DNA from: Pyxidicoccus sp. MSG2
Lineage (GTDB): Bacteria; Myxococcota; Myxococcia; Myxococcales; Myxococcaceae
Length of the DNA stretch: 64,000 nucleotides
Assembly (NCBI RefSeq): GCF_026626705.1
Contig: NZ_JAPNKC010000001.1
Coordinates: forward strand, 1,116,001 to 1,180,000
Reading direction: 5' to 3'
Each line of letters opens with the position of its first letter. The first letter of the stretch is position 1. The notes below the pieces were generated by a model. It was not told where the DNA came from, did not search any database, and was given only the letters and a program-made list of their open reading frames with translations. Below are positions 1 through 64,000 of the stretch, in pieces. The position numbers and the translations under genes were made by a program.

Positions 1-16
1 GTTGCGGCCGCGCAGC

Positions 17-1204
<1,188 letters not shown>

Positions 1205-1243
1205 CTCGGTCCTTCCCTCTCGGTGCCCTTCAACGCCCTGGAA

Positions 1244-2254
1244 CTAGACGCCCTTGGAGACGAGGAACTTCGCCGTGTCCACCATGCGGTTGGAGAAGCC
1301 CCACTCGTTGTCGTACCAGGCCATGACCTTGAGCATGTTGTCGCCCATCACGAAGCAGTTGGTGGAGTCGAAGATGGCCGAGTGCGGGTTGCCGTTGTAG
1401 TCCACGGACACCGTCTGCTCGTCGCTGAACTGGAGGATGCCCTTGAGCGAGCCCTCCGCGGCCTTGCGGTAGGCCTCGATGACGGCCTCGGCGGTGACGT
1501 TCTTCGTGGTGTTCACCGTCAGGTCCACCAGCGACACGTTCGGGGTGGGCACGCGCACGGAGATGCCGTGCATCTTGCCCTTGAGCTGCGGAATCACCTC
1601 GCCGATGGCCTTCGCGGCGCCGGTGCTGGTGGGAATCATGGAGAGCGCGGCGGCGCGGGCGCGGCGCATGTCGTCGTGGGTGAGGTCCAGGATGCGCTGG
1701 TCGTTGGTGTAGCTGTGGACCGTGGTCATCAGGCCCTTCTCCACGCCGAAGTTGTCCACCAGCACCTTGGCGATGGGCGCCAGGCAGTTGGTGGTGCACG
1801 AGGCGTTGGAGATGACGTGGTGCTTCGCCGGGTCGTACTCGTTGTGGTTGATGCCGTAGGCGATGGTGAGGTCCGGGCCCTTGGCCGGGGCGGAGATGAT
1901 GACCTTCTTGGCGCCCGCCTTGAGGTGCTTCTCGGCGCCGTCGCGCGCGGTGAAGCGGCCGGTGCACTCCAGCACCACGTCCACGTTCATGCCCTTCCAG
2001 GGCAGCGCCGTCGGGTCCTTCTCCGCGGTGACGGCAATCTCCTTGCCGTCCACCACGATGCCCTTCTCGGTGGACTTCACGGTGCCCGGCCAGGTGCGGT
2101 GCACGGAGTCGTACTTGAACAGGTGCGCCAGTGCCGCGGGCTTGTCGAGGTCGTTGATGGCGACAATCTCGAGGTCCTCCTTGCGGCTGAGGGCCGCGCG
2201 CAGGATGCAGCGACCGATGCGACCGAAGCCATTGATGGCGATGCGGGTAGCCAT
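1244..2254 (-). CDS. gap: Glyceraldehyde-3-phosphate dehydrogenase, type I
   Basis: NAD-dependent oxidative phosphorylation of glyceraldehyde-3-phosphate in glycolysis. The 336-residue protein starts MATRIAINGFGRIGR, the classical nucleotide-binding start, and carries the catalytic ASCTTNCLAP motif (active-site Cys) and the WYDNEWGFSNR signature near the C-terminus. The reading frame stays open 50 codons upstream, but I chose the ATG at 2254 because an AAGGAG site sits just before it and the family begins there. It is the first gene of gap-pgk, with a sigma70-like promoter about 75 bases upstream. Confidence 0.98.
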   Translation of the reverse strand: MATRIAINGFGRIGRCILRAALSRKEDLEIVAINDLDKPAALAHLFKYDSVHRTWPGTVKSTEKGIVVDGKEIAVTAEKDPTALPWKGMNVDVVLECTGRFTARDGAEKHLKAGAKKVIISAPAKGPDLTIAYGINHNEYDPAKHHVISNASCTTNCLAPIAKVLVDNFGVEKGLMTTVHSYTNDQRILDLTHDDMRRARAAALSMIPTSTGAAKAIGEVIPQLKGKMHGISVRVPTPNVSLVDLTVNTTKNVTAEAVIEAYRKAAEGSLKGILQFSDEQTVSVDYNGNPHSAIFDSTNCFVMGDNMLKVMAWYDNEWGFSNRMVDTAKFLVSKGV

Positions 2255-2329
2255 GTTCGAGTCTCCTTGCAGGGCGTGAGCGCGAGTGCCCACGCGTGTC
2301 TTCACGTCACGTCCAATTCGAGGGCGCCG

Positions 2330-2358
2330 ACCGTAGGCATCCGCTCCCGCCGAGTCAA
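2330..2358 (-). promoter_or_regulatory. Predicted sigma70-type promoter of gap-pgk
   Basis: On the minus strand TTGACT (2353-2358) and TACGGT (2330-2335) are separated by 17 bases, close to the -35/-10 consensus. Predicted initiation near 2323 gives a leader of about 70 bases before the gap ATG at 2254. The -35 box overlaps the last codons of the upstream same-strand gene (stop at 2355). Read by eye only. Confidence 0.5.
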
Positions 2359-5237
2359 CGCTTCGCGTCGCCCTTGCGACGGTGCGCACGCCGAAGCTGA
2401 ACAATCAGCCCGAGCAACAGGCCGATACCGGAGCCCGTTCCCCCTCCTGCCCCACAGCCACAGCCCGAGTCTCCGAGTGGATAGAACTGCGGCAACTCCT
2501 CCAGCACGATGGGCTGCGGAGGCGGCGGCGGTGGAGGCGGCGGGGGCGGATGCGGGTCCACCCCACGCGCGGCCACGCAGGCGGTGAGCAGGCCAGGGCC
2601 CGCACCGCCAGGGTCCTCGGCGGGCGGAGGGGGCAGCTGCGCGAGCACCCCCACGTGCAACAGGAATGCGGAGAGCAGCTGCGCGCGCCGCGCCGGGCTG
2701 ACGATGCCCTCGAAGGGCACGCCCAGCAGCAGCACCTGCCCGCCGGGCGTGGAGGCCACGCCCGCCACCAGGTCCGTCCCCAGGTAGCGCAGCACCGCCG
2801 AGCCCCCGGACGCGGGGGTGAGCACGTCCGTCACGCCCACCGGGAAGGCCCCGTGCGTGCCGTCATCGAGGAGTGCCGCGGGCAGGCCCGAGAGCCAGCC
2901 GCCCGCCAGCCCCTCCACCGCGAGCGGCGCCGAGCCGGTGCCCGGCGACGCGCGGAGGATGTCCGCGAGGAAGGCCTGGTCCTCCACGCTCCCCACCGCG
3001 AGCGAGGACACCACCTGGCTGCCGGACAACAGCAGATGGCCGCCGCCGGTGACGAAGGCGCGCAGCGCGTCCTGCTCCTGGCGCGTGGGCCTCGCCCCGT
3101 CCTCGCCGCCCCGCCCGGTGAACCAGTCCACCACCGTGTACGGGGCCGCCAGCGAGACGAGCCCCTCCTTCAGCGCCGCGCTCGTGGCGCTGTCGAAGGC
3201 GGTGCTCGCATACGCCAGCGCCTCGCCATGACGGCGCACGTAGGTGCCGTCGTTCATCGCCTCCACCAGGAGGCGCACCGGGGCCTGCAAGTCGTACGCG
3301 TCCAGTGCCTCGGCGCAGGCCTGCGACGAGTCCAGCCGCTCGAAGGCGTTGACGAGCAGCACGGGCGACTGGGCCCCGGTCGGCGTCCGCACGCCAACGG
3401 TGGCGGACGGGAAGCCCTCCCCGCCCGCGCTCACCGCCGCCACGCGGAAGTAGCGCACGGTGCCCGGCGCCAGCGTCGTGGTGAAGGAGGTGCCCGTCAC
3501 CTCGGTGCCCTCGTCCCAGCCGAGGCCGTCCGCGCTCTGGTAGACGCGGTAGCCCGTGGGCGCATCGTGGCCCTCCTCGTCCGGGTTGGCGGCGGGCACC
3601 GCCCAGCGTACCTCCACCGCACCCGCCGCGCCGTTGCGCGCGGCGACGGCACCGGGGACTTCCGGCGGCAGTTGCACCGGCGTGTTGTCCCTCGCGGCGA
3701 AGTACTTGATGAGCCCCTGGAGGATGGCGCGCGCCGCCACGCGGCGGAAGGTCGGCTCCTTCAGGCGGTTCGAGTCGGTGATGTTGTCGTGGTACGCCAT
3801 CTCCAGCAGCACGGACGGCATCTCCGGGTTGTGCGTGGGGTTGACCTCGCCCAGGTTGGCCGAGCGCAGGCTGCGCACCCGCCAGTTGGGGTCCACCTCG
3901 CGCTTGAGGTCCCTCCCGATTTCGTCCAGCAGCGCGCGGGCCATGACGTCGCTGCCGGCCACGCCCGTGAAGTTGAGCGTGCCGTCCACCGGGTTGGGCC
4001 CGTACACGTAGCCCTCCGTGCCCGTCACCGTGCCGGTGGTGCCGGCGTTGGTGTGCCACGCCACGTACACCGCGTCCTCGCCCTCCTCGTGCAGCCACGC
4101 GGCGAAGCGCGGGCGCGCGGTGACGTCCGCGTTGCGCTCGTTGGACAGCGCGTTGGCCCCGGTGGGCGCGTACACGGACGCCGGCGCGCCGCTGAACTGC
4201 ACGTGGTAGCGCGCGGACTCCTCGTAGCGGGGCCGGTCGAGGGCGGCGATTTCGGCGTCGCCGATGAGGCCGCGGCCTCCACCGAAGCGCACCGCGTCCA
4301 GCGACACCGTGCCGCCTTCCGCCGTGTCGTTCATCGCCACCACCGATGCGGCTTCCGGATGCCGGCCCGCCTTGAAGTAGAAGCGGCCGAGCAGCACCCA
4401 CGTGCCGCCGTGGCGCCGCTGGTTGACGCGGAAGTGGCTCTCCCCGCCCGCGTGCTTCACCACGTAATGCGCGTCCGTCGCCCGCGCCGGGTCCGAGCCG
4501 TAGGAGACATAGACGTGGTAGTTGCCGTCCGCCGGCACTTCCGGCGCCCACGTCGCGCTCGCGGTGGCGGTGCGCGCGGTGGACATGACGCGCGTGGTGC
4601 CCAGCGTGAAGGGCTCCACCGCGTTGCCCATGGGAAAAGGCGGCGTGCCCCACCCCTTCTGAGTGGAGTCCTGGAAGAGGGCCGCGTCCCCCGTCTCGGT
4701 GTAGCCCTCCTGCCCCGCGTCGAGCAGGGCCATGCGCGAGTTGAGGTCCGGCTCGCGCACCGGCACCACCGTGGCCCCCGCCCCCGTCAGCATGGGCAGC
4801 AGGTACTGGTTGAGCACCTCCGCGGAGATGAGGTCCTCCACCACCGCCCAGGTGTTGGGCCGCTGCGTGGCCCACCTGTCCAGCGGGGCGCTCCGGGTGA
4901 AGCCGTGGCCGGGGCTCAGGTACACCACCTTCCCGGACAGCGCCCCACCGCGCACGCGCGTCTGCGGCACGCCGGAGAGGGCCGAGCGCACCGCCCCACC
5001 CCGCTCCTCGCGCCGCACCACCGGCGGCTCGGACGCGGACCACCGCCGCGACTCATGCGCCCGGGGGCCGGGCGCCGGGAGGTACTCGACGCCGGGCGGC
5101 TCCAGGCCACAGGCCCCCTCGTCGAGGAGCGCGTCGGGAGCCGGGGCTTCGGCCCGGGCCAGGGGGGCCGTCAACAGCAGGGCCAGGGCCGCGCACCCCA
5201 CGCGCGCCCGGTAACGGTAGTAGGAAGCGGATTTCAC
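2355..5237 (-). CDS. Secreted N-acetylmuramoyl-L-alanine amidase-like protein with FN3 domain and MYXO-CTERM tail
   Basis: About 960 residues. I chose the GTG at 5237, which gives a clean signal peptide (VKSASYYRYR, hydrophobic core, ARAEA); an upstream TTG at 5273 is possible. An Amidase_3-like fold is suggested by SPGHG (His near 111), WHTNAG (near 395) and PSVLLEMAYHDN (near 472), matching the family's zinc and substrate motifs. A golvesin/xanthan-lyase-like module (about 200-320) appears to interrupt it. A fibronectin type III domain follows (about 530-600), then a glutamine-amidotransferase-like segment with GGGHLLLSG. A polyproline run leads to a C-terminus with a CGCGAGGG cluster, a hydrophobic helix and an Arg/Lys-rich end, which is the MYXO-CTERM sorting pattern. 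Likely role: cell-surface peptidoglycan cleavage. The substrate is not proven. Confidence 0.8.
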   Translation of the reverse strand: MKSASYYRYRARVGCAALALLLTAPLARAEAPAPDALLDEGACGLEPPGVEYLPAPGPRAHESRRWSASEPPVVRREERGGAVRSALSGVPQTRVRGGALSGKVVYLSPGHGFTRSAPLDRWATQRPNTWAVVEDLISAEVLNQYLLPMLTGAGATVVPVREPDLNSRMALLDAGQEGYTETGDAALFQDSTQKGWGTPPFPMGNAVEPFTLGTTRVMSTARTATASATWAPEVPADGNYHVYVSYGSDPARATDAHYVVKHAGGESHFRVNQRRHGGTWVLLGRFYFKAGRHPEAASVVAMNDTAEGGTVSLDAVRFGGGRGLIGDAEIAALDRPRYEESARYHVQFSGAPASVYAPTGANALSNERNADVTARPRFAAWLHEEGEDAVYVAWHTNAGTTGTVTGTEGYVYGPNPVDGTLNFTGVAGSDVMARALLDEIGRDLKREVDPNWRVRSLRSANLGEVNPTHNPEMPSVLLEMAYHDNITDSNRLKEPTFRRVAARAILQGLIKYFAARDNTPVQLPPEVPGAVAARNGAAGAVEVRWAVPAANPDEEGHDAPTGYRVYQSADGLGWDEGTEVTGTSFTTTLAPGTVRYFRVAAVSAGGEGFPSATVGVRTPTGAQSPVLLVNAFERLDSSQACAEALDAYDLQAPVRLLVEAMNDGTYVRRHGEALAYASTAFDSATSAALKEGLVSLAAPYTVVDWFTGRGGEDGARPTRQEQDALRAFVTGGGHLLLSGSQVVSSLAVGSVEDQAFLADILRASPGTGSAPLAVEGLAGGWLSGLPAALLDDGTHGAFPVGVTDVLTPASGGSAVLRYLGTDLVAGVASTPGGQVLLLGVPFEGIVSPARRAQLLSAFLLHVGVLAQLPPPPAEDPGGAGPGLLTACVAARGVDPHPPPPPPPPPPPQPIVLEELPQFYPLGDSGCGCGAGGGTGSGIGLLLGLIVQLRRAHRRKGDAKR

Positions 5238-5315
5238 GGGGTCAGACCATACCCCTTCAACCCCGAGCGGCAACCGGACCCGTGGATGCTAGGGTGCGCG
5301 CCCCTTCAATCTCCG

Positions 5316-6011
5316 ATGAACGTTCCTGTCCGGCCACCCTCCGCCTTCCCTCCCCGTCGGGGCTCGGGGCTGTTCGCCTCGTTCGGCCACGCGTGGGCGG
5401 GGCTCATCCACACCGTCGTCCACCAGCGCAACATGCGCGTGCACCTGATTTCAGGCGTGCTGGTGGGACTGGTGGGCAGCGGCATCCCCCTGGGGCTCGC
5501 GGAGAAGGTGACGCTCATCTTCTGCGTCCTCCTCATCTTCTTCGCGGAAATCCTCAACAGCGCCCTGGAGCACCTGGTGGACCTGGCCGTCCAGCAGTTC
5601 GACGAGAAGGCCCGCCTCGCCAAGGACGCAGCCGCCGCGGGCGTGCTGGTGCTGGCGCTGGGCACGGTGGTCATCTTCGCCGCCATCCTCGTGAGCAACT
5701 GGGAGACGGTCCGCACCAGCACGGAAGCCATTACCCGGCAGGTGGCGCTGGGGCTTCCCCTCACCGCCTGCGTCGTCGTCCTGGTGCTGCCGCAGCGCCG
5801 CCCCGTCGCCGTGGACGTGGGCGCCTTCGTGGGTGCCTTCGCGCTGCTGGGACTGCTGGCGCTGGGGACGGCCAGCATGGTCTTCAGCGCGCTGACGGGG
5901 GGACTGATTGTCGTGGCCGGCGCGGCCGCGTACCAGCGCAGGCGGGAGCAGCGCTCCACGGCCTCCGTGACGACTGATTCGCCGGTCAGCGGAAACAAAA
6001 AAACCGGCTGA
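5316..6011 (+). CDS. Diacylglycerol/undecaprenol kinase family membrane protein, extended
   Basis: The first 130 residues are a DagK-type lipid kinase, which phosphorylates diacylglycerol or undecaprenol in the inner membrane. They contain GLIHTVVHQRNMRVHL, several membrane helices and EILNSALEHLVDL, equivalent to the family's ExxNTAIExxVD catalytic motif. The protein is 231 residues, roughly twice the usual 120; the extra C-terminal half carries two more hydrophobic helices and ends in a Ser/Thr-rich tail. The ATG at 5316 fits the family start. It is divergent from the secreted amidase gene 78 bases away. Its stop codon lies inside a hairpin that terminates the opposing gene. Which lipid is phosphorylated cannot be read from sequence. 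Confidence 0.85.
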   Translation: MNVPVRPPSAFPPRRGSGLFASFGHAWAGLIHTVVHQRNMRVHLISGVLVGLVGSGIPLGLAEKVTLIFCVLLIFFAEILNSALEHLVDLAVQQFDEKARLAKDAAAAGVLVLALGTVVIFAAILVSNWETVRTSTEAITRQVALGLPLTACVVVLVLPQRRPVAVDVGAFVGAFALLGLLALGTASMVFSALTGGLIVVAGAAAYQRRREQRSTASVTTDSPVSGNKKTG

Positions 6012-6019
6012 CGCCGGTT
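5996..6019 (-). terminator. Rho-independent terminator for the 6105-6308 gene
   Basis: On the minus strand a 7-bp stem AACCGGC/GCCGGTT with a 4-base loop (6002-6019) is followed by seven T residues and then GTTT. It is a canonical intrinsic terminator. The loop contains the TGA stop codon (6009-6011) of the convergent DagK-type gene. Confidence 0.85.
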
Positions 6020-6104
6020 CCGTACTGCCTCCACGCGGGCGGGAGCCCCGAATCCAGTCCGGAGCCCGCGCGCCCGCGGGGTCGATGGTCCGAAGACTAG
6101 GGGC

Positions 6105-6308
6105 TCAGGCGCGCTGGCGCCACTCGGAGCCCTGCTCCTGTGTTGCCTGGACGGCAACGGGCTTGTCGCCTTCCTTGAGGTCCGCGGTCACCAGGTCGAG
6201 CAGCTCCGTGGCGATGCCGATGACCTGGTGCGGCGTGTAGCCGCTCGCGCGCAGCTGATTGAAGAAGGTGCGCGCCAGGATTCGGGTGCCCTTTTGGTCG
6301 GTGCTCAC
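6105..6308 (-). CDS. Small conserved hypothetical protein (67 aa)
   Basis: I do not recognise a named family. The frame is open to 6485, but the GTG at 6308 has a GGAGG site 7-8 bases upstream, and the conserved-looking sequence (VSTDQKGTRILARTFFNQLR) begins there. The protein is predicted mostly helical, with the segment ASGYTPHQVIGIATELLDLV resembling a small helical regulator or adaptor, and a polar Gln/Glu-rich tail. It has no signal peptide or membrane helix. It is followed by a strong terminator and preceded by a promoter with an operator-like inverted repeat, so it is probably a separately regulated single gene. Confidence 0.7.
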   Translation of the reverse strand: MSTDQKGTRILARTFFNQLRASGYTPHQVIGIATELLDLVTADLKEGDKPVAVQATQEQGSEWRQRA

Positions 6309-6629
6309 AGTGATTGCCTCCAGGAAGCGGCGAAGAGAGGGGGTCGCCGCATAAGCATGCGGCGTCAACACTTCAACCCCCGTGCCAGACGTTCTCTTCC
6401 GAACGGATTCCCCAGCGTTTCCCAGGGGTTGAAGGACACCGGCGCTCGGCATGGCCTCCCGGAGGGTGCGAAGACTGTTACGCACCTGTCGTCGGCACGG
6501 GGGGATGGCGGAGGGGGGTGCATCAGCGGGTACGCACCCGCGAGGGCCCCGCGAGACTCCGTGGTTTCAAGTGCTTGCAATCTTTCATGGGTGCGGAGAG
6601 ATACGCGCCCCCACCAGGAGCGAATGGCA
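6309..6629. promoter_or_regulatory. Divergent intergenic region with predicted promoter and inverted repeat
   Basis: This 321-base gap separates the 67-aa gene (minus) from the FAD dehydrogenase (plus). On the minus strand TTGAAG (6371-6376) and TATGCG (6348-6353) are 17 bases apart. An 8-bp-arm inverted repeat, CGCCGCAT (6345-6352) and ATGCGGCG (6357-6364), overlaps the -10 box and could be a repressor site. On the plus side an AGGAG at 6616-6620 serves the downstream start; I see no convincing plus-strand promoter. Confidence 0.45.
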
Positions 6630-8225
6630 ATGGCGTATCGGGTGAACAACATCGGGCTGTGGCTGGACGAGCCGGAGGAGCTGCTCGGACAGCGCGCCGC
6701 GGAGAAGCTCGGGGTCACTCGCTCCGACCTCGCCTCCGTGCGCGTGGTGCGCTCGGTGCTGGACGCGCGGAAGAAGGGCAGCCCCCGCTACATCTACACG
6801 CTGGAGGTGGAGCTGGCCCCCGGCCGCAAGCCCGGCCGCCTGCCCCCGGACGTGGGCGAGGCGCCTCCGCCTCCGGACGTCCTGCCCCCGGTGAAGGCGC
6901 CGGAGCGCAGGCCCATCATCATCGGCACCGGGCCCGCGGGGCTGTTCGCCGCCCTGGGCCTGCTGGAGCGCGGCGTGCGCAGCATCCTGCTGGAGCGCGG
7001 CCGCGAGGTGGTGACGCGTCGCAAGGACGTGGCGAAGCTGATGCGCGACGGCTCCCTGGACCCGGAGAGCAACATGAACTTCGGCGAGGGCGGCGCCGGC
7101 GCGTACACGGACGGCAAGCTGTCCACGCGCATCAACCACCCCATGGTGCGCAAGGTGATTGAAGCCTTCGCGAAGTACGGCGCGCCGGACCACATCCTCA
7201 TCGAGGGCAAGCCGCACATCGGCTCGGACCTGCTGCCGGGCGCGGTGGCGAAGCTGCGCGAGGAGCTCATCGCGGGCGGGTGCGAGGTGCACTTCGAGCA
7301 GCGGGTGGAGGACCTCCTCTACCGCGACGGGCGCGTGGCGGGCGTGAAGCTGGCCGACGGGCGCACCCTGGAGAGCGACCGCGTCATCCTCGCCCCGGGC
7401 AACTCCGCGCGAGAGCTGTACGAGCGCTTCGCCGCCGACGGCCAGGTGAGCGTGGAGGCCAAGCCCTTCGCGCTCGGCTTCCGCGCCGAGCACCCCCAGG
7501 CCCTCATCAACAGCATCCAGTACGGCAGCGCGGCGAAGAATCCCAAGCTGCCCCCGGCCGACTACAAGCTGGCGGAGAACCTGGACGTGGACGGCGAGGT
7601 GCGCGGCGTCTACTCGTTCTGCATGTGCCCCGGCGGAATCGTCGTGCCCACGCCGACGCAGGACGGCCTGCAGTGCACCAACGGCATGAGCAACTCACGC
7701 CGCAACGCGAAGTACGCCAACGCCGGCATCGTCGTCTCCGTGTCGGTGGCGGACTTCGAGCGCGAGGGCTTCCGCGGGCCGCTGGCGGGCCTGGAGTTCC
7801 AGCGCCACTGGGAGTCCAAGGCGTATGAGCTGGGCGGGGGGCGCTTCTACGCTCCGGCCCAGACGATTCCGGACTACCTGGCCGGCCGTGTGAAGAAGGA
7901 CCCGGGCGGCACCAGCTACCGGCCGGGCCTGGCCCACACGGACCTGAACCGCCTCTTCCCGGAGCGGCTCACCGAGTCCATCAAGCAGGCGCTGCGCACC
8001 TTCGAGCGGAAGATGCGCGGCTTCATCAGCGAGGAGGGCAAGCTCATCGGAATCGAGAGCCGGACCTCGTCGCCCGTGCGGATTACGCGCGGGGAGGACC
8101 TGCAGTCGGTGTCCCTCAAGGGACTCTATCCGGCGGGCGAGGGGTGTGGTTACGCGGGCGGCATCGTATCGTCCGCCATTGATGGTCTGCGCGTCGCTGA
8201 GCAGATTGCCACCGAGCTGTCCTGA
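6630..8225 (+). CDS. NAD(P)/FAD-dependent dehydrogenase, COG2509-like
   Basis: A 531-residue flavoprotein. An N-terminal domain of about 90 residues typical of this family (MAYRVNNIGLWLDEPEE) precedes the Rossmann dinucleotide motif (IIIGTGPAGLFAALGLLERG). GEGGAGAYTDGKL follows, and the C-terminal FAD-contact segment YPAGEGCGYAGGIVSSAIDG is present. Members are annotated as uncharacterised FAD-dependent dehydrogenases, and I cannot assign a substrate. Two in-frame ATGs (6624, 6630) lie close together; the second has the better spacing from AGGAG. It is followed 26 bases later by a small membrane protein on the same strand. Confidence 0.88.
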   Translation: MAYRVNNIGLWLDEPEELLGQRAAEKLGVTRSDLASVRVVRSVLDARKKGSPRYIYTLEVELAPGRKPGRLPPDVGEAPPPPDVLPPVKAPERRPIIIGTGPAGLFAALGLLERGVRSILLERGREVVTRRKDVAKLMRDGSLDPESNMNFGEGGAGAYTDGKLSTRINHPMVRKVIEAFAKYGAPDHILIEGKPHIGSDLLPGAVAKLREELIAGGCEVHFEQRVEDLLYRDGRVAGVKLADGRTLESDRVILAPGNSARELYERFAADGQVSVEAKPFALGFRAEHPQALINSIQYGSAAKNPKLPPADYKLAENLDVDGEVRGVYSFCMCPGGIVVPTPTQDGLQCTNGMSNSRRNAKYANAGIVVSVSVADFEREGFRGPLAGLEFQRHWESKAYELGGGRFYAPAQTIPDYLAGRVKKDPGGTSYRPGLAHTDLNRLFPERLTESIKQALRTFERKMRGFISEEGKLIGIESRTSSPVRITRGEDLQSVSLKGLYPAGEGCGYAGGIVSSAIDGLRVAEQIATELS

Positions 8226-8251
8226 GGGGACACGCCCGGGAGGAGGGCCCC

Positions 8252-8620
8252 ATGCGCTACGTGGTACGCACGCCGGACGGTGAGCTGGTCTACCCCAGCC
8301 TTCTCGACGTCGAGCAGGCCTACCTCCAGGGGCTGGTGGACCCGGAGGACGAGGTCCGCGAGGAGGACTCCTCCAAGTGGCGCAAGGCGGGCAGCCTCCC
8401 GACGCTCGTCCAGGCGCGCCGCGCATCCTCCGGGGCCGCCCAGCGGGGGCAGGCGTTGATGGTGCTGGGCGTGGTGCTGCTGGGCGGGCTGGCCCTGTCG
8501 CTGCTGTTCCGCGACAGCTGGAACCTGCGCCTTCTGGGCATCGTCCTCGCGCTGATGGCCAGCTTCATCCTCACCCGGGTGACGTTCAAGGCGTTCAAGC
8601 GCCCATCGTCCGGGGCCTGA
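8252..8620 (+). CDS. Small membrane protein with N-terminal GYF-like domain
   Basis: 122 residues. The first half (RYVVRTPDGELVYPSLLDVE, then ending SSKWRKAGSLP) resembles the short GYF_2/DUF4339-type domains that often precede membrane helices. The second half has two hydrophobic helices (around 68-86 and 92-108) and a basic tail. GGAGGAGGG lies 6-12 bases before the ATG. It is probably co-transcribed with the upstream dehydrogenase. I do not recognise a specific function. Confidence 0.75.
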   Translation: MRYVVRTPDGELVYPSLLDVEQAYLQGLVDPEDEVREEDSSKWRKAGSLPTLVQARRASSGAAQRGQALMVLGVVLLGGLALSLLFRDSWNLRLLGIVLALMASFILTRVTFKAFKRPSSGA

Positions 8621-8636
8621 TTCGGCTCCTGGGTCC

Positions 8637-8687
8637 GGCGGGGTTCGCTCCCTCCGACTTCTGAGCCGGGCGGGGTTCGCTCCCTCC
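8637..8687. repeat. 19-bp direct repeat, period 32
   Basis: GGCGGGGTTCGCTCCCTCC occurs exactly at 8637-8655 and again at 8669-8687, between the small membrane protein and the methyltransferase gene. The rest of the 195-base gap (8621-8815) shows only the ribosome site of the next gene. Confidence 0.8.
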
Positions 8688-8815
8688 CCCGCCTGCCCTC
8701 CCGGGCGGCGGCCCGGCGCTCGCCGCAAGCTGGCGACCGACGGCCCATGTTCTCCCCTGGGAGGACGCCCGTGGGCGCCGGTGCTCGCGGGGAACCGAGA
8801 GAGGGAGGACACACC

Positions 8816-9955
8816 TTGCTCAGCACCTATCTGTCCCGGGACGCCGCGCGCCGGCTCCGCCACGGTGCCCCCTGGCTTCGCCGGGAGGACATCGTCTCGA
8901 TGGAGGGAACACCGCAGCCCGGGGAGCCCGTACAGCTCCGCGACGAGGATGGCTCGGTGCTGGGCCTGGGCGACGTGGACCTGGAGTCCTCGTACGCGGT
9001 GCGTCGGCTGGGCCAGCCGGACGAGGCCGTGGAGGGGCTCATCCCCCGCCACCTGCGCCACGCCTTCGAGCGGCGCGGCCGGCTGGTGGACGACCCGCGC
9101 TTCTGCCGCGTCGTCAACGATGACGGCGACGGGCTGCCCGGCCTCATCGTGGACCGGTACGACACCCACTTCGTGGTGCAGACGCTGACGCGCGCCATGG
9201 ACGCACGGCAGGCGGAAATCACCCGCGCGCTGGTGGAGGTGACGGGCGCGGGCTCGGTGCTGCTGCGCAACGACTCGCCCCGGCGCAAGGCGCTGGGCCT
9301 TCCCACGCAGCGGGCCCACGTCCTCTACGGCACCCCGCCCCGCTGGTGTCGGCTGCTGGAGCTGGGCGCGCGCTTCACCGTGGACCTCACCTACGGCCTG
9401 GGCACCGGCTACCACTATGACCAGCGCGAGCTGCGCCGCTTCGTGGCGCGCATGGCCAACGGCGGCCGGGTGCTGGACGCGTGCTGCAACGTGGGCGGCC
9501 TCTTCGTCCACGCGGGCCTGCACGGGGCGCGGCAGATTCTCGCCTTCGACAGGAACACGGACGCGGCGGACCTGGCCCGGGAGAACGCCGAGGCCAACGG
9601 CCTGCTGGGCCGGGCCACGGTGGACACGGGCCAGCCCCTCCAGGTGCTCAGGGCGCTCCGCGACACCTTCGACCTGGTCCTCCTGGACACACCCGGGGTG
9701 ACGTCCGAGGACGAGTTCGTGGAGCAGCTGCGCCACGCCCTGCGACGCACCCGGCACGGGGGGAAGCTGCTGGTGGCCGGCTACCACCCGCCGCTGGCCC
9801 TGGGAGGCTTCGACGAGCTGGTGGCCACCGCCTGCGAGGCGGAGGCCCGCATCGGCACCCGGCTGGTCCGTCTGGGCCTGCCCCCGGACCACCCCACCCT
9901 GGTCGGCTCCCCCGGCTCGGACTACCTCGACGCCCTGGCGCTGGAAGTCAGCTGA
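8816..9955 (+). CDS. Class I rRNA methyltransferase, RlmI-like, with PUA domain
   Basis: SAM-dependent methyltransferase related to the RlmI family (23S rRNA m5C). The start is taken as TTG 8816, which has GGGAGG 7 bases upstream and gives 379 residues; the frame is open to 8747. An N-terminal PUA-like domain (LSRDAARRLRHGAPWLRRED) is followed by a central EEHD-like region and a Rossmann methyltransferase. SAM motif I reads VLDACCNVGGLFVHAG, then AFDRN. Family members normally carry DPPxF at motif IV; here it reads LLDTPGVTSEDEF, so exact specificity is uncertain. It stands alone between same-strand neighbours. Confidence 0.8.
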   Translation: MLSTYLSRDAARRLRHGAPWLRREDIVSMEGTPQPGEPVQLRDEDGSVLGLGDVDLESSYAVRRLGQPDEAVEGLIPRHLRHAFERRGRLVDDPRFCRVVNDDGDGLPGLIVDRYDTHFVVQTLTRAMDARQAEITRALVEVTGAGSVLLRNDSPRRKALGLPTQRAHVLYGTPPRWCRLLELGARFTVDLTYGLGTGYHYDQRELRRFVARMANGGRVLDACCNVGGLFVHAGLHGARQILAFDRNTDAADLARENAEANGLLGRATVDTGQPLQVLRALRDTFDLVLLDTPGVTSEDEFVEQLRHALRRTRHGGKLLVAGYHPPLALGGFDELVATACEAEARIGTRLVRLGLPPDHPTLVGSPGSDYLDALALEVS

Positions 9956-10004
9956 CGCGAGTTCCCCTGGAAGTGCCTTCCTGGTGCTAGTGTCCGCCGC
10001 CGAA

Positions 10005-11549
10005 ATGACCAACGAAAACACGCCCGAGACCGCCACCCCCACCCCGGAGGGTTCCGTGGAGACCGTCCGCAAGGTGTACGCGGCGGATCTGCGCGAGAAG
10101 GACCGCGTCAACACCGTCTTCCGCGTCACGAAGAAGGAGAAGGTGACCGCGCGCAGTGGCAAGGTGTTCCTCGCCCTCACCCTCGTCGACAAGAGCGGCG
10201 AGGTGGATGCCCGCATCTTCGACAAGGTGGACGCCCTGGAGCCCGCGTTCCAGTCCGGCGACTTCGTGCTGGTGCAGGGAAGCGTCATCAACTTCCACGG
10301 CCGCACCCAGGTCGTCGTGGAGGCCGTGGAGCGCCTGGACCCGGAGCCGCTGGACCCCAAGGAGTTCGAGCCGCCTCCGGCCCCGCCCCCCGAGGCGAAG
10401 CCCGCCGCCGAGGCCAAGGCCCCCGAGGCCCGCGAGCCACGCGCCGAGAAGGCCGACAAGGGCGAGGCCCGCGCCAGCGCCGAGCCGAAGGAAGGCAAGG
10501 CCGCCGAGGGCGCCCGGGACGGCTCGGGTGGCGCGCGCGCCGCCGGCCTCATCCGGGAGATGGTGTCCGAGCGGGTGAACGACCCGCACGTGAAGCAGTT
10601 GCTGCTGGCCTTCCTGGACGACCCGCAGATTGCCGCGGGCCTTCCGATTGCGCCCGCGGGGAAGGCCATGCACCACGCGTGGCGTGGCGGGCTGGCCGAG
10701 CACCTGCTGTCGGTGATGCGGCTGACGCTGCGGGTGGCGGACCACTACCCCATGGCGGACCGCGACCTGCTGCTGGCCGGCGCGCTGCTGCACGACGTGA
10801 TGAAGGTGGCGGAAATCTCGCCCGAGAAGGGCTTCGACTACACCGACGAAGGGAAGCTCGTCGGCCACCTGGTGATGACGGCGCAGAAGATTCGCGAGAA
10901 GACGCTGGCCATCCCCGGCTTCCCGCCGCTCCTGGAGCAGCACCTCACGCACCTGGTCCTCGCCCACCACGGCCAGCTCGAGTACGGCAGCCCCAAGCTG
11001 CCGATGACGCTGGAGGCGCACATCGTCCACGCGCTGGACTCGCTGGACTCGCGCATCGCCTCGTGGCTGGAGGCCATGCAGCGCGACTCCAACGACAAGT
11101 GGACGGACGTGCTGCGCCACTATGACCGGCAGCTGTGGAAGGCCCCCGCGCCCACCTCTCGGGGCCGCGCCCCCGTGGAGGGCGGTGGTGGCCGCCGCAA
11201 GTCGCGCGAGGAGAAGCGCAAGGCCCGGGGCGACAGGCCCCGCGAGCAGGGCGGCGACAAGGCCCAGGGTGGCGACAGGCCCCAGGGCGCCGCGCCCGCC
11301 ACCGAAGGTGCCACCCCGGCCGAGGCGAGTGCGCAGCCCCAGCGCCCGCCGCGCCGCGAGCGTCCGCCCCGTGAGGAGCGCGCACGTGAGGAGCGTCCCC
11401 CCCGCGAGGAGCGCCCGCCGAGGCCTCCGCGCGAGGAGCGCCCGCCGCGCGACGCCAACTCCCTGCCCCGCGAGCTGACCTTCAAGCCCTTCAGCGCGCT
11501 GACGTCCGTGGCCCCGGCCAAGGACGGCGAGGGTTCCTCGGAGAGCTGA
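10005..11549 (+). CDS. YhaM-type 3'-5' exoribonuclease with charged linker and Arg/Pro tail
   Basis: 514 residues. An OB-fold nucleic-acid-binding domain (about 20-110: VRKVYAADLREKDRVNTVF) is followed by an Ala/Glu/Lys-rich linker (about 125-175). An HD phosphohydrolase domain (about 190-380) contains MHHAWRGGLAEHLLS, the metal-binding LLHDVMK near 261 and HHGQLEYG. This OB-HD order is that of YhaM/CBF1 exonucleases. Known YhaM proteins are about 315 residues; the difference here is the linker and a long tail rich in PPREER repeats that could bind RNA or partners. The ATG at 10005 begins the conserved region. The next gene starts 16 bases later. Confidence 0.85.
   Translation: MTNENTPETATPTPEGSVETVRKVYAADLREKDRVNTVFRVTKKEKVTARSGKVFLALTLVDKSGEVDARIFDKVDALEPAFQSGDFVLVQGSVINFHGRTQVVVEAVERLDPEPLDPKEFEPPPAPPPEAKPAAEAKAPEAREPRAEKADKGEARASAEPKEGKAAEGARDGSGGARAAGLIREMVSERVNDPHVKQLLLAFLDDPQIAAGLPIAPAGKAMHHAWRGGLAEHLLSVMRLTLRVADHYPMADRDLLLAGALLHDVMKVAEISPEKGFDYTDEGKLVGHLVMTAQKIREKTLAIPGFPPLLEQHLTHLVLAHHGQLEYGSPKLPMTLEAHIVHALDSLDSRIASWLEAMQRDSNDKWTDVLRHYDRQLWKAPAPTSRGRAPVEGGGGRRKSREEKRKARGDRPREQGGDKAQGGDRPQGAAPATEGATPAEASAQPQRPPRRERPPREERAREERPPREERPPRPPREERPPRDANSLPRELTFKPFSALTSVAPAKDGEGSSES
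11403..11447. repeat. 18-bp in-frame direct repeat in the exonuclease tail
   Basis: CGCGAGGAGCGCCCGCCG occurs at 11403-11420 and at 11430-11447, a 27-base (9-codon) period. It is part of a run of EERPPR-type units in the C-terminal tail of the YhaM-like protein. Confidence 0.8.
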
Positions 11550-11565
11550 GGGAGCTCAAAGGCCC

Positions 11566-13539
11566 ATGGCGAAGAAGTTGGGAGAGCGCCTCATCGAGGC
11601 CGGCCTCGTCAACGCGGGGGCCGTGGAGCAGGCCCTGGAGCACCAGAAGATCACCGGCCACAAGCTGGGGGACTGTCTGGTGGAGCTGGGACTGCTCCAG
11701 GAAGCGGGGTTGCTGCGCTTCCTCGCCGCCGAGTTCCAGACGCGCTTCGTCACGGCGGACAAGCTGGCCAAGGCCCGCATCGCCACCGAGGTGCTCGACA
11801 GGCTCCCCGTGCGCCTCGCCGAGGCGCAGAACGTGCTGCCGCTGGCGGTGGACCCGGAGCGCAAGCTGCTCTCCGTGGTCGCCGCCGAGCCGCAGAACAA
11901 GGCGCTGATGGACGAGATTGCGCTCGTCACCGGCATGTCCGAGGTCTACGCGTACGTGGGCCTGCGCAGCGCCATCGCCGCGGCCATCCGCAAGCACTAC
12001 TACGGCGACCCCACCGCCTTCACCGCGCTGCTGGAGTCTCCGGGCGCGCAGCCCAGCCCCCCCGTCCCGTCCCGCACGGGGGCCGCGGAGCACAGCCGCA
12101 CCACCACGTCGGGCCGCAGCAGCATGACGGGGCTGAGCAGCCTCTATGGCCGCATGGAGACGGACCCGCGGCTGCGGGTGCACCGCCCCAGCGGCGCCAC
12201 CCCGGCCGCCCGCCCCTCCACCCAGCGGCGCGAGCCGGGCGGGCCCCGCGGCATCGTCAGCGACGCCGACTACGTGGAGACGCTGGGCATCCTCGTGGGC
12301 ATGCTGGAGCAGGACCGGCAGCGCCACCGCGGACACTCCGCGCAGCTCGCGCGCCAGGCGGGCATCGTCGGCCAGCGCATGGGCATGCCGCACAAGGAGC
12401 TGGCGGCGCTGTCCATCGCCGCCTACCTCCATGACCTGGGCAAGCCGTCCGAGCGCCACTTCTCCCTGGCCAGCAACGCCGTCAACGCCGACTGGAAGGC
12501 CCAGGCGAAGCAGGCGTGCCGCGTGCCCACCAAGCTGTTCGAGACGGTGCACCTGCCCACGCAGACGAACACCATCCTCGCGCAGCTCTACGAAGCCTGG
12601 GACGGCTCCGGCACCCCGCAGGGCGCCAAGGGAGAAGACATCACCCTGGGCGCGCGCATCCTCGCCGCGGTGGACAGCTTCCTGGAGCTGACGAAGAACC
12701 CGGGCAACGCGCACGGCAAGGCCTTCACCAAGGAGCAGGCGCTGGAGCACCTGCGGAAGAACGCGGGCGTGCTCTATGACCCGGTGGTGGCGGACATCGT
12801 CATCCAGCTCCAGAGCGGCGAGCTGCTGCGCCACCGGCTGGAGAGCGAGGGCCGGCAGGTGCTCGTCGTGGAGCCGGACGAGGCAGCGCGCGGCGAGCTG
12901 CTGGAGGCGGTGCTGAAGCAGGGGCTGGTGGCGCATGCGCTGTCCACGGTGGAGGGCGCGCAGGACGGCCTGGCCCGGCAGGACTGCGACGTGCTGGTGG
13001 TGAGCCTGCGGCTGGGCCAGCAGGAAGTGCTGGACCTGCTTCAGCAGGCGCGCTCGACGCCGGAGACGGCGGGGCTGCCCATCGCCGTGGTGGGCGAGCC
13101 GGACGCGGCCACGCGTGAGCGGCTGGTGATGGCCGGCGCCTCGGCGGTGCTGGCTCCCGGCGAGAAGGGGGTCATCGCCAAGGCGGTGAGCACCCTCCTC
13201 GAGGACCGGGTGCTGCACAACGGCCCGGGCCGCGTGGTGCGGGGCAGCTTCGACGAGCTGCCTCCGAAGGAGCTGCTGCGCACGCTCTCCGGCGGATTCA
13301 AGAATGGGCGGCTGCACCTGCGCCAGCACACGCTGGAGGGCTACCTCCACCTGGAGCGCGGCCGCGTCGTCTTCGCCTCCTTCGGAGGCCACTCCGGAGA
13401 GCCCGCCCTGCAGGCGCTGCTGAAGCTGAAGCAGGCGGACTTCCAGTACGACCCGGACGCGCTGCTGCTGGACGTGCCGCAGATGGACCAGGACCTGCAG
13501 GACCTGCTGGCCCTGGCCGGCGCCGTCAGCCCAGGCTGA
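11566..13539 (+). CDS. T2SSE-N / HD-GYP-like / receiver / DUF4388 multidomain signalling protein
   Basis: 657 residues. Residues 1-150 are a GspE/MshE N-terminal-type domain (GERLIEAGLVNAGAVEQALE), a class known to bind cyclic di-GMP. After a Ser/Pro linker comes an HD domain with RGHS (near 258) and HDLGK (near 289). The GYP motif is degenerate, WDGSGTPQG instead of YDGSGYPxG. Residues 430-545 look like a receiver fold (VLVVEPDEAARGELLEAVL) with RQDCDVLVVSLRL where the phospho-Asp segment should be. The C-terminus is DUF4388 (GSFDELPPKELLRTL, then GYLHLERGRVVFASFGG). It probably integrates a cyclic-nucleotide signal; enzymatic activity is doubtful. It overlaps the convergent tatD by 14 bases. 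Confidence 0.82.
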   Translation: MAKKLGERLIEAGLVNAGAVEQALEHQKITGHKLGDCLVELGLLQEAGLLRFLAAEFQTRFVTADKLAKARIATEVLDRLPVRLAEAQNVLPLAVDPERKLLSVVAAEPQNKALMDEIALVTGMSEVYAYVGLRSAIAAAIRKHYYGDPTAFTALLESPGAQPSPPVPSRTGAAEHSRTTTSGRSSMTGLSSLYGRMETDPRLRVHRPSGATPAARPSTQRREPGGPRGIVSDADYVETLGILVGMLEQDRQRHRGHSAQLARQAGIVGQRMGMPHKELAALSIAAYLHDLGKPSERHFSLASNAVNADWKAQAKQACRVPTKLFETVHLPTQTNTILAQLYEAWDGSGTPQGAKGEDITLGARILAAVDSFLELTKNPGNAHGKAFTKEQALEHLRKNAGVLYDPVVADIVIQLQSGELLRHRLESEGRQVLVVEPDEAARGELLEAVLKQGLVAHALSTVEGAQDGLARQDCDVLVVSLRLGQQEVLDLLQQARSTPETAGLPIAVVGEPDAATRERLVMAGASAVLAPGEKGVIAKAVSTLLEDRVLHNGPGRVVRGSFDELPPKELLRTLSGGFKNGRLHLRQHTLEGYLHLERGRVVFASFGGHSGEPALQALLKLKQADFQYDPDALLLDVPQMDQDLQDLLALAGAVSPG

Positions 13540-14302
13540 GGCCGAAGAGGGCGGAGGCGTTGGCGGTGGTGGTGGCCGCCACCTCCTCCAGCGTCACGCC
13601 CTTCAACTCCGCCACCTTGCGCGCCGTCTCCACCACGTGCGCGGGCTGGTTCTTCCGCCCGCGGTGCGGCACCGGCGCGAGGTACGGGCTGTCCGTCTCC
13701 ACCATCAGCCGGTCCAGCGGCGCGAAGCGCACCGCGTCCTGCAGCGCCTGCGCGTTCTTGTAGGTGACGACGCCGGACAGGGACAGGAAGAAGCCCAGGT
13801 CCAGGTAGCGCCGCGCCGCGGCCGTGTCCCCGGTGAAGCAGTGGATGACGCCGCGGGACAGCCCCACCTCGCGCAGCACGCCCTCGCAGTCGTCATGCGC
13901 GTCGCGCACGTGCACCACCAGCGGCTTGGCCAGCTGGCGCGCCAGGGCGCACTGGCGCCGGAAGACGGTCGCCTGCACCTCCCGGGGCGAATGGTCGTAG
14001 TAGTAGTCCAGGCCCGCCTCCCCCACCGCACGCACCTCCGGCCGGGCGCACGTCGCCTCCAGCATGGCGAAGTCCGCCTCGGTGGCTCGCGCGGCCTCGT
14101 GGGGATGGATGCCCAGCGTGGGCGACAGGAAGTCCGGGTGCGCGGCGGCCAACTCCAGCGCGTTGCCCCAGTCGCCCGGCCCGTGGAACTGGCCCACCAC
14201 AATCGCGTGGACGAGGCCGGCGGCGCGGGCCCCGTCGAGGATGGCGGCCACGTCCGGGTAGTCCTTCACCTCGAGATGACAGTGGGCGTCGACGAGTCTC
14301 AT
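13526..14302 (-). CDS. TatD family metal-dependent hydrolase
   Basis: 258 residues, normal for TatD deoxyribonucleases/amidohydrolases. Metal ligands are visible in DAHCHLE, VGEAGLDYYYD, HVRDAHDD, IHCFTGD and ETDSPYLAP. It is the last gene of a metG-HEAT-tatD operon: its ATG overlaps the stop of the HEAT gene by 4 bases. TatD next to metG is a widespread gene order. Members are reported to act as 3'-5' DNA/RNA exonucleases or D-aminoacyl-tRNA deacylases; the role here is not determined. Its 3' end overlaps the convergent gene ending at 13539 by 14 bases. Confidence 0.93.
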   Translation of the reverse strand: MRLVDAHCHLEVKDYPDVAAILDGARAAGLVHAIVVGQFHGPGDWGNALELAAAHPDFLSPTLGIHPHEAARATEADFAMLEATCARPEVRAVGEAGLDYYYDHSPREVQATVFRRQCALARQLAKPLVVHVRDAHDDCEGVLREVGLSRGVIHCFTGDTAAARRYLDLGFFLSLSGVVTYKNAQALQDAVRFAPLDRLMVETDSPYLAPVPHRGRKNQPAHVVETARKVAELKGVTLEEVAATTTANASALFGLSLG

Positions 14303-15273
14303 GTCTCCTCCAGCAGCAGCTCTTCCAGCTCCGTGCGTGCCTCGGGTGAGGTGAAGGTGGGGATGGAGGCGCGCACCCGCTCGCGTCCCTCCGGCAGGCC
14401 CAGCCGCCAGAGCGCGTCCGCGGCGTCCAGGCGGTAGTCCTCCGCGGCGCCCTGCTCGTCCAGCAGCACGAGCAGCCAGGGCAGCGCCCGCGCATCACCC
14501 AGCCGGCCCAGCCCGCGCGCGGCGGCCCCGCGACACTCGTCCTTGGCGTCCTCGAGGATTTCCTTCAGTCGCTCCAGCGCGCCGGGCGCCTTCACCGCGC
14601 CGCACAGCTCCACGGCCAGCGCGCGGTCCGTGCTCCACTTCTTCCGCGTCCGCGCCAGGAGGTACGTGGCGCCCTCCGGGTCCCCGAGCTGCGCGAGCAC
14701 CCCCGCGGCCTGCGTCTTGTCGAAGGCAGGCAGCAGCCAGCGGCGGAACAGGCGCTTCACCGCGGGCAGTGCGCGCGGGTCCTCCAATTCGCCAATCGCG
14801 CCCAGGGCGCGGAAGCGCAGCAGGTCCGCGTCCAGCGCCTCCACCAGGATGTCCAGGCCGGCGGGGTGTCTGAGGGCGGCGATGCCGCGCGCCGCCTCGA
14901 AGCGGACCTCGGGCATCGGGTCCTCCAGCATGCTCGCCAGCGCCCCGCGCAACTCCGGCCGCGCCAGGTCCGCGAGCCGGCCGGTGGCCTCCAGGCGCAC
15001 CAGCCACTCGTCGTCGCGCAGCCGGGAGATGAGCATGCCCGACAGCTCCTCCGGGGGCAGCACCACGGCGGCCAGCCCCACCCCCGAGCGGCGCACCTCC
15101 GGCTGCGAGTCCACCAGCAGCCGGGTGAGCACGTCGGTGAAGTCGGGCGCGCGCGCCGGGGACTCGAGGGCCAGGTGGTAGAGCTGGTCCGCGGCCTCGG
15201 CCCGGAGCGCCGGGCGCTTCTCGCGCTCCAACGTCAGCAGGGCGCGGTCGCGCTCGGCGCGCCAGTCCGTCAC
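14299..15273 (-). CDS. HEAT-repeat protein
   Basis: 324 residues of repeated helical pairs with the HEAT/PBS-lyase pattern (DPMPEVRFEAARGIAAL, LGDARALPWLLVLLDE, DDEWLVRLEATGRLADL), spanning nearly the whole protein. It has no signal peptide or catalytic motif. Such proteins are usually scaffolds. It sits between metG (1-base gap) and tatD (4-base overlap), so it is translationally coupled to both. I cannot name its partner; the gene order suggests a link to tRNA charging or quality control. Confidence 0.85.
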   Translation of the reverse strand: MTDWRAERDRALLTLEREKRPALRAEAADQLYHLALESPARAPDFTDVLTRLLVDSQPEVRRSGVGLAAVVLPPEELSGMLISRLRDDEWLVRLEATGRLADLARPELRGALASMLEDPMPEVRFEAARGIAALRHPAGLDILVEALDADLLRFRALGAIGELEDPRALPAVKRLFRRWLLPAFDKTQAAGVLAQLGDPEGATYLLARTRKKWSTDRALAVELCGAVKAPGALERLKEILEDAKDECRGAAARGLGRLGDARALPWLLVLLDEQGAAEDYRLDAADALWRLGLPEGRERVRASIPTFTSPEARTELEELLLEET

Positions 15274-15274
15274 G

Positions 15275-17416
15275 TCACTTCACCTCGCTGCCCGGGGGCA
15301 TGTCGCCCGGGTCCAGCAGCGACAGGTCCTTGCCGCCCGGACCGGCCGTCAGGAGCATGCCGCGCGATTCGATTCCCCGCAGCTTGCGCGGCTTGAGGTT
15401 GGCCACCACCACCACGCGGCGCCCGGTGAGTGACTCCGGCGCGTACGCCTCGGCGATGCCGGAGACGATGGTGCGCGGGCCCGTGGGCTCGCCCACGTCC
15501 ACGGTGAGCTTCAGGAGCTTGTCCGCGTCCTTCACCTTCTCGGCGACGACGACGCGGCCCGCCTTCAGCACCACCTTGGCGAAGTCCGCGTACTCGATTT
15601 CCCCCGGCGCCTCACTGGCGCCCGCCCCGGGCGAGGCCTGGGTGGCACCGGCACCCGCGGGCGGCGGCGCGGCGGCGGGCTTCTTGTCGCTCTCCACCTT
15701 CTTCTTCTCCTTGCCCCCGGCGGGCTTCGCTTCCGCGGCCTGCGGAGCGCCTTCCGGGGTCTTGATGATGGCGTTGACGCGTTCCGGCTCCAGCCGGGGC
15801 AGCAGCGGCTCCGGGGTGCCGGTGGGACGGCTGCGGTCCAGCAGCGGGTACTTCGCGCCCTCCAGCGCCTGGAACATCAGCGCCGGCGCACCGAGCTGCG
15901 CGAAGAGCTTCTCCGACAGGCGCGGCGTCACCGGGGCGAGCAGCGCGCCCAGCAGGTACACCACGTCCGCCACGTCGGACAGGTCCGCGCGCGCACCCTC
16001 GGCCGTCTCGGGCTTGCGGACGGCCGCCCACGGAGCCTGCGTCTGGACGAAGGCGTTGGCGGCCGAGGCGATGTCCGTAATCGCGCGAATCGCGTTGCGG
16101 TACTCGAGCTTGTCGAACGCGGCGCGCACCTCGGGCACGCGGGCGAGCGCGGACTCCACCAGCGCGCGGCCCGGCCCCTCGGCGCGGCCCGGCGCCAGCC
16201 GCTTCTCCAGCGGCCCCGCCAGCAGCGACAGGGCGCGGTTGGCCAGGTTGCACACGTTGTTGACCAGCTCGCCGTTCACCCGCTCGCGGAAGTCCTTGAG
16301 GCTGAGGTCCAGGTCCTCCACGCCCGCGCCCAGGTTGGCCGCGTAGAAGTAGCGCAGGTAGCTGGGGTCCAGCTGGTTCAGGTAGTCCCGCACCGGCACC
16401 ATGGTGCCGCGGCTCTTCGACATCTTCTCGCCATTCACCGTGAGGTGGCCGTGCACCTTGATTTCGTTCGGCACGTGCAGGCCCGCGACGTTGAGCACGG
16501 CCGGCCAGAACAGGGCGTGGAAGTAGACGATGTCCTTGCCGATGAAGTGGATGATGCGCGACGGGCTGCCCGCGTCCCAGTAGTCCAGCGCGCTCTTCGC
16601 CTTCCCCGTCTCCTTCGCCCACTTCTCCGTGGTGGCGATGTAGCCGATGGGAGCGTCCAGCCAGACGTAGAAGAACTTGTCCGTCTCGCCCGGAATCGCG
16701 AAGCCGAAGTAGGGGCCGTCGCGGCTGATGTCCCAGTCCGACAGGCCCTTCTCGAAGAAGCCCTGGAGCTGGGTGGCCAGGCCCGGGTGGATGAAGCCGG
16801 GCCGGCGCAGCACGGACTGGAGGAAGTCCGCGTGGCGCGACAGCTTGAAGAACAGGTGCTCGGAGTTGCGGCGCACCGGCGGCGTCTTGCACAGGGCGCA
16901 GTGGGGCTCGATGAGGTCGGTGGGCGCGTAGGCCTTGCCGCACTTCTCGCAGGCGTCGCCGTACTGGTCCGGCGACTTGCAGTTGGGACAGGTGCCCTTG
17001 ATGAAGCGGTCCGGCAGGAAGCGGCGGTCCACCTCGCAGTACGCCTGTTCGATGGTGCGCCGCTCGATGTCGCCCTTCTCCTTCAGCCGCCCGTAGATGA
17101 GCTCCGCGTAGTGGCGGTTCTCCGGCGAGTTGGTGGAGTGGAAGTAGTCGAAGCGGATGTCCATGTCGTGGAAGTCGCGCTGGTGCTCGTCGTGGAAGCG
17201 GGCGATGAACTCCTCGGGCTTGATGCCCTGCTTCGCCGCGTTGATTTCGATGGGGGTGCCGTGGGTGTCGTCCGCGCAGAAGTAGACGACGTCCTTGCCG
17301 CATGAGCGGAGGAACCGGACGTAGATGTCGGTCTGGACGTACTCGACGGCATGGCCGATGTGGACCGGACCGTTCGCGTAGGGCAGCGCGCTGGTGACGA
17401 GAATTCTCTCAGCCAT
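15275..17416 (-). CDS. metG: Methionyl-tRNA synthetase with C-terminal tRNA-binding domain
   Basis: Charges tRNA-Met. The 713-residue protein has the class I motif HIGHA near residue 20 and a zinc knuckle with paired cysteines (CPNCKSP, CEKCGKAY, CALCK) at about 140-180. KMSKS is near 329, followed by an anticodon-binding helical domain. An Ala/Pro/Lys linker (about 545-605) joins a Trbp111/EMAPII-like tRNA-binding domain (FAKVVLKAGRVVVAEKV), as in long dimeric bacterial MetRS. The ATG at 17416 has a CAGGAG site. It is the first gene of metG-HEAT-tatD and is divergent from the NRDE gene. Confidence 0.97.
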   Translation of the reverse strand: MAERILVTSALPYANGPVHIGHAVEYVQTDIYVRFLRSCGKDVVYFCADDTHGTPIEINAAKQGIKPEEFIARFHDEHQRDFHDMDIRFDYFHSTNSPENRHYAELIYGRLKEKGDIERRTIEQAYCEVDRRFLPDRFIKGTCPNCKSPDQYGDACEKCGKAYAPTDLIEPHCALCKTPPVRRNSEHLFFKLSRHADFLQSVLRRPGFIHPGLATQLQGFFEKGLSDWDISRDGPYFGFAIPGETDKFFYVWLDAPIGYIATTEKWAKETGKAKSALDYWDAGSPSRIIHFIGKDIVYFHALFWPAVLNVAGLHVPNEIKVHGHLTVNGEKMSKSRGTMVPVRDYLNQLDPSYLRYFYAANLGAGVEDLDLSLKDFRERVNGELVNNVCNLANRALSLLAGPLEKRLAPGRAEGPGRALVESALARVPEVRAAFDKLEYRNAIRAITDIASAANAFVQTQAPWAAVRKPETAEGARADLSDVADVVYLLGALLAPVTPRLSEKLFAQLGAPALMFQALEGAKYPLLDRSRPTGTPEPLLPRLEPERVNAIIKTPEGAPQAAEAKPAGGKEKKKVESDKKPAAAPPPAGAGATQASPGAGASEAPGEIEYADFAKVVLKAGRVVVAEKVKDADKLLKLTVDVGEPTGPRTIVSGIAEAYAPESLTGRRVVVVANLKPRKLRGIESRGMLLTAGPGGKDLSLLDPGDMPPGSEVK

Positions 17417-17531
17417 GGATTCTCCTGAGGGCGGCGGACCTTAGCCGCTCGGGTGGCCGAGGTCATCGACGGCGTGAGGGCCCCGGGCACGAATGCGCCG
17501 AGGGGCCGGAGATGTTATCGACCGGATACGC

Positions 17532-18344
17532 ATGTGCACCATCGTCATCCTCAACCAGGTCCACCCGGAGTGGCCGCTGGTGCTCGCGGCCAACCGGGAC
17601 GAGTTCTACGCCCGCCCCGCCACCGGCCCCCAGGTGCTTCGGGAGTCCCCTCGTACCGTCGGCGGGCGCGACGTGGAGCGCGGTGGGACGTGGATGGGTT
17701 TAACCAACGAAGGAGTCTTCGTCGGCCTGACGAACCAGAGGGGCGGGCGAGGCCAGGGTCCGGCCCCCCGCTCGCGGGGCGAGGTGGTGCTGCGCGCCCT
17801 GGAAGCGGGGAGCGTGGAGGCCATCGAGCGCTATCTGGACACCCTGCCCGGCGACGAGTTCCTCCCCTTCAACCTCCTCTACGGGGACGCGCGGAGGCTC
17901 CGGGTGGCCTATGCCCGTCCGGGCGACAAGCGGCTGCGGCGGGAGGACGTGCCTCCTGGCATCCACGTGCTGCCCAATGACGTGCTGGACTCCCCTGCCC
18001 TGCCCAAGGTGGAGCGGGCCCGGCTGCTCGCGGCGGAGGTGGCGCACCGGCCCTGGCCCCAGCTGGAGGCCGGGCTGAAGGCGCTGCTGGCGGACGCGAC
18101 GCTGCCCGCGCTCGAGGACATCCCGGTGCCGGCCACCGGGGAGGACCTGCCGCGGGACTTCCTCCGGCAGCTCCAGGCGCTGTGCATCCACACGCCCGCA
18201 TATGGCACGCGCTCGTCGGCCATCGTGACGCTCGCGCCGGGGCGCGTGGGGCACTACCTGGCCACGGAAGCGGCGCCCTGCCAGGGCCCGTGGAAGGACG
18301 TCACCGGGCTGCTCACACCGGCTTCCGAGGCCGCCACGGGCTGA
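17532..18344 (+). CDS. NRDE/TANGO2 family protein
   Basis: 270 residues starting MCTIVILN with ANRDEFYARP at 20-29, the NRDE signature. Cys2 would be exposed after Met removal, as in Ntn-type hydrolases, and R/N/D/E are conserved. The human relative TANGO2 is implicated in heme and lipid metabolism; the bacterial function is unknown. The ATG at 17532 is chosen because the family begins exactly with MCT. It is divergent from metG with 115 bases between them and convergent with the M4 protease gene. Confidence 0.88.
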   Translation: MCTIVILNQVHPEWPLVLAANRDEFYARPATGPQVLRESPRTVGGRDVERGGTWMGLTNEGVFVGLTNQRGGRGQGPAPRSRGEVVLRALEAGSVEAIERYLDTLPGDEFLPFNLLYGDARRLRVAYARPGDKRLRREDVPPGIHVLPNDVLDSPALPKVERARLLAAEVAHRPWPQLEAGLKALLADATLPALEDIPVPATGEDLPRDFLRQLQALCIHTPAYGTRSSAIVTLAPGRVGHYLATEAAPCQGPWKDVTGLLTPASEAATG

Positions 18345-18367
18345 ATGCCCCGAAGGCAGGCCCCCCC

Positions 18368-18407
18368 AAAAAGAAACCGCCCCCGAGGCGCGAGGCCCCG
18401 GAGGCGG
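18368..18407 (-). terminator. Rho-independent terminator of the M4 protease gene
   Basis: On the minus strand a 13-bp GC-rich stem (arms ending at 18377 and 18407, 5-base loop, two G-U pairs) is followed directly by TTTCTTTTT. It lies 56 bases beyond the protease stop codon. Confidence 0.8.
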
Positions 18408-18462
18408 AATCCGTGCAGCGAGGACCGGGCTTCAGGCACCCGGCCCCACGCTTCGCCTCAGG

Positions 18463-20373
18463 CTAGTAGGTCGCCTTGAGCGAGACGCCGCTGTAGGTCG
18501 AGTAGCCGTTCAGCATGATGTAGAAGCGACCGGCCGTCGTCTTCGCGGCGATGCTGCACGACTCGTTGTTGCCGGAGAGGTACGGGCGGCAGTCGTACGA
18601 GGACGTCGTCGGGGCCGCGTTGTACTTCACGTACATGTCCGCATCACCCGTGCCGCCGCTGAGGACGAACGAGGAGGCCTTCGAGGCCGGCACGTCGATG
18701 CAGTAGAACTTCTGCGAGCCCGACGCACCGGAGATGCCCGTCGTGGCCACGCCGTTGGTCAGCAGGGTGCAGGCCGGAGGAGGCGTCGTCACGCCCACGC
18801 CCACCGCTTCCCAGGCCTTGGTCACCGAGTCCTGGATGGCCGCGCTGTAGCCCAGCTGCGAAGCCGCCGTCACGGTGTACGTCTTCGCCTGGGCGAAGGT
18901 GGTGGACGCCGTGAAGAGGTCCGTGTTGGCCTTGTAGAAGATGCGGGCGGCCACTTCCACGCCCACGCCTGTCACGCTGACCGTGGTCTTGCCGCGCGGG
19001 TGCGTGCCACCCGTGGCGAGCAGCTTGAACGCCAGGTTGGCGATACCCGAGTTCCAGTGCACGCCGCCGTTGTCGGAGGTGCCCGTGTAGCGCTCGGGGT
19101 AGTAGTCCTTCGACGAGCCGTCCTGCGTCGGGTTCGCCATGTAGCGGAGCGCGTCACCCGCGGTGCCCGGCGTCCAGATGTCCTCGCCAATCATCCACAC
19201 GTCCGCGCTGGTGGACCAGCTGGTGGACCAGGACTCGCAGACGGCCGCGAAGATGTCGGACATACCCTCGTTGAGGGCGCCGGACTCGTTGGAGTACGTG
19301 AGGTTGGACTCGGACGACGTCACGGCGTGGGTCAGCTCGTGCACCGTCACGTCGGCGTCCTTGCCGAGCATGCCGGAGTTCACGCCGTCGCCGTCGCCGT
19401 ACACCATCTGGCTGCCGTTCCAGTAGGCGTTGACGTAGTTGGTGCTGTAGTGCACCGAGCTCTTCAGCTGCGCGCCCGCGTTGTTGTACGAGTCGCGGTT
19501 GAAGATGGTCTTGTAGCAGTTGTACGTGAACCCGAGCTGGTCGTAGTTCTGGTCGATGTGGGCGTCGCCCGTGGTCGCCCCGCCCTCGCTGCGGCGCAGG
19601 GTGCCCGGCAGGCTGCTGCCGTTGTTCGCGCTGTACACGGCGCGGTTGAGGGCCGAGTGGATGTCCGTCACGCGGTCGGCGACGACGCCGGTGGTGGCGT
19701 CCACGAAGACGTGGTCGCGGATGGGCAGCTGGGCGCCCTCACCCGTCACCACCACCTCGTAGGCCAGGGTCAGCTTCTGCGCCTGACCGGCGCGCAGGTA
19801 GACGAGCCGGGGCTGGCCGTCGATCTCGAGCCGGGTGCCCACGGTGTTGCGCAGGGCGGCCGTCTTCGCCGACTGGGCGGCGATGCGCGCCGTCGCGGGC
19901 ACGCCGAACTCGCCGTCACGGGCCGAGCCGTTGGCCATGACGATGTTGCCTTCCGGGTCCAGGTGGATGGCCAGCTCCTGGCCGACCACGGGGAGGCCGT
20001 TCTTCATCTGGTTGTAGCGGATGTGCGTGAAGCCCTGCTCGTCCACGCTGACCCGGCTCACCACCAGGTCCTCGGCGCGCAGGCGGAAGGAGCCGGCGAT
20101 GCTCGGCAGCATGGAGCTGACGGCACGCACCGAGTCCGCACCCGCGAAGCCGCGGACGGCGCTGTCCACGGTGCCCAGGCGACCGCGGATGAGGAAGGGA
20201 ACGCCGTCATCATGGCGGCCCACGACTTCGGCGCCGGGCATGGAGGCCAGCGAGCTCGTCACATCCGACAGCTCGTCGGTCTTCTGCGTGCCCTGAGACG
20301 TCGCGTCGCCGCTCATCTCGCAAGCGGTCAGGGGGAGGACCAGGAGGGCGGCAAGGATACGGGTTCGAACCAA
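18463..20373 (-). CDS. Secreted M4 (thermolysin-like) metallopeptidase lipoprotein with PPC domain
   Basis: 636 residues from TTG 20373, chosen because AAAGGAG lies 8 bases upstream and it yields a lipoprotein signal (RILAALLVLPLTAC). An FTP/PepSY propeptide (SVDEQGFTHIRYNQ) precedes the catalytic domain. That domain contains HELTH (near 343) and GALNEGMSDIFAA, the third zinc ligand. The C-terminus (about 535-636) is a pre-peptidase C-terminal domain, ending GRFYIMLNGYSTYSG. Likely an exported digestive or predatory protease. The strong promoter lies far upstream, giving an unusually long leader, and an intrinsic terminator follows. Confidence 0.93.
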   Translation of the reverse strand: MVRTRILAALLVLPLTACEMSGDATSQGTQKTDELSDVTSSLASMPGAEVVGRHDDGVPFLIRGRLGTVDSAVRGFAGADSVRAVSSMLPSIAGSFRLRAEDLVVSRVSVDEQGFTHIRYNQMKNGLPVVGQELAIHLDPEGNIVMANGSARDGEFGVPATARIAAQSAKTAALRNTVGTRLEIDGQPRLVYLRAGQAQKLTLAYEVVVTGEGAQLPIRDHVFVDATTGVVADRVTDIHSALNRAVYSANNGSSLPGTLRRSEGGATTGDAHIDQNYDQLGFTYNCYKTIFNRDSYNNAGAQLKSSVHYSTNYVNAYWNGSQMVYGDGDGVNSGMLGKDADVTVHELTHAVTSSESNLTYSNESGALNEGMSDIFAAVCESWSTSWSTSADVWMIGEDIWTPGTAGDALRYMANPTQDGSSKDYYPERYTGTSDNGGVHWNSGIANLAFKLLATGGTHPRGKTTVSVTGVGVEVAARIFYKANTDLFTASTTFAQAKTYTVTAASQLGYSAAIQDSVTKAWEAVGVGVTTPPPACTLLTNGVATTGISGASGSQKFYCIDVPASKASSFVLSGGTGDADMYVKYNAAPTTSSYDCRPYLSGNNESCSIAAKTTAGRFYIMLNGYSTYSGVSLKATY

Positions 20374-20709
20374 GGGGGGAGCTCCTTTGAACCCGCCTGC
20401 GGGGCGCTGGCGGGCGCTCCCCCATGAGCACGGTTCGGGCCAACGTCTTGAGCACCCGCGATGCACTCTATAAGCGCCGCGCCTGCCCACCCTCCGGTGG
20501 CACACGGATGTCGCGCACCGCACCGCGCGGAATGTATGGGGTATTTACAGAAAAGCCCGGAAAACGAGCCCCTCCACTCGGGAACTCAGTCCTCCAGCCC
20601 TGTCCTCCCAAACGACACACCGGAAGTATGGGTGTCTGTTTTGAGGGCAGGCGCCAATTATAGTCGAGAACTGCTTTGCCTTGCAACTTTACACGGGTAA
20701 CAAATGCCC
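20374..20709 (-). promoter_or_regulatory. Promoter and long leader of the M4 protease gene
   Basis: The 336-base gap contains, on the minus strand, TTGCAA (20681-20686) and a perfect TATAAT (20657-20662) with an 18-base spacer. Initiation near 20650 would leave a leader of about 277 bases before the TTG at 20373. No coding sequence is convincing in the leader; the protease frame is open upstream to 20523 but that part is Arg/Trp/Cys-rich and unlike a signal peptide. Confidence 0.55.
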
Positions 20710-21171
20710 TCAATCCGACACACGAGGGCCCGGCTCACCCACCAGCACGCGGGCGCGCCCGTCCATGGAGAGCTTCACTTCCTCCACGGTGGCGAAGCCG
20801 GCCGCGCGGGCCAGCTCGGCGAGGTGCCGCATCCACGGGTTGTAGGGCATGCCGTTGTCCGAGCAGCACGGCACCACGGCGAAGGGCAGCCGGTGCTTCG
20901 CGGCGTACTCGATGATGACGCGGGTGGCGCCGTCCGGGTGCATGCCCACCACCAGCTCCGCCTCGCACGGCTCGTCGAGGGTGAAGATGCGCTGGGCATA
21001 GGTGACGGGCAGGTGCTTGTGCCTCAAGTCGAACGTCGTGACGGCGCGGCCGCGCTGCGTCAGCGCCTCGTTGAGACGCCCCTGCCCTCCCGCGACGTCG
21101 AAGACGCGAGGGGCCGCGAAGCGCGACACGAGAAAATCCGCGAAGAGGTCGAAGCGACGCTTGTCCGCCAT
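20710..21171 (-). CDS. Small class I SAM methyltransferase-like protein
   Basis: 153 residues. The SAM-binding motif I is visible as VFDVAGGQGRLNEALTQRG, followed by an acidic-type beta-2 end (VTTFDLRHK). Further on, VVGMHPDGATRVIIEYA and PFAVVPCCSDNGMPYN resemble the core strands of small methyltransferases; PCC is notable because similar PC motifs appear in nucleic-acid methyltransferases. It is shorter than a usual 200-residue enzyme. Substrate unknown. It sits downstream of holA on the same strand with 98 bases between. Confidence 0.65.
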   Translation of the reverse strand: MADKRRFDLFADFLVSRFAAPRVFDVAGGQGRLNEALTQRGRAVTTFDLRHKHLPVTYAQRIFTLDEPCEAELVVGMHPDGATRVIIEYAAKHRLPFAVVPCCSDNGMPYNPWMRHLAELARAAGFATVEEVKLSMDGRARVLVGEPGPRVSD

Positions 21172-21269
21172 GGCGGGCCTCCTCTACCGAAACCCGGGCG
21201 CGCATGCACCCGGAAGCGCCGGGGCGGGGGCCAGGGCGGCGCCCCCTCCCTCCGCTCCCCGGGGAGCGC

Positions 21270-22589
21270 TCACGCGGCGCGGAGGCATACCGTGGCCAGC
21301 AGCCGCTCAATCACCAGTCGCCCGTTGGCGGACGACTTGAGCGCCAGGTCGGCATCCGCGCACGCCACCAGCGCGCCCAGCAACTCCCGCCGCTCGTAGC
21401 CGGCCGCGGCCTTCATGCTGAAGGTGAGCGCCCACGCGTTGGGCATCTTCCGCTTCGTGCCCTTCAGCTCCGCCTCCAGCCGGGGAAGCACGCGCGCCTC
21501 CACGTCCTTCGCCGAGCGCGGCGGGTTGCCCCCGGCGTAGCGCCACAGCCACTCGTGGCTCTCCAGGAGCGAGCGGACGATGGAGGCCACCGCGCCCAGC
21601 AACTGCAGCGCGTGGGTGCCCTGCCCCATGGCGTCCGTGGCGTAGGCGAGCGCCCCGCCGAAGTCGCGCTTCTGCAGCGCCTCGGACAGCTCGAAGAACT
21701 CCTCCTCGCGGGCGTGGTGGACGAGCATCGCCACGTCCGTCTTCTCGATGGCCGGCCCTTCCGAGTAGGTGGCCAGCTTCTCCAGCTCGGACTGGAGCAG
21801 GCGGATGTTGCCGCCGATGCGCTCCTTCAGCTCGTCCAGCGCGCCGGGCCCGAGCTTCTTCTTGAAGGGCGCCAGGAACTCCTTCGCGATTTCGGAGAGG
21901 TCCAGGTCCTTGTGGCGCGCGGCCACCTTGCGCTCGACGACGTGGCCCTTGTCGTGGGCCAGCTTCACCAGCGGGCTCTTCGCGTCCACCTCGGTGGCCG
22001 CCATGACGAGCGCGTGCCCGGACGGCACACCCTTCTGGATGAGCTCCAGCAGCGAGGACACGTCGCCCTCGGGCGCGGAGATGCGCTCCTCGCGGCAGAA
22101 GACGGCCGCCTCGTGCAGGAAGGCGACGTCCGCCTCCGCCAGGTCCACGTTCAGCTCGTCCTTCCACTGCGTCACGGAGGGGGCGCCGGGCGAGCCCGGG
22201 TCCAGCTGCTCCACGCCCCAGCCCGCGCGCGCCGCCAGCGCCAGGAGCCGCCGCGCGCCCTCCTTCCGCTTGCCCGCCTTCCACGCCTCGCGCGCCTTGC
22301 CCAGCGCGTCCCCGCGGCCCTTCTTCGGCGCGAGGAACTCCGGGTCTCTCACCAGCACCACCTTGCGCCCGGGGAACAGCGGCATGGTGGCCAGCTCCTG
22401 CGCCACCTCGCGCGGGCTGCCCGCGTCCAGCACGGCCAGGTTGAGTCCCATGGCCGCGTCCGGCACCAGCTTCTTCACCAGCTCGTCCGCGTCCTTGCGG
22501 ACCAGGAACTCCTCGCCCCACAGGAGGTACAGCGGCGCCACCTTGCCCGCCTTCACCTCCGCCAGCACGTCATCGAGTTCGGCGCTCAC
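21270..22589 (-). CDS. holA: DNA polymerase III subunit delta
   Basis: Clamp-loader subunit that opens the beta clamp. 439 residues; N-terminal LYLLWGEEFLVRKDADELVKKL and the C-terminal collar helices (ALQKRDFGGALAYATDAM) match HolA. The family is usually about 340 residues. Here the AAA-like first domain carries an extra segment (about 95-175) rich in Lys/Ala/Gly. The ATG overlaps the holB stop by 4 bases (22586-22589), so delta' and delta are translationally coupled. Confidence 0.93.
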   Translation of the reverse strand: MSAELDDVLAEVKAGKVAPLYLLWGEEFLVRKDADELVKKLVPDAAMGLNLAVLDAGSPREVAQELATMPLFPGRKVVLVRDPEFLAPKKGRGDALGKAREAWKAGKRKEGARRLLALAARAGWGVEQLDPGSPGAPSVTQWKDELNVDLAEADVAFLHEAAVFCREERISAPEGDVSSLLELIQKGVPSGHALVMAATEVDAKSPLVKLAHDKGHVVERKVAARHKDLDLSEIAKEFLAPFKKKLGPGALDELKERIGGNIRLLQSELEKLATYSEGPAIEKTDVAMLVHHAREEEFFELSEALQKRDFGGALAYATDAMGQGTHALQLLGAVASIVRSLLESHEWLWRYAGGNPPRSAKDVEARVLPRLEAELKGTKRKMPNAWALTFSMKAAAGYERRELLGALVACADADLALKSSANGRLVIERLLATVCLRAA

Positions 22590-23620
22590 CGTGCGGCCTC
22601 CGTGAACAGCTCAATCAGCATGCGCTCGAGTTGCAGCCGCGGCGCGCCGTTGCGGGCAATGGCCGCGCGCGCGCCCTCCAGCAGCGAGTGCCGCCGGTGC
22701 AGCAGCGCATCCGAGGAGCGCGCGGCCGCCTCGCGCGCCAGGTTCTTCAAGTCCCGGTTCGCCAGCCCGTCCTCCATCCCCGCCCGGGCCAGCGCCACGT
22801 CGCGCGTCCACAGCACGAGCAATTCCAGCGCGGCCTCCGCGTCCTCGCGCGAGCCGCCGTGCGCCTCCGCGAAGCGCAACAGGCCCACCGCGTCCTCGCC
22901 GCGCAGCGACTCGAAGGCGGTGACGACGTCCTTGCGCTGGGAGAGCGCATCCACGTCCAGCGCCAGCGCGCGGCCCAGGCTGCCTCCGGCCATGATGGCC
23001 GCGAGCGTGGCGGTGTCCGCGTCCAGCTTGCGCTCCTCCTGCACGCGCTTCGCGATGAGCTCCACCGGCAGCGGGCCGAAGTGCACCTTGCTGCACCGGC
23101 TGCGGATGGTGGGCAGCAGCTTGTCCATCGCGCTGGCCACCAGGATGAGCGTCGTCTCCGAGGGCGGCTCCTCCAGCGTCTTCAGGAAGGCGTTCTGCGC
23201 CTGCACGTTCATCGCCTGCGCGGAGATGATGATGGCCACCTTGCGCTTCGACTCCAGGCCGCGCAGCGCGAGCCGCTCCTGGAGGCCGCGAATCTGTTCC
23301 ACGCGCAGCTCGCGGCTGGGCGTGCCCGTGAAGTCCGAGCGCCCCGCCAGCCCGCGCGACACGCGCTCGTCATCCGGCATCACCCAGGTGACGTCCGGAT
23401 GCAGGCCCCTGGCGATACGCACGCAGCTCGCGCAGGTGCCACAGCCCACGTCCGGCTGCTCGGGGCACGTGAGCGCCTGGGCCAGTCCCACCGCGGCCAG
23501 CTCCTTGCCCACACCCTCCGGCCCGGCGAAGAGATACGCGTGGTGCACCGCGCCGCCGCGCAATGCCGCCTGGAGTGCATCAATCGCGCGGGGCTGTCCC
23601 TGTACCGATGCCAGCGTCAT
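22586..23620 (-). CDS. holB: DNA polymerase III subunit delta'
   Basis: Clamp-loader stator subunit. 344 residues. The P-loop region reads GPEGVGKE, with Glu where an ATPase has Ser/Thr, consistent with a non-hydrolysing delta'. A zinc module of four cysteines lies at residues 52, 60, 63 and 66 (CGTCASC). NAFLKTLEEPP and a sensor-type SRCSKVHF follow, as in the DnaX/HolB family. It is the first gene of holB-holA; the MscS-type channel gene is divergent 83 bases away. Confidence 0.94.
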   Translation of the reverse strand: MTLASVQGQPRAIDALQAALRGGAVHHAYLFAGPEGVGKELAAVGLAQALTCPEQPDVGCGTCASCVRIARGLHPDVTWVMPDDERVSRGLAGRSDFTGTPSRELRVEQIRGLQERLALRGLESKRKVAIIISAQAMNVQAQNAFLKTLEEPPSETTLILVASAMDKLLPTIRSRCSKVHFGPLPVELIAKRVQEERKLDADTATLAAIMAGGSLGRALALDVDALSQRKDVVTAFESLRGEDAVGLLRFAEAHGGSREDAEAALELLVLWTRDVALARAGMEDGLANRDLKNLAREAAARSSDALLHRRHSLLEGARAAIARNGAPRLQLERMLIELFTEAAR

Positions 23621-23703
23621 GAGGCGTGTATCCCCGGAGGCGTGGCACCCGTCAACAAGCCTGCCTTGACCCTCCCGTAACGCGCTGGTGACATGGGAAG
23701 GCC

Positions 23704-25197
23704 TTGCTTTCCCTCCTCCAGAGCAACCTGTCCCTGGCGCTGGGCGCCCTGCTGGCGGTCATCCTGCTGGCGGTCCGCACGGCGACCCAGGACAAGCACC
23801 TGCAGCGCGACCTGAACGGCGCCATCCGGTTGCTCATCGCCTTCCTGGTGCTGAGGACGGTGGCCTGGACGCTTCCGGAAACGGCGCCCACGGTCCTGGT
23901 GAAGGTGGTGCGCGTCGGCTGGATGCTGACGTTCGCCTTCGGACTCATCCGCGCGAGCGTGGGCTTCGGACTGAAGCTGATGCGGCTGCGCGCGCGCTCG
24001 GAGGCGCCTCCGAAAATCCTGCGGGACGTCATCGACTTCACGCTGTACGCGCTGGCGGCGGTGCCCATCCTCAAGACGCAGCTCTCGCTGGACCTCACCG
24101 GCCTGGTGGCGACGTCCGCGGTGCTGTCGGTGGTGATGGGCCTGGCGCTCCAGGAGACGCTGGGCAACCTCTTCGCCGGCCTGTCGCTGCAACTGGACCG
24201 GCCCTTCGAGGTGGGTCACATCATCCGCATCGGCAGCCATGCGGGGCGCGTGGTGCACATCGGCTGGCGCTCCATCCGCCTGGCCACCTTCCGGCGCGAG
24301 CTCATCACCCTGCCCAACAGCATGGTGGCCAAGGAGTTGGTGCAGAACTTCTCCGAGGACCAGGAGCCGGTGGGCGTCGACGTGGAGCTGAGGATTGCCC
24401 ACGACGCCCCGCCCAACCAGGTGAAGGCGACGCTGCTGGACGTGATGCGGGAGATTCCGCAGGTCCTCGTGGAGCCGCCGCCCCTGGCCCGCACGCTGGC
24501 GTACGACGAGTCGTGCATCCGCTACATGGTGCGCTTCTTCCTGGCGGACTATGCGCTGGCGGACGCGGTGAAGGAGGAACTGCACACGCGGCTCTGGTAC
24601 CGGCTGCGGCGGGAGAACATCGACATCCCCTACCCGCAGCGCACGGTGCACGTGCGGCAGGAGGTGGCGCGCACGGAGCTGTCCGAGGACACGGTGCGGA
24701 GCCTGCTGCGCGCGGTGGACCTCTTCCAGCCGCTGGGCCCGGAAGACCTGGACCGGCTGCGCCAGGAGGTGGTCGTGCACCGCTTCGGCAAGGGCGAGCG
24801 CATCATCCAGGAGGGTGATGACGGCCGCACCTTCTACGTGCTCGCGTCCGGCGAGGTCAGCGTGCGCGCGGGGAAGCTGCAGGCCGAGGTGACGCGGTTG
24901 GGGCGCGGCGGCTACTTCGGGGAGATGTCGCTGCTGACGGGCGAGAAGCGCGCGGCCACGGTGGTGGCGGTGGAGGACTCCCTGCTGCTCGAGGTGGACC
25001 GGCCCACCTTCGCGCGCATGTTCGAGCAGTACCCCGGGCTGGCGCGGCAGCTCTCCGCCCTGCTCGCCCAGCGGCGCACCCAGCTTCGCGCGCTGGCCCA
25101 GGCCGGCGGCGGAGGCGCGGACCCCATCCCCGCCGAGGTGGGCCGCATCCTCGGAAGGCTGCGGCAGATTTTCGGGCTCAACGCGACGCACGACTGA
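23704..25197 (+). CDS. MscS family mechanosensitive channel fused to a cyclic-nucleotide-binding domain
   Basis: 497 residues from TTG 23704 (GGGAAGG just upstream). Four or so membrane helices occupy the first 150 residues. The MscS pore/beta region follows (MGLALQETLGNLFAGLSLQL, then DRPFEVGHIIRIG and RELITLPNSMV). The C-terminal third (about 338-460) is a cNMP-binding domain with GEMSLLTGEKRAATV, equivalent to the phosphate-binding cassette GExxxL...RxATV. The Arg that contacts phosphate is present. This is the bCNG architecture: a ligand-linked channel in the inner membrane. Adjacent same-strand MATE gene 127 bases downstream. Confidence 0.9.
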   Translation: MLSLLQSNLSLALGALLAVILLAVRTATQDKHLQRDLNGAIRLLIAFLVLRTVAWTLPETAPTVLVKVVRVGWMLTFAFGLIRASVGFGLKLMRLRARSEAPPKILRDVIDFTLYALAAVPILKTQLSLDLTGLVATSAVLSVVMGLALQETLGNLFAGLSLQLDRPFEVGHIIRIGSHAGRVVHIGWRSIRLATFRRELITLPNSMVAKELVQNFSEDQEPVGVDVELRIAHDAPPNQVKATLLDVMREIPQVLVEPPPLARTLAYDESCIRYMVRFFLADYALADAVKEELHTRLWYRLRRENIDIPYPQRTVHVRQEVARTELSEDTVRSLLRAVDLFQPLGPEDLDRLRQEVVVHRFGKGERIIQEGDDGRTFYVLASGEVSVRAGKLQAEVTRLGRGGYFGEMSLLTGEKRAATVVAVEDSLLLEVDRPTFARMFEQYPGLARQLSALLAQRRTQLRALAQAGGGGADPIPAEVGRILGRLRQIFGLNATHD

Positions 25198-25324
25198 GCG
25201 GCGCCGCGCGCGGGCGAGCAGGCAGGCACCGGAAGGTGTCATCCAATGTCACTCGACGCGGCGCGGCAATCATGCGAGATGCGACGGGTGCCGGGCACAT
25301 GCCCGACGGAGTCGACCCATCCCG

Positions 25325-26722
25325 ATGGAAGTCGCAGTCGCGTCGTCACCTGCTTCGCCGCACCTGGGCCTGTTCCGCCTCACCTGGCCCATCCTCCTGG
25401 AGCTGCTGCTCTTCATGCTGATGGGCACGGCGGACACGCTGATGCTCAGCGGTGTGTCCGATGACGCGGTCTCCGCGGTGGGCGTCGTCAATCAGTACGT
25501 CTTCATCTGCATCCTCATCATGGAGGTCATCGGGAACGGCGCGGCCATCGTCGTGTCCCAGTACCTCGGGGCGGGCAGGACGCAGGAGGCCTCGCGCATC
25601 TCCGCGCTCGCCATCTCCCTGAACCTGGGGCTCGGCGTCGCGGTGAGTTCGGGCCTGCTGCTGTTCGGAGACCGCATCCTCGGCGGGATGAATCTGCACG
25701 GCCAGGTGCTGGCCCATGCGACGACGTACCTGCACATCGTGGGCGGGTTCCTGTTCCTCCAGGCGCTCATCAACGTCTTCTCCAGCCTCATCCGGACGTA
25801 CGGCTTCACGAAGCAGTCGATGCTCGTCTCGCTGGGGATGAATGTGCTGCACGTGGGCGGCAACTTCGCGCTCATCTTCGGCCACTTCGGACTGCCGGCG
25901 CTGGGCGTGGCCGGTGCGGCCGTCTCCACCGTGGTGAGCCGCGCCGTCGCGCTCGGCGTCTTCGTGTGGATGCTCTACCGGGTCATCCCCGTGCGGATGG
26001 TGCTCCGTGACTACGTGACGCTCTCCAGGGAGTACGTCCGCAAGATTCTCAAGGTGGGCGTCCCCTCCGCGGTGGAGCAACTCACGTATCAGGCCTGCCA
26101 GACGGTGTTCCTGTACTACGTGACGTTCCTCGGCCCCGTGGCCCTGGCGTCGCGGCAGTACGCGCACTCCATCTCGCAGTATGTCTTCCTGTGCAGCCTG
26201 GCCATCGGCCTGGGCACGTCCATCCTCGTCGGACGGCTCGTGGGCGCCCACCGCACGGAGGACGCGTACCGCCAGGCGCTGAACGGCCTGAGGTGGGCGC
26301 TCGGCATCACCCTGGTGGTGGACGTGGCCGTCATCCTCGTGCGCGTGCCGCTCATCCGCCTCTTCACCGACAACGGCGACATCCTCCGAGTCACGTCCCA
26401 GGTCATCGTCATCGGGCTGCTGCTGGAGACCGGCCGCGCCTTCAACCTCGTGCTCATCAACGCGCTGCGCGCCGCGGGCGACGCCACCTTCACCGTCTAC
26501 ATGGGCTTTCTGTCCATGGCCTGCATGAGCCTGCCCCTGGGCTGGTTCCTCGTCTTCAAGCTGGGGTTGGGCCTGTCCGGGGTGTGGCTCGCCGTCGCGG
26601 CGGACGAGTGGGTGCGCGGCATCACCATGTGGCTGCGCTGGAGGAGCCGGGCCTGGGAGAAGCAGTCGCTCGTGGAGCCGGCAACGAGCCCCGAGCCCAC
26701 CACGCTGGCCGTCGGCGCCTGA
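25325..26722 (+). CDS. MATE family efflux transporter
   Basis: 465 residues with twelve predicted hydrophobic helices in two similar halves. The first helix contains LGLFRLTWPILLELLLFMLMG and GTADTLML, the usual MATE start. The transporter exchanges cations for drugs or metabolites across the inner membrane; its substrate cannot be told. The ATG at 25325 has only a weak GGAG 13 bases upstream, but an in-frame stop excludes much longer starts. It is convergent with the Rieske gene, 8 bases apart. Confidence 0.92.
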   Translation: MEVAVASSPASPHLGLFRLTWPILLELLLFMLMGTADTLMLSGVSDDAVSAVGVVNQYVFICILIMEVIGNGAAIVVSQYLGAGRTQEASRISALAISLNLGLGVAVSSGLLLFGDRILGGMNLHGQVLAHATTYLHIVGGFLFLQALINVFSSLIRTYGFTKQSMLVSLGMNVLHVGGNFALIFGHFGLPALGVAGAAVSTVVSRAVALGVFVWMLYRVIPVRMVLRDYVTLSREYVRKILKVGVPSAVEQLTYQACQTVFLYYVTFLGPVALASRQYAHSISQYVFLCSLAIGLGTSILVGRLVGAHRTEDAYRQALNGLRWALGITLVVDVAVILVRVPLIRLFTDNGDILRVTSQVIVIGLLLETGRAFNLVLINALRAAGDATFTVYMGFLSMACMSLPLGWFLVFKLGLGLSGVWLAVAADEWVRGITMWLRWRSRAWEKQSLVEPATSPEPTTLAVGA

Positions 26723-26730
26723 GCCGGCGC

Positions 26731-27108
26731 TCAGGTGGTGATGACGAAGCCGCCCTCGACCTTCACCGGCCAGGGCGTCAGCCGCGCTCCCGCGCACGGG
26801 CCGCCGACGCAGCGCCCGTCCCCGGGCTGGAACAGCGCGCCGTGCCAGGCGCAGACGATGAGCTGCTTGTCGGGCGTGAGGTACTGGTCCAGCTTCTGCG
26901 CCAGCGGCAGCCCGGCATGGGGACACCGGTCCACGTAGCCGTGGACCTCGTCACCGGTGCGCACCAGGAAGCCGTGGAAGTACGCGTCGCCAATCTGCAA
27001 GACGAGGTTGCGCGCGCCCGGGTCCTGGAGCGCCGCCAGCGGGAGGAGCTTCACGTCCGGCGGAGTCGCCGTGAGCCGCTCCCGCGGCGGTGGGCGTGCC
27101 TCACTCAC
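26731..27108 (-). CDS. Rieske 2Fe-2S domain protein
   Basis: 125 residues from GTG 27108. The cluster ligands are clear: Cys62-x-His64 in RCPHAGLPL and Cys86-x2-His89 in VCAWHGALF. It is a soluble ferredoxin-type Rieske protein with no signal or membrane anchor. It is the last gene of hpd-hmgA-Rieske, with 9 bases between the hmgA stop and this start. The operon suggests a role in aromatic catabolism, perhaps electron transfer to a ring-modifying enzyme encoded elsewhere. That is inference. Confidence 0.88.
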   Translation of the reverse strand: MSEARPPPRERLTATPPDVKLLPLAALQDPGARNLVLQIGDAYFHGFLVRTGDEVHGYVDRCPHAGLPLAQKLDQYLTPDKQLIVCAWHGALFQPGDGRCVGGPCAGARLTPWPVKVEGGFVITT

Positions 27109-27117
27109 GGATGCGCC

Positions 27118-28431
27118 TCAGGGCAGCTTCGCCTTCTGGAAGCCCGACCAGCAGTGGTCGTAGTCGGACTGCAGCGTCGGCGTCTCCATCGCGAAGCGCG
27201 TGGGGCGGATGACCCAGCGCGACTCGAACATGAAGGCCAGCGTGTCCTTGATTTTGTGCGGCTTCAGGTCGGCGTTGATGGCGCCCTCGTAGCTCGCCTG
27301 GTCCGGCCCGTGCCCGCTCATGCAGTTGTGCAGCGACGCGCCGCCCGGAGCGAAGCCACCGGCCTTGGCGTCGTAGACGCCCTGCACCAGCCCCATGAAC
27401 TCGCTCATCACGTTGCGGTGGAACCAGGGCGGCCGGAAGGTGTGCTCGGCCACCATCCACCGCGGCGGGAAGATGACGAAGTCGCAGTTGGCCGTGCCCG
27501 GGATTTCGCTCGGTGACGTGAGGACCGTGAAGATGGACGGGTCCGGATGGTCGAAGCTCACCGTGTTGACGGTGTTGAAGCGCGCCAGGTCGTACTTGTA
27601 CGGCGCGAGGTTGCCGTGCCACGCCACCACGTCCAGTGGTGAGTGGTCGAACTGGGAGGCCCACAGCCGGCCCATGAACTTCTGCACCACCAGCGTCGGC
27701 CGGTCCACGTCCTCGTAGGCCGCGACGGGCGTCAGGAAGTCGCGCGGATTGGCCAGACCGTTGGCGCCGATGGGGCCCAAATCGGGCAGGCGGAAGAACG
27801 CGCCGTGGTTCTCACAGACGTAGCCGGAGGCCGGCCCGTCCGGCAGCTCGGCGCGGAAGCGCACGCCGCGAGGCACCACACCCACGTCGCCCGGCGCCAG
27901 GTCCAGCACGCCCATTTCCGTGACGAGCCGCAGCCGCCCTTCCTGAGGTACGAGGAGCAGCTCGCCGTCCGCGTCGTAGAACACGCGGTCCACCATGGAC
28001 GTATTGGCGGAGTACAGGTGGATGCTGATGCCCGCGCCCGTGGCCGGGTCGCCGTTGCCGCCGTAGGTGACGAGCCCGTCGACGAAGTCCACCTTCCCAC
28101 CGGGCTCCGGCCGGGGATTCCAGCGCAGCCGGTTGGGCGTGACGGGCACCTCGTCGAAGGGGCCGCTGCGCAAGAGTCCCTGCGGATGGGGCTGGTACGC
28201 GGGGTGGTTGGCGCTCGGGCGGATGCGGTAGAGCCACGAGCGCCGGTTCTCCCGGCGCGGCGCGGTGAAGGCCGAGCCCGACAACTGCTCGGCATACAGC
28301 CCGTACGGCGCCCGCTGCGGCGAGTTCTGCCCCTCGGGGAGCGCGCCCGGGACGGCCTCGGTCGCGAACTCGTTTCCGAAGCCGGAGAGGTACGTGCGCG
28401 GGTTGGCCCCGGGTTGGGTTTCGGTGGTCAC
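27118..28431 (-). CDS. hmgA: Homogentisate 1,2-dioxygenase
   Basis: Cleaves homogentisate to maleylacetoacetate in tyrosine/phenylalanine degradation. 437 residues, normal length. Family sequence is recognisable throughout: [13 protein letters not shown] near the start, [14 protein letters not shown], the iron-ligand region with [13 protein letters not shown], and [12 protein letters not shown]. It starts at GTG 28431 with AAGGAG 7 bases upstream. hpd lies 32 bases upstream on the same strand and supplies its substrate. Genes for the next two pathway steps are not in the window. Confidence 0.97.
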
Positions 28432-28463
28432 CGGTATCTCCTTCCTGGGGCCGTGTATGCCGC

Positions 28464-29537
28464 CTAGCGGGCCGTGTCGACCTTGATGACGCCGCGGCGG
28501 ATCTGGTCGAGCTCGATGGACTCGAAGAGCGCCTGGAAGTTCCCGTTACCGAACCCCTCGTTGCCCTTGCGCTGGATGATTTCGAAGAAGATGGGCCCGA
28601 AGAGATTCTCGGTGAAGATCTGCAGCAGCAGCCCTTCCTGCTCGTTGCCGTCGATGAGGATGCGGTTCTTGCGCATCCGCTCCAGGTCCTCGCCGTGGTT
28701 GGGGACGCGCTTGTCGACGAGGTCGTAGTAGGTGTCGATGGTGTCCTGCAGGGACACGCCGCGCTGACGCAGGCGCTCCACGGTGCCGTAGATGTCGCGC
28801 GTCGTCAGGGCCAGGTGCTGGATGCCCTCGCCGTTGTACTGGCGGATGAACTCCTCAATCTGGGACTTGTCGTCCTGGCTCTCGTTGAGGGGGATGCGGA
28901 TGGCCTTGTCCGGGGCAATCATCGCCTGGCTGAACAGGCCCGTCGCCTGACCCTTGATGTCGAAGTACTTCTGCTCGGTGAAGCCGAAGATGCGGTTGTA
29001 GAAGGTGGACCAGGTGCGCATCTGGCCCCGGCGCACGTTGTGCGTCAGGTGGTCCAGCGACTCCAGGCCGACGCTGTTCTTCGCCTCGGCCGCGTCCGCG
29101 CCGGGGAACTTCGTCCAGGCGTCATAGATGGAGCCCTTCGCGCCGTAGCGGTCGACGAGGTACAGCAGGCTGCCGCCGATGCCCTCCAGAACATAGGAGC
29201 CGTCACCCAGCGCGCCACGGGCCGGGTCGGCCGCCTTCGCGCCGCGCTCCAGGGCCATCTCGTACGCCGTGCGCGCGTTGGCCACGCGGAAGGCCATGCC
29301 GCTGGCGGACGGGCCGTGGGCCTGGCGGAACTCCGCGGCCTGGCCGGTGGCCTCGCGGTTGACGAGCAGGCTGATGTCACCCTGCTTGAAGCGGATCAGG
29401 TCCCGGGTCGGGTGCTTGGAGTACGCGGTGAAGCCCAACCGCTCCAGCAGGCCCACCATCACCTCGGGTGCGGGGCTCGTGAACTCCACGAACTCGAAGC
29501 CATTCAGCCCAAGAGGGTTCTCAGCCGTGTCCACCAT
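28464..29537 (-). CDS. hpd: 4-hydroxyphenylpyruvate dioxygenase
   Basis: Converts 4-hydroxyphenylpyruvate to homogentisate with Fe(II) and O2. 357 residues with two vicinal-oxygen-chelate halves; iron ligands are visible in [17 protein letters not shown] and [13 protein letters not shown]. The frame is open to 29660, but the ATG at 29537 has GGAGG 7 bases upstream and starts at the family's N-terminus ([13 protein letters not shown]). It is the first gene of the homogentisate operon. Confidence 0.97.
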
Positions 29538-29907
29538 TGCACCGCCTCCGCGAATCGCGTTGGGCGCGGGCACGCCGCGCCAGGTCCCGGGAAGCCCCCA
29601 GCTGAGGGAGGCTTCTTCGCGGCGAAAGGTAGGGATCGACCTGCTCAGCGAAAAGTACAAAGCACAGGCAGAGACTGTCAGTCCTCCACACAGTGCGGTG
29701 CGCCATGAAAGCGGGCCTTCGTGACGCCACGCGGCGCCCTCTGAAGAGGGGCCTGGAGGGAGTCCGGGTGGGGTGGAGAGGGGCCCGGTTCCTACCCCTC
29801 AGGGGGGAAGTCGGGCCACCCCGCCCTGCTTCCGGGCGGCCGAGGGAATGTCAGACCCCTCCGGTAGTCTGCATCCATCAACAACGAAGCCGAAAAGGAA
29901 GGTCGCC
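29538..29907. other. 370-base divergent intergenic region between hpd and an unknown gene
   Basis: Both flanking genes read outward, so promoters for both must lie here. The only candidate I can offer is weak: minus-strand CTGACA near 29670 followed 17 bases later by a poor -10. The plus-strand gene has GGAAGG at 29897-29902. I see no hairpin, repeat or small gene that I would defend. Confidence 0.4.
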
Positions 29908-30588
29908 ATGACTGCCACTCGTGAGAACCCGCGCGTCTCCGTCAACAAGCTCGGTCAGTACCTCACCGCGACGCCTTCGCTGCGCAAGCGCATCATCCAC
30001 GGCCAGAAGCACCCGGTGGACCCGCAGTACCTGCGTTATCCCGCCGCCTCGCAGGCCATCGTCGAGTTCCTCTGCGAGGGCCGCGACGAGGTCATCCTGC
30101 GCTACCACCAGCGTCGGCTGCTGAACGCCGCGCCGGAGTCGGACTTCGACGCGCACCGCCTCGCGCTGTGCGCCGAGGCCCTGCAGCGCTGCCTCGTCTC
30201 CGTGGACGGGCTCGCCTCGCACGCCATCGCCAGCCCCGCGGACGTGGACCTGCCGCCGCTGGAGCTGGCGGGCGTCGCCGTCAACGTGCGGCCGGAGGTG
30301 CTGCTGCGCAGCGTGGACGCGCAGGGGCAGATGCGCTCGGGCGTGCTGAAGCTCTACTTCTCCAAGCACACGCCGCTGGACGAGCGCGCCGGGCAGTACA
30401 TCGCCACCGTGCTCCAGCGCTACGCCGAGCAGCGGCTGGAGCAGCGCGGCCCGGTGGACTCGCGCCTCGTGGGCGTCTTCGACGTGTTCGCCGGCCGGCT
30501 GCACTTCGCCCCCCGCGCCCAGCAGCGCCGGATGAACGACGTGAAGCTGGCGTGCGAGGAGATTGCCGCGCGCTGGAACGTGAACTGA
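29908..30588 (+). CDS. Hypothetical protein, possible nuclease-like fold
   Basis: 226 residues. The ATG at 29908 has GGAAGG 5-6 bases upstream; the frame extends to 29773 but that part is low-complexity. I do not recognise the family. The N-terminal half is helical (GQYLTATPSLRKRIIHGQK). The C-terminal half has alternating strands, with NVRPEVLL, then GVLKLYFSKHTPLDE and SRLVGVFDVFAGRLHF. The acidic residue, strand and LKLYFSK order faintly recalls PD-(D/E)XK nucleases, which I cannot confirm. Stand-alone gene. Confidence 0.6.
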   Translation: MTATRENPRVSVNKLGQYLTATPSLRKRIIHGQKHPVDPQYLRYPAASQAIVEFLCEGRDEVILRYHQRRLLNAAPESDFDAHRLALCAEALQRCLVSVDGLASHAIASPADVDLPPLELAGVAVNVRPEVLLRSVDAQGQMRSGVLKLYFSKHTPLDERAGQYIATVLQRYAEQRLEQRGPVDSRLVGVFDVFAGRLHFAPRAQQRRMNDVKLACEEIAARWNVN

Positions 30589-30805
30589 CTCCCTGAGAAG
30601 GCGCGAGCCCCGGAACACGCCGGCGGGCCCGCCGCCCGGGGGTGACGAGGCCGCGGCCCCGGCCCGTCCCCCGGTGCACCTGTCCGTTTCCGGGACGCGA
30701 CTTCCCGCATCCGTGCAGCCCGCCCGGGCCGCACGGGTGTGCCTCCCTCGCAAAGCCGGGGGGTTGCCTTGTGTCGCGGCGCTGGCATGTCCTTCGCTCT
30801 GGGAC

Positions 30806-33214
30806 ATGGGCATGGATTCCCTCCGACAGGACTTCCGCTACGCGCTGCGCACCCTCATGCGCACCCCCGGCTTCACGCTGGCGGCCGGCATCACCCTCGC
30901 GCTGGCCATCGGGGCGAACACCGTCCTCTTCAGCGCCATCCACGCCATGCTGCTGCGGCCGCTGCCCTTCCCGGAGGCCGGGGAGCTGGTGCGCGTCTGG
31001 TGCAAGCAGACGGGGAACCTGGACCAGGCCTCGGTGTCGGACCCGGAGCTGCTCGGCTGGCGGGAGCACGGCAAGGGCTTCGCGAAGCTCGCGGGCTTCG
31101 GGCTGAGGGACATCAACCGCACCGGGGTGGAGTCGCCGGAGCGCGTCCGCGCGGGACTGGTGACGTCCAACTTCTTCTCCACGCTGGGAGTGCGGCCCGC
31201 GCAGGGCCGCGACTTCACCGACGAGGACGCGCAGGCCGGGCAGCCGGCTTCCGTGGTGGTGGTGAGCCACGGCTTCTGGAAGCGGGCGCTCGCGGGCACG
31301 CCCGGGGTGGGCCAGACGGTGGTACTGGACGGGCGGAGCTACACCGTGGCGGGCGTGCTCCCGGAGGACTTCACCTTCCCGGAGTTCCCCAACGAGGCGG
31401 AGGTCTGGCTGCCCCTCTGGCTGGACGCGCAGAGGGAGGGCCACCACTCCCTGTCCGTGCTGGGCCGGCTGGCCCCGGGCACCTCGCTGGAGGCGGCGCG
31501 CTCGGACCTGGCGCGGGTGGCCACGCTCATCGACTCCGCGGACGCCGGCGAGGGGCCGCACGGGGTGACGCTGCTCACCTGGCAGGAGGAGCTCACCGGC
31601 AACATGCGCCCCATGCTGTGGACGCTGTGGGGGGCGGTGGCCTTCGTGCTGCTCATCGCCTGCGCCAACGTGGCCAACCTGATGTTGGTACGGGCGCTGG
31701 CGCGGCAGCGCGACGGCGCCATCCGCGCGGCGCTGGGAGCCAGCCGGGGCCGGCGCATGCAGCAGGCACTGGCGGAGAGCGTGCTGCTGGCGCTCTTCGG
31801 CGGAGCGATGGGGCTCCTGATGGTGCTGTGGGGCCTGGAGCTGGTGCGCGCCCTGCTGCCCGTCAACATGCTGCGGGTGACGCCGGTGGAGCTCAGCGGC
31901 CCGGCCCTGGCCTTCAGCGTGGCACTGTCGGTGGGCGCGGGGCTGCTCTTCGGGCTGGCGCCCGCGCTGCACACCTCCGGCATGGACGTGCTGCCGCTCC
32001 TGAAGCAGTCCGGCAGCGCCGCGGGGGCGCGCGCACACCACCCGCTGCGCAACGCGCTCGTCATGGTGCAGCTGGCGCTGGCGCTGGTGCTGCTGGTGGG
32101 CACCGGCCTCATGGTGCGCACGCTGCAGAACGTGCAGGCGGTGGACCTGGGCTTCGACCTGGACGGGCTGTTGTCCGCGCGGCTGTCGTTGCCCGCCGCG
32201 AAGTACGCGGACGGCCCGCGCAAGGCCGCCTTCTACGACGAGCTGCTGGGCCGCATGGCGGCGCTCCCCGGAGTGGAGGCCGCGGGGATGATCAACGACG
32301 CCCCCCTGGGCACCAGCAACACCAACGGGGACTTCATCCTCGAGGGCGGCGCGCCGCAGCCCGGTGAGCGGTTCCTCGCCGAGTTCCGGGTGGCCAGCCC
32401 GGACTACTTCCGCACCATGCGCATCGCCGTCCGGCAGGGCCGGGCGTTCGGCCCGCAGGACGGGGACAAGGGCGGGCCCGTCGCCATCGTCAACGAGGCC
32501 TTCGTCCGGGCCTACCTCGGCACGGGGGAGGCCCTGGGCCGGCGGGTGAGGCTGGACTGGAACGGGGACTCGGCGTTCCGCGACGTCGTCGGCGTGGTGG
32601 CGGACGTGCGGGCGGACCGGCTCACCCTCCCCGCCCGGCCGGAGGTGTACCTGCCCCTGGCGCAGATGCCCATTCCCTCCGTGACGCTGCTGTTGCGCGG
32701 CCGGGGCGCGGAGGCCCCGCTGGTGACGGCCGTGCGCCAGGAGGTGAAGGCGGTGGACTCGGAGCAGCCCGTCTACGACCTGGCGCCCTTCGCGGAGCGG
32801 GTGGACCGGCAGCTCCTGCGCCCCACGGCAACGGCGCGGCTGCTGGCCGCCTTCGCCCTGCTCGCGGTGGTGCTGGCCGGCGTGGGCGTCTACGGCGTCA
32901 TGGCCTACACCGTGGGCCAGCGCACGCGTGAGCTGGGTATCCGCCTGGCGCTGGGCGCGCACCCGCGCCAGGTGCTGCGGCTGGTGCTGGGCCAGGGCCT
33001 GCGGCTGACGCTGGTGGGCGTGGGCGTGGGGCTGCTGGCCGCCTTCGGCTGCACACGGCTGCTGGCCTCGCTGCTGTACGGCGTGGACGCCAGCGAGCCC
33101 ACCATCTTCGTGGGCGTGGCCGGAGTGCTGGCCGGGGTGTCCCTGCTGGCCAGCTGGCTGCCCGCGCTCCGCGCCAGCCGCGTGTCACCAGCCGTCTCCC
33201 TGCGCGCGGAGTAG
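30806..33214 (+). CDS. ADOP-type ABC transporter permease (FtsX/MacB-like)
   Basis: 802 residues. N-terminal SLRQDFRYALRTLMRTPGFT is the hallmark of acidobacterial duplicated orphan permeases. It contains a first helix, a MacB-like periplasmic core (RVRAGLVTSNFFSTLGV), three FtsX helices, a second periplasmic core (RVASPDYFRTMRIAV) and three more helices (YGVMAYTVGQRTRELGIRLALGA). The start is ATG 30806 or 30812; neither has a strong ribosome site. No ABC ATPase gene is adjacent, so it is an orphan. Substrate unknown; relatives act in peptide or lipoprotein export and signalling. Confidence 0.9.
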   Translation: MGMDSLRQDFRYALRTLMRTPGFTLAAGITLALAIGANTVLFSAIHAMLLRPLPFPEAGELVRVWCKQTGNLDQASVSDPELLGWREHGKGFAKLAGFGLRDINRTGVESPERVRAGLVTSNFFSTLGVRPAQGRDFTDEDAQAGQPASVVVVSHGFWKRALAGTPGVGQTVVLDGRSYTVAGVLPEDFTFPEFPNEAEVWLPLWLDAQREGHHSLSVLGRLAPGTSLEAARSDLARVATLIDSADAGEGPHGVTLLTWQEELTGNMRPMLWTLWGAVAFVLLIACANVANLMLVRALARQRDGAIRAALGASRGRRMQQALAESVLLALFGGAMGLLMVLWGLELVRALLPVNMLRVTPVELSGPALAFSVALSVGAGLLFGLAPALHTSGMDVLPLLKQSGSAAGARAHHPLRNALVMVQLALALVLLVGTGLMVRTLQNVQAVDLGFDLDGLLSARLSLPAAKYADGPRKAAFYDELLGRMAALPGVEAAGMINDAPLGTSNTNGDFILEGGAPQPGERFLAEFRVASPDYFRTMRIAVRQGRAFGPQDGDKGGPVAIVNEAFVRAYLGTGEALGRRVRLDWNGDSAFRDVVGVVADVRADRLTLPARPEVYLPLAQMPIPSVTLLLRGRGAEAPLVTAVRQEVKAVDSEQPVYDLAPFAERVDRQLLRPTATARLLAAFALLAVVLAGVGVYGVMAYTVGQRTRELGIRLALGAHPRQVLRLVLGQGLRLTLVGVGVGLLAAFGCTRLLASLLYGVDASEPTIFVGVAGVLAGVSLLASWLPALRASRVSPAVSLRAE

Positions 33215-33352
33215 CGCCGCGCCCACGCGGGCCGTGTCAATCCCTCGGGCAGGTCCGCTTGCTTTCTGGCCGGCCAGGCGGGGCGGGTCCAACCCACCTC
33301 AGTCATTCCGGGGCCCAAGAAAATCGAAGGCGCATCCTGGACCGTTGGCCCT

Positions 33353-33390
33353 TTGACGCTTGCCAAGCGTCGGGTTTAAGAGTCCGCATG
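33353..33390 (+). promoter_or_regulatory. Predicted promoter with embedded palindrome for the amidation/acylation operon
   Basis: TTGACG (33353-33358) and TTAAGA (33376-33381) are 17 bases apart. A perfect inverted repeat, GACGCTTG (33355-33362) and CAAGCGTC (33364-33371) around one central base, covers the -35 edge and spacer: a repressor-type operator position. Initiation about 7 bases after the -10 would fall on the ATG at 33388, so the message may be leaderless; no ribosome site is visible before that ATG. Confidence 0.55.
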
Positions 33391-34245
33391 CACTTCGACT
33401 GGACCTTTCTTGTGCGAATGAGCGCGCTGGTGCTTCCGGCCATCATGCTCATGGCCCTGCACGGCGTGGCGAGCGCCGCGACGCCCCCGGCCTCTTCGTC
33501 GGGCGGGTCGCTGGAGACGCTGTCCCAGCGGCGCATCTTCTTCGGGCACCAGTCCGTGGGCGGCAACATCCTGGACGGCGTCAAGCAGGTGGCCTCCGCC
33601 CCGCGCGTGGTGGAGCTGAAGGACCCCGGCCAGCCGGTGGCCCCCGGCACCATCGCCCACGCCATGGTGGGCGAAAACACGAAGCCCGAATCCAAGATTG
33701 CGGACTTCGCGCGTCTGATGGATGCGGGCCTCGCGAAGGGGGCGGACGTGGCCTTCTTCAAGTTCTGCTACATCGACTTCAACGGCACCACGGACACCCG
33801 CGCCCTCTTCGAGAAGTACCGCGCCACCATGGAAGGCCTGAAGGCGCGCCACCCGGGAACCACCTTCGTGCATGTCACCGTTCCGCTGACCACCGTGCAG
33901 CGTGGCGCCAAGGCGTGGCTGAAGGAGCTGCTCGGCAAGCCGGTGTGGGGCATCTCCGAGAACGTGCAGCGGGAGAACTTCAACCAGCTGCTGCGCAAGA
34001 CGTACGGCGGCAAGGAGCCGCTGTTCGACCTGGCGGCGCTCGAGTCCACCTCCGCCGAAGGGACGCCGGAGACGTACGAGCTGAACGGGCAGACGTGGCC
34101 TGCCATGGTGCCCGCGTACTCGGATGACGGCGGCCACCTCAACGCCGCGGGCCAGGCCCGCATGGCGAAGGAGTTCCTCGCCTTCCTGTCCGCCCTGCCG
34201 GCACCGGCCGTGCAGCCTCCCATTCCCTCACACGCCACACCGTGA
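33388..34245 (+). CDS. Secreted SGNH-hydrolase-like protein
   Basis: 285 residues with a signal peptide (RMSALVLPAIMLMALHGVAS, cleavage after ASA). Block I reads FFGHQSVGGNILDG (Ser56, Gly58, Asn60) and the last block reads DDGGHLNAAGQ (Asp near 247, His near 251), the SGNH hydrolase/acyltransferase pattern in a subtype with GHQS instead of GDS. KFCYIDFN and VHVTVPLTT are further family-like strands. A later ATG (33418) is possible but loses the basic N-terminus. It is the first gene of a seven-gene operon; its place before two acyltransferases suggests esterase or O-acyl transfer at the cell surface. Inferred. Confidence 0.78.
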   Translation: MHFDWTFLVRMSALVLPAIMLMALHGVASAATPPASSSGGSLETLSQRRIFFGHQSVGGNILDGVKQVASAPRVVELKDPGQPVAPGTIAHAMVGENTKPESKIADFARLMDAGLAKGADVAFFKFCYIDFNGTTDTRALFEKYRATMEGLKARHPGTTFVHVTVPLTTVQRGAKAWLKELLGKPVWGISENVQRENFNQLLRKTYGGKEPLFDLAALESTSAEGTPETYELNGQTWPAMVPAYSDDGGHLNAAGQARMAKEFLAFLSALPAPAVQPPIPSHATP

Positions 34246-34246
34246 C

Positions 34247-34792
34247 ATGAGCCTGCTCCCCGTTCCCCTGTCGCGCGAGCTGGGAACGCTCCTCTCGCGC
34301 CTGAAGCTCCGACGCTGCCAGGCGGTGGGGGACACCCCCACGGTGCTCGGCCGCGTGTGGATTCACGGCTCCGGCGAGGTCCGCCTGGGCCACCGCGTGG
34401 TGCTGGATGGGCGGATGGCTCCCATCGAGCTGCACGCGATGCAGGGTGGCAGCATCGTCCTGGGTGACGACGTCGCCATCGAAGGAGGCGCCTCGCTGGA
34501 GGCGCTCCAGTCCATCACCGTGGGCGCGGGCGCGAGGCTGGGCGCCTTCTGCAAGGTGATGGACAACCAGCACCACCCGCTCCGGGGCAACCGGCACGAG
34601 CGCCCCCCTTCCGTCCCGCTCGTCATCGAGGACGGGGTGACGGTGGGCAGCCGCGCCATCCTCCTTCCGGGCTCGCACGTGCAGCAGGGCGCCACCGTGG
34701 CACCCGGCACCGTGATTTCCCGCCGCATCCCTCCCCGCGTGACGGTGGGGGGCTCGCCGGCCCGGGTGCTGCGCCGCGAGGTGGCCGGATGA
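34247..34792 (+). CDS. Left-handed beta-helix (hexapeptide repeat) acyltransferase
   Basis: 181 residues of LbH-type hexapeptide turns (GSIVLGDDVAIEGG, ITVGAGARLGAFC, LVIEDGVTVGSRAI). The C-terminal signature reads LPGSHVQQGATVAPGTVIS then GGSPARVLRREV, as in serine/maltose/sugar O-acetyltransferases. HPLRGNRHER near the middle resembles the cofactor-loop region. The ATG at 34247 follows the SGNH stop by one base. It is distinct from the following paralogue. Cytoplasmic; acyl donor could be acetyl-CoA or the ACP encoded next door. Confidence 0.85.
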   Translation: MSLLPVPLSRELGTLLSRLKLRRCQAVGDTPTVLGRVWIHGSGEVRLGHRVVLDGRMAPIELHAMQGGSIVLGDDVAIEGGASLEALQSITVGAGARLGAFCKVMDNQHHPLRGNRHERPPSVPLVIEDGVTVGSRAILLPGSHVQQGATVAPGTVISRRIPPRVTVGGSPARVLRREVAG

Positions 34793-35379
34793 ACCCGAGA
34801 CTCTCCACCCTTCCGCTGTCCACGTGGATGAATCACCTCCAGGGGCTGCGCGACACCGTGGAGCCCCGCGCCGTGCGCGCGGTGGCCCTGGCGCGCGCGC
34901 GCTGGCTGTTCCGCTCGGTGCAGTCGGTGGGCCGCAACGTGGCCGCGTACGGTCCCATGACGGTGCAGAACGAGGGCACGATTCAGCTGGGAGACAGGCT
35001 CACCTTCGTGGGCGGCATGATGCCCAGCTCGCTGGTGTGCCACCCGGGCGCGCGGCTCTCCATCGGCTCGGACACGCAGTTCAACTACGGCGTCTCGCTG
35101 GAGGCGTGGGAGTCCGTCACCCTGGGCGAGCGGTGCATGTTCGCCTCGTTCGTCCGCGTGGGGGACCGCGACGGGCACCGCACCGCGCCCATCGTCATCG
35201 AAGACGACGTCTGGGTGGCCCATGGCGCCATCATCATGCCGGGGGTGCGCGTGGGGGCGCGCTCGGTGGTGTCCGCCGGCAGCATCGTCACGCAGGACGT
35301 GCCACCGGACTCGCTCGCCATGGGCAACCCCGCCCGCAACATGAGCCTGGAGCTGGTCGCCCGCGAGTCGGGCAGCTGA
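34789..35379 (+). CDS. Second hexapeptide-repeat acyltransferase
   Basis: 196 residues, related in fold to the preceding protein. A helical start (STWMNHLQGLRDTVEPRAVR) leads into hexapeptide repeats (GTIQLGDRLTFVGG, ARLSIGSDTQFNYG, VTLGERCMFASF). GDRDGHRTAPIVIEDDVWV and GVRVGARSVVSAGSIVTQD give the usual catalytic His/Asp loop, and the end reads AMGNPARNM. Its ATG overlaps the previous stop (34789-34792). Two different LbH enzymes side by side suggest two acylation sites or a heteromeric enzyme. Inferred. Confidence 0.85.
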   Translation: MNPRLSTLPLSTWMNHLQGLRDTVEPRAVRAVALARARWLFRSVQSVGRNVAAYGPMTVQNEGTIQLGDRLTFVGGMMPSSLVCHPGARLSIGSDTQFNYGVSLEAWESVTLGERCMFASFVRVGDRDGHRTAPIVIEDDVWVAHGAIIMPGVRVGARSVVSAGSIVTQDVPPDSLAMGNPARNMSLELVARESGS

Positions 35380-35464
35380 GCGCCCTTCCTTCTTCACCCC
35401 GGGGCGGATGCTCCAGCCCCGGCCACTTCCATCCACACGTCATTCCAGACAGGACTGAAACACC

Positions 35465-35719
35465 ATGAGCACTCGTGAGCGCATCCGCAGCTTCATCGTC
35501 GACACCTTCTTCGTGGACGAGTTCGCCGACGACGACTCCTTCCTCCGCAAGGGCCTCATCGACTCCACCGGCATGATGGAGCTGGTGGCGTTCCTCGAGC
35601 AGGACTTCGGCCTCAAGCTGGAGGACCGCGAGCTGGTGCCGGAGAACCTGGACTCGCTGACGCGCGTGGTGGCCTTCGTGGAGAAGAAGCAGCAGCAGCG
35701 CCTGCCGCAGGTGGGCTGA
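35465..35719 (+). CDS. Acyl carrier protein
   Basis: 84 residues, acidic, four-helix ACP pattern. The 4'-phosphopantetheine attachment serine is Ser34 in KGLIDSTGMMEL, where most ACPs have DSL. Helix III follows in ENLDSLTRVVAFVE. Start ATG 35465. It is preceded by an 85-base gap inside the operon and followed 14 bases later by asnB. It is probably a dedicated carrier for the acyl ligase encoded two genes downstream rather than the fatty-acid ACP. Confidence 0.92.
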   Translation: MSTRERIRSFIVDTFFVDEFADDDSFLRKGLIDSTGMMELVAFLEQDFGLKLEDRELVPENLDSLTRVVAFVEKKQQQRLPQVG

Positions 35720-35733
35720 GAGAGAGCACCACC

Positions 35734-37713
35734 ATGTGTGGCATCGCGGGTTTCACCTTTCCGGCGGGCGGGGGCGCCGGAGCAGCCGCGCGGCAGGAGT
35801 CCGCCGAGCGACTGCGCAGGATGACCGCCAGCATCAAGCACCGCGGCCCCGACGCACAGCGGGCCCTGATGCTGGACGGCGTGGGCCTGGGCCACACGCG
35901 GCTCTCCATTGTCGACCTGGAGGGCGGCCACCAACCCATGCGGGACGCCCGCACGGGACTCACCGTCGTCTTCAACGGTGAAATCTTCAACTACGTGGAG
36001 CTGCGCGAGCAGCTCTCCGCGCACTACGCGTTCCGCACGCGCTCGGACACGGAGGTCATCCTCGCCGCGTTCCTCACGTGGGGCATCGACTGCGTGCGCC
36101 GCTTCGAGGGCCAGTGGGCCTTCGCCCTCTGGGACCCGCGCGACAAGACGCTCTGGCTCTCGAGAGACCGCGTGGGCATCTGCCCGCTGTACTACGCGCA
36201 GCTTCCGGGCGGGCACCTGGCGTTCGGCTCCGAGGCCAAGGTGCTCTTCGCGGGCGGGCTGGTGACGCCGACGCTGGACGCGCGGGGCCTCAAGCAGACC
36301 TTCGCACTCTGGTCGCCTGTCGCACCGCGCACCTCGTTCGAAGGCGTCAGCCTCCTGCCTCCCGCGCACTCGGCCCGCTTCCGGGACGGGAAGCTGGAGG
36401 TCTTCCGGTACTGGGATTTGGACTTCGGCGTCACGCCGGAGGCCGCGGACGAGCCGAAGCTGCTGGAGGAATTGGGCGCGGTGCTGGAGCGCGCGGTGCG
36501 GCTGCGGCTGCGCGCGGACGTGCCAGTGGCGGCGTACCTGTCGGGCGGGTTGGACTCCAGCCTCCTGTGCGCGCTGGCGCAGGGGCAACTGGGCGGCACG
36601 CTGCGGACGTTCTCGGTGGGCTTCGCGCACGCGCGCTTCGACGAGCGCCAGCACCAGTCCACCGTGGCGGACGAACTGCGCACGCAGCACCGCGTGGTGG
36701 AGATGAAGGACGGGGACATCGGCACGCTGGTGCCCGGCGTCATCTTCCACGCCGAGCAGGCGATGATGCGCTCCGCGCCCGCGCCCTTCCTGCGCCTGAG
36801 CGAGTGGGTGCGGGAGAACGGCATCCGGGTGGTCCTCACCGGTGAGGGCTCGGACGAGATGTTCCTCGGCTACGACCTCTTCAAGGAGACGAAGGTCCGC
36901 CAGTTCTGGGCGCGCCAGCCGGCGTCGAAGTACCGCCCGCTGCTCTTGCGGAAGCTCTACCCCACGCTCTCCGTGAGCCAGCAGAACGTGGAGCTCTTGC
37001 GCGAGTTCTTCGGCATGGGACTGGAGGACCCGGGGAGCCTGGGCTTCTCGCACCTGGTGCGCTGGTCCAACAGCGGCCGGATTACGCGCTTCCTCGCGCC
37101 GGAGTTCGCCGCGCGCGTGGCGGACGAGGACCCGGTGGCGTCGGTGCTGCAGTCGGTGCCAGAGCACGTGGCCCGCTGGCGACCGCTGGCGCGCGCGCAG
37201 TACCTGGAGGCGAAGACGCTGCTGTCCGGGTACCTCCTGTCCGCGCAGGGCGACCGCATGCTGCTGGGCAACGCGGTGGAGGGACGCTTCCCCTTCCTGG
37301 ACACGGCGGTGATGGAGTTCGCCGCTCGCGTGCCGGAGCGGCTGCGCCTCAAGGGGCTGGACGAGAAGCACATTCTCAAGCGCTTCGCCCGGGGCAAGGT
37401 GCCCGCCTCCATCCTGGAGCGCAGCAAGTTCCCCTACCGCGCGCCCATCGCCGGAGCGCTGGTGGGCCCCGACGCGCCGGCCTGGGCTCGCGAGCTGCTC
37501 GCGCCCGAGGCAGTGGCGAAGGTGGGTGTCTTCGACGCGAAGAAGGCGGAGCGACTCGTGGCCAAGCTGCGCGCGCCCAACGCCGCGGAGAGCGAGGCGG
37601 ACACCATGGCGCTGTTCGCCATCGCGTCCACCCAACTGCTGGCCCACCACTTCCTCCAACCGAAGCCGCCGCCCGCGGCGGACGTGGACGCGGTGGTGCT
37701 GGAGGCCGCATGA
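35734..37713 (+). CDS. AsnB-type glutamine-dependent amidotransferase (asparagine synthase family)
   Basis: 659 residues. It starts MCGIAGF, so Cys2 is the glutaminase nucleophile; HRGPDAQR and GEIFNYVELREQL complete the class II amidotransferase domain. The synthase half has the PP-loop SGGLDSS at about 270, TGEGSDEMFLGYDLF, and LSGYLLSAQGDRMLLGNAVEGRFPFLD. These enzymes activate a carboxylate as an acyl-AMP and convert it to an amide. The ACP and acyl ligase on either side argue for a specialised substrate rather than aspartate. Its stop overlaps the next start (37710-37713). Confidence 0.9.
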   Translation: MCGIAGFTFPAGGGAGAAARQESAERLRRMTASIKHRGPDAQRALMLDGVGLGHTRLSIVDLEGGHQPMRDARTGLTVVFNGEIFNYVELREQLSAHYAFRTRSDTEVILAAFLTWGIDCVRRFEGQWAFALWDPRDKTLWLSRDRVGICPLYYAQLPGGHLAFGSEAKVLFAGGLVTPTLDARGLKQTFALWSPVAPRTSFEGVSLLPPAHSARFRDGKLEVFRYWDLDFGVTPEAADEPKLLEELGAVLERAVRLRLRADVPVAAYLSGGLDSSLLCALAQGQLGGTLRTFSVGFAHARFDERQHQSTVADELRTQHRVVEMKDGDIGTLVPGVIFHAEQAMMRSAPAPFLRLSEWVRENGIRVVLTGEGSDEMFLGYDLFKETKVRQFWARQPASKYRPLLLRKLYPTLSVSQQNVELLREFFGMGLEDPGSLGFSHLVRWSNSGRITRFLAPEFAARVADEDPVASVLQSVPEHVARWRPLARAQYLEAKTLLSGYLLSAQGDRMLLGNAVEGRFPFLDTAVMEFAARVPERLRLKGLDEKHILKRFARGKVPASILERSKFPYRAPIAGALVGPDAPAWARELLAPEAVAKVGVFDAKKAERLVAKLRAPNAAESEADTMALFAIASTQLLAHHFLQPKPPPAADVDAVVLEAA

Positions 37714-39287
37714 GCGCGACGGACTCCTCTCCCGCGTGGGTGATGGGCCACGCCGGGCGCACGCCGGATGCGTCCGCGGTGGACTCGCCGTGGGTGCGGC
37801 TCACCTACCGGCAGCTCGCGGAGCGGATGCTGGCGCTGGCCGGCCACCTGCGCGCGGCGGGGGTGGGCCCGGGGGACAAGGTGCTCATCGCCCTGCCGCT
37901 GGGCTCGGCGGCGGTGGTGGCGGGCCTCGCGGTGCAGGCGCTGGGCGCGTGCGCGGTGGAACTGGACCGCGAGTCCGGCGCCGCATCGCTGGATGCCATC
38001 CTCGCGCAGACGGGCGCGCGGCACGCCTTCGTCTTCGGGCAGGACGCGCGCAAGTGGACGGGCAGGACCACCCTGGGCCACTTCTACGTGGTGCACTCCT
38101 CGCGTCCGCCGGAGCGAATGCTCCAGGTGCTGGCGCCGGCCGTGTGCACGTGGATTCAGGAGGACGGCGCGCTGGACGCGGAGGCGAAGGCCGCTCCGCT
38201 GGAGACGCTGCCCTCCGCGCCGTCCGACGGGCACGCGGCCATCGTCTACACGTCCGGCAGCACGGGCACGCCCCGCGGCGTCATCCAGACGTTCGGCAAC
38301 ATCGCCGCCAACACGCGCTCCATCGTCGAGTACCTGGGCCTGTCGCCGACGGACCGGGCGCACCTCATCCTCCCGCTGCACTACTGCTACGGGAAGAGCG
38401 TGCTGCAGACGCACCTGCTCGCGGGCGGCTCGGTGTTCCTGGACCCGCGCTTCATGTACCCGCAGGTGGTACTGGAGGCCATGGCCGCCGAGGGCAGCAC
38501 CGGCTTCGCGGGCGTGCCGCTCACCTTCGAGCTGCTCAAGCGTCAGGCCGGCCCGGAGACGCTGTCGAAGCTGAAGCTGCGCTACCTCACCCAGGCGGGC
38601 GGAGGCATGGCGCCGGACACGATTCAGTGGACGCGCGAGGCGTTCCACCCGGCGGAACTGTTCGTCATGTACGGCCAGACGGAGGCCACCGCGCGGCTGA
38701 GCTACCTGCCGCCGAAGCTCGCGAAGGAGAAGGCGGGCTCCATCGGCCTGGGCATTCCCGGCGTGGAGTTGCGCGTGGTGGCGGAGGACGGCACGCCGCT
38801 GCCCGTGGGAGAGACGGGCCACCTGGTGGCGAAGGGCGCCAACGTCACGCCGGGCTACCTGGGCGCGCCCGAGGAGACGGCCACCGTGCTGAAGGACGGC
38901 TGGTTGTGGACGGGCGACCTGGCCTGGCGCGACGCGGACGGCTTCTTCTTCCTCGTCGGCCGCGCGAAGGAAATCCTCAAGGTGAACGGCCACCGGGTGA
39001 GCCCGGCGGAAATCGAGCACCACCTGGCGAGCCACCCGGCGGTGCGAGAAGTAGCGGTGGTGGGTGTACCGGACGCGCTGGGCGGCGAAGCGGCCTGCGC
39101 GGTGGTGGTGGTGCACGCGGGCGCCGAGGTGAAGGAGGACGATTTGCGGCGCTTCTGCCGTGAGTCGCTGCCGGTGCACAAGGTGCCGAAGCACGTGGTG
39201 TTCTCGGAGGCGCTCCCGCGCGGGCCCGCGGGCAAGGTGCTCAAAGCGGAGCTGCGCACGCGTTATTCGTCAGTCGGTTCTTCGTAA
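37710..39287 (+). CDS. AMP-forming acyl-CoA/acyl-ACP ligase
   Basis: 525 residues of the ANL adenylating superfamily. The ATP loop YTSGSTGTPRGV is at about 180, YGQTEATARLSYLPP is core motif A5, and GDLAWRDADGFFFLVGRAKE plus LKVNGHRVSPAEIE form the hinge. The catalytic lysine is in GPAGKVLKAEL near the C-terminus. It most likely adenylates a carboxylic acid and loads it onto the ACP encoded at 35465-35719. It is coupled by a 4-base overlap to asnB. Confidence 0.9.
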   Translation: MSATDSSPAWVMGHAGRTPDASAVDSPWVRLTYRQLAERMLALAGHLRAAGVGPGDKVLIALPLGSAAVVAGLAVQALGACAVELDRESGAASLDAILAQTGARHAFVFGQDARKWTGRTTLGHFYVVHSSRPPERMLQVLAPAVCTWIQEDGALDAEAKAAPLETLPSAPSDGHAAIVYTSGSTGTPRGVIQTFGNIAANTRSIVEYLGLSPTDRAHLILPLHYCYGKSVLQTHLLAGGSVFLDPRFMYPQVVLEAMAAEGSTGFAGVPLTFELLKRQAGPETLSKLKLRYLTQAGGGMAPDTIQWTREAFHPAELFVMYGQTEATARLSYLPPKLAKEKAGSIGLGIPGVELRVVAEDGTPLPVGETGHLVAKGANVTPGYLGAPEETATVLKDGWLWTGDLAWRDADGFFFLVGRAKEILKVNGHRVSPAEIEHHLASHPAVREVAVVGVPDALGGEAACAVVVVHAGAEVKEDDLRRFCRESLPVHKVPKHVVFSEALPRGPAGKVLKAELRTRYSSVGSS

Positions 39288-39310
39288 GAAATTCCTGAGG
39301 GGTGGACACG

Positions 39311-40306
39311 ATGAAGTTCTCGAAGCAGGTGCTGGAGCTGGACTGGGAGGCCAAGGCGGCCGAGCTGTCCGAGGGGCTGCGCGAGGCGGTGCTGAAGAGG
39401 CTGAAGAAGCGCGGGCTGGTGGTCGCCATCTCCGGTGGCATCGACTCCGCCTGCGTGGCCGCGCTGGCCGTGCGCGCGCTGGGGCCGGAGCGCGTCTTCG
39501 GCATCCTCCTGCCGGAGAAGGACTCCAGCGGGTGGAGCTCGCAGCTGGGCCGCAAGCTCTGCGAGAAGCTGGGCATCAAGTACCAGCTTCATGACATCGC
39601 CCCGATTCTCGAGGCGGCGGGCTGCTACCGGCAGCGCGACGAGGCGGTGCGCTCGGTGTTCCCCGAGTTCACCCCGGACATGAAGTGGAAGATTGTGATG
39701 AACGGCGACCGGCTGAACACGGACGCGGTGAACTTCTTCCACGTGGTGGTGCAGGTGAACGGCGAGGAGCGCCGCTTCCGCCTCTCGCCGCAGGCGTACA
39801 CGCAGATTGTCGCCGCGACGAACTTCAAGCAGCGCACCCGGAAGATGATGGACTACTTCCACGCGGACCGCCTGAACTTCGCGGTGTCCGGCACGCCGAA
39901 CCGCCTGGAGTACGACCAGGGCTTCTTCGTGAAGCTCGGTGACGGCGCGGCGGACGTGAAGCCGATTGCGGGCCTCTACAAGACGCAGGTGTACAAGCTG
40001 GCGAAGCACCTGGGCGTCATCGACGAAATCACCAGTGGCGAGCCCACCACGGACACGTTCAGCCTTCCGCAGTCGCAGGAGGACTTCTACTTCTCCGTGC
40101 ACTACTCGCAGCTCGACCTGCTGATGTGGGCCAAGAACCACGGCGTGTCCACGGACGAGGCCGCGCAGGTGATGGGCCTGACGCCCACGCAGGTGCAGCG
40201 CGTCTACGACGACATCGACCAGAAGCGCCGCTCCACCGCGTACCTCCACTCCGCCCCGCTGCTGCTGGAGAAGGTGCCGGAGCTGGACGCGTTCAAGATT
40301 GGCTGA
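39311..40306 (+). CDS. NAD-synthase-like ATP-dependent amide synthase (ammonia type)
   Basis: 331 residues of the adenine-nucleotide alpha-hydrolase fold. The P-loop AISGGIDSACVAALA starts near 40; TNFKQRTRKMMDYFHADRLN and AVSGTPNRLEYDQGFFVK, then PIAGLYKTQVYKLAKHLGV, match the NadE core. There is no glutaminase domain, so it would use free ammonia or a partner's. The middle (GCYRQRDEAVRSVFPEF) differs from housekeeping NadE, and the operon position suggests it amidates a pathway intermediate. The ATG at 39311 is chosen over GTG 39302 for its GAGGGG site 8 bases upstream. Confidence 0.82.
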   Translation: MKFSKQVLELDWEAKAAELSEGLREAVLKRLKKRGLVVAISGGIDSACVAALAVRALGPERVFGILLPEKDSSGWSSQLGRKLCEKLGIKYQLHDIAPILEAAGCYRQRDEAVRSVFPEFTPDMKWKIVMNGDRLNTDAVNFFHVVVQVNGEERRFRLSPQAYTQIVAATNFKQRTRKMMDYFHADRLNFAVSGTPNRLEYDQGFFVKLGDGAADVKPIAGLYKTQVYKLAKHLGVIDEITSGEPTTDTFSLPQSQEDFYFSVHYSQLDLLMWAKNHGVSTDEAAQVMGLTPTQVQRVYDDIDQKRRSTAYLHSAPLLLEKVPELDAFKIG

Positions 40307-40312
40307 GCGTCC

Positions 40313-40378
40313 TCCGACGCGTCGGGTGGCCAGGTCCGACGCGTCGCCTCCACCTCCCGCGTGTCGACGCACGGGAGG
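40313..40378. repeat. Two palindromic repeats and a hairpin after the amidation operon
   Basis: TCCGACGCGTCG occurs at 40313-40324 and 40335-40346, each containing the self-complementary core CGACGCGTCG, 22 bases start to start. A 7-bp stem (CCTCCCG 40353-40359, CGGGAGG 40372-40378) follows with no T tract. They may be a transcription end or a protein-binding pair. The remainder of the 255-base gap to 40561 shows nothing else I can support. Confidence 0.55.
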
Positions 40379-40561
40379 ACACCACGGGACGTGGGATGCT
40401 CCGGGCGGGTGACCCTGGTGTTGACGGCGGCACATCGCTTGCTGAAGCGGTGGCCGCCGTTGTCATTTCCACCCGCCGTTCGACAGGACGACGTACGCCT
40501 CCACGGACCCGCAGGCCGCCACCGTCCTTCGCCTCGAGCGGATCCAGGATGAAGCGCGGCG

Positions 40562-41557
40562 CTATTCGTACTCGTCGCACTTCTCGGCGCGCACGGGGAT
40601 GCTGCCCTTCTTGTCCTCGCGGACGAAGAGCGTGCCGTCGCGGAAGAAGCCCGTGCCCCCCTTGAGGCGGACGACGCCCTTCTTCGCGTCCACCACCGTC
40701 CACGCCAGCGCCTCACGCGAGCCGCCGGGGTGCGTCACCTCCAGCGTGTACGCGCCCGCCGCGCCGGGCTTCGAGCCCGTCACCTTCAACTGCTCGTCCT
40801 CCTGGCCGTACTCGGCCTTCATGGCGCCGCCGGCCTCGAGGGTGAAGGCAGGGGTGCCCGCCGAGCAGGGCCGCTCGATGACGTACCCCTTGCCCTTGCG
40901 CTGCACCTGCACCCAGCGGCCGGCGAGGGGCTTCACGTCCACCGCACCCGAAGCCGCCGACGCGGCACCGCCCTGCGCCTTGCAGTCGAGCTGATCGCGA
41001 CGCAGCAGGCCCACCGTGGCGCTCTTCGGCCCCACGAAGCGCGCGGGCACCAGGTCCGGCTCCAGGTCTGGCACGTAGACCTGCACCGCGTCCCCCGTCA
41101 CCACGAAGGCCTTGCGCTGCGTGTTCTGCTCGTCCGAGTCGTGGAAGTACGCGCGCGGCGCCTTCACCTTGCAGCCCGTCAGGGCCGTCATCGCCTTGCG
41201 CGAGAAGGTGTCCTTTCCGGGCCAGCCCGCGCCGCAGCAACCGGGGCTTCCGCCCTCGATCACCAGATCGCCGGACTCCAGCCGCAGCGTCCACGTGTCG
41301 GCGGCATCCGTACTCTTCAGCGCCCAGCGAGACGCGGACTCCTTCCGCTGGAGCATCAGCGGGCACTCACACGTCCCGACGCTCTGCCCCTGCGGGAAGC
41401 CGGCGCTGTAGTGGAGCAGGGTCTCCTTGTCGCCCTGCAGCACGGCGAGCTCCCCGCCGTCCTTGCGATACACGCCCGTGACATCCCCCGCCGGCTGGGC
41501 CGCGGCCACCGCCGCCCACGCCACCATCGTCAGGCCCAGCGCCACCTGCCTGGTCAT
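40562..41557 (-). CDS. Secreted hypothetical protein
   Basis: 331 residues. The start at ATG 41557 has GGAGG 7-8 bases upstream (an ATG at 41572 overlaps that site). A signal peptide is clear (TRQVALGLTMVAWAAVAAAQ). The mature part appears to hold two lipocalin/beta-sandwich-like halves: one begins DVTGVYRKDGGELAVL with a CECPLM and SPGCCGAGWPG cysteine group, the other begins LAGRWVQVQRKGKGYVIERPC. I recognise no family or catalytic residues. Probably periplasmic or exported; stand-alone gene. Confidence 0.7.
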   Translation of the reverse strand: MTRQVALGLTMVAWAAVAAAQPAGDVTGVYRKDGGELAVLQGDKETLLHYSAGFPQGQSVGTCECPLMLQRKESASRWALKSTDAADTWTLRLESGDLVIEGGSPGCCGAGWPGKDTFSRKAMTALTGCKVKAPRAYFHDSDEQNTQRKAFVVTGDAVQVYVPDLEPDLVPARFVGPKSATVGLLRRDQLDCKAQGGAASAASGAVDVKPLAGRWVQVQRKGKGYVIERPCSAGTPAFTLEAGGAMKAEYGQEDEQLKVTGSKPGAAGAYTLEVTHPGGSREALAWTVVDAKKGVVRLKGGTGFFRDGTLFVREDKKGSIPVRAEKCDEYE

Positions 41558-41580
41558 CGTCGCAACCTCCATGGATCAAT

Positions 41581-41691
41581 GAATCCGAAGAGTTACGGAA
41601 ACCTGCTTTATCGGATTCCGAAAACTTCCGCCCAAGCAACAAACGACGGAACTCCTAGATAATAGAGGGAAATCCTCGACTGCGTGTCGAG
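41581..41691 (+). promoter_or_regulatory. Divergent promoter region with inverted repeat and leader hairpin
   Basis: In this AT-richer gap, GAATCCGA (41581-41588) and TCGGATTC (41611-41618) form an inverted repeat spaced 22 bases. A good -10-like TAGATAAT lies at 41656-41663 on the plus strand, with no clear -35. Just after the expected start a 6-bp hairpin, CTCGAC/GTCGAG (41675-41691), would form in the leader of the LysM gene. Confidence 0.4.
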
Positions 41692-41730
41692 TGAGCCGGG
41701 GGCCGCAAGCCCTCGTGCGGGGAGCGGACC

Positions 41731-43296
41731 ATGACGAGCGTCAGCAACTACAAGGTGCGGTCAGGCGACACGCTGTCGGCCATCGCCAAGCGCTACAACA
41801 CCACCGTCGATGCGTTGGCCAAGGCCAACAACATCAAGAACCCGGACCGCATCAGCGCGGGTCAGGTCCTGAAGGTCACCGACGGCTTCGACGCGAAGCC
41901 GACCGACACGAAGGGCAAGACGCAGCCGAAGGTGGACAACTATCAGCCCACCAAGCCGGCCACGAAGCCCGTCGAGACGAACACGAAGCCCGCGCAGACC
42001 ACCAAGGGCGAGACCCCGGCGGACCTGGGCAGCCTGAGCCGCAAGTACGAGGCGACCGGCCCCGGCACCGTCTCCACCGGCACGGGTGACGCGGGTGGCG
42101 TGTCCTACGGCTCCTACCAGTTCGCCACCAAGACGGGCTCCGCCAAGGAGTTCGTGGACGGGCTGAAGAACACCTACCCCGACTACTACAAGGCCCTGTC
42201 CGGCAAGACGCCCGGCAGCGCCGAGTTCACCAAGGCGTGGAAGGACCTGGCGAAGAAGGAGCCGGAGCGCTTCTTCCAGGCCCAGCACGACGCCATCAAG
42301 CGCACGCACTACGACCCCGCCGTCGCCGACATCAAGAAGGCCACCGGCCTGGACGTCACCACGCGCTCGAAGGCGCTGCAGGACGTGGCCTGGTCCACCT
42401 CCGTCCAGCACCGCAACAACTCCGACGACATCTTCAAGGCCGCGCTCAAGGGCAAGGACCCGGCGAAGATGAGCGATGAGGAGATCATCAAGGCGGTCTA
42501 CGCCGAGCGCGGCCGGAAGAACGACAAGGGCGAGCTGGTCCACTTCCGCAAGAACTCCGCGAAGGTGCAGGAGAGCGTCGCCAACCGCTTCGTGAATGAG
42601 TCGAAGGACGCCCTGGCCCAGCTCAAGAAGGAGCAGGCCGCGGGCCCGACGACGAAGCCGGAGACCAAGCCCGCGACGAAGCCGGAGACCAAGCCCGCGA
42701 CGAAGCCGGAGACCAAGCCCGCGACGAAGCCCACCGACTCGGCGCCTGTCGAGAAGCCGGGCTCGAAGGAGGCGACGAAGGTCAAGGTCCCCTACTACAG
42801 CCAGTTCGAGGGTGGCCACGGCTACACCCCGAACGACACCGCGTGCTTCAACGCGGCGGTGGCCATGGCCAAGGCGGCCGGCGCCACCGTGACGGGCCCG
42901 GACAAGCGCATCCAGGTGGCCACGAGCGAGAACTCCAAGGGCCAGGTGACGGTGGACCCGAAGAAGGCCGCCGAGGGCCGCAAGTACATCGACTCGCAGC
43001 TCGACGCGGGCAAGCCCGTGGTGGTCGGCGTCAGCCACAAGGACGCCAGCTACAACGCGGACGGGCTCACGGACCACTTCGTGGTCATCACCGGCCGCGG
43101 CGTCGACGACAAGGGCCGCACCTACTACACCTTCCACGACCCGGGGACGAAGCAGACGGCCAAGGGCGCCGACACCAACGCGAACAACCGCTTCTACGTG
43201 GATGACAACGGGAAGATGTACCGCGAGGGCAGCAAGGCCACCGGCTACGTCACCGACCGTCAGTACGAGGTCTCGATGGTCCGCCGCAACGCCTAG
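41731..43296 (+). CDS. LysM / VgrG3-like lysozyme / C39-like peptidase three-module protein
   Basis: 521 residues, no signal peptide. LysM at about 5-48 ([17 protein letters not shown]) binds glycan. Residues 92-300 ([29 protein letters not shown]) match the peptidoglycan-hydrolase domain found at the C-terminus of VgrG3-type T6SS spikes. Three exact TKPETKPA repeats follow. The C-terminal domain (from about 350, [12 protein letters not shown]) is C39-like, with candidate catalytic Cys372 in [11 protein letters not shown] and His449 in TDHFVVITG. An effector that cuts both glycan and peptide of the cell wall is inferred. It needs a non-Sec export route. GGGAG precedes the ATG. Confidence 0.8.
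42652..42723 (+). repeat. Three perfect 24-bp tandem repeats (in-frame)
   Basis: The 24-base unit beginning ACGAAGCCGGAG occurs three times without mismatch at 42652-42675, 42676-42699 and 42700-42723, encoding the Thr-Lys-Pro linker of the LysM protein. Exact identity at wobble positions points to recent slippage. Confidence 0.9.
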
Positions 43297-43345
43297 TCCC
43301 ACCGCCTGAAGGCCCCCGGCCACGCGCCGGGGTGCCGCTGAAAAC

Positions 43346-43390
43346 GAAGCCGCGCGCCGACCCGTGAAGACGGGGCCTGCGCGCGGCTTC
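43346..43390 (+). terminator. Hairpin between the two LysM genes
   Basis: A perfect 12-bp outer stem, GAAGCCGCGCGC (43346-43357) with GCGCGCGGCTTC (43379-43390), encloses a second 5-bp stem (CCCGT/ACGGG). It is followed by TGTGTTT rather than a full T tract. Probably ends transcription of the first LysM gene. Confidence 0.65.
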
Positions 43391-43525
43391 TGTGTTTCGG
43401 GCGCGCGTGATTTCAGCGGCCGGGCGGCCAGGTGGAGACAGACCTCAGCCAGGCAACTTTCCGGGCGGAGGTACGACAATTCCCCCTGTAAGCAGTCACC
43501 CCACTCCTGAAAGCCGGAGCGCGCC

Positions 43526-44962
43526 ATGACCTCCCCCCGCATCGACTCTCGTCCGCAGACCTACTCGCCCACGGCGGCGCAGACGTCGGGGCTTCCGCAG
43601 GGCCGGGACGCGCAGCTCAGCCTCCAGCAGGTCTGGCCGTACATCGAGAAGTACGCGAAGCAGTACGGCGCGGACCCCAAGGTGCTGGCGGGCATCGTCG
43701 CGCAGGAGTCCTCGTTCAAGAACCACGGCGTGCACCGCGACGGCACCGGCCACGGGCTCATCGGGCTCGATGACAACGGGCTGCTCCCCTCCTTCGAGAA
43801 GTGGGCCGGTATGCAGGTGGGGCGCGGCGCCAACGCGAAGACGATTCCGCCCGAGAAGCAGCTGGAGTTCCTCGCGAAGACCATCGGCGACCTGACGAAG
43901 AAGCACGGCAGCAGCCTGGCCGCCGCGCGCGAGTGGCACCGCGGCGCGGGCAACATGAACGACGCGCGCGGCTACGACTACCAGAGCAAGATCCAGAACC
44001 ACATCAACACCCTGTTCCCGGGCGGCAAGACGCCGACGGGCACCGCCAACGTCCCCGACACCACCGCGCCGGGTGGCAACACCCCCGGCACCACGCCGGG
44101 TGGCAACACCCCCGGCAGCAAGCCGGGCACCGACGCACCGGGCTCGCGCCAGCCGGTGGGCGACTCCGACTACAAGATCAAGAGCGGTGACACCCTCTGG
44201 GGCATCGCCTCGCAGCTGAAGGCGAAGGGCATGGAGGGCTCGCACTGGGACATCATCAAGCAGATCCAGGCGCTGAACCCGAAGATCACCAACCCCAACC
44301 TCATCATGGCCGGCGACAGCATCAAGCTGCCGGGCGTGGCGGGCTCGGACCAGAGCAGCTTCGCACCCGGCGCGAACAAGCCCAACCCCGTCAACATCAA
44401 CCCCACTGACGGCGCCGCCCCGGTGACGAACAACGGGAAGGTGGACGCGAGCAAGGTGCCGCAGATCAGCCAGTACAACCCGGCCGGCAAGGACGGGAAC
44501 TACTGGAACGGACCGGCCAACTGCGGCCCCACGTCCATGGCGCAGATTGCGCGCGCCGTTGGCTACGGCAAGGACATGACGGACGCCCAGCTCATCAACC
44601 ACCTGGGCAAGATTGGCGGCACCAGCGGCAACGGCACCGATGTGAATGGCATCGCGAAGATGGCGAAGGCCATGGGGAAGAATGCCGTCACCAAGGGCCC
44701 CGGCGCCAACGTGGACTGGATTGCCGACCAGCTCAAGCAGGGCAAGCTGGTGGTGGCCAACGGCGACTACCACGCCATGCCGCCCCACCAGAACGAGGGC
44801 CGCACCTCCGGCCACTACGTCACCGTGGCGGGCATGGACGACAAGGGCAACTTCATCGTCCGCGACCCGGCCGACGCCAACGTGAAGACCGTCACCCCGG
44901 AGCAGCTCAAGCACTTCCTCAACTCCAACCCCAACGGCGGCTACCAGATGGCCATCGGCTGA
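43526..44962 (+). CDS. Transglycosylase-like / LysM / C39-like peptidase three-module protein
   Basis: 478 residues, no signal peptide. The N-terminal domain (about 30-165) looks like a lytic transglycosylase/lysozyme (VLAGIVAQESSFKN with candidate Glu near 60, AAAREWHRGAGNMND). A Gly/Asn/Thr/Pro linker with a repeated GGNTPG motif follows. LysM is at about 212-265 (YKIKSGDTLWGIASQL). The C-terminal third is a C39-like cysteine peptidase, with Cys333 in NCGPTSMAQIARA, His430 in GHYVTVAGM and an Asp in VRDPADA. It uses the same modules as its upstream neighbour in another order. GGAG lies 7 bases before the ATG. Confidence 0.82.
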   Translation: MTSPRIDSRPQTYSPTAAQTSGLPQGRDAQLSLQQVWPYIEKYAKQYGADPKVLAGIVAQESSFKNHGVHRDGTGHGLIGLDDNGLLPSFEKWAGMQVGRGANAKTIPPEKQLEFLAKTIGDLTKKHGSSLAAAREWHRGAGNMNDARGYDYQSKIQNHINTLFPGGKTPTGTANVPDTTAPGGNTPGTTPGGNTPGSKPGTDAPGSRQPVGDSDYKIKSGDTLWGIASQLKAKGMEGSHWDIIKQIQALNPKITNPNLIMAGDSIKLPGVAGSDQSSFAPGANKPNPVNINPTDGAAPVTNNGKVDASKVPQISQYNPAGKDGNYWNGPANCGPTSMAQIARAVGYGKDMTDAQLINHLGKIGGTSGNGTDVNGIAKMAKAMGKNAVTKGPGANVDWIADQLKQGKLVVANGDYHAMPPHQNEGRTSGHYVTVAGMDDKGNFIVRDPADANVKTVTPEQLKHFLNSNPNGGYQMAIG

Positions 44963-45000
44963 GCGCCGGGCCGCGGTGACAGCGAAGGGTTTGTCTTTCC

Positions 45001-45053
45001 TGGACCGGCATCCGCATGATGCCGGTCCATTTCATTTCATTTCATTTCATTTC
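45001..45053 (+). terminator. Terminator hairpin with a TTTCA pentanucleotide tract
   Basis: An 11-bp perfect stem, TGGACCGGCAT (45001-45011) with ATGCCGGTCCA (45019-45029), is followed at once by 4.8 copies of TTTCA (45030-45053). It fits an intrinsic terminator for the preceding gene. The tract ends only a few bases before the ribosome site of the next gene, so repeat number could influence both. Confidence 0.75.
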
Positions 45054-45065
45054 CCGAGGACCCGG

Positions 45066-45269
45066 ATGCCCCAGAGCCCGTCGCCGCACACGTGCATCTC
45101 CTGCAAGAGGACCGAGAGCGGAGCCGTGGCCGGCTCGACGTTCATCTCCAATGGAGACAACGGGATGATCGTGCGGTTCTGGATGTGTGATGACTGCGCC
45201 ATGAAGTACGGCCCGGGCCAGGGCCCCATCGACATGGATGACCCGACGAAGCCCGCCGAGCGGCGCTGA
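45066..45269 (+). CDS. Small zinc-ribbon-like protein (67 aa)
   Basis: 67 residues with two CxxC pairs, Cys10/Cys13 (CISCKR) and Cys41/Cys44 (CDDC), the layout of a small zinc ribbon. The ATG at 45066 has GAGGA upstream; the frame is open 30 codons further but crosses the terminator and the TTTCA tract. It lacks other recognisable features. It lies between the LysM effector-like gene and a coiled-coil gene, same strand. Confidence 0.65.
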   Translation: MPQSPSPHTCISCKRTESGAVAGSTFISNGDNGMIVRFWMCDDCAMKYGPGQGPIDMDDPTKPAERR

Positions 45270-45356
45270 GGCAGGCGGCCCACCCGGACGGTGCGTGGAA
45301 CCGGGCGCACGAGCGGGGTATGGAATACGGGCCTCCCTCCCCCCGTCGGAGAAGAC

Positions 45357-46127
45357 ATGAACAAGCTCCTCGGCATCGCTTCCCTCGTCCTGGCCTCCGC
45401 GGCGCTCGCAGTCTCCCTCATGGGACGCGGTGAGCCCGCGCCGCCTCCCCCGTCCCATGAAGACGCGCCCCCCGCCATGGCCGCCGCCGACGTGGAGGAC
45501 CTGGAGCGGCGCGTGCGGGCGCTGGAGGACACGGCGCTCGGCCTGTCCCGGCGGCTGATGACGCTGGAGCAGCGGCCCGCCATCTCCGCGGACGGCGGCG
45601 TGGTGGCGGCCCCCGCGGCGCTCACGGCGGAACTGGAGCAACTGCGCGCCGAGGTGCGCGGCATGGTGGCCGGCGAGGCCCTCAACTCCGAGGGCGGGCG
45701 CGCGTACCTGAAGGACGCCGTGCGCGCCGCGCAGGAGGAGATGCGCAACGAGCAGCGCGAGGTCCGCCAGCAGGAGTGGGCCCAGGCGCAGGTCCAGGCC
45801 CAGACGCAGCGCGCGGAGCGCCTGCGCCAGTTCGTGAGCGACGCGAAGCTCAACTACAACCAGGAGCAGGCGCTCACCCGCCGCATGCAGGCCGAGGACT
45901 CGAAGCGCCAGGCGCTCATGGCCGAGGTGCAGGCCGGCACGAAGAACCCGCGCGACATCCGCCAGGAGCTGCGCGCAGAGCGTCAGCAGACCGACCAGGA
46001 GATGAGCTCGCTGCTGAGCGAGGAGCAGCAGGCCAAGTACCAGGAGCTGCGCCGCGAGGAGTGGGGGAACGGCGGCCGCCAGCAGCGTGGGCCTCGCGGT
46101 GAGCGCGCCGGTGGGGAGCAGCCGTAG
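45357..46127 (+). CDS. Membrane-anchored or exported coiled-coil protein
   Basis: 256 residues. The N-terminus (NKLLGIASLVLASAALAVSL) is a signal anchor or signal peptide, followed by a short Pro stretch. A long helical, heptad-rich region runs from about 45 to 240 (VEDLERRVRALEDTALGL, EQLRAEVRGMV). The last part (LRQFVSDAKLNYNQEQALTR, SSLLSEEQQAKYQELR) resembles Spy/CpxP-type LTxxQ periplasmic helices. The ATG at 45357 has GGAGA upstream. Function unknown; a periplasmic chaperone-like or spacer role is possible. Confidence 0.72.
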   Translation: MNKLLGIASLVLASAALAVSLMGRGEPAPPPPSHEDAPPAMAAADVEDLERRVRALEDTALGLSRRLMTLEQRPAISADGGVVAAPAALTAELEQLRAEVRGMVAGEALNSEGGRAYLKDAVRAAQEEMRNEQREVRQQEWAQAQVQAQTQRAERLRQFVSDAKLNYNQEQALTRRMQAEDSKRQALMAEVQAGTKNPRDIRQELRAERQQTDQEMSSLLSEEQQAKYQELRREEWGNGGRQQRGPRGERAGGEQP

Positions 46128-46133
46128 CCCGCC

Positions 46134-46883
46134 TCAGCCGCCCGGGGGCCGCGCGTTGTGGGAGATGATGAGCACCTCCTCCGGCCTGGGCTCCTCGCGC
46201 GCCCAGGCCAGCAGCGCGCCCAGGCCATCCGTGTCCCGGGCCCGCGCCGTCTCCAGCGCCACCTCTTCCCGGTACGGGTAGAAGAGGTCCGTCTCTCCCA
46301 GGCTCTGCTCCACCCAGCGCCGCCAGCCGGGCAGTGAGCGCCCCGGGGCGGGCTGCACGCCCACCACCTCGTAGCCCGCCGACGTGAAGGTCCGGTGCAG
46401 CCCCACCACCGTGGCACCCGTGCCGAAGCCGCACACCACGCTCCTCACCGCGGGGTACACGTCGCGCACCACCTCGCGCAGCCGCACGGCCCACGAGGCC
46501 ACGCACTCCACCAACTCCCCGTTGGCGAGCTGCCGCGGCCAGCACCACCCGGCGCGCTCGTAGCCCCTCGCCAGCTCCCAGGCCTCGGAGAGCCCGCGCA
46601 CGGTGCGCACCTCGCCGCCGAAGCCGTTCGTCCGCAGATAGCCCGTCCCCGCCGCGTCCGTCACCGCCACCACCGGCAGCCCCCGCTCCCGCCCCAGCGC
46701 GTCCAGCGCCAGCGCGGTGGCGGCGCCGGACAGCTCCACCAGCCCCCTCGCCCCCTCCGGGAGTGACGACTCCAGGTAGCGCGCGAAGGTGAGGTACTTG
46801 AGGCTGCCAGCGGGAAGGGCTCCACCCCACAGCACCACGGGGCCTTCAGGCCAGGGACGCGACAGGGGAAAGACGACGCGCAT
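46134..46883 (-). CDS. PLP-dependent fold-type II protein (cysteine synthase/tryptophan synthase beta superfamily)
   Basis: 249 residues from ATG 46883 (GGAGG upstream). The expected PLP lysine is Lys29 in AGSLKYLTFARYL, followed by SGAATALALDALGRERGLPV, the second-subdomain motif of this superfamily. GFGTGATVVGLHRTF resembles the phosphate-binding glycine loop, and VVGVQPAPG continues the fold. At 249 residues it is shorter than the usual 300-330. The reaction cannot be assigned. It is convergent with the coiled-coil gene (6-base gap) and divergent from the histidine kinase gene. Confidence 0.72.
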   Translation of the reverse strand: MRVVFPLSRPWPEGPVVLWGGALPAGSLKYLTFARYLESSLPEGARGLVELSGAATALALDALGRERGLPVVAVTDAAGTGYLRTNGFGGEVRTVRGLSEAWELARGYERAGWCWPRQLANGELVECVASWAVRLREVVRDVYPAVRSVVCGFGTGATVVGLHRTFTSAGYEVVGVQPAPGRSLPGWRRWVEQSLGETDLFYPYREEVALETARARDTDGLGALLAWAREEPRPEEVLIISHNARPPGG

Positions 46884-47071
46884 GCGGGCACCCTCCAGCC
46901 CCCAGGCTTTCCCTCGTACGGCCCCGGCGCCATGGCTCGCCGCACCGCGCTGTCGGCCCGTGGACCGGAAGCCCGCCCGTCCGCCCTCCGAGGACACTCG
47001 CCTCCTCCTCCGGGCCCACGCGAAAAGCCTCGGGGGGCCGGTGGCTGTGCGATAGTCAGCGTCGCACTCTC

Positions 47072-48904
47072 ATGCTGCGCCGGCTCCTCCCCACCCTCGT
47101 GGCCCTGGGCTGCGGCCTCCTGGCCCTCGGCTGGGGGCTCGTCAGCCTCCAGCGCATCTTCGGCCAGGAGCGCGAGGACGCCCACGACCAGGTGCGCTCG
47201 CGCCGCGAGGCGCTGGAGCACGCCGCCTCCGAGTCGCTCCGCCAGAGCCTGGCCCGGCAGCTCGAGGAGACCATCCCCGCGCTCCACGAGGCGGTGGGTG
47301 ACCCGCTGGCCCCGGCCGAGGGCTTCTACCTCCTCTTCCGCAACTACCAGTTCCTGCCACGCATCACCCGCCCCAGCGCAGGCTACCGGACGCCCGCGAA
47401 AGACGCGTACCTCGTCCTCGAGGCGCACCTCGCGGATGGCTCGCCCGCGGGCAGGTGGGAGCAGCGCCTGGCACGGCTGCGCGCGGTGGAGGCGGCGCTC
47501 GCGGCCCGGAACACCCGGGGCGTGGGGCGGCTGGTGGAGGACCTCCTGCGCTACCACGCCGCCAACCCGCTGCCCGCGGTGCAGGAGTTGCCCTTCCTGG
47601 TGCTGACCCTGGAGCGGCTGCAGCGCGGCAAGGACACGGAGCCGCTGGTGCGGGCGCTCTTGCGAGAGGGCCTGCCGGAGGACTTCGGCGGCTTCGCGCG
47701 GGCCTCGGGCCTCCAGCGGGATTTGCTGCGCGACCGCTCGCGCTTCACCCAGTCGGACTTCGACTTCCTCCACGAGCACATCGTCCGGCTGAGCACCGCA
47801 CTGGGCGAGCCCACCAGCGACTTCATGGACCGCTCGGGCGAGGTGGGCGCCGGCATGCTGGTGATGCCGGACGGGCTGGTGGAGCCCACGCTGATTGGCG
47901 AGCAGTGGTACGTGGAGCCCAAGAACGAGGAGGCCGTCTATGGCATCGCCGTGGACGTGGTGGCGCTGCTGCGCCCCATCGCCGCAGACCTGCGCGCGCG
48001 CCGCCTCCTCGACACGGACGGCACGCTGAGCCTCAAGACGGACCGCCCCGTGCAGCCGATGCGCACGCTGCGGGTGCGCGCGGAGATGCCGCAGTGGGTG
48101 CGTGCGGAGGCGGACATCGAGGCGCGCTACGGCCTGAAGACGGTGCTGGTGGCGGTGTGCGGCACGCTGGCCATGGCCATCTTCGCGCTGTCGGTGGTGG
48201 CGCAGCAGCGCAAGTACCGCTTCCTGGAGCTGAAGAGCGACTTCGTGGCCACCGTCTCGCACGAGCTGCGCACGCCGCTGGCCTCCATCCGCCTGCTGGG
48301 CGAGACGCTGGAGCGCAAGCTCGCGCACACGCCCGAGGTGCGCGACTACCCGGCCCGCATCGTCCAGGCCGCCGACGGGCTGCACTTCCTCGTGGAGAAC
48401 ATCCTGTCCTTCAACCGCATCGACAAGGGCCGCTGGAAGCTGCGGACCTCGCGCGTGCGGTTGGAGGAACTGGTCAACCCGCTGCGCGACGACCTGGCCA
48501 GCGCCACGACGGTGCCGGTGGACCTGGTGACGGACGTGGGTGACGCGGAGCTGGAGGCGGACCCCTCGCTGCTGCGGCTGCTCTTCGCCAACCTGGGCCG
48601 CAACGCGTGCGCCTACAACCGGCGCAGTCCGGTGCGCATCTCCGTCACCGCACAGACGATTCCCGGCCACGGGTGCACGGTGCTCTTCCGCGACAACGGC
48701 GTGGGCATGCCCGAGGCCGAATGGGAGAACGTCTTCCAGGACTTCTACCGGCTGACCCAGCCGGGGCCGGAGGTCCACGGCAGTGGCCTGGGACTGGCGC
48801 TCTGCCGGAAGATCATGCGGCTGCATGGAGGCGACATCCAGGTGGCCACCTCCAGCCCTGAAGGCACCACCTTCGCACTCACCTTTCACGAGTCGTACCG
48901 ATGA
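47072..48904 (+). CDS. Membrane sensor histidine kinase
   Basis: 610 residues. One N-terminal membrane helix, a long sensory region of about 320 residues with no recognisable domain, and a second helix (LVAVCGTLAMAIFALSVVA, about 355-375). The HisKA motif FVATVSHELRTPLASIR has His397. The catalytic domain has the N box (LFANLGRNACAYN), G1 (FRDNGVGMP) and G2 (GSGLGLALCRKI). It is coupled by a 4-base overlap to its response regulator. Signal unknown. Confidence 0.93.
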   Translation: MLRRLLPTLVALGCGLLALGWGLVSLQRIFGQEREDAHDQVRSRREALEHAASESLRQSLARQLEETIPALHEAVGDPLAPAEGFYLLFRNYQFLPRITRPSAGYRTPAKDAYLVLEAHLADGSPAGRWEQRLARLRAVEAALAARNTRGVGRLVEDLLRYHAANPLPAVQELPFLVLTLERLQRGKDTEPLVRALLREGLPEDFGGFARASGLQRDLLRDRSRFTQSDFDFLHEHIVRLSTALGEPTSDFMDRSGEVGAGMLVMPDGLVEPTLIGEQWYVEPKNEEAVYGIAVDVVALLRPIAADLRARRLLDTDGTLSLKTDRPVQPMRTLRVRAEMPQWVRAEADIEARYGLKTVLVAVCGTLAMAIFALSVVAQQRKYRFLELKSDFVATVSHELRTPLASIRLLGETLERKLAHTPEVRDYPARIVQAADGLHFLVENILSFNRIDKGRWKLRTSRVRLEELVNPLRDDLASATTVPVDLVTDVGDAELEADPSLLRLLFANLGRNACAYNRRSPVRISVTAQTIPGHGCTVLFRDNGVGMPEAEWENVFQDFYRLTQPGPEVHGSGLGLALCRKIMRLHGGDIQVATSSPEGTTFALTFHESYR

Positions 48905-49617
48905 CCACCGCCACTCCGAACCCAACCAGCCGCCCCTCCGTCCTCATCGTCGAGGACGACGCCCACCTGCGCGTCGGCCTGCGCGACAACCTCCAGGACG
49001 AGGGGTACGTGGTGTCCGAGGCCCCGTCCGCCCGCGACGCCGAGCCGCTGCTGCGTGAGCGCGAGTTCGACCTGCTCATCCTGGACGTGATGCTGCCTGG
49101 CGAGGACGGCTACTCCTTCTGCCGACGGCTGCGCTCCCAGGGCGTGAAGAGCATGGTGATGATGCTCACCGCGCGCTCGCTGGAGGACGACATCCTCCGC
49201 GGCTTCGAGGCGGGCGCGCAGGACTACCTCACCAAGCCCTACCGGCTGCGGGAGTTGCTGGCGCGGGTGCGCGCGCTGGTGCGCCGGGCCGGCACGCCCC
49301 CGCCGCAGGTGATGACCTTCAGCGGCTTCACCCTGGACCTGGGCCGGCGCGCGGTGACGAAGCCGGACGGGACGGACGTGGAGTTGACGCGCACCGAGTT
49401 CGACCTGCTGGCCTTCCTGCTGCGCCACAAGGACCGGGCCCTGCCCCGAGGAGAAATCCTGGACGCGGTGTGGGGCCGGGACGTGGTGGTGGACCCGCGC
49501 ACGGTGGACAACTTCGTCTCCAGCCTGAAGAAGAAGCTCGGCTGGACGAGCACGTCGGGTTTCACCATCCACACGATTCGTGGCGTGGGCTACCGGATGG
49601 AGCTCTCCGCCCCGTGA
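48901..49617 (+). CDS. OmpR-family response regulator
   Basis: 238 residues. Receiver domain with acidic pocket VLIVEDDAHLR, phospho-acceptor Asp62 in LLILDVMLPGEDGY, Thr in MMLTARS and Lys in YLTKPYR. A winged-helix DNA-binding domain follows (TRTEFDLLAFLLRHKDRALP, then VVVDPRTVDNFVSSLKKKLG). It is partner of the upstream kinase. The duplicated upstream region of the TonB-like genes starts at its stop codon, so those genes may be its targets; inferred. Confidence 0.94.
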   Translation: MTTATPNPTSRPSVLIVEDDAHLRVGLRDNLQDEGYVVSEAPSARDAEPLLREREFDLLILDVMLPGEDGYSFCRRLRSQGVKSMVMMLTARSLEDDILRGFEAGAQDYLTKPYRLRELLARVRALVRRAGTPPPQVMTFSGFTLDLGRRAVTKPDGTDVELTRTEFDLLAFLLRHKDRALPRGEILDAVWGRDVVVDPRTVDNFVSSLKKKLGWTSTSGFTIHTIRGVGYRMELSAP

Positions 49618-49789
49618 CAGAACAGTGATGAAGAGATGGCCGACCCACGGCCATCCCGCCGCGCCCGCCTCGTAGGTTGACTCGTGCGTGGACAGGGCGC
49701 TCCAGAGCCATCCGCCCACGCCGGTGCCGCCTGCCGCGAGGAAGCGGTGAGTCCACCGGGAGCGCCCGTCGATGCGGGAGGCAGCCGGT

Positions 49790-50551
49790 ATGTTCAAGTC
49801 GGTCATCGAGCGGCAGCGAGCGGGGCGACTGGGGACGGGGACGTGGGTGTCCATCGGCGTGCATGCGGCGCTGTTCGCCGCGGTGCTGTTCATCTCCGCG
49901 CGGCCTCCGGAGCCTCCGCCCGAGAAGGACCCGCTCGACGACCTCCGCATCATCGTGCAGCGGGGCCCCAGCGTGCGCAGGGGCACCCCGGCACCCGCGC
50001 CCCCGAAGCAGGCCACCCCGCCTCGTCCCAAGCCCCCGGAGAGGAACCGCGTGCCCCGCACGCCCCAGCCGCTGCCGACGCAGCCGCGTCCTCCGGAGCC
50101 CGACCCGACGCCGTCCCCGGGCAGGGATGACGTGGTCGCCACGCCTGCCATCTCCGTCGAGCCCGAGGGCCACCCGGACGGCGATCCGGACAGCCTGCTC
50201 CCCGACGGTCCGCTGCCCACGAGCTTCCCCACGGACCTGGTGCGCAAGGCCACGGACGTGGAGAACCTTCCCTTCGGCGACGGCATGACGCCGCCGGTGA
50301 TGCTGAGCGGAGCCCCCATCGAGTACACGTCCCTGGCGCGCGCGGCCGAGGTGGAAGGCACGCTCATCGCGAAGTGTGTCATCACCCGGGAGGGACAGAT
50401 GCGGGACTGCCGCGTCCTCAAGGGCCTGGCCTATATGGACGAGGCGGTGGTGGAAGCCCTGGAGACCCGGCGCTACCGCCCGGTGACGTTCCAGGGCAGC
50501 CCGGTGTCCGTGTCCTATCACGTCACCGTCAGGCTCAAGCTGCCCCGGTAG
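49790..50551 (+). CDS. TonB family protein, copy 1
   Basis: 253 residues. The short cytoplasmic start (FKSVIERQRAGRLGTGTWVS) is followed by a single membrane helix (VHAALFAAVLFISA), a Pro-rich periplasmic spacer and a C-terminal TonB domain (YTSLARAAEVEGTLIAKCVI, DEAVVEALETRRYRPVTFQG). TonB proteins transmit proton-motive force to outer-membrane transporters. The ATG at 49790 has GGGAGG upstream; earlier in-frame codons are not supported. It is one of two tandem paralogues; neither has adjacent exbB/exbD. Confidence 0.88.
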   Translation: MFKSVIERQRAGRLGTGTWVSIGVHAALFAAVLFISARPPEPPPEKDPLDDLRIIVQRGPSVRRGTPAPAPPKQATPPRPKPPERNRVPRTPQPLPTQPRPPEPDPTPSPGRDDVVATPAISVEPEGHPDGDPDSLLPDGPLPTSFPTDLVRKATDVENLPFGDGMTPPVMLSGAPIEYTSLARAAEVEGTLIAKCVITREGQMRDCRVLKGLAYMDEAVVEALETRRYRPVTFQGSPVSVSYHVTVRLKLPR

Positions 50552-50575
50552 CGCCCTCGCGCATGGGTGATGACG

Positions 50576-50609
50576 CCGCCCTCCTTCCCTCTCACGGGAA
50601 GGAGGGCGG
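50576..50609 (+). terminator. 14-bp hairpin after the first TonB-like gene
   Basis: A perfect stem, CCGCCCTCCTTCCC (50576-50589) and GGGAAGGAGGGCGG (50596-50609), with a 6-base loop. It is followed by GTGCCGTTT, so the T tract is poor. It separates the two duplicated genes. Confidence 0.65.
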
Positions 50610-50829
50610 TGCCGTTTCGGGAGGCGCGGCTGCACCTGCGCGAGCGGTCTTTTCCCATGACAGAACCGTGACCAAGAGATGGACGACCCACGGCCATTCC
50701 GAGACAGCGACTGCGTAGTTTGACTCTTGCGTGGTCAGGGCGCTCCAGAAGCAACCGAACACGTCGGCATCCGTCCGTGGGGAGCGGACGGATGCCGGGA
50801 GCGCCCGTCCTTGGAGGAGGCCGTCCACC

Positions 50830-51582
50830 ATGTTCCAGTCAGTCATCGAGCGGCAGCGGGCAGGGCGTCTTGGCACGGGCATGTGGCTGTCCATCGGAGC
50901 GCACGCGGCGCTGTTCGCCGCGGTGCTCTTCATCTCCGCGAGGCCCACGGAGCTGCCGCCCGAGCCGGAGAAGGAATACGTCCTCAAGCTGAGCCCGGGC
51001 CCCAACCTGGCCAAGGGCACGCCGGCGCCCGCCGCCCCGAAGCAGGCCGTCGCCCCGAAGCCCCGCCCGCGCAACCCGAACCGCGTCCCGACCAAGGTGC
51101 AGCCGCTGCCGGCGGACCCGCAGCCCGTGGAGCCGCCGCCTTCCGACCCCAGCGACAACACCGACGAGGTGGCGGACCCGGGCGAGGGCGTGGCCGGCGG
51201 CCACCTGGACGGTGACCCGAACAGCACGACCATCGGCGTGCCGCTCGTCCCCGGCCTCCCGGGGGGCACGGGCCAGGGCCCCACGGGCACGGAGGTCCTC
51301 CCCTTCGGGCAGGGCATGACGCCGCCGACGCAGGTGCGCGTCACTCCCATCGACTACACGCCCGCGGCGCGCGCGGCCGAGGTGGAAGGCACGCTCATCG
51401 CCAGGTGCGTCATCACGGTGGAGGGCAGCGTGCGCGACTGCCGCGTCATCAAGGGCCTGCCGCACATGGATGAGGCGGTGGTGGACGCCCTGGAGACCTG
51501 GCGCTACCGCCCGGTGACGTACCAGGGCAAGGCGGTCAGCGTGTCCTACGTCTTCACCCTCCGGCTGAAGATGCCCCGGTAG
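50830..51582 (+). CDS. TonB family protein, copy 2
   Basis: 250 residues, paralogue of the gene at 49790. N-terminus FQSVIERQRAGRLGTGMWLS, one membrane helix, Pro/Lys-rich spacer, TonB C-domain (YTPAARAAEVEGTLIARCVI, DEAVVDALETWRYRPVTYQG). GGAGGAGG precedes the ATG at 50830. The spacer differs strongly from copy 1, with a Gly-rich PGLPGGTGQGPTG piece. It is convergent with the TPR lipoprotein gene (4 bases apart). Confidence 0.88.
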   Translation: MFQSVIERQRAGRLGTGMWLSIGAHAALFAAVLFISARPTELPPEPEKEYVLKLSPGPNLAKGTPAPAAPKQAVAPKPRPRNPNRVPTKVQPLPADPQPVEPPPSDPSDNTDEVADPGEGVAGGHLDGDPNSTTIGVPLVPGLPGGTGQGPTGTEVLPFGQGMTPPTQVRVTPIDYTPAARAAEVEGTLIARCVITVEGSVRDCRVIKGLPHMDEAVVDALETWRYRPVTYQGKAVSVSYVFTLRLKMPR

Positions 51583-51586
51583 GGCC

Positions 51587-52717
51587 TCACAGGTCGACGC
51601 CGCCCGCCGGCACCAGCACGTGCTTGAGCACGTAGGCCTTCAGGCGCTGGCGGACGGTGTCATCCTGGGTGAGGACGATTTGGGGGTGCACGCGGGTGGC
51701 CACCTCGAAGAGCACGGCCTCCAGCAGCATGCCGTCCCGCGCAATGCCATACAGCCGGTCGAGTGTGGCGTCCGACGCATCCGTCTTTCCCCGCGCCTTC
51801 TGGTCCTCGTGGACGACGAGCGCGGCGCCCAGGCACTCCAGCTCCTCCACGGAGGTGAAGTGCTCCTCGGTGGTGCCGGTCATCTCCTTGCGGTGGGAGG
51901 GCTCGCCCAGCCACAGCGCCTTGCAGTTGGCGAAGGCGAACCAACCCAGGTCGTGGTTGGGGTCGAACTGGATGGAGATCTCCTCGCCCACGCGCTCCGC
52001 GTAGCCACGGGGGACGATGGCGTCCTCGCGGATGACGAGCCCCAGGTGCGAGTGGGTCTGGAAGAACTGGCGGATGACGGAGTAGCGCGGGCTGAGCGTC
52101 AGGCACATGCCCCACGCGTCGAGCGCCTCGTCGAAGCGCCCCAGCTTCGCGAGCGCGTTGCCCAGGAAGAACCAGGAGCGGTGGTCATCCGGGTTGAGGG
52201 CGGTGGCCTTGCGGTAGTGCTCCAGCCCGGTGGCCGCATCATCCGCGAAGTAGGCCGCGTCGCCCCGGAAGTTCCAGGCCATGTAGCAGTCCGGGCACAC
52301 CTCGGTGGCGCGCGCGTAGAGCTTCCCCGCCTCCTCGTACTTCTTCGCCTGGAAGAGCGGCTCGGCCTCGTCGAGCAGCTTGCGTGCAGCCGGATTCTCC
52401 GGCCACTCGCGGACGACGCGCTCGCCGTTCTCCACCACCACGCGGGGGAACTCCACCGCCTGCACGCGCTGGGGCCACAGCTGGTCCCCCCAGCCCCCCG
52501 GCGGCGAGTCCTTCCCCTCCACGCGATAGGCCACCTCCGACGCTTCCAGCCGCTTCGCGATTTCCGAAGGCGACAGGTACCGCGGCTGCTCTGGCCCGGA
52601 CTCCGTGGCGGCAGAGCGGGCCTGCGGCGCCTCCGGCTGCGACACGGGAGCGGGCTTCTGCGTGGAAGCACAGCCCAGGACGAGCGCACAGCCGGCGGCG
52701 ATGAGTGAGCGGTTCAA
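51587..52717 (-). CDS. TPR-repeat lipoprotein
   Basis: 376 residues from TTG 52717 (GAAAGG about 10 bases upstream). A lipoprotein signal NRSLIAAGCALVLGC gives lipidated Cys16. After a disordered Gln/Ala/Pro stretch, tetratricopeptide repeats are visible (LFQAKKYEEAGKLYARATEV, DAATGLEHYRKATALNPDD, KLGRFDEALDAWGMCLTLSP). The C-terminal part (LGWFAFANCKALWLGEPSHR, EHFTSVEELECLG) has no family I can name. Likely outer-membrane scaffold. Stand-alone gene. Confidence 0.82.
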   Translation of the reverse strand: MNRSLIAAGCALVLGCASTQKPAPVSQPEAPQARSAATESGPEQPRYLSPSEIAKRLEASEVAYRVEGKDSPPGGWGDQLWPQRVQAVEFPRVVVENGERVVREWPENPAARKLLDEAEPLFQAKKYEEAGKLYARATEVCPDCYMAWNFRGDAAYFADDAATGLEHYRKATALNPDDHRSWFFLGNALAKLGRFDEALDAWGMCLTLSPRYSVIRQFFQTHSHLGLVIREDAIVPRGYAERVGEEISIQFDPNHDLGWFAFANCKALWLGEPSHRKEMTGTTEEHFTSVEELECLGAALVVHEDQKARGKTDASDATLDRLYGIARDGMLLEAVLFEVATRVHPQIVLTQDDTVRQRLKAYVLKHVLVPAGGVDL

Positions 52718-52892
52718 GCGGGAAGGACCTTTCGGTGGATGCGGCGCACCCAGTCTATGCGCCGGGCACCGGGTCCCCCCGCACCCGAAATGAAATGACA
52801 CGGCCCTGGCGCGTCGCGCCTCGTTTTCCTCCAGTCCCGGGGAGTACGGTTCTCCCTGGTTCATGACTGAAGTTGGGCACACAGGAGGAGAC

Positions 52893-53765
52893 ATGCGGAT
52901 GCAGGGGATGAAGCGAAGCAGCACGCTGGCGCTCACCGTGGGGGGCCTGCTGGCGTGGGGCTGTGATGGAACGCTGGAGCCGGTGGAGGAGCCGGGGCCC
53001 GCCGAGGTGGAAGAGGCGCGGTGTGGCACCGGGGACGCGGACGCGGCGGACCTGGCGCGCGTGGAGACGCGACTGGCGGCGCGCGAGGTGAGCGCGATGC
53101 GGCTGCCGGGCACGGTGCGCGTGCCCACGTACGTGCACGTCCTCCGGTCGGGGACGACCACGGCCCAGGGCAATGTGCCGGACTCGGTGGTGAGCGCACA
53201 GATTGCCGTGCTCAACGGGGCCTTCAGCGGCACGCCCTACTACTTCGACCACGTGGCCACCACGCGGACGACGAATGCCACCTGGTATGTGATGGCACCC
53301 GGCAGCACGGCGGAGCGGACGGCCAAGACGGCGCTTCGCCGGGGTGGCAAGGAGTCGCTCAACCTGTACCTCGCGAAGCCTGGAGGCGGGCTGCTCGGCT
53401 GGGCGACGTTCCCCTGGAGCCAGGCCTCCGACCCGGTGAATGACGGCGTGGTGATGCTGAACGCAACGCTGCCGACTGGCACGGCGTCGCCGTACAACGA
53501 AGGCGACAGCACCGTGCACGAGGTGGGGCACTGGCTGGGTCTGAATCACACGGTGCAGGGCTGCTCGGTGGACGACGGCGTGGCGGATACACCGAGGTCC
53601 AATGGCACCTCGGGCGCCTGCACGCCGGGACTGGACACGTGCCCGGCCGACCCCGGACTGGACCCCATCCACAACTACATGGGCTACACGGACGACGCCT
53701 GCATGTACGAGTTCACGCCCGGCCAGGGCGTGCGCATGGACAACATGGGGCTCATGTATCGCTGA
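52893..53765 (+). CDS. Secreted M43-type (pappalysin-like) zinc metalloprotease
   Basis: 290 residues from ATG 52893, with GGAGGAG just upstream. The N-terminal signal (KRSSTLALTVGGLLAWGC) may be a lipoprotein signal with an imperfect lipobox. The catalytic motif is HEVGHWLGLNH, the extended HExxHxxGxxH of metzincins, with the first His at about 209. The Met-turn NYMGYTDD lies near the C-terminus. Paired cysteines flank the active site (GCSVDDGV, DTCPADPG) as in the M43 family. Likely extracellular digestion. Confidence 0.92.
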   Translation: MRMQGMKRSSTLALTVGGLLAWGCDGTLEPVEEPGPAEVEEARCGTGDADAADLARVETRLAAREVSAMRLPGTVRVPTYVHVLRSGTTTAQGNVPDSVVSAQIAVLNGAFSGTPYYFDHVATTRTTNATWYVMAPGSTAERTAKTALRRGGKESLNLYLAKPGGGLLGWATFPWSQASDPVNDGVVMLNATLPTGTASPYNEGDSTVHEVGHWLGLNHTVQGCSVDDGVADTPRSNGTSGACTPGLDTCPADPGLDPIHNYMGYTDDACMYEFTPGQGVRMDNMGLMYR

Positions 53766-53986
53766 GCCGGCGGGGGACGTGAAGGAAGTCCCGGGTGGAC
53801 GGGCCTGCGTGGCCGCCCGCCCGGGAAGCGTCCACCTCCTGGCTCGCGCCGAAGGAAAGGCTCGCCTCGACGCGCGGCCCTCGTTAGGAGCGAGGCGCCG
53901 CACCGAGCCAGGGTCGCGGTACCGAAGGCGCACGAGCGAGGCCTCTCTGGCCAGGGCCCACCGGCCTCGGATTCCCGGCATGGACG

Positions 53987-55474
53987 ATGTCGAGCATCGA
54001 GTACGACGTGGTGGTGGTGGGCGCGGGCTTCGGCGGGCTCGCCACGGCGCTGGAGTTGACGCGGCGGGGCGCTCGCGTGGCGCTGTGCGAGACGCTGAAC
54101 TACCCCGGCGGCTGCGCCAGCACCTTCCGGCGGGAAGGCCATGCGTTCGAGGCCGGAGCCACGCTCTTCTCCGGCTTCGAGCCGCACCAACTCTTCGGCC
54201 GGTGGATTCGCGAGCACGGCATGGCCGTGACGGTGGACTGGTTGGATCCGGTGGTGGAATTGCGCACGCCGGAGCTGCGGCTGCCGGTGCATCGGGACAA
54301 GGCACGGTTCATCGAGTCGCTCTGCGCCCTGCCCGGTGCGCCCGTCTCGGGCATCCGCCGGCTGTTCGCGTTGCAGGGCCAGGTGGCCGAGGCACTGTGG
54401 CCGCTGTTCGATGACCCGGGCCTGCTGCCGCCGCTGGACGTGAAGGCGCTGCTGCGCCACTCGGGGCGCGCACTCCGGTACGCGACACTGCTGCGGTGGA
54501 TGGGCCGGCCGCTGGGCGCGGTGCTGGAGACGCTGGGGCTCGCGGGCTTCACGCCGCTGCGCACGTACCTGGATGCGCTCTGTCAAATCACGGTGCAGTG
54601 CAGCGCGGCCGAGGCGGAGGCGCCCTTCGCCCTGGCGGCCATGGACTACTACTGGCGGGGCACGGGCCATGTGCGCGGCGGCATCGGCAAGCTGGCGGAG
54701 GCGATGGCGAAGGCGGTGGAGGCGCGCGGCGGCACGGTGCTGCTAGCCAACCGGGTGAAGTCCATCACCCGGGTGCCCGGAGGTTGGAGCGTGGCGTCGC
54801 GCAAGGGCGAGCTGCGGGCGCGGAACGTCGTGGCCAACCTGCTGCCGCGTGGTGTTCTCCGGTTGCTGGGCCTGCCGCCCGAGCAACTCCCCCGCCTGGG
54901 AGCCATGTCAGAGCGCATCAGCGAGGGCTGGGGCGCGGCGATGCTCTACCTGGTGGTGAAGGCGCCGGAGCACGAGCGCGGCAGCGCGCACCACCTGGAG
55001 TTGGTGCGGGACGCGAGCGCGCCGTTCATCGAGGGCAACCACCTGTTCATGTCCATCAGCGGAGCGGCGGACGAGGGCCGCGCGCCCGAGGGTCACCGCA
55101 CGGTGACGGTGTCCACCCACGTGCCGCTGAAGACGCTGGCGGGCCTGTCGGCGCAGGAGCAGGGACGCTATCTGAGCGGCATCCAGGAGCACATGCTCGC
55201 GGGGCTGGAGCAACTGGCGCCCGAGTGGATGGCCGGACTCACGCACACGATGACGGCGTCACCGCGCACGTATCAGCGCTTCACGCAGCGCGAGGGCGGC
55301 GCGGTGGGCGGCGTGCCCCGACGCGCGGGGTTCGCGAACTACCGGAACCTGGGCCCCATGCAGGTCATGGACGGGCTGTGGCTCGTCGGGGACTCGGTGT
55401 TTCCCGGACAGAGCACGCTGGCCACGGCGGTGGGCGGCGTGCGCACCGCCGCGAGCATCGCCTCGCGAGGCTGA
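53987..55474 (+). CDS. FAD-dependent oxidoreductase, phytoene desaturase/CrtI-like
   Basis: 495 residues. The dinucleotide motif DVVVVGAGFGGLATALELTR is followed by the CrtI/retinol-saturase-type NYPGGCASTFRREGHAFEAG. The C-terminal FAD motif reads GLWLVGDSVFPGQSTLATAVGGVRTA. These are features of carotenoid desaturases, isomerases and related saturases. No other carotenoid genes are adjacent, so the substrate is open. The ATG at 53987 starts the conserved region. A perfect 22-bp palindrome begins directly after the stop codon. Confidence 0.87.
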   Translation: MSSIEYDVVVVGAGFGGLATALELTRRGARVALCETLNYPGGCASTFRREGHAFEAGATLFSGFEPHQLFGRWIREHGMAVTVDWLDPVVELRTPELRLPVHRDKARFIESLCALPGAPVSGIRRLFALQGQVAEALWPLFDDPGLLPPLDVKALLRHSGRALRYATLLRWMGRPLGAVLETLGLAGFTPLRTYLDALCQITVQCSAAEAEAPFALAAMDYYWRGTGHVRGGIGKLAEAMAKAVEARGGTVLLANRVKSITRVPGGWSVASRKGELRARNVVANLLPRGVLRLLGLPPEQLPRLGAMSERISEGWGAAMLYLVVKAPEHERGSAHHLELVRDASAPFIEGNHLFMSISGAADEGRAPEGHRTVTVSTHVPLKTLAGLSAQEQGRYLSGIQEHMLAGLEQLAPEWMAGLTHTMTASPRTYQRFTQREGGAVGGVPRRAGFANYRNLGPMQVMDGLWLVGDSVFPGQSTLATAVGGVRTAASIASRG

Positions 55475-55496
55475 GCGGAAGGAACGTTCCTTCCGC
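55475..55496. repeat. Perfect 22-bp palindrome between convergent genes
   Basis: Each 11-base half (GCGGAAGGAAC and GTTCCTTCCGC) is the exact reverse complement of the other, starting at the base after the TGA of the FAD oxidoreductase gene. No T tract follows on either strand. It could be a two-way transcription end or a protein-binding site. Confidence 0.85.
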
Positions 55497-55536
55497 GGGA
55501 CGGACGCCCGCCCCGGGGAGCGTGGCCCGTCCTGAC

Positions 55537-57798
55537 TCAGGCCCCTCGCGCCTCGACGGAGCCATCCAGCGTGGGCGGCTCGTTGCGCGCCGAGGACGCC
55601 AGCTCCGCGAGGATGCGCACCGCCTCGCGCGCCGCCGACTCGGGCCGCACGCTCGTATCGGAGATGCCGGCAATCAGTCGCGTGATGTCGTGGTCCACCC
55701 TGCCCTGCCGGCCCCACGCCCGCGCCGACGGCGCACTCAGGTACGCGGAGAAGGCATGGTGCCCGGAGCCCGGCCGCTCACCGATGACGTGCACCAGCGC
55801 CCGCGGCGCCGACTTCTCCGAGTCACCGAACAGCAGCTCCCCCACCTGGTAGCCCGCGCGCACGCGGCCGTACTTCACCACCAGGTGCTCGGGCGCCACG
55901 TGCCAGCCCGCCGCCGCCAGCTCGCGCCGCAGCTCGGCCAGGAACGGCTTCAGGTGCCCTTCATCCATCAGCGAGCGAGCATCCAGTCCATCCGAGATGA
56001 CTATCTGCGCGTCCCACTGCCCGGCATGCCGCAGCCGCAGCATCCGCACCGCCAGCTCGGATGCCGAATCCAACCGCTCGCCCGAAGGCGGATGCAGGAT
56101 GTAGTCGCGCCGGTCCTCCGAGCACGTCCGCAGGGGCACCGCGTCGACAAGCTGCGCCACCATCGCCTCGGACAGCTCCGACCAGAGGCCCGCCTTCGCG
56201 TCCTCGTACAGCGCGCGCAGCTCCCGCTCCAGCGACGGCTCCAGCTCGTACGTCAGCGCCCCGTGCCCCACCGCCAGCGGCACGCTGCGCTCACGCACCG
56301 CCGCCATCTCCCGCTTCGCTTCCGTGAGTACCTCCGCGTCCGGGCGCGAGTCCCCCTTGCGCCGCCGGTACTGGAGGTACACCCACGCCGGGTCACCGAA
56401 ATGCTCCGTGGGGCGCCCCTGCGCGTCGATGACGCCGAGCTCCTGGAAGAAGGCCCACATCCGGTCATCCGCCTTGAGGCCGAACTTCTCCCGCAGCCGG
56501 ACGTGGTCCTGGAACGCCGTCGTCAGGTAGCTGAGCATCGGGTCGTTCCGCGTGGGCAGCGCCATGAGGTAGCCGGGGCCCGCCGGGGCCACCTGCTCCA
56601 GGCACCAGCCCAGGTCATCCAGCGTCACGTCCATGTGCAGCGTGGAGCACACGTCCAGGCCAATCATCAGCCCGTGCAGCTTGCCCATGACGATGTCTTC
56701 CAGGCAGCAGCGCACGAGCTGCTCGCGGGTGCGGAACACCTCTGGCCCGATGAAGCCCGCCACGTCATTCACGTGCACCCACGGCTCCTGCGCCCGCCCC
56801 ACCCCGAGCTGCGCCATCGCCACGCGCGCCTTCAGCGCCCGCGCGAAGCCGTACTTGCGCGACTCGTGGATGAGCATGTCGCAGCCGTGGTGGTGCCCGT
56901 TCGTCGCGTCCGCGCCCTGTCCCGTCTCGAAGTAGAGGCCGAACTTCCCGGTGCGACTCGCCGCGTGCCGCACCATCTTCTCGATGGTGACGTCGAAGGT
57001 GCGGTTGGCGGACTCGTTGCCCGCGAGGCTCTGGAACCAGATGCCGGTGGTGCCCGGCTGCCGTGCCTCCACCTGCGCCTGCACGTCGATGTGCGAGAGC
57101 ACGCAGTGGGGCATCACCTCCGCCAGCCCGAAGGTGACGAGGATGTCGTGCAGCGCCGCCTCCACCGCCGCCACGGACGCGGGCACCGAGGACACCGGGT
57201 TGGTGCCCAGCACCACGTCGCCCACCGCGAAGGACCAGCCGTTGAAGACCTGCCAGCGGATGTCGTCCGGGTGGTCCGTGGGCGAGTTGGGCTGGAGGCG
57301 CGCCCCCAGGTAGCCCTTCGCGCCCAGCTTGCTGCCGGGCAGCGGGTGGTAGATGCGCGCGCCCACCGCCGTCAGCTCCGCGTCGCTCATCAGCTTCACG
57401 ACACAGGCGATGACGTCACTGCCCAGCCCGCCGAGGATGGCGTGCACCTCCGCCTCGGGCGCGGTGAGCAGGAAGTGCTTCAGTTGCCCCAGCGTCCACT
57501 CGGAGAGGCGGGGCAGCAGCTCCCCGTCCAGTCCCTCCAGCATGAAGGCATGCAGCCGGTCCTCGAAGGGAGGATGCGAGTGGATGGCGCCCAGCTTCGT
57601 GCGCGACAGCAGCGCACGGGCATTCGCGCGGGACGTCTCGTCCGCGGCGGAGATGCCCAGGGCCGCGTCGCCCTCCTTGAACGCGTTGGCCGCGCCAAGA
57701 AGCTGCTGGTAGAGGCGCGAATCGAAGGAACCCAGAACCCGGTGGATGTAGCCGAAGACATCCTCGCCGGTGAGGACGTCGCGGAGGCTCACGCTCAT
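55537..57798 (-). CDS. eutBC: Ethanolamine ammonia-lyase, fused EutB-EutC
   Basis: Adenosylcobalamin-dependent conversion of ethanolamine to acetaldehyde and ammonia. The 753-residue protein combines what is normally two subunits: EutB-like residues 1 to about 455 (VFGYIHRVLGSFDSRLYQQL, GISAADETSRANARALLSRT, HIDVQAQVEARQPGTTGIWF) and EutC-like residues about 490-735 (AQIVISDGLDARSLMDEG, then VHVIGERPGSGHHAFSAYL). The sum equals separate EutB plus EutC. The ATG at 57798 matches the expected EutB length, but no ribosome site is evident; GTG starts upstream are possible. There are no microcompartment or EutA reactivase genes nearby. Confidence 0.92.
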   Translation of the reverse strand: MSVSLRDVLTGEDVFGYIHRVLGSFDSRLYQQLLGAANAFKEGDAALGISAADETSRANARALLSRTKLGAIHSHPPFEDRLHAFMLEGLDGELLPRLSEWTLGQLKHFLLTAPEAEVHAILGGLGSDVIACVVKLMSDAELTAVGARIYHPLPGSKLGAKGYLGARLQPNSPTDHPDDIRWQVFNGWSFAVGDVVLGTNPVSSVPASVAAVEAALHDILVTFGLAEVMPHCVLSHIDVQAQVEARQPGTTGIWFQSLAGNESANRTFDVTIEKMVRHAASRTGKFGLYFETGQGADATNGHHHGCDMLIHESRKYGFARALKARVAMAQLGVGRAQEPWVHVNDVAGFIGPEVFRTREQLVRCCLEDIVMGKLHGLMIGLDVCSTLHMDVTLDDLGWCLEQVAPAGPGYLMALPTRNDPMLSYLTTAFQDHVRLREKFGLKADDRMWAFFQELGVIDAQGRPTEHFGDPAWVYLQYRRRKGDSRPDAEVLTEAKREMAAVRERSVPLAVGHGALTYELEPSLERELRALYEDAKAGLWSELSEAMVAQLVDAVPLRTCSEDRRDYILHPPSGERLDSASELAVRMLRLRHAGQWDAQIVISDGLDARSLMDEGHLKPFLAELRRELAAAGWHVAPEHLVVKYGRVRAGYQVGELLFGDSEKSAPRALVHVIGERPGSGHHAFSAYLSAPSARAWGRQGRVDHDITRLIAGISDTSVRPESAAREAVRILAELASSARNEPPTLDGSVEARGA

Positions 57799-57922
57799 GG
57801 CGCGGGACAATGTATCCGCCGGGCCAATCGGGAAGCCATCCACGTGTGTTGCTGTCACCTGAATGACGCCCGCCCGCTCCGTCACTCCTGGAGCAGGTTC
57901 GTTGCTGTCCCAAGCGCCCGGG

Positions 57923-59080
57923 TTACTCGTCGAGCAGCCCGGACCAGAAGCCCACCAGCCTCCACACGTCTCCCACCCCTGCCTGCCGGTCCACCTCCGC
58001 GTGGGAGATGAGGGGCGTGGCCAGGGCATGCACTTCGGTGTGGGGCCGCAGCGCCTTCGCGAGCAGCGAGGCCTCCATGGCGGGAATCACCGTGTCCCCT
58101 TCCCCGTGCAGCAGGTAGACGGGCGTGGACGGCGGCGGCGAGCGCTCGGGTGACAGGGCCGGGTCCGCGGCGAAGGCCTTCACGAACGGCAGGAGCAGCG
58201 GCCCCAGCGCCGCCACGTTCCGCGTGTTGACGTGCTTCATCAGCGTGGAGGCCGGCTCGGGCATTTCCGCCTGGAGCGTCCGCGCCCGGGCGAAGGTCTG
58301 CTCCGCCAGGGCCTTGTCGGTGAGCGTCAGGTGCGAGGCGCGCAGGAAGGTACGGATGCCCGTGCGCAGCGGCTCCACCTGCTCGGGCGGCACCAGCCGG
58401 TCCGCCACGTTGAGCAGGATGACCACCACGCCGTAGTCGTGCGGCGCCAGCTTGCTGCCGTCCGGGAGCACACCGGTACACAGGAAGGCCAGCACGCGCG
58501 AGAGGTCCCCGTGCCCGCCGAACGAGAGCGTCGCGGCCACCTTCCCCTTCAACGCCGGCCGCCCCGAGGCCACCACGGACAGCCCGCCGGAGAAGCTGAT
58601 GCCGAACAGGTCCACCTTGCCGTCCGGCGCCAGGTCCTTCTGGGACGCGGCCCACGCGGCGGCGTCCTCGATGATGTCCGGCAGGCGCGGGGTGATTTCG
58701 TAGCGCAGCAGGTCCGGGGGCTCGGGGGTGAGCACCGCCTGCCCGCCCGTGGCCAGGTCTCCTGCCAGCTTCACCAGGCGCGGCTCGTCGATGCCATCCG
58801 CGTGGACGCCCGAGGTGAGCACCACCGTGCGCTCCACCCGACCCTCCAGGGGACGGTACAGCCGGGCGCGCACCGGGCCGTGGCGCGTGGGCACGCGTAG
58901 GTCGCTCACGTCGAAGGGCACCGTGCGCCAGCGCGCGAGCGCCTCGGCCGCAGCGCCCTGCATCCCCGCGGCGCGCAGCACGAAGGACAGTCCGCGCAGC
59001 CGGTCCGGCCCCGCCCACAGCGCCAGGGCCAGCAGCGCCGCCAGCGACGCGGCCAGCACCCTGCGGCCGGGGCGATTCAC
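57923..59080 (-). CDS. Alpha/beta-hydrolase-like membrane-anchored or exported protein
   Basis: 385 residues from GTG 59080, whose codon overlaps the kinase stop (GTGA). The frame is open to 59107, but this start gives a basic residue cluster followed by a hydrophobic segment (VLAASLAALLALALWAG). A nucleophile-elbow-like FGISFSGGLSV (near 165), HGEGDTVIP as an acid loop and LISHAEV with a candidate His suggest an alpha/beta hydrolase. The substrate is unknown. It sits 124 bases upstream of eutBC, same strand, and could release ethanolamine from a lipid or ester; that is speculation. Confidence 0.78.
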   Translation of the reverse strand: MNRPGRRVLAASLAALLALALWAGPDRLRGLSFVLRAAGMQGAAAEALARWRTVPFDVSDLRVPTRHGPVRARLYRPLEGRVERTVVLTSGVHADGIDEPRLVKLAGDLATGGQAVLTPEPPDLLRYEITPRLPDIIEDAAAWAASQKDLAPDGKVDLFGISFSGGLSVVASGRPALKGKVAATLSFGGHGDLSRVLAFLCTGVLPDGSKLAPHDYGVVVILLNVADRLVPPEQVEPLRTGIRTFLRASHLTLTDKALAEQTFARARTLQAEMPEPASTLMKHVNTRNVAALGPLLLPFVKAFAADPALSPERSPPPSTPVYLLHGEGDTVIPAMEASLLAKALRPHTEVHALATPLISHAEVDRQAGVGDVWRLVGFWSGLLDE

Positions 59081-60975
59081 TGGAGCAGGTGCTCGACGAA
59101 CGTGCACAGGCCCTCGCGCTCGAAGGGCTTCTCCAGCAGCCCGCGGGAGTGGCGGCCCACGAACTCGCGGGCCTGCGGAGTGAAGGCGCCGCCCGTCATC
59201 AGCCCGGTGCGCAGCACCAGGTCCGGCGCCATCCGCTCCAGCTCCACCACGAAGTCCATTCCGCTCATGCCCGGCATCATCAAGTCACAGAGGATGGCAT
59301 CGAACCGCTCGCCTTCCGAGAGCAACTGGAGCGCCTCGCGCGCGCCCTGCACGGCGCGGACCTCGTACACGTCGCGCACCAACCGGCTCACCGAGCTGCC
59401 CACGGAGGGCTCGTCGTCGATGAGCAGCAGTCGCCGGCGGGGCATCACCGGGCGCGGCGCTCGCGGCCTCACGCTCGTGCTCGCGACCGGGGCCGCCGCG
59501 TCCGAGACGGTGGCGGGCAGCACCACGCGGAAGGAGCTGCCCCGGCCCGGCGTGCTGGAGACGTCGATGCGCCCGCCCATGGCCTGCACGAGGGTGAGGC
59601 AGATGGACAGGCCCAGCCCGGTGCCCTCGCCCACGGCCTTGGTGGTGAAGAAGGGGTCGAAGATGCGGCGCTGCACCTCCGGCGGCATGCCGTGCCCGTT
59701 GTCCGCCACCTCCAGCTCCACCTGGCCGGGGCGGCCGGCGCGCAGGGACACGCGCACCTCGTTCTCGTCCGCGGGCCGCTCCGGCAGCGCCTGCAGCGCA
59801 TTCACCAGCAGGTTGACGACGACCTGGCTCAGCCGCACGTCGTTGCCATGGACGCGCGGCACGGGCTGCAGCGTGCACACCAGCCGGGCGCGGTGCGACA
59901 GCTCGTTGCGCACCAGCCGGAGCGCGCCGTCCACCACGCGCGACACGTCCACGGGCGAGAGGCGGTCCTCGTCCGCGCGAGCGAAGGTGCGCAGGTCGCG
60001 GACGATGGCGCCCACCCTCGCCGCGCCCACCTCCGCCTCCTCCACCACCTCGCGCAGCTCCGGGAGCGCTTCCGGGGACAGCGCGGCCTGGGCCAGGCGC
60101 TCCTTCAGGAAGGAGAGGTTGGAGCAGACGAAGGCCAGCGGGTTGTTGATTTCGTGCGCGACGCCCGCGGCCAGCGTGCCCACGGAGGCCATGCGCTCGG
60201 CGACCATGAGCTGCGACTCCAGCCGCTTGCGGTCCGTGACGTCTCGGATGACGGCGACGAGGAAGCCCTCGCCGTCCGTGCCGGTGAAGGCGGCCTTCTT
60301 CGTCACGAGGGTGTGCGTGCGGCCCTCGCGGTCGGTGAAGGCCTCCTCGTTCTCGTCGGTGCGGCCGGAGCGGAAGACCTGCTCGTCCTTGCGCCAGAAG
60401 ACGTCCGCCTCGTGCGCGGGGACGAAGTCATAGTCCGAGCGGCCCAGCAGCTCCTCCGCGCTGTGGCCCATGAACTGGCAGAACGCGTTGTTGACGGCCA
60501 CCCACCGGTGCTGCCGGTCCTTGACGAAGAGCGGGTCCGGCACGCCGTCGAGCGCGCTGCGCAGGAAGTCCGCGGCGCGGCGCGTGGACTGGATTTCGAC
60601 GTTCGCCCGCTCCGCCTGCATGCGGCGCTGCAGCGACACCAGCCGTGCGCCCCAGTGCGTGCCCGGCGGGGCCACACACTCGTCGGCTCCGGCCCGGGCC
60701 AGCGCCTCGGACTCCGCGGGAGCCCGGGGCGTCAGCACCACGAACTGCGTGCGTGAGGCCACGCGGGACTCATCCAACCGCTGACACCAGGCGGCAACCT
60801 CTTCCAGCGGGCCGCCGTCGTCCCAGGCCACCAGCAGCCCTTCCGTCATGGAACCGGGGGCCGGGGCCTCGGACACGCGCAGCACGTGGCAGGCGCGGCC
60901 CACGTCGGACTCGCGCAGCCCTCGCTCGATTTCCTCCGCCACCGCGGAGGGCACCGCTACCAGCGTCGCGTGCAA
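59077..60975 (-). CDS. PAS sensor histidine kinase with C-terminal receiver domain
   Basis: 632 residues from TTG 60975, with GGGGAG about 8 bases upstream. The N-terminal 150 residues resemble a receiver-like fold without clear phospho-Asp. A PAS domain follows (SALDGVPDPLFVKDRQHRWV, GHSAEELLGRSDYDF), then HisKA with GVAHEINNPLAFV. The HATPase_c domain has NLLVNALQALP, DNGHGMP and GEGTGLGLSICLTLV. A C-terminal receiver has LLIDDEPSVG and a phospho-Asp in DAILCDLMMPGMSGMDF. There are no membrane helices, so it is cytoplasmic. It overlaps the downstream hydrolase start by 4 bases. Confidence 0.93.
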   Translation of the reverse strand: MHATLVAVPSAVAEEIERGLRESDVGRACHVLRVSEAPAPGSMTEGLLVAWDDGGPLEEVAAWCQRLDESRVASRTQFVVLTPRAPAESEALARAGADECVAPPGTHWGARLVSLQRRMQAERANVEIQSTRRAADFLRSALDGVPDPLFVKDRQHRWVAVNNAFCQFMGHSAEELLGRSDYDFVPAHEADVFWRKDEQVFRSGRTDENEEAFTDREGRTHTLVTKKAAFTGTDGEGFLVAVIRDVTDRKRLESQLMVAERMASVGTLAAGVAHEINNPLAFVCSNLSFLKERLAQAALSPEALPELREVVEEAEVGAARVGAIVRDLRTFARADEDRLSPVDVSRVVDGALRLVRNELSHRARLVCTLQPVPRVHGNDVRLSQVVVNLLVNALQALPERPADENEVRVSLRAGRPGQVELEVADNGHGMPPEVQRRIFDPFFTTKAVGEGTGLGLSICLTLVQAMGGRIDVSSTPGRGSSFRVVLPATVSDAAAPVASTSVRPRAPRPVMPRRRLLLIDDEPSVGSSVSRLVRDVYEVRAVQGAREALQLLSEGERFDAILCDLMMPGMSGMDFVVELERMAPDLVLRTGLMTGGAFTPQAREFVGRHSRGLLEKPFEREGLCTFVEHLLQ

Positions 60976-61065
60976 TCCTGTCGCTCCCCGGCCCCGAACA
61001 GGGCCTGTGTCCGGTATGCAAGTTCCGGGGCCACCCGCTGATTGCAGCGCTCCGGGAAAAAACAA

Positions 61066-62058
61066 TCAACGTCGCCGGGACACCGCCACTCCCTTGCCCC
61101 CTGGACGGGTGGCCCCACGGACCCTCCGGGTCGCCGTTGCCACCACGCGAGGGCCCACGCCGCAGGCAGGCAGGAGGGCACAGCGGGCGCAGTTCTCCGG
61201 CACCGGCTGGGCGGGACACGCGCCGCTCATGCCGTAGTGGCACAGGGCGAAGTCGTAGCGGACGGGGTCCTCGGCATCGAGGGCGCGCAGGGACGCGGTG
61301 ACTTCCTCCGCGGTGCGCCACGTGAGGTCCTTGCGCCGGGTAAGGCCCAGGTGCTGGGAGATGCGGCCGATGTGGGTGTCCAGCGGGATGAGGAGCGTGG
61401 CGGGCGGCACGCGCTTCCAGATGCCGAAGTCCACCGCGTCCGGGCCGCGCACCATCCACCGGAGGAAGAGGTTGAGCCGCTTGGCGGCGCCCGCGCCCAG
61501 GGGCGAGGGCAGCAGGTGGTGCAGGCCGCGCTCCGGCCCCAGGGCGGCGCGCAGGCCCTCCATGGGGACCTGGCGCAGGCCGGTGGTGAAGGCGTCGAGC
61601 GCGCCGTGCAGCGTGCCGCGCGCTTCGAGGCCCTGGACGAAGAGGGCCTCCAGGCTGCCGTGCTCGCGCAGCACGCGGCCCATGCCGAGCAGCAGCACGG
61701 CGACGTCGGTGCCCACGTTGAAGCGGTAGACGAAGCCGGCGAGCAGCGCCTTCGCGCCGGGGACGTCGAGCGCGCGGACGAAGGCGGCTGGAGAAGACCC
61801 CATGCGCTGGAGGAGCGCGTCCACCTTGGGGCGGAACAGGTCCGCGCGTCCGTAGGCGAGCGCCGCGGCGAGCAGCGCGCTGACCTCGATGTCTCGCGGG
61901 TCGGTGTAGCGGTGGGGGAACTCCACCGGGTCGAAGCCGATGCGGGCGCGCGCATCCGTGGAGGCCAGGAAGGCTTCCAGCCTCGGGCGCAGGTGCTCGG
62001 CCGCCCGGGCGCTCAGCCCGCTACCGCTGCTCGTGCGCTTCGATGCGCGCGATGTCAC
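61066..62058 (-). CDS. TIGR02757/DUF2400 family protein, HhH-GPD-related
   Basis: 330 residues from GTG 62058 (GGGAG 8 bases upstream; TTG 62073 is an alternative). Sequence characteristic of the TIGR02757 family is visible (RYTDPRDIEVSALLAAALAY, RLNLFLRWMVRGPDAVDFGI). LLIPLDTHIGRISQHLGLTRR resembles the helix-hairpin-helix glycosylase region. The C-terminal Cys-x8-Cys-x2-Cys-x5-Cys group (ENCARCALLPAC) recalls the iron-sulfur loop of endonuclease III. A DNA-repair or nucleic-acid role is inferred from this; the family is uncharacterised. Confidence 0.88.
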   Translation of the reverse strand: MTSRASKRTSSGSGLSARAAEHLRPRLEAFLASTDARARIGFDPVEFPHRYTDPRDIEVSALLAAALAYGRADLFRPKVDALLQRMGSSPAAFVRALDVPGAKALLAGFVYRFNVGTDVAVLLLGMGRVLREHGSLEALFVQGLEARGTLHGALDAFTTGLRQVPMEGLRAALGPERGLHHLLPSPLGAGAAKRLNLFLRWMVRGPDAVDFGIWKRVPPATLLIPLDTHIGRISQHLGLTRRKDLTWRTAEEVTASLRALDAEDPVRYDFALCHYGMSGACPAQPVPENCARCALLPACGVGPRVVATATRRVRGATRPGGKGVAVSRRR

Positions 62059-62206
62059 GTCGGAGACTCCCAAATGCCACTGGAACGGCGGCCGGAGGGC
62101 CGGGCTTCCCGACTCTCGCCGGTGACTGGAACGAGGGCAATGCGGTGGTGCTCGCCGCGACCATCGAAAAGGCGGCCCGGCGAACTCGGGCGCGCCTCGG
62201 TCTATT

Positions 62207-62257
62207 CCTGTTTTTCATATATAACAGGTTTTGACACCAAGAGAGGGAGGTCGCCGC
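62207..62257 (+). promoter_or_regulatory. AT-rich predicted promoter region of the SitA-like cassette
   Basis: An unusually AT-rich patch for this window contains TATATAAC (62218-62225) as a -10-like element, inside an inverted repeat CCTGTT (62207-62212) and AACAGG (62223-62228). No good -35 is seen. GAGGGAGG lies 7-8 bases before the ATG at 62258. Confidence 0.45.
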
Positions 62258-62614
62258 ATGAAGGCGCGCTGGTCGTGGGTGTTGCTGCTCTCGCTCCTGA
62301 TCGGCTGCGGAGGGACGACGCGCGTCGTGCGACTGAATCCTGATGGCGGCGAGCCCATCATCCGTCCCCTACCCTCCCGTTCCACGCCCGTGGAAGTCAC
62401 AGCGGATGCGTTGAGCCAGGCCCTCGCAATGCTGGTGCTGGACGTGCCGCTCTCGGTGCGGCCAGCGCAGACAGGCCGGCTGTTGCTAGCCTCTACCTCC
62501 GAGGAGTGGGGACATGTCGACCACGGACTCCAGTCCTCGCTCCGAAAGGACTACGGCCGCTGGTGCGAGCAACACGAGGCTCGGGGCGACTGCCTGTCCC
62601 TGAACGGGGGCTGA
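62258..62614 (+). CDS. SitA-type polymorphic toxin lipoprotein lacking the toxin domain
   Basis: 118 residues. A type II signal peptide (KARWSWVLLLSLLIGC) gives a lipidated Cys. The mature part (TTRVVRLNPDGGEPIIR, then PVEVTADALSQALAMLVL, LLLAS, YGRWCEQHEARGDCLSL) matches from memory the N-terminal domain of the Sit lipoproteins that myxobacteria transfer between cells by TraAB outer-membrane exchange. Full SitA proteins continue past GDCLSL for several hundred residues into a variable toxin. Here a TGA follows three codons later, and an immunity-like gene starts 2 bases on. It is probably a deletion remnant, or a carrier-only lipoprotein. Confidence 0.72.
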   Translation: MKARWSWVLLLSLLIGCGGTTRVVRLNPDGGEPIIRPLPSRSTPVEVTADALSQALAMLVLDVPLSVRPAQTGRLLLASTSEEWGHVDHGLQSSLRKDYGRWCEQHEARGDCLSLNGG

Positions 62615-62616
62615 CC

Positions 62617-63084
62617 ATGAGCCCCCCTCGCTCCCGGGCGCGTCCGGGCGACATCCGCGAGGTGAACACGCCTCGCGGCCTGGCGTATCTGCAATACACG
62701 GCAAAGCACCCGGACTTTGGCGATACGGTGCGGGTCCTGCTCGGGTTCCACGCCACACGTCCCCAGGAGTGGACCGCAACGCACGAGCAGGTCGAGTACT
62801 TCGCGTTCTATCCCGTGGGGGCCGCCCTCCGGCAGGGCCTGGTGGAGGTCGTCGGCAGCCGTGCCATTCCTCACGGACTCGAGCTGCCTGCGGCCTTGCG
62901 CCGTCCTGGAGCACGAAGCCAGGACGGAAGAGTCCTCGCCTGGATGGTGTGGAACGGAGAGGAAGAAGTCCTCAAGGCCGAGCTCTCCCCTGCCGAACGG
63001 CAGCTCCCCATCGGGGCCATCTGGAACCACGAGATGCTGGTCCTTCGCCTCAAGACGCAGTGGCATCCCGAGCAGGAGACGTGA
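62617..63084 (+). CDS. Imm26-like immunity protein
   Basis: 155 residues. It starts 2 bases after the SitA-like stop (TGACCATG), so translation is coupled. RARPGDIREVNTPRGLAYLQ, FAFYPVGAALRQGLVEVVG, then GRVLAWMVWNGEEEVLKAEL and LPIGAIWNHEMLVLRL match the pattern of small cytoplasmic proteins annotated as immunity 26 family, which I identify from memory only. It has no signal peptide. In a complete cassette it would neutralise the toxin domain of its SitA partner, which is absent here. Confidence 0.65.
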   Translation: MSPPRSRARPGDIREVNTPRGLAYLQYTAKHPDFGDTVRVLLGFHATRPQEWTATHEQVEYFAFYPVGAALRQGLVEVVGSRAIPHGLELPAALRRPGARSQDGRVLAWMVWNGEEEVLKAELSPAERQLPIGAIWNHEMLVLRLKTQWHPEQET

Positions 63085-63090
63085 GGCGCC

Positions 63091-63417
63091 ATGATTGAAG
63101 AGGAGCTCGCATTACAGGAGGTTCTCCGGGCCACGGCCTCACCGGACGCTCCTCACTGCTTCCAGCACTACCTCTACTTCGCATCCAGCGACGTCGGCGA
63201 GGCTGTCGCGGCGCAGCTACGAGAACGGGGCTTCACGGTCGAAAGTCGACCCGGAGCGGACGGCGTGCACTGGCTCGTCCTCGCCTCGCACTTCATCCGG
63301 CCGGAGCGAGAAGCAGTGGAGGCCGCACGCATGTCACTGGAGCAGCTCGCGCGCGAGCACGCTGGAGAGTACGACGGCTGGGAAGCCTCTCTGGCGACGG
63401 CTTCCCGTCCCTCTTGA
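63091..63417 (+). CDS. RraB-like (RNase E inhibitor family) protein, possible second immunity
   Basis: 108 residues. FQHYLYFASSDVGEAVAAQL, ERGFTVESRPGADGVHWLVL and LAREHAGEYDGWEA fit the RraB family, small ferredoxin-like proteins named for inhibition of RNase E. In toxin cassettes RraB-like genes are also found as immunity or accessory genes. It starts 6 bases after the previous stop and is the last gene of the SitA-like cassette. It was likely the antidote to a lost or neighbouring toxin; inferred. Confidence 0.75.
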   Translation: MIEEELALQEVLRATASPDAPHCFQHYLYFASSDVGEAVAAQLRERGFTVESRPGADGVHWLVLASHFIRPEREAVEAARMSLEQLAREHAGEYDGWEASLATASRPS

Positions 63418-63424
63418 TACGGGC

Positions 63425-63453
63425 CCCCCTCCCTCCCCGCGGGAGGAAGGGGG
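63425..63453. terminator. Hairpin between convergent genes
   Basis: A 13-bp stem with one mismatch (CCCCCTCCCTCCC 63425-63437, GGGAGGAAGGGGG 63441-63453) and a 3-base loop lies between the RraB-like gene and the gene entering from the right. Neither side has a T tract. It resembles the hairpin at 50576-50609. Confidence 0.5.
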
Positions 63454-63466
63454 AGCCGGCTACAGA

Positions 63467-64000
63467 CTACTGGACCGCGAAGATGAGGTCGTCGTGGTCG
63501 TTGTAGGACCCCGAGACGCACGAGGACACGCTTCCGTTGTAGCGGAAGACCGCGCGCACCGCCTGCACGGTGCCCGAGGGCAGCGTGTAGTTCGCCGACA
63601 GCGTCTGCACGCCGTTCGCCGTCGGGGTGATGGTCGTGATGTACGTCCACGACGGGCTGGCCGCGTTACCCGTGTAGTACAGGTCCAGCTTGTCCGCCGT
63701 GGTGGAGTAGACGTAGACGTTCGCCTCGATCCTCACCGTCTTGCCCGCGGCGAACGTCGTCCCGTCCGTCGTGGACACCTTGAGGCGGTCATTGGACTCG
63801 TCCGAGTGGTACGTGCCGGACAGGCCGTCCGCGCACGAGCTGTTGATGGTGTTGGGCATGTTGACTTCGGGCCCCATGCCGCCACGGCCGTTGAGCAGCG
63901 TGCCGGAGTCGCACGAGGCCAACGCGGAGAAGCACCGGGGCGCCTTCAGCGTCGTGTCATAGGCCGCGCCGGTCGAGGTGTTGCTCACCGTCACCGTCAC
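63467..64000 (-). CDS. C-terminal part of a secreted protein (5' end outside the window)
   Basis: The last 177 or so residues of a protein that runs off the right edge. The visible part is a Thr/Ser/Asn-rich beta-sandwich with paired cysteines (RCFSALASCDSG, SSCADGLSGTYHSDE, SSCVSGSYNDHDDLIF), typical of C-terminal domains on exported myxobacterial hydrolases. No catalytic motif is in view, so the enzyme class is unknown. Translation ends with TAG at 63467-63469. Confidence 0.75.
   Translation of the reverse strand: MTVTVSNTSTGAAYDTTLKAPRCFSALASCDSGTLLNGRGGMGPEVNMPNTINSSCADGLSGTYHSDESNDRLKVSTTDGTTFAAGKTVRIEANVYVYSTTADKLDLYYTGNAASPSWTYITTITPTANGVQTLSANYTLPSGTVQAVRAVFRYNGSVSSCVSGSYNDHDDLIFAVQ

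Follow-up and report, generated by a model that had tools for sequence, protein, structure and literature searches.

A single-chain ethanolamine ammonia-lyase in a myxobacterium, probably a cytoplasmic offshoot of a fused and apparently exported family

The stretch of Pyxidicoccus sp. MSG2 DNA analysed here (64,000 nucleotides, hereafter the window) encodes the two parts of ethanolamine ammonia-lyase (EAL), EutB and EutC, in a single open frame. Judged from sequence and predicted fold, the product is probably a working single-chain, cytoplasmic enzyme dependent on adenosylcobalamin (AdoCbl), derived from an exported family by loss of the signal. The fusion itself is already known and has been in print since 2012: the passages of PMC3543383 on fused lyases describe two fused EutBC in Pelobacter carbinolicus (Pcar_0491 and Pcar_0467) and no eutA in its genome, and do not mention export. 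More surprising than the fusion, the comparisons suggest, is the exported look of the fused family, which we did not find in print. The window alone did not suffice to see it, since neither the signals carried by the relatives nor the lack of one in this copy is visible from this stretch. Among the openly licensed PMC papers found, partly by the hyphenated enzyme name (which misses unhyphenated spellings), PMC3543383 alone describes the fusion and none describes an exported EAL.

The window gene and its predicted product

The lyase gene and its two neighbours are as follows.

55537..57798, minus strand: fused EutB-EutC protein, one open frame of 753 codons plus stop, without signal peptide
56404..57711, minus strand: EutB (large subunit) domain, residues 30-465 (Pfam PF06751, fold match to 3abo_A with Z 44.3, alignments)
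56278..56403, minus strand: junction, residues 466-507, predicted ordered, and conserved
55597..56277, minus strand: EutC (small subunit) domain, residues 508-734 (Pfam PF05985, fold match with Z 24.2, alignment)
57923..59107, minus strand: upstream gene of 394 aa, with sub-cut-off alpha/beta-hydrolase matches only
53987..55474, plus strand: convergent gene for a carotenoid desaturase/isomerase-like FAD oxidoreductase, whose best NCBIfam matches stay under their cut-offs

Both Pfam domains are recognized in this frame, EutB at E 1e-134 and EutC at E 2.5e-29 (102.7 bits vs a cut-off of 25.8), which bears out the sequence-only reading that one polypeptide holds both subunits at their combined normal length. 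EAL is characterized by two separate subunits; here there is a single frame, as there is in the one-frame orthologues. The protein also passes the NCBIfam EutB model (576.3 bits vs a cut-off of 554). Its EutC half is divergent, since it reaches 73.9 bits and misses the NCBIfam equivalog cut-off of 230 by a wide margin. When the PDB was searched with the window protein (E up to 0.001), five chains were matched, all of them EAL heavy or light chains.

The same frame stays open for 77 codons upstream of 57798, as far as an ATG at 58029. Because this extension overlaps the 3′ end of the upstream gene, which lies on the same strand 124 bp upstream of the lyase gene, and because in the orthologues L013, L016 and L018 the frame opens just a few codons ahead of MSV-, translation probably starts at 57798.

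An AlphaFold2 model of the window protein, made with 40 aligned sequences, has a mean pLDDT of 90.1 and a pTM of 0.87. Using VIA-align, E. coli EutB (3abo_A) matches model residues 15-475 with Z 44.3, and residues 58-294 of EutC (5ysr_D) match model residues 468-740 with Z 24.2. The model thus predicts both known EAL subunit folds, joined by an ordered helical junction. A helical junction near 455-490 had been read from the sequence, and the prediction agrees, with helices at 470-480 and 487-503 and a block pLDDT of 96-98 over residues 461-500. Residues G468, D483 and R485 are invariant in the fused proteins compared, and D469, P470, W472, V473, Y474 and Y477 nearly so. These features weigh against the idea that the finished chain is cleaved into an EutB-like and an EutC-like piece, giving a normal two-subunit EAL as the mature enzyme: a junction both conserved and predicted ordered is unlike a spare, protease-sensitive linker, and the only point in favour is that the standard enzyme has two chains. 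We hold such processing to be very improbable.

Spread and phylogeny of the fused form

Within the phylum, 96 of 195 genomes are matched by the window protein, and by row count 55 of the 195 show a one-frame match to both the EutB and the EutC parts. In one of these (G121) the match reaches residue 633 and the remainder lies on another contig. Some of the 55 rows report one stop; those that were fetched (L002, L023, L039, L045 and L051) read open to the end. The other 41 matched genomes comprise G086, with the fused gene in two abutting frames, G179, with a fragment (52%) at the edge of a contig, and 39 genomes whose EutB and/or EutC matches are of the split type (about 29-40%). Fused and split types occur together in none of the rows of the phylum's genomes, for each of which the five best candidates were scored. 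For the window's own genome, scoring covered all 31 candidates, and only two fused genes emerged.

A scan of genome contigs confirmed 373 relatives. The best 80 of the 373, which are the named loci, come from Thermodesulfobacteriota, Myxococcota, Bacteroidota, Planctomycetota, Acidobacteriota, Pseudomonadota, Tharpellota and Riflebacteria. In the class of Roseivirga pacifica (395 genomes), 6 genomes have a fused match and 11 split-type matches only; R. pacifica, the centre of this set and counted within it, had been selected because its gene is fused. Fused genes with 52-54% identity also occur on Sinorhizobium and Ensifer plasmids, and no relative of the S. meliloti fused protein was detected on viral contigs.

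In a tree of the EutB part with 106 rows, the 94 fused sequences stand apart from the 12 split EutB with SH-aLRT 100. The window protein, a single chain placed in this clade apart from split EutB, is a member of the fused EutBC family. On this tree, fused EutBC is one old clade across several phyla. The search for fused homologues and the phylogeny proposed in the sequence-only reading have thus been carried out, with many homologues in a single clade vs split EutB, and the fusion, already printed for P. carbinolicus, is no oddity of this genome. That a sequencing or assembly error joined two neighbouring genes, the frameshift envisaged in that reading, is refuted by the one-frame orthologues in 55/195 genomes of the phylum and in several other phyla; we give it a practically negligible probability.

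The window's own group, clade A, forms 10 rows of the tree on one side of a branch with SH-aLRT 100. It is counted here as 33 members, these 10 together with another 23 that were assigned by similarity.

The Pelobacter EutBC1/EutBC2 pair, known here from the paper alone, is among the closest known likenesses in having one polypeptide for both subunits and no eutA, and the Pelobacter-named loci L066 and L072 are members of the fused family. The pair differs in that its genes lie among transport and cobalamin genes, according to the passages of PMC3543383, whereas the window gene is solitary; L066 and L072 also carry Sec-like signals and the window copy has none.

Active site, reactivation and gene setting

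The positions matching R160, Q162, N193, E287, F329 and D362 of E. coli EutB, which we take from E. coli EAL structures to form the ethanolamine/cofactor-radical site, are unchanged in 131/131 fused proteins (128 distinct, with three duplicate pairs). The equivalent of M392 is M in 111 of the 131 and I in 20. The SDGL, GRV and GERPG stretches of EutC are kept in the five fused proteins aligned. The E. coli enzyme (EutB and EutC; PDB 3abo) resembles the window protein in both folds and in these site residues; it differs in having two subunits from two genes, about 30% identity, and a eut operon with shell proteins and EutA. The genome holds a PduO-type adenosyltransferase (C1:8203907) and none of the CobA type.

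We infer that the window protein performs the AdoCbl-dependent conversion of ethanolamine to acetaldehyde and ammonia. Each chain would provide a substrate-binding barrel and a cobalamin-binding domain, the cofactor radical would act on ethanolamine, and AdoCbl would be produced with the PduO-type enzyme. Acetaldehyde and ammonia would then diffuse out into general metabolism, with no microcompartment. Counting against the proposed cytoplasmic enzyme, which might want an ethanolamine permease, no permease over cut-off was found in the genome (seven matches lie below it).

The same chemistry might serve a natural substrate other than ethanolamine, either another amino alcohol or choline, which would yield trimethylamine and acetaldehyde. 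This is suggested by the low identity to E. coli EutBC, by the EutC half falling far under its NCBIfam cut-off and by the solitary setting of the gene, without eut neighbours. In the passages of PMC3543383 on the fused lyases, P. carbinolicus strains, with two fused copies, are said to grow on ethanolamine or choline, and its authors consider that choline may be the substrate of one of the two. The six site residues, unchanged in 131/131 and including those facing the amino group, argue the other way, and we regard another substrate as unlikely.

The sequence-only reading had seen no shell proteins and no EutA reactivase nearby. Both absences extend to the whole genome, with positive E. coli controls in either case: the shell family PF00936 gives 0 matches, and the eutA search proposed in that reading returned a sole match of 26.8 bits. 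This apparent EutA is FtsA, which scores 487.6 bits with TIGR01174 (cut-off 175.85). Across the phylum's 195 genomes, the highest-scoring EutA match reaches 37.6 bits over 78 positions; the matches in the printed rows are weak (26-38 bits) in split- and fused-enzyme genomes alike, and resemble the kind given by FtsA in the window's genome. Because genomes of the phylum with the split enzyme show no EutA either, the idea that the fusion replaces EutA was rejected. The lack of EutA noted in the sequence-only reading holds, and it is not a feature peculiar to the fused enzyme.

As to microcompartments, an N-terminal encapsulation peptide of EutC is described for the Eut microcompartment in PMC5821096. 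In the window protein EutC has no free N-terminus. Of the first 100 residues of E. coli EutC, 58 can be aligned with the window protein and 11 of these are identical; the fold match starts at EutC residue 58. A concealed counterpart of the peptide is therefore unlikely. Split EutB/EutC with an Eat permease, as in Thioclava (L149), resembles the window case in having no shell protein or EutA among its listed neighbours; it differs in having two genes and an adjoining ethanolamine permease gene.

The two neighbours of the window gene recur within its own group. Among 32 other clade-A loci, the upstream gene lies beside at least 10 and the FAD oxidoreductase beside at least 21; these are lower bounds because many loci have a flank of 1.5 kb only, and two of the loci (L008 and L099) are one gene. 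Neither neighbour occurs at the 20 non-clade-A loci compared. Antisense clusters produced by the neighbour clustering were the lyase itself and were set aside by eye. Elsewhere in the window, at 49772-50551 and 50731-51582 (plus strand), lie two adjacent, similar proline-rich proteins, each with a TonB_C domain; the pair adjoins an apparent sensor kinase and response regulator pair, labelled by eye.

Other groups display settings of their own. In Desulfuromonadales and kin, the lyase belongs to a conserved run of genes, in which it is preceded by a barrel-like protein and an SBP_bac_6 binding protein and followed by a membrane protein, a Peripla_BP_2 protein and a FecCD permease. The run is found at L065 and L066 (about 3500-12000) and also at L059, L063, L064, L072 and L073; the barrel-like label was given by eye with no Pfam family over cut-off, and the membrane protein likewise by eye, without a Pfam match. 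It resembles the gene setting of P. carbinolicus in the passages of PMC3543383, where the fused genes lie among transport and cobalamin genes. A cobalamin riboswitch (RF00174, 111.1 bits) at L059:783-965 (plus strand), about 5 kb upstream of the fused lyase gene, is the sole one in 12 Desulfuromonad-type loci; none was found in 10 Bacteroidota loci, nor in the window and six other myxobacterial loci. The neighbourhoods of eight rhizobial loci share a dehydrogenase cluster in varying position, and the one such dehydrogenase that was scanned is of the zinc alcohol dehydrogenase kind.

Export signals across the family and in the window's clade

Several kinds of N-terminus were read from the sequences of the fused relatives: RR-type in rhizobia, planctomycetes and a second myxobacterial group (clade B), Sec-like in Desulfuromonadales and kin and in G173, and RR or RK plus a lipobox in Bacteroidota and clade B. 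Under a strict, home-made rule, 79/131 fused proteins and 0/18 split EutB have a signal. By a looser rule, also home-made, written after seeing the misses of the strict one and applied to all groups alike, signals are present in 91/98 fused proteins outside clade A, in 2/33 of clade A and in 0/18 split EutB. The two clade-A hits, L008 and L099, are weak: they are two entries of one gene, which scores at threshold and is read from an upstream start. Among the 91 signal-bearing proteins, 56 carry RR, 10 have SRKxF instead of RR, and 40 a lipobox.

The seven failures outside clade A are L046, L047, L057, L058, L123, L130 and L134. Of these, L057 has a hydrophobic segment when inspected by eye, and L058 and L123 run up against the end of a contig. 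No recognizable signal is seen in L134 (Planctomycetota) or in L046 and L047 (Myxococcota), which may be further independent losses. Five Bacteroidota genes were fetched later; one (L155) is the same as L125, and the other four have a signal by eye (4/4). Most of the fused relatives examined outside clade A are thus probably exported, whether periplasmic or lipid-anchored.

TatC is present in 9/10 genomes tested, the window's own included, and the exception, G173 (92% complete), carries a Sec-like member. TatC fails to sort Tat from Sec members, as the genomes of the Sec-like L060, L065 and L066 have it. The RR segment of the S. meliloti protein falls within its annotated CDS. Three Sinorhizobium records carry a gene name, and all three call the protein just EutB, a name that conceals both fusion and signal.

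The hydrophobic N-termini of the relatives could instead be inner-face membrane anchors or remnants, the whole family being cytoplasmic. The signal calls come from a home-made rule and many Bacteroidota have RK instead of RR; moreover, outside the cytoplasm there is no ATP with which a B12 radical enzyme could be re-adenosylated. Against this, RR motifs, Sec-like segments with AxA-like sites and lipoboxes occupy the same position across different phyla, the CDS annotated in S. meliloti takes in its RR segment and no split EutB (0/18) carries a signal. We therefore give a wholly cytoplasmic family a low probability and retain export as the better reading of these N-termini. Tat-exported corrinoid enzymes do exist, for example reductive dehalogenases. 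They set a precedent for the export of a corrinoid protein in its folded state, as is suggested here for the relatives, although they differ in fold and chemistry and are not AdoCbl radical enzymes. Tat-type relatives would receive their cofactor inside the cytoplasm and leave it already folded, whereas Sec-type relatives would take up cobalamin in the periplasm, which it crosses on its way in.

The window copy has no N-terminal export signal. Its N-terminus MSVSLRDVLTGEDVF aligns just past the signals of its relatives, e.g. GVYIPEVRAGEDVF in L002, the second fused gene of the same genome.

L002:1363-3699 (genome C1:552441-554642), plus strand: second fused EutBC paralogue, 65% identical to the window copy

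L002 holds both EutB and EutC domains, and its N-terminus resembles a Tat signal with a lipobox, followed by a proline-rich stretch. Clade A is nested in a starred group of 57 rows (SH-aLRT 95) whose other members bear signals but for a few. Since the window copy starts where the mature part of the exported-type proteins starts and its clade is nested among them, a single loss of the signal in the ancestor of the clade-A myxobacteria is suggested, rather than its repeated gain. As the tree leaves the basal fork of the fused part open, single loss is the simplest reading, not a proven one. According to this scheme, the loss, most simply once and after duplication, would have produced a cytoplasmic form, and the window's genome would have retained both the cytoplasmic and the exported forms.

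A broader proposal, which we rate at about even chances, is that an old cross-phylum family of AdoCbl radical lyases acts outside the cytoplasm. EutB and EutC would have been fused to let a single signal carry the two halves out, whether by the Tat, the Sec or a lipoprotein route, and ethanolamine would be broken down in the periplasm without permease or ATP-driven reactivase; the window's clade would then be a reversion to the cytoplasm, with an exported paralogue in the same genome. If confirmed, the exported relatives would be, to our knowledge, the first AdoCbl radical enzymes outside the cytoplasm. Their action there would raise the questions of how they acquire the cofactor, how they withstand oxygen and how they endure without EutA, and also whether the fusion was selected so that a single signal could export both halves. 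With one putatively cytoplasmic copy and one Tat/lipobox copy, the genome of Pyxidicoccus sp. MSG2 would offer a natural controlled pair.
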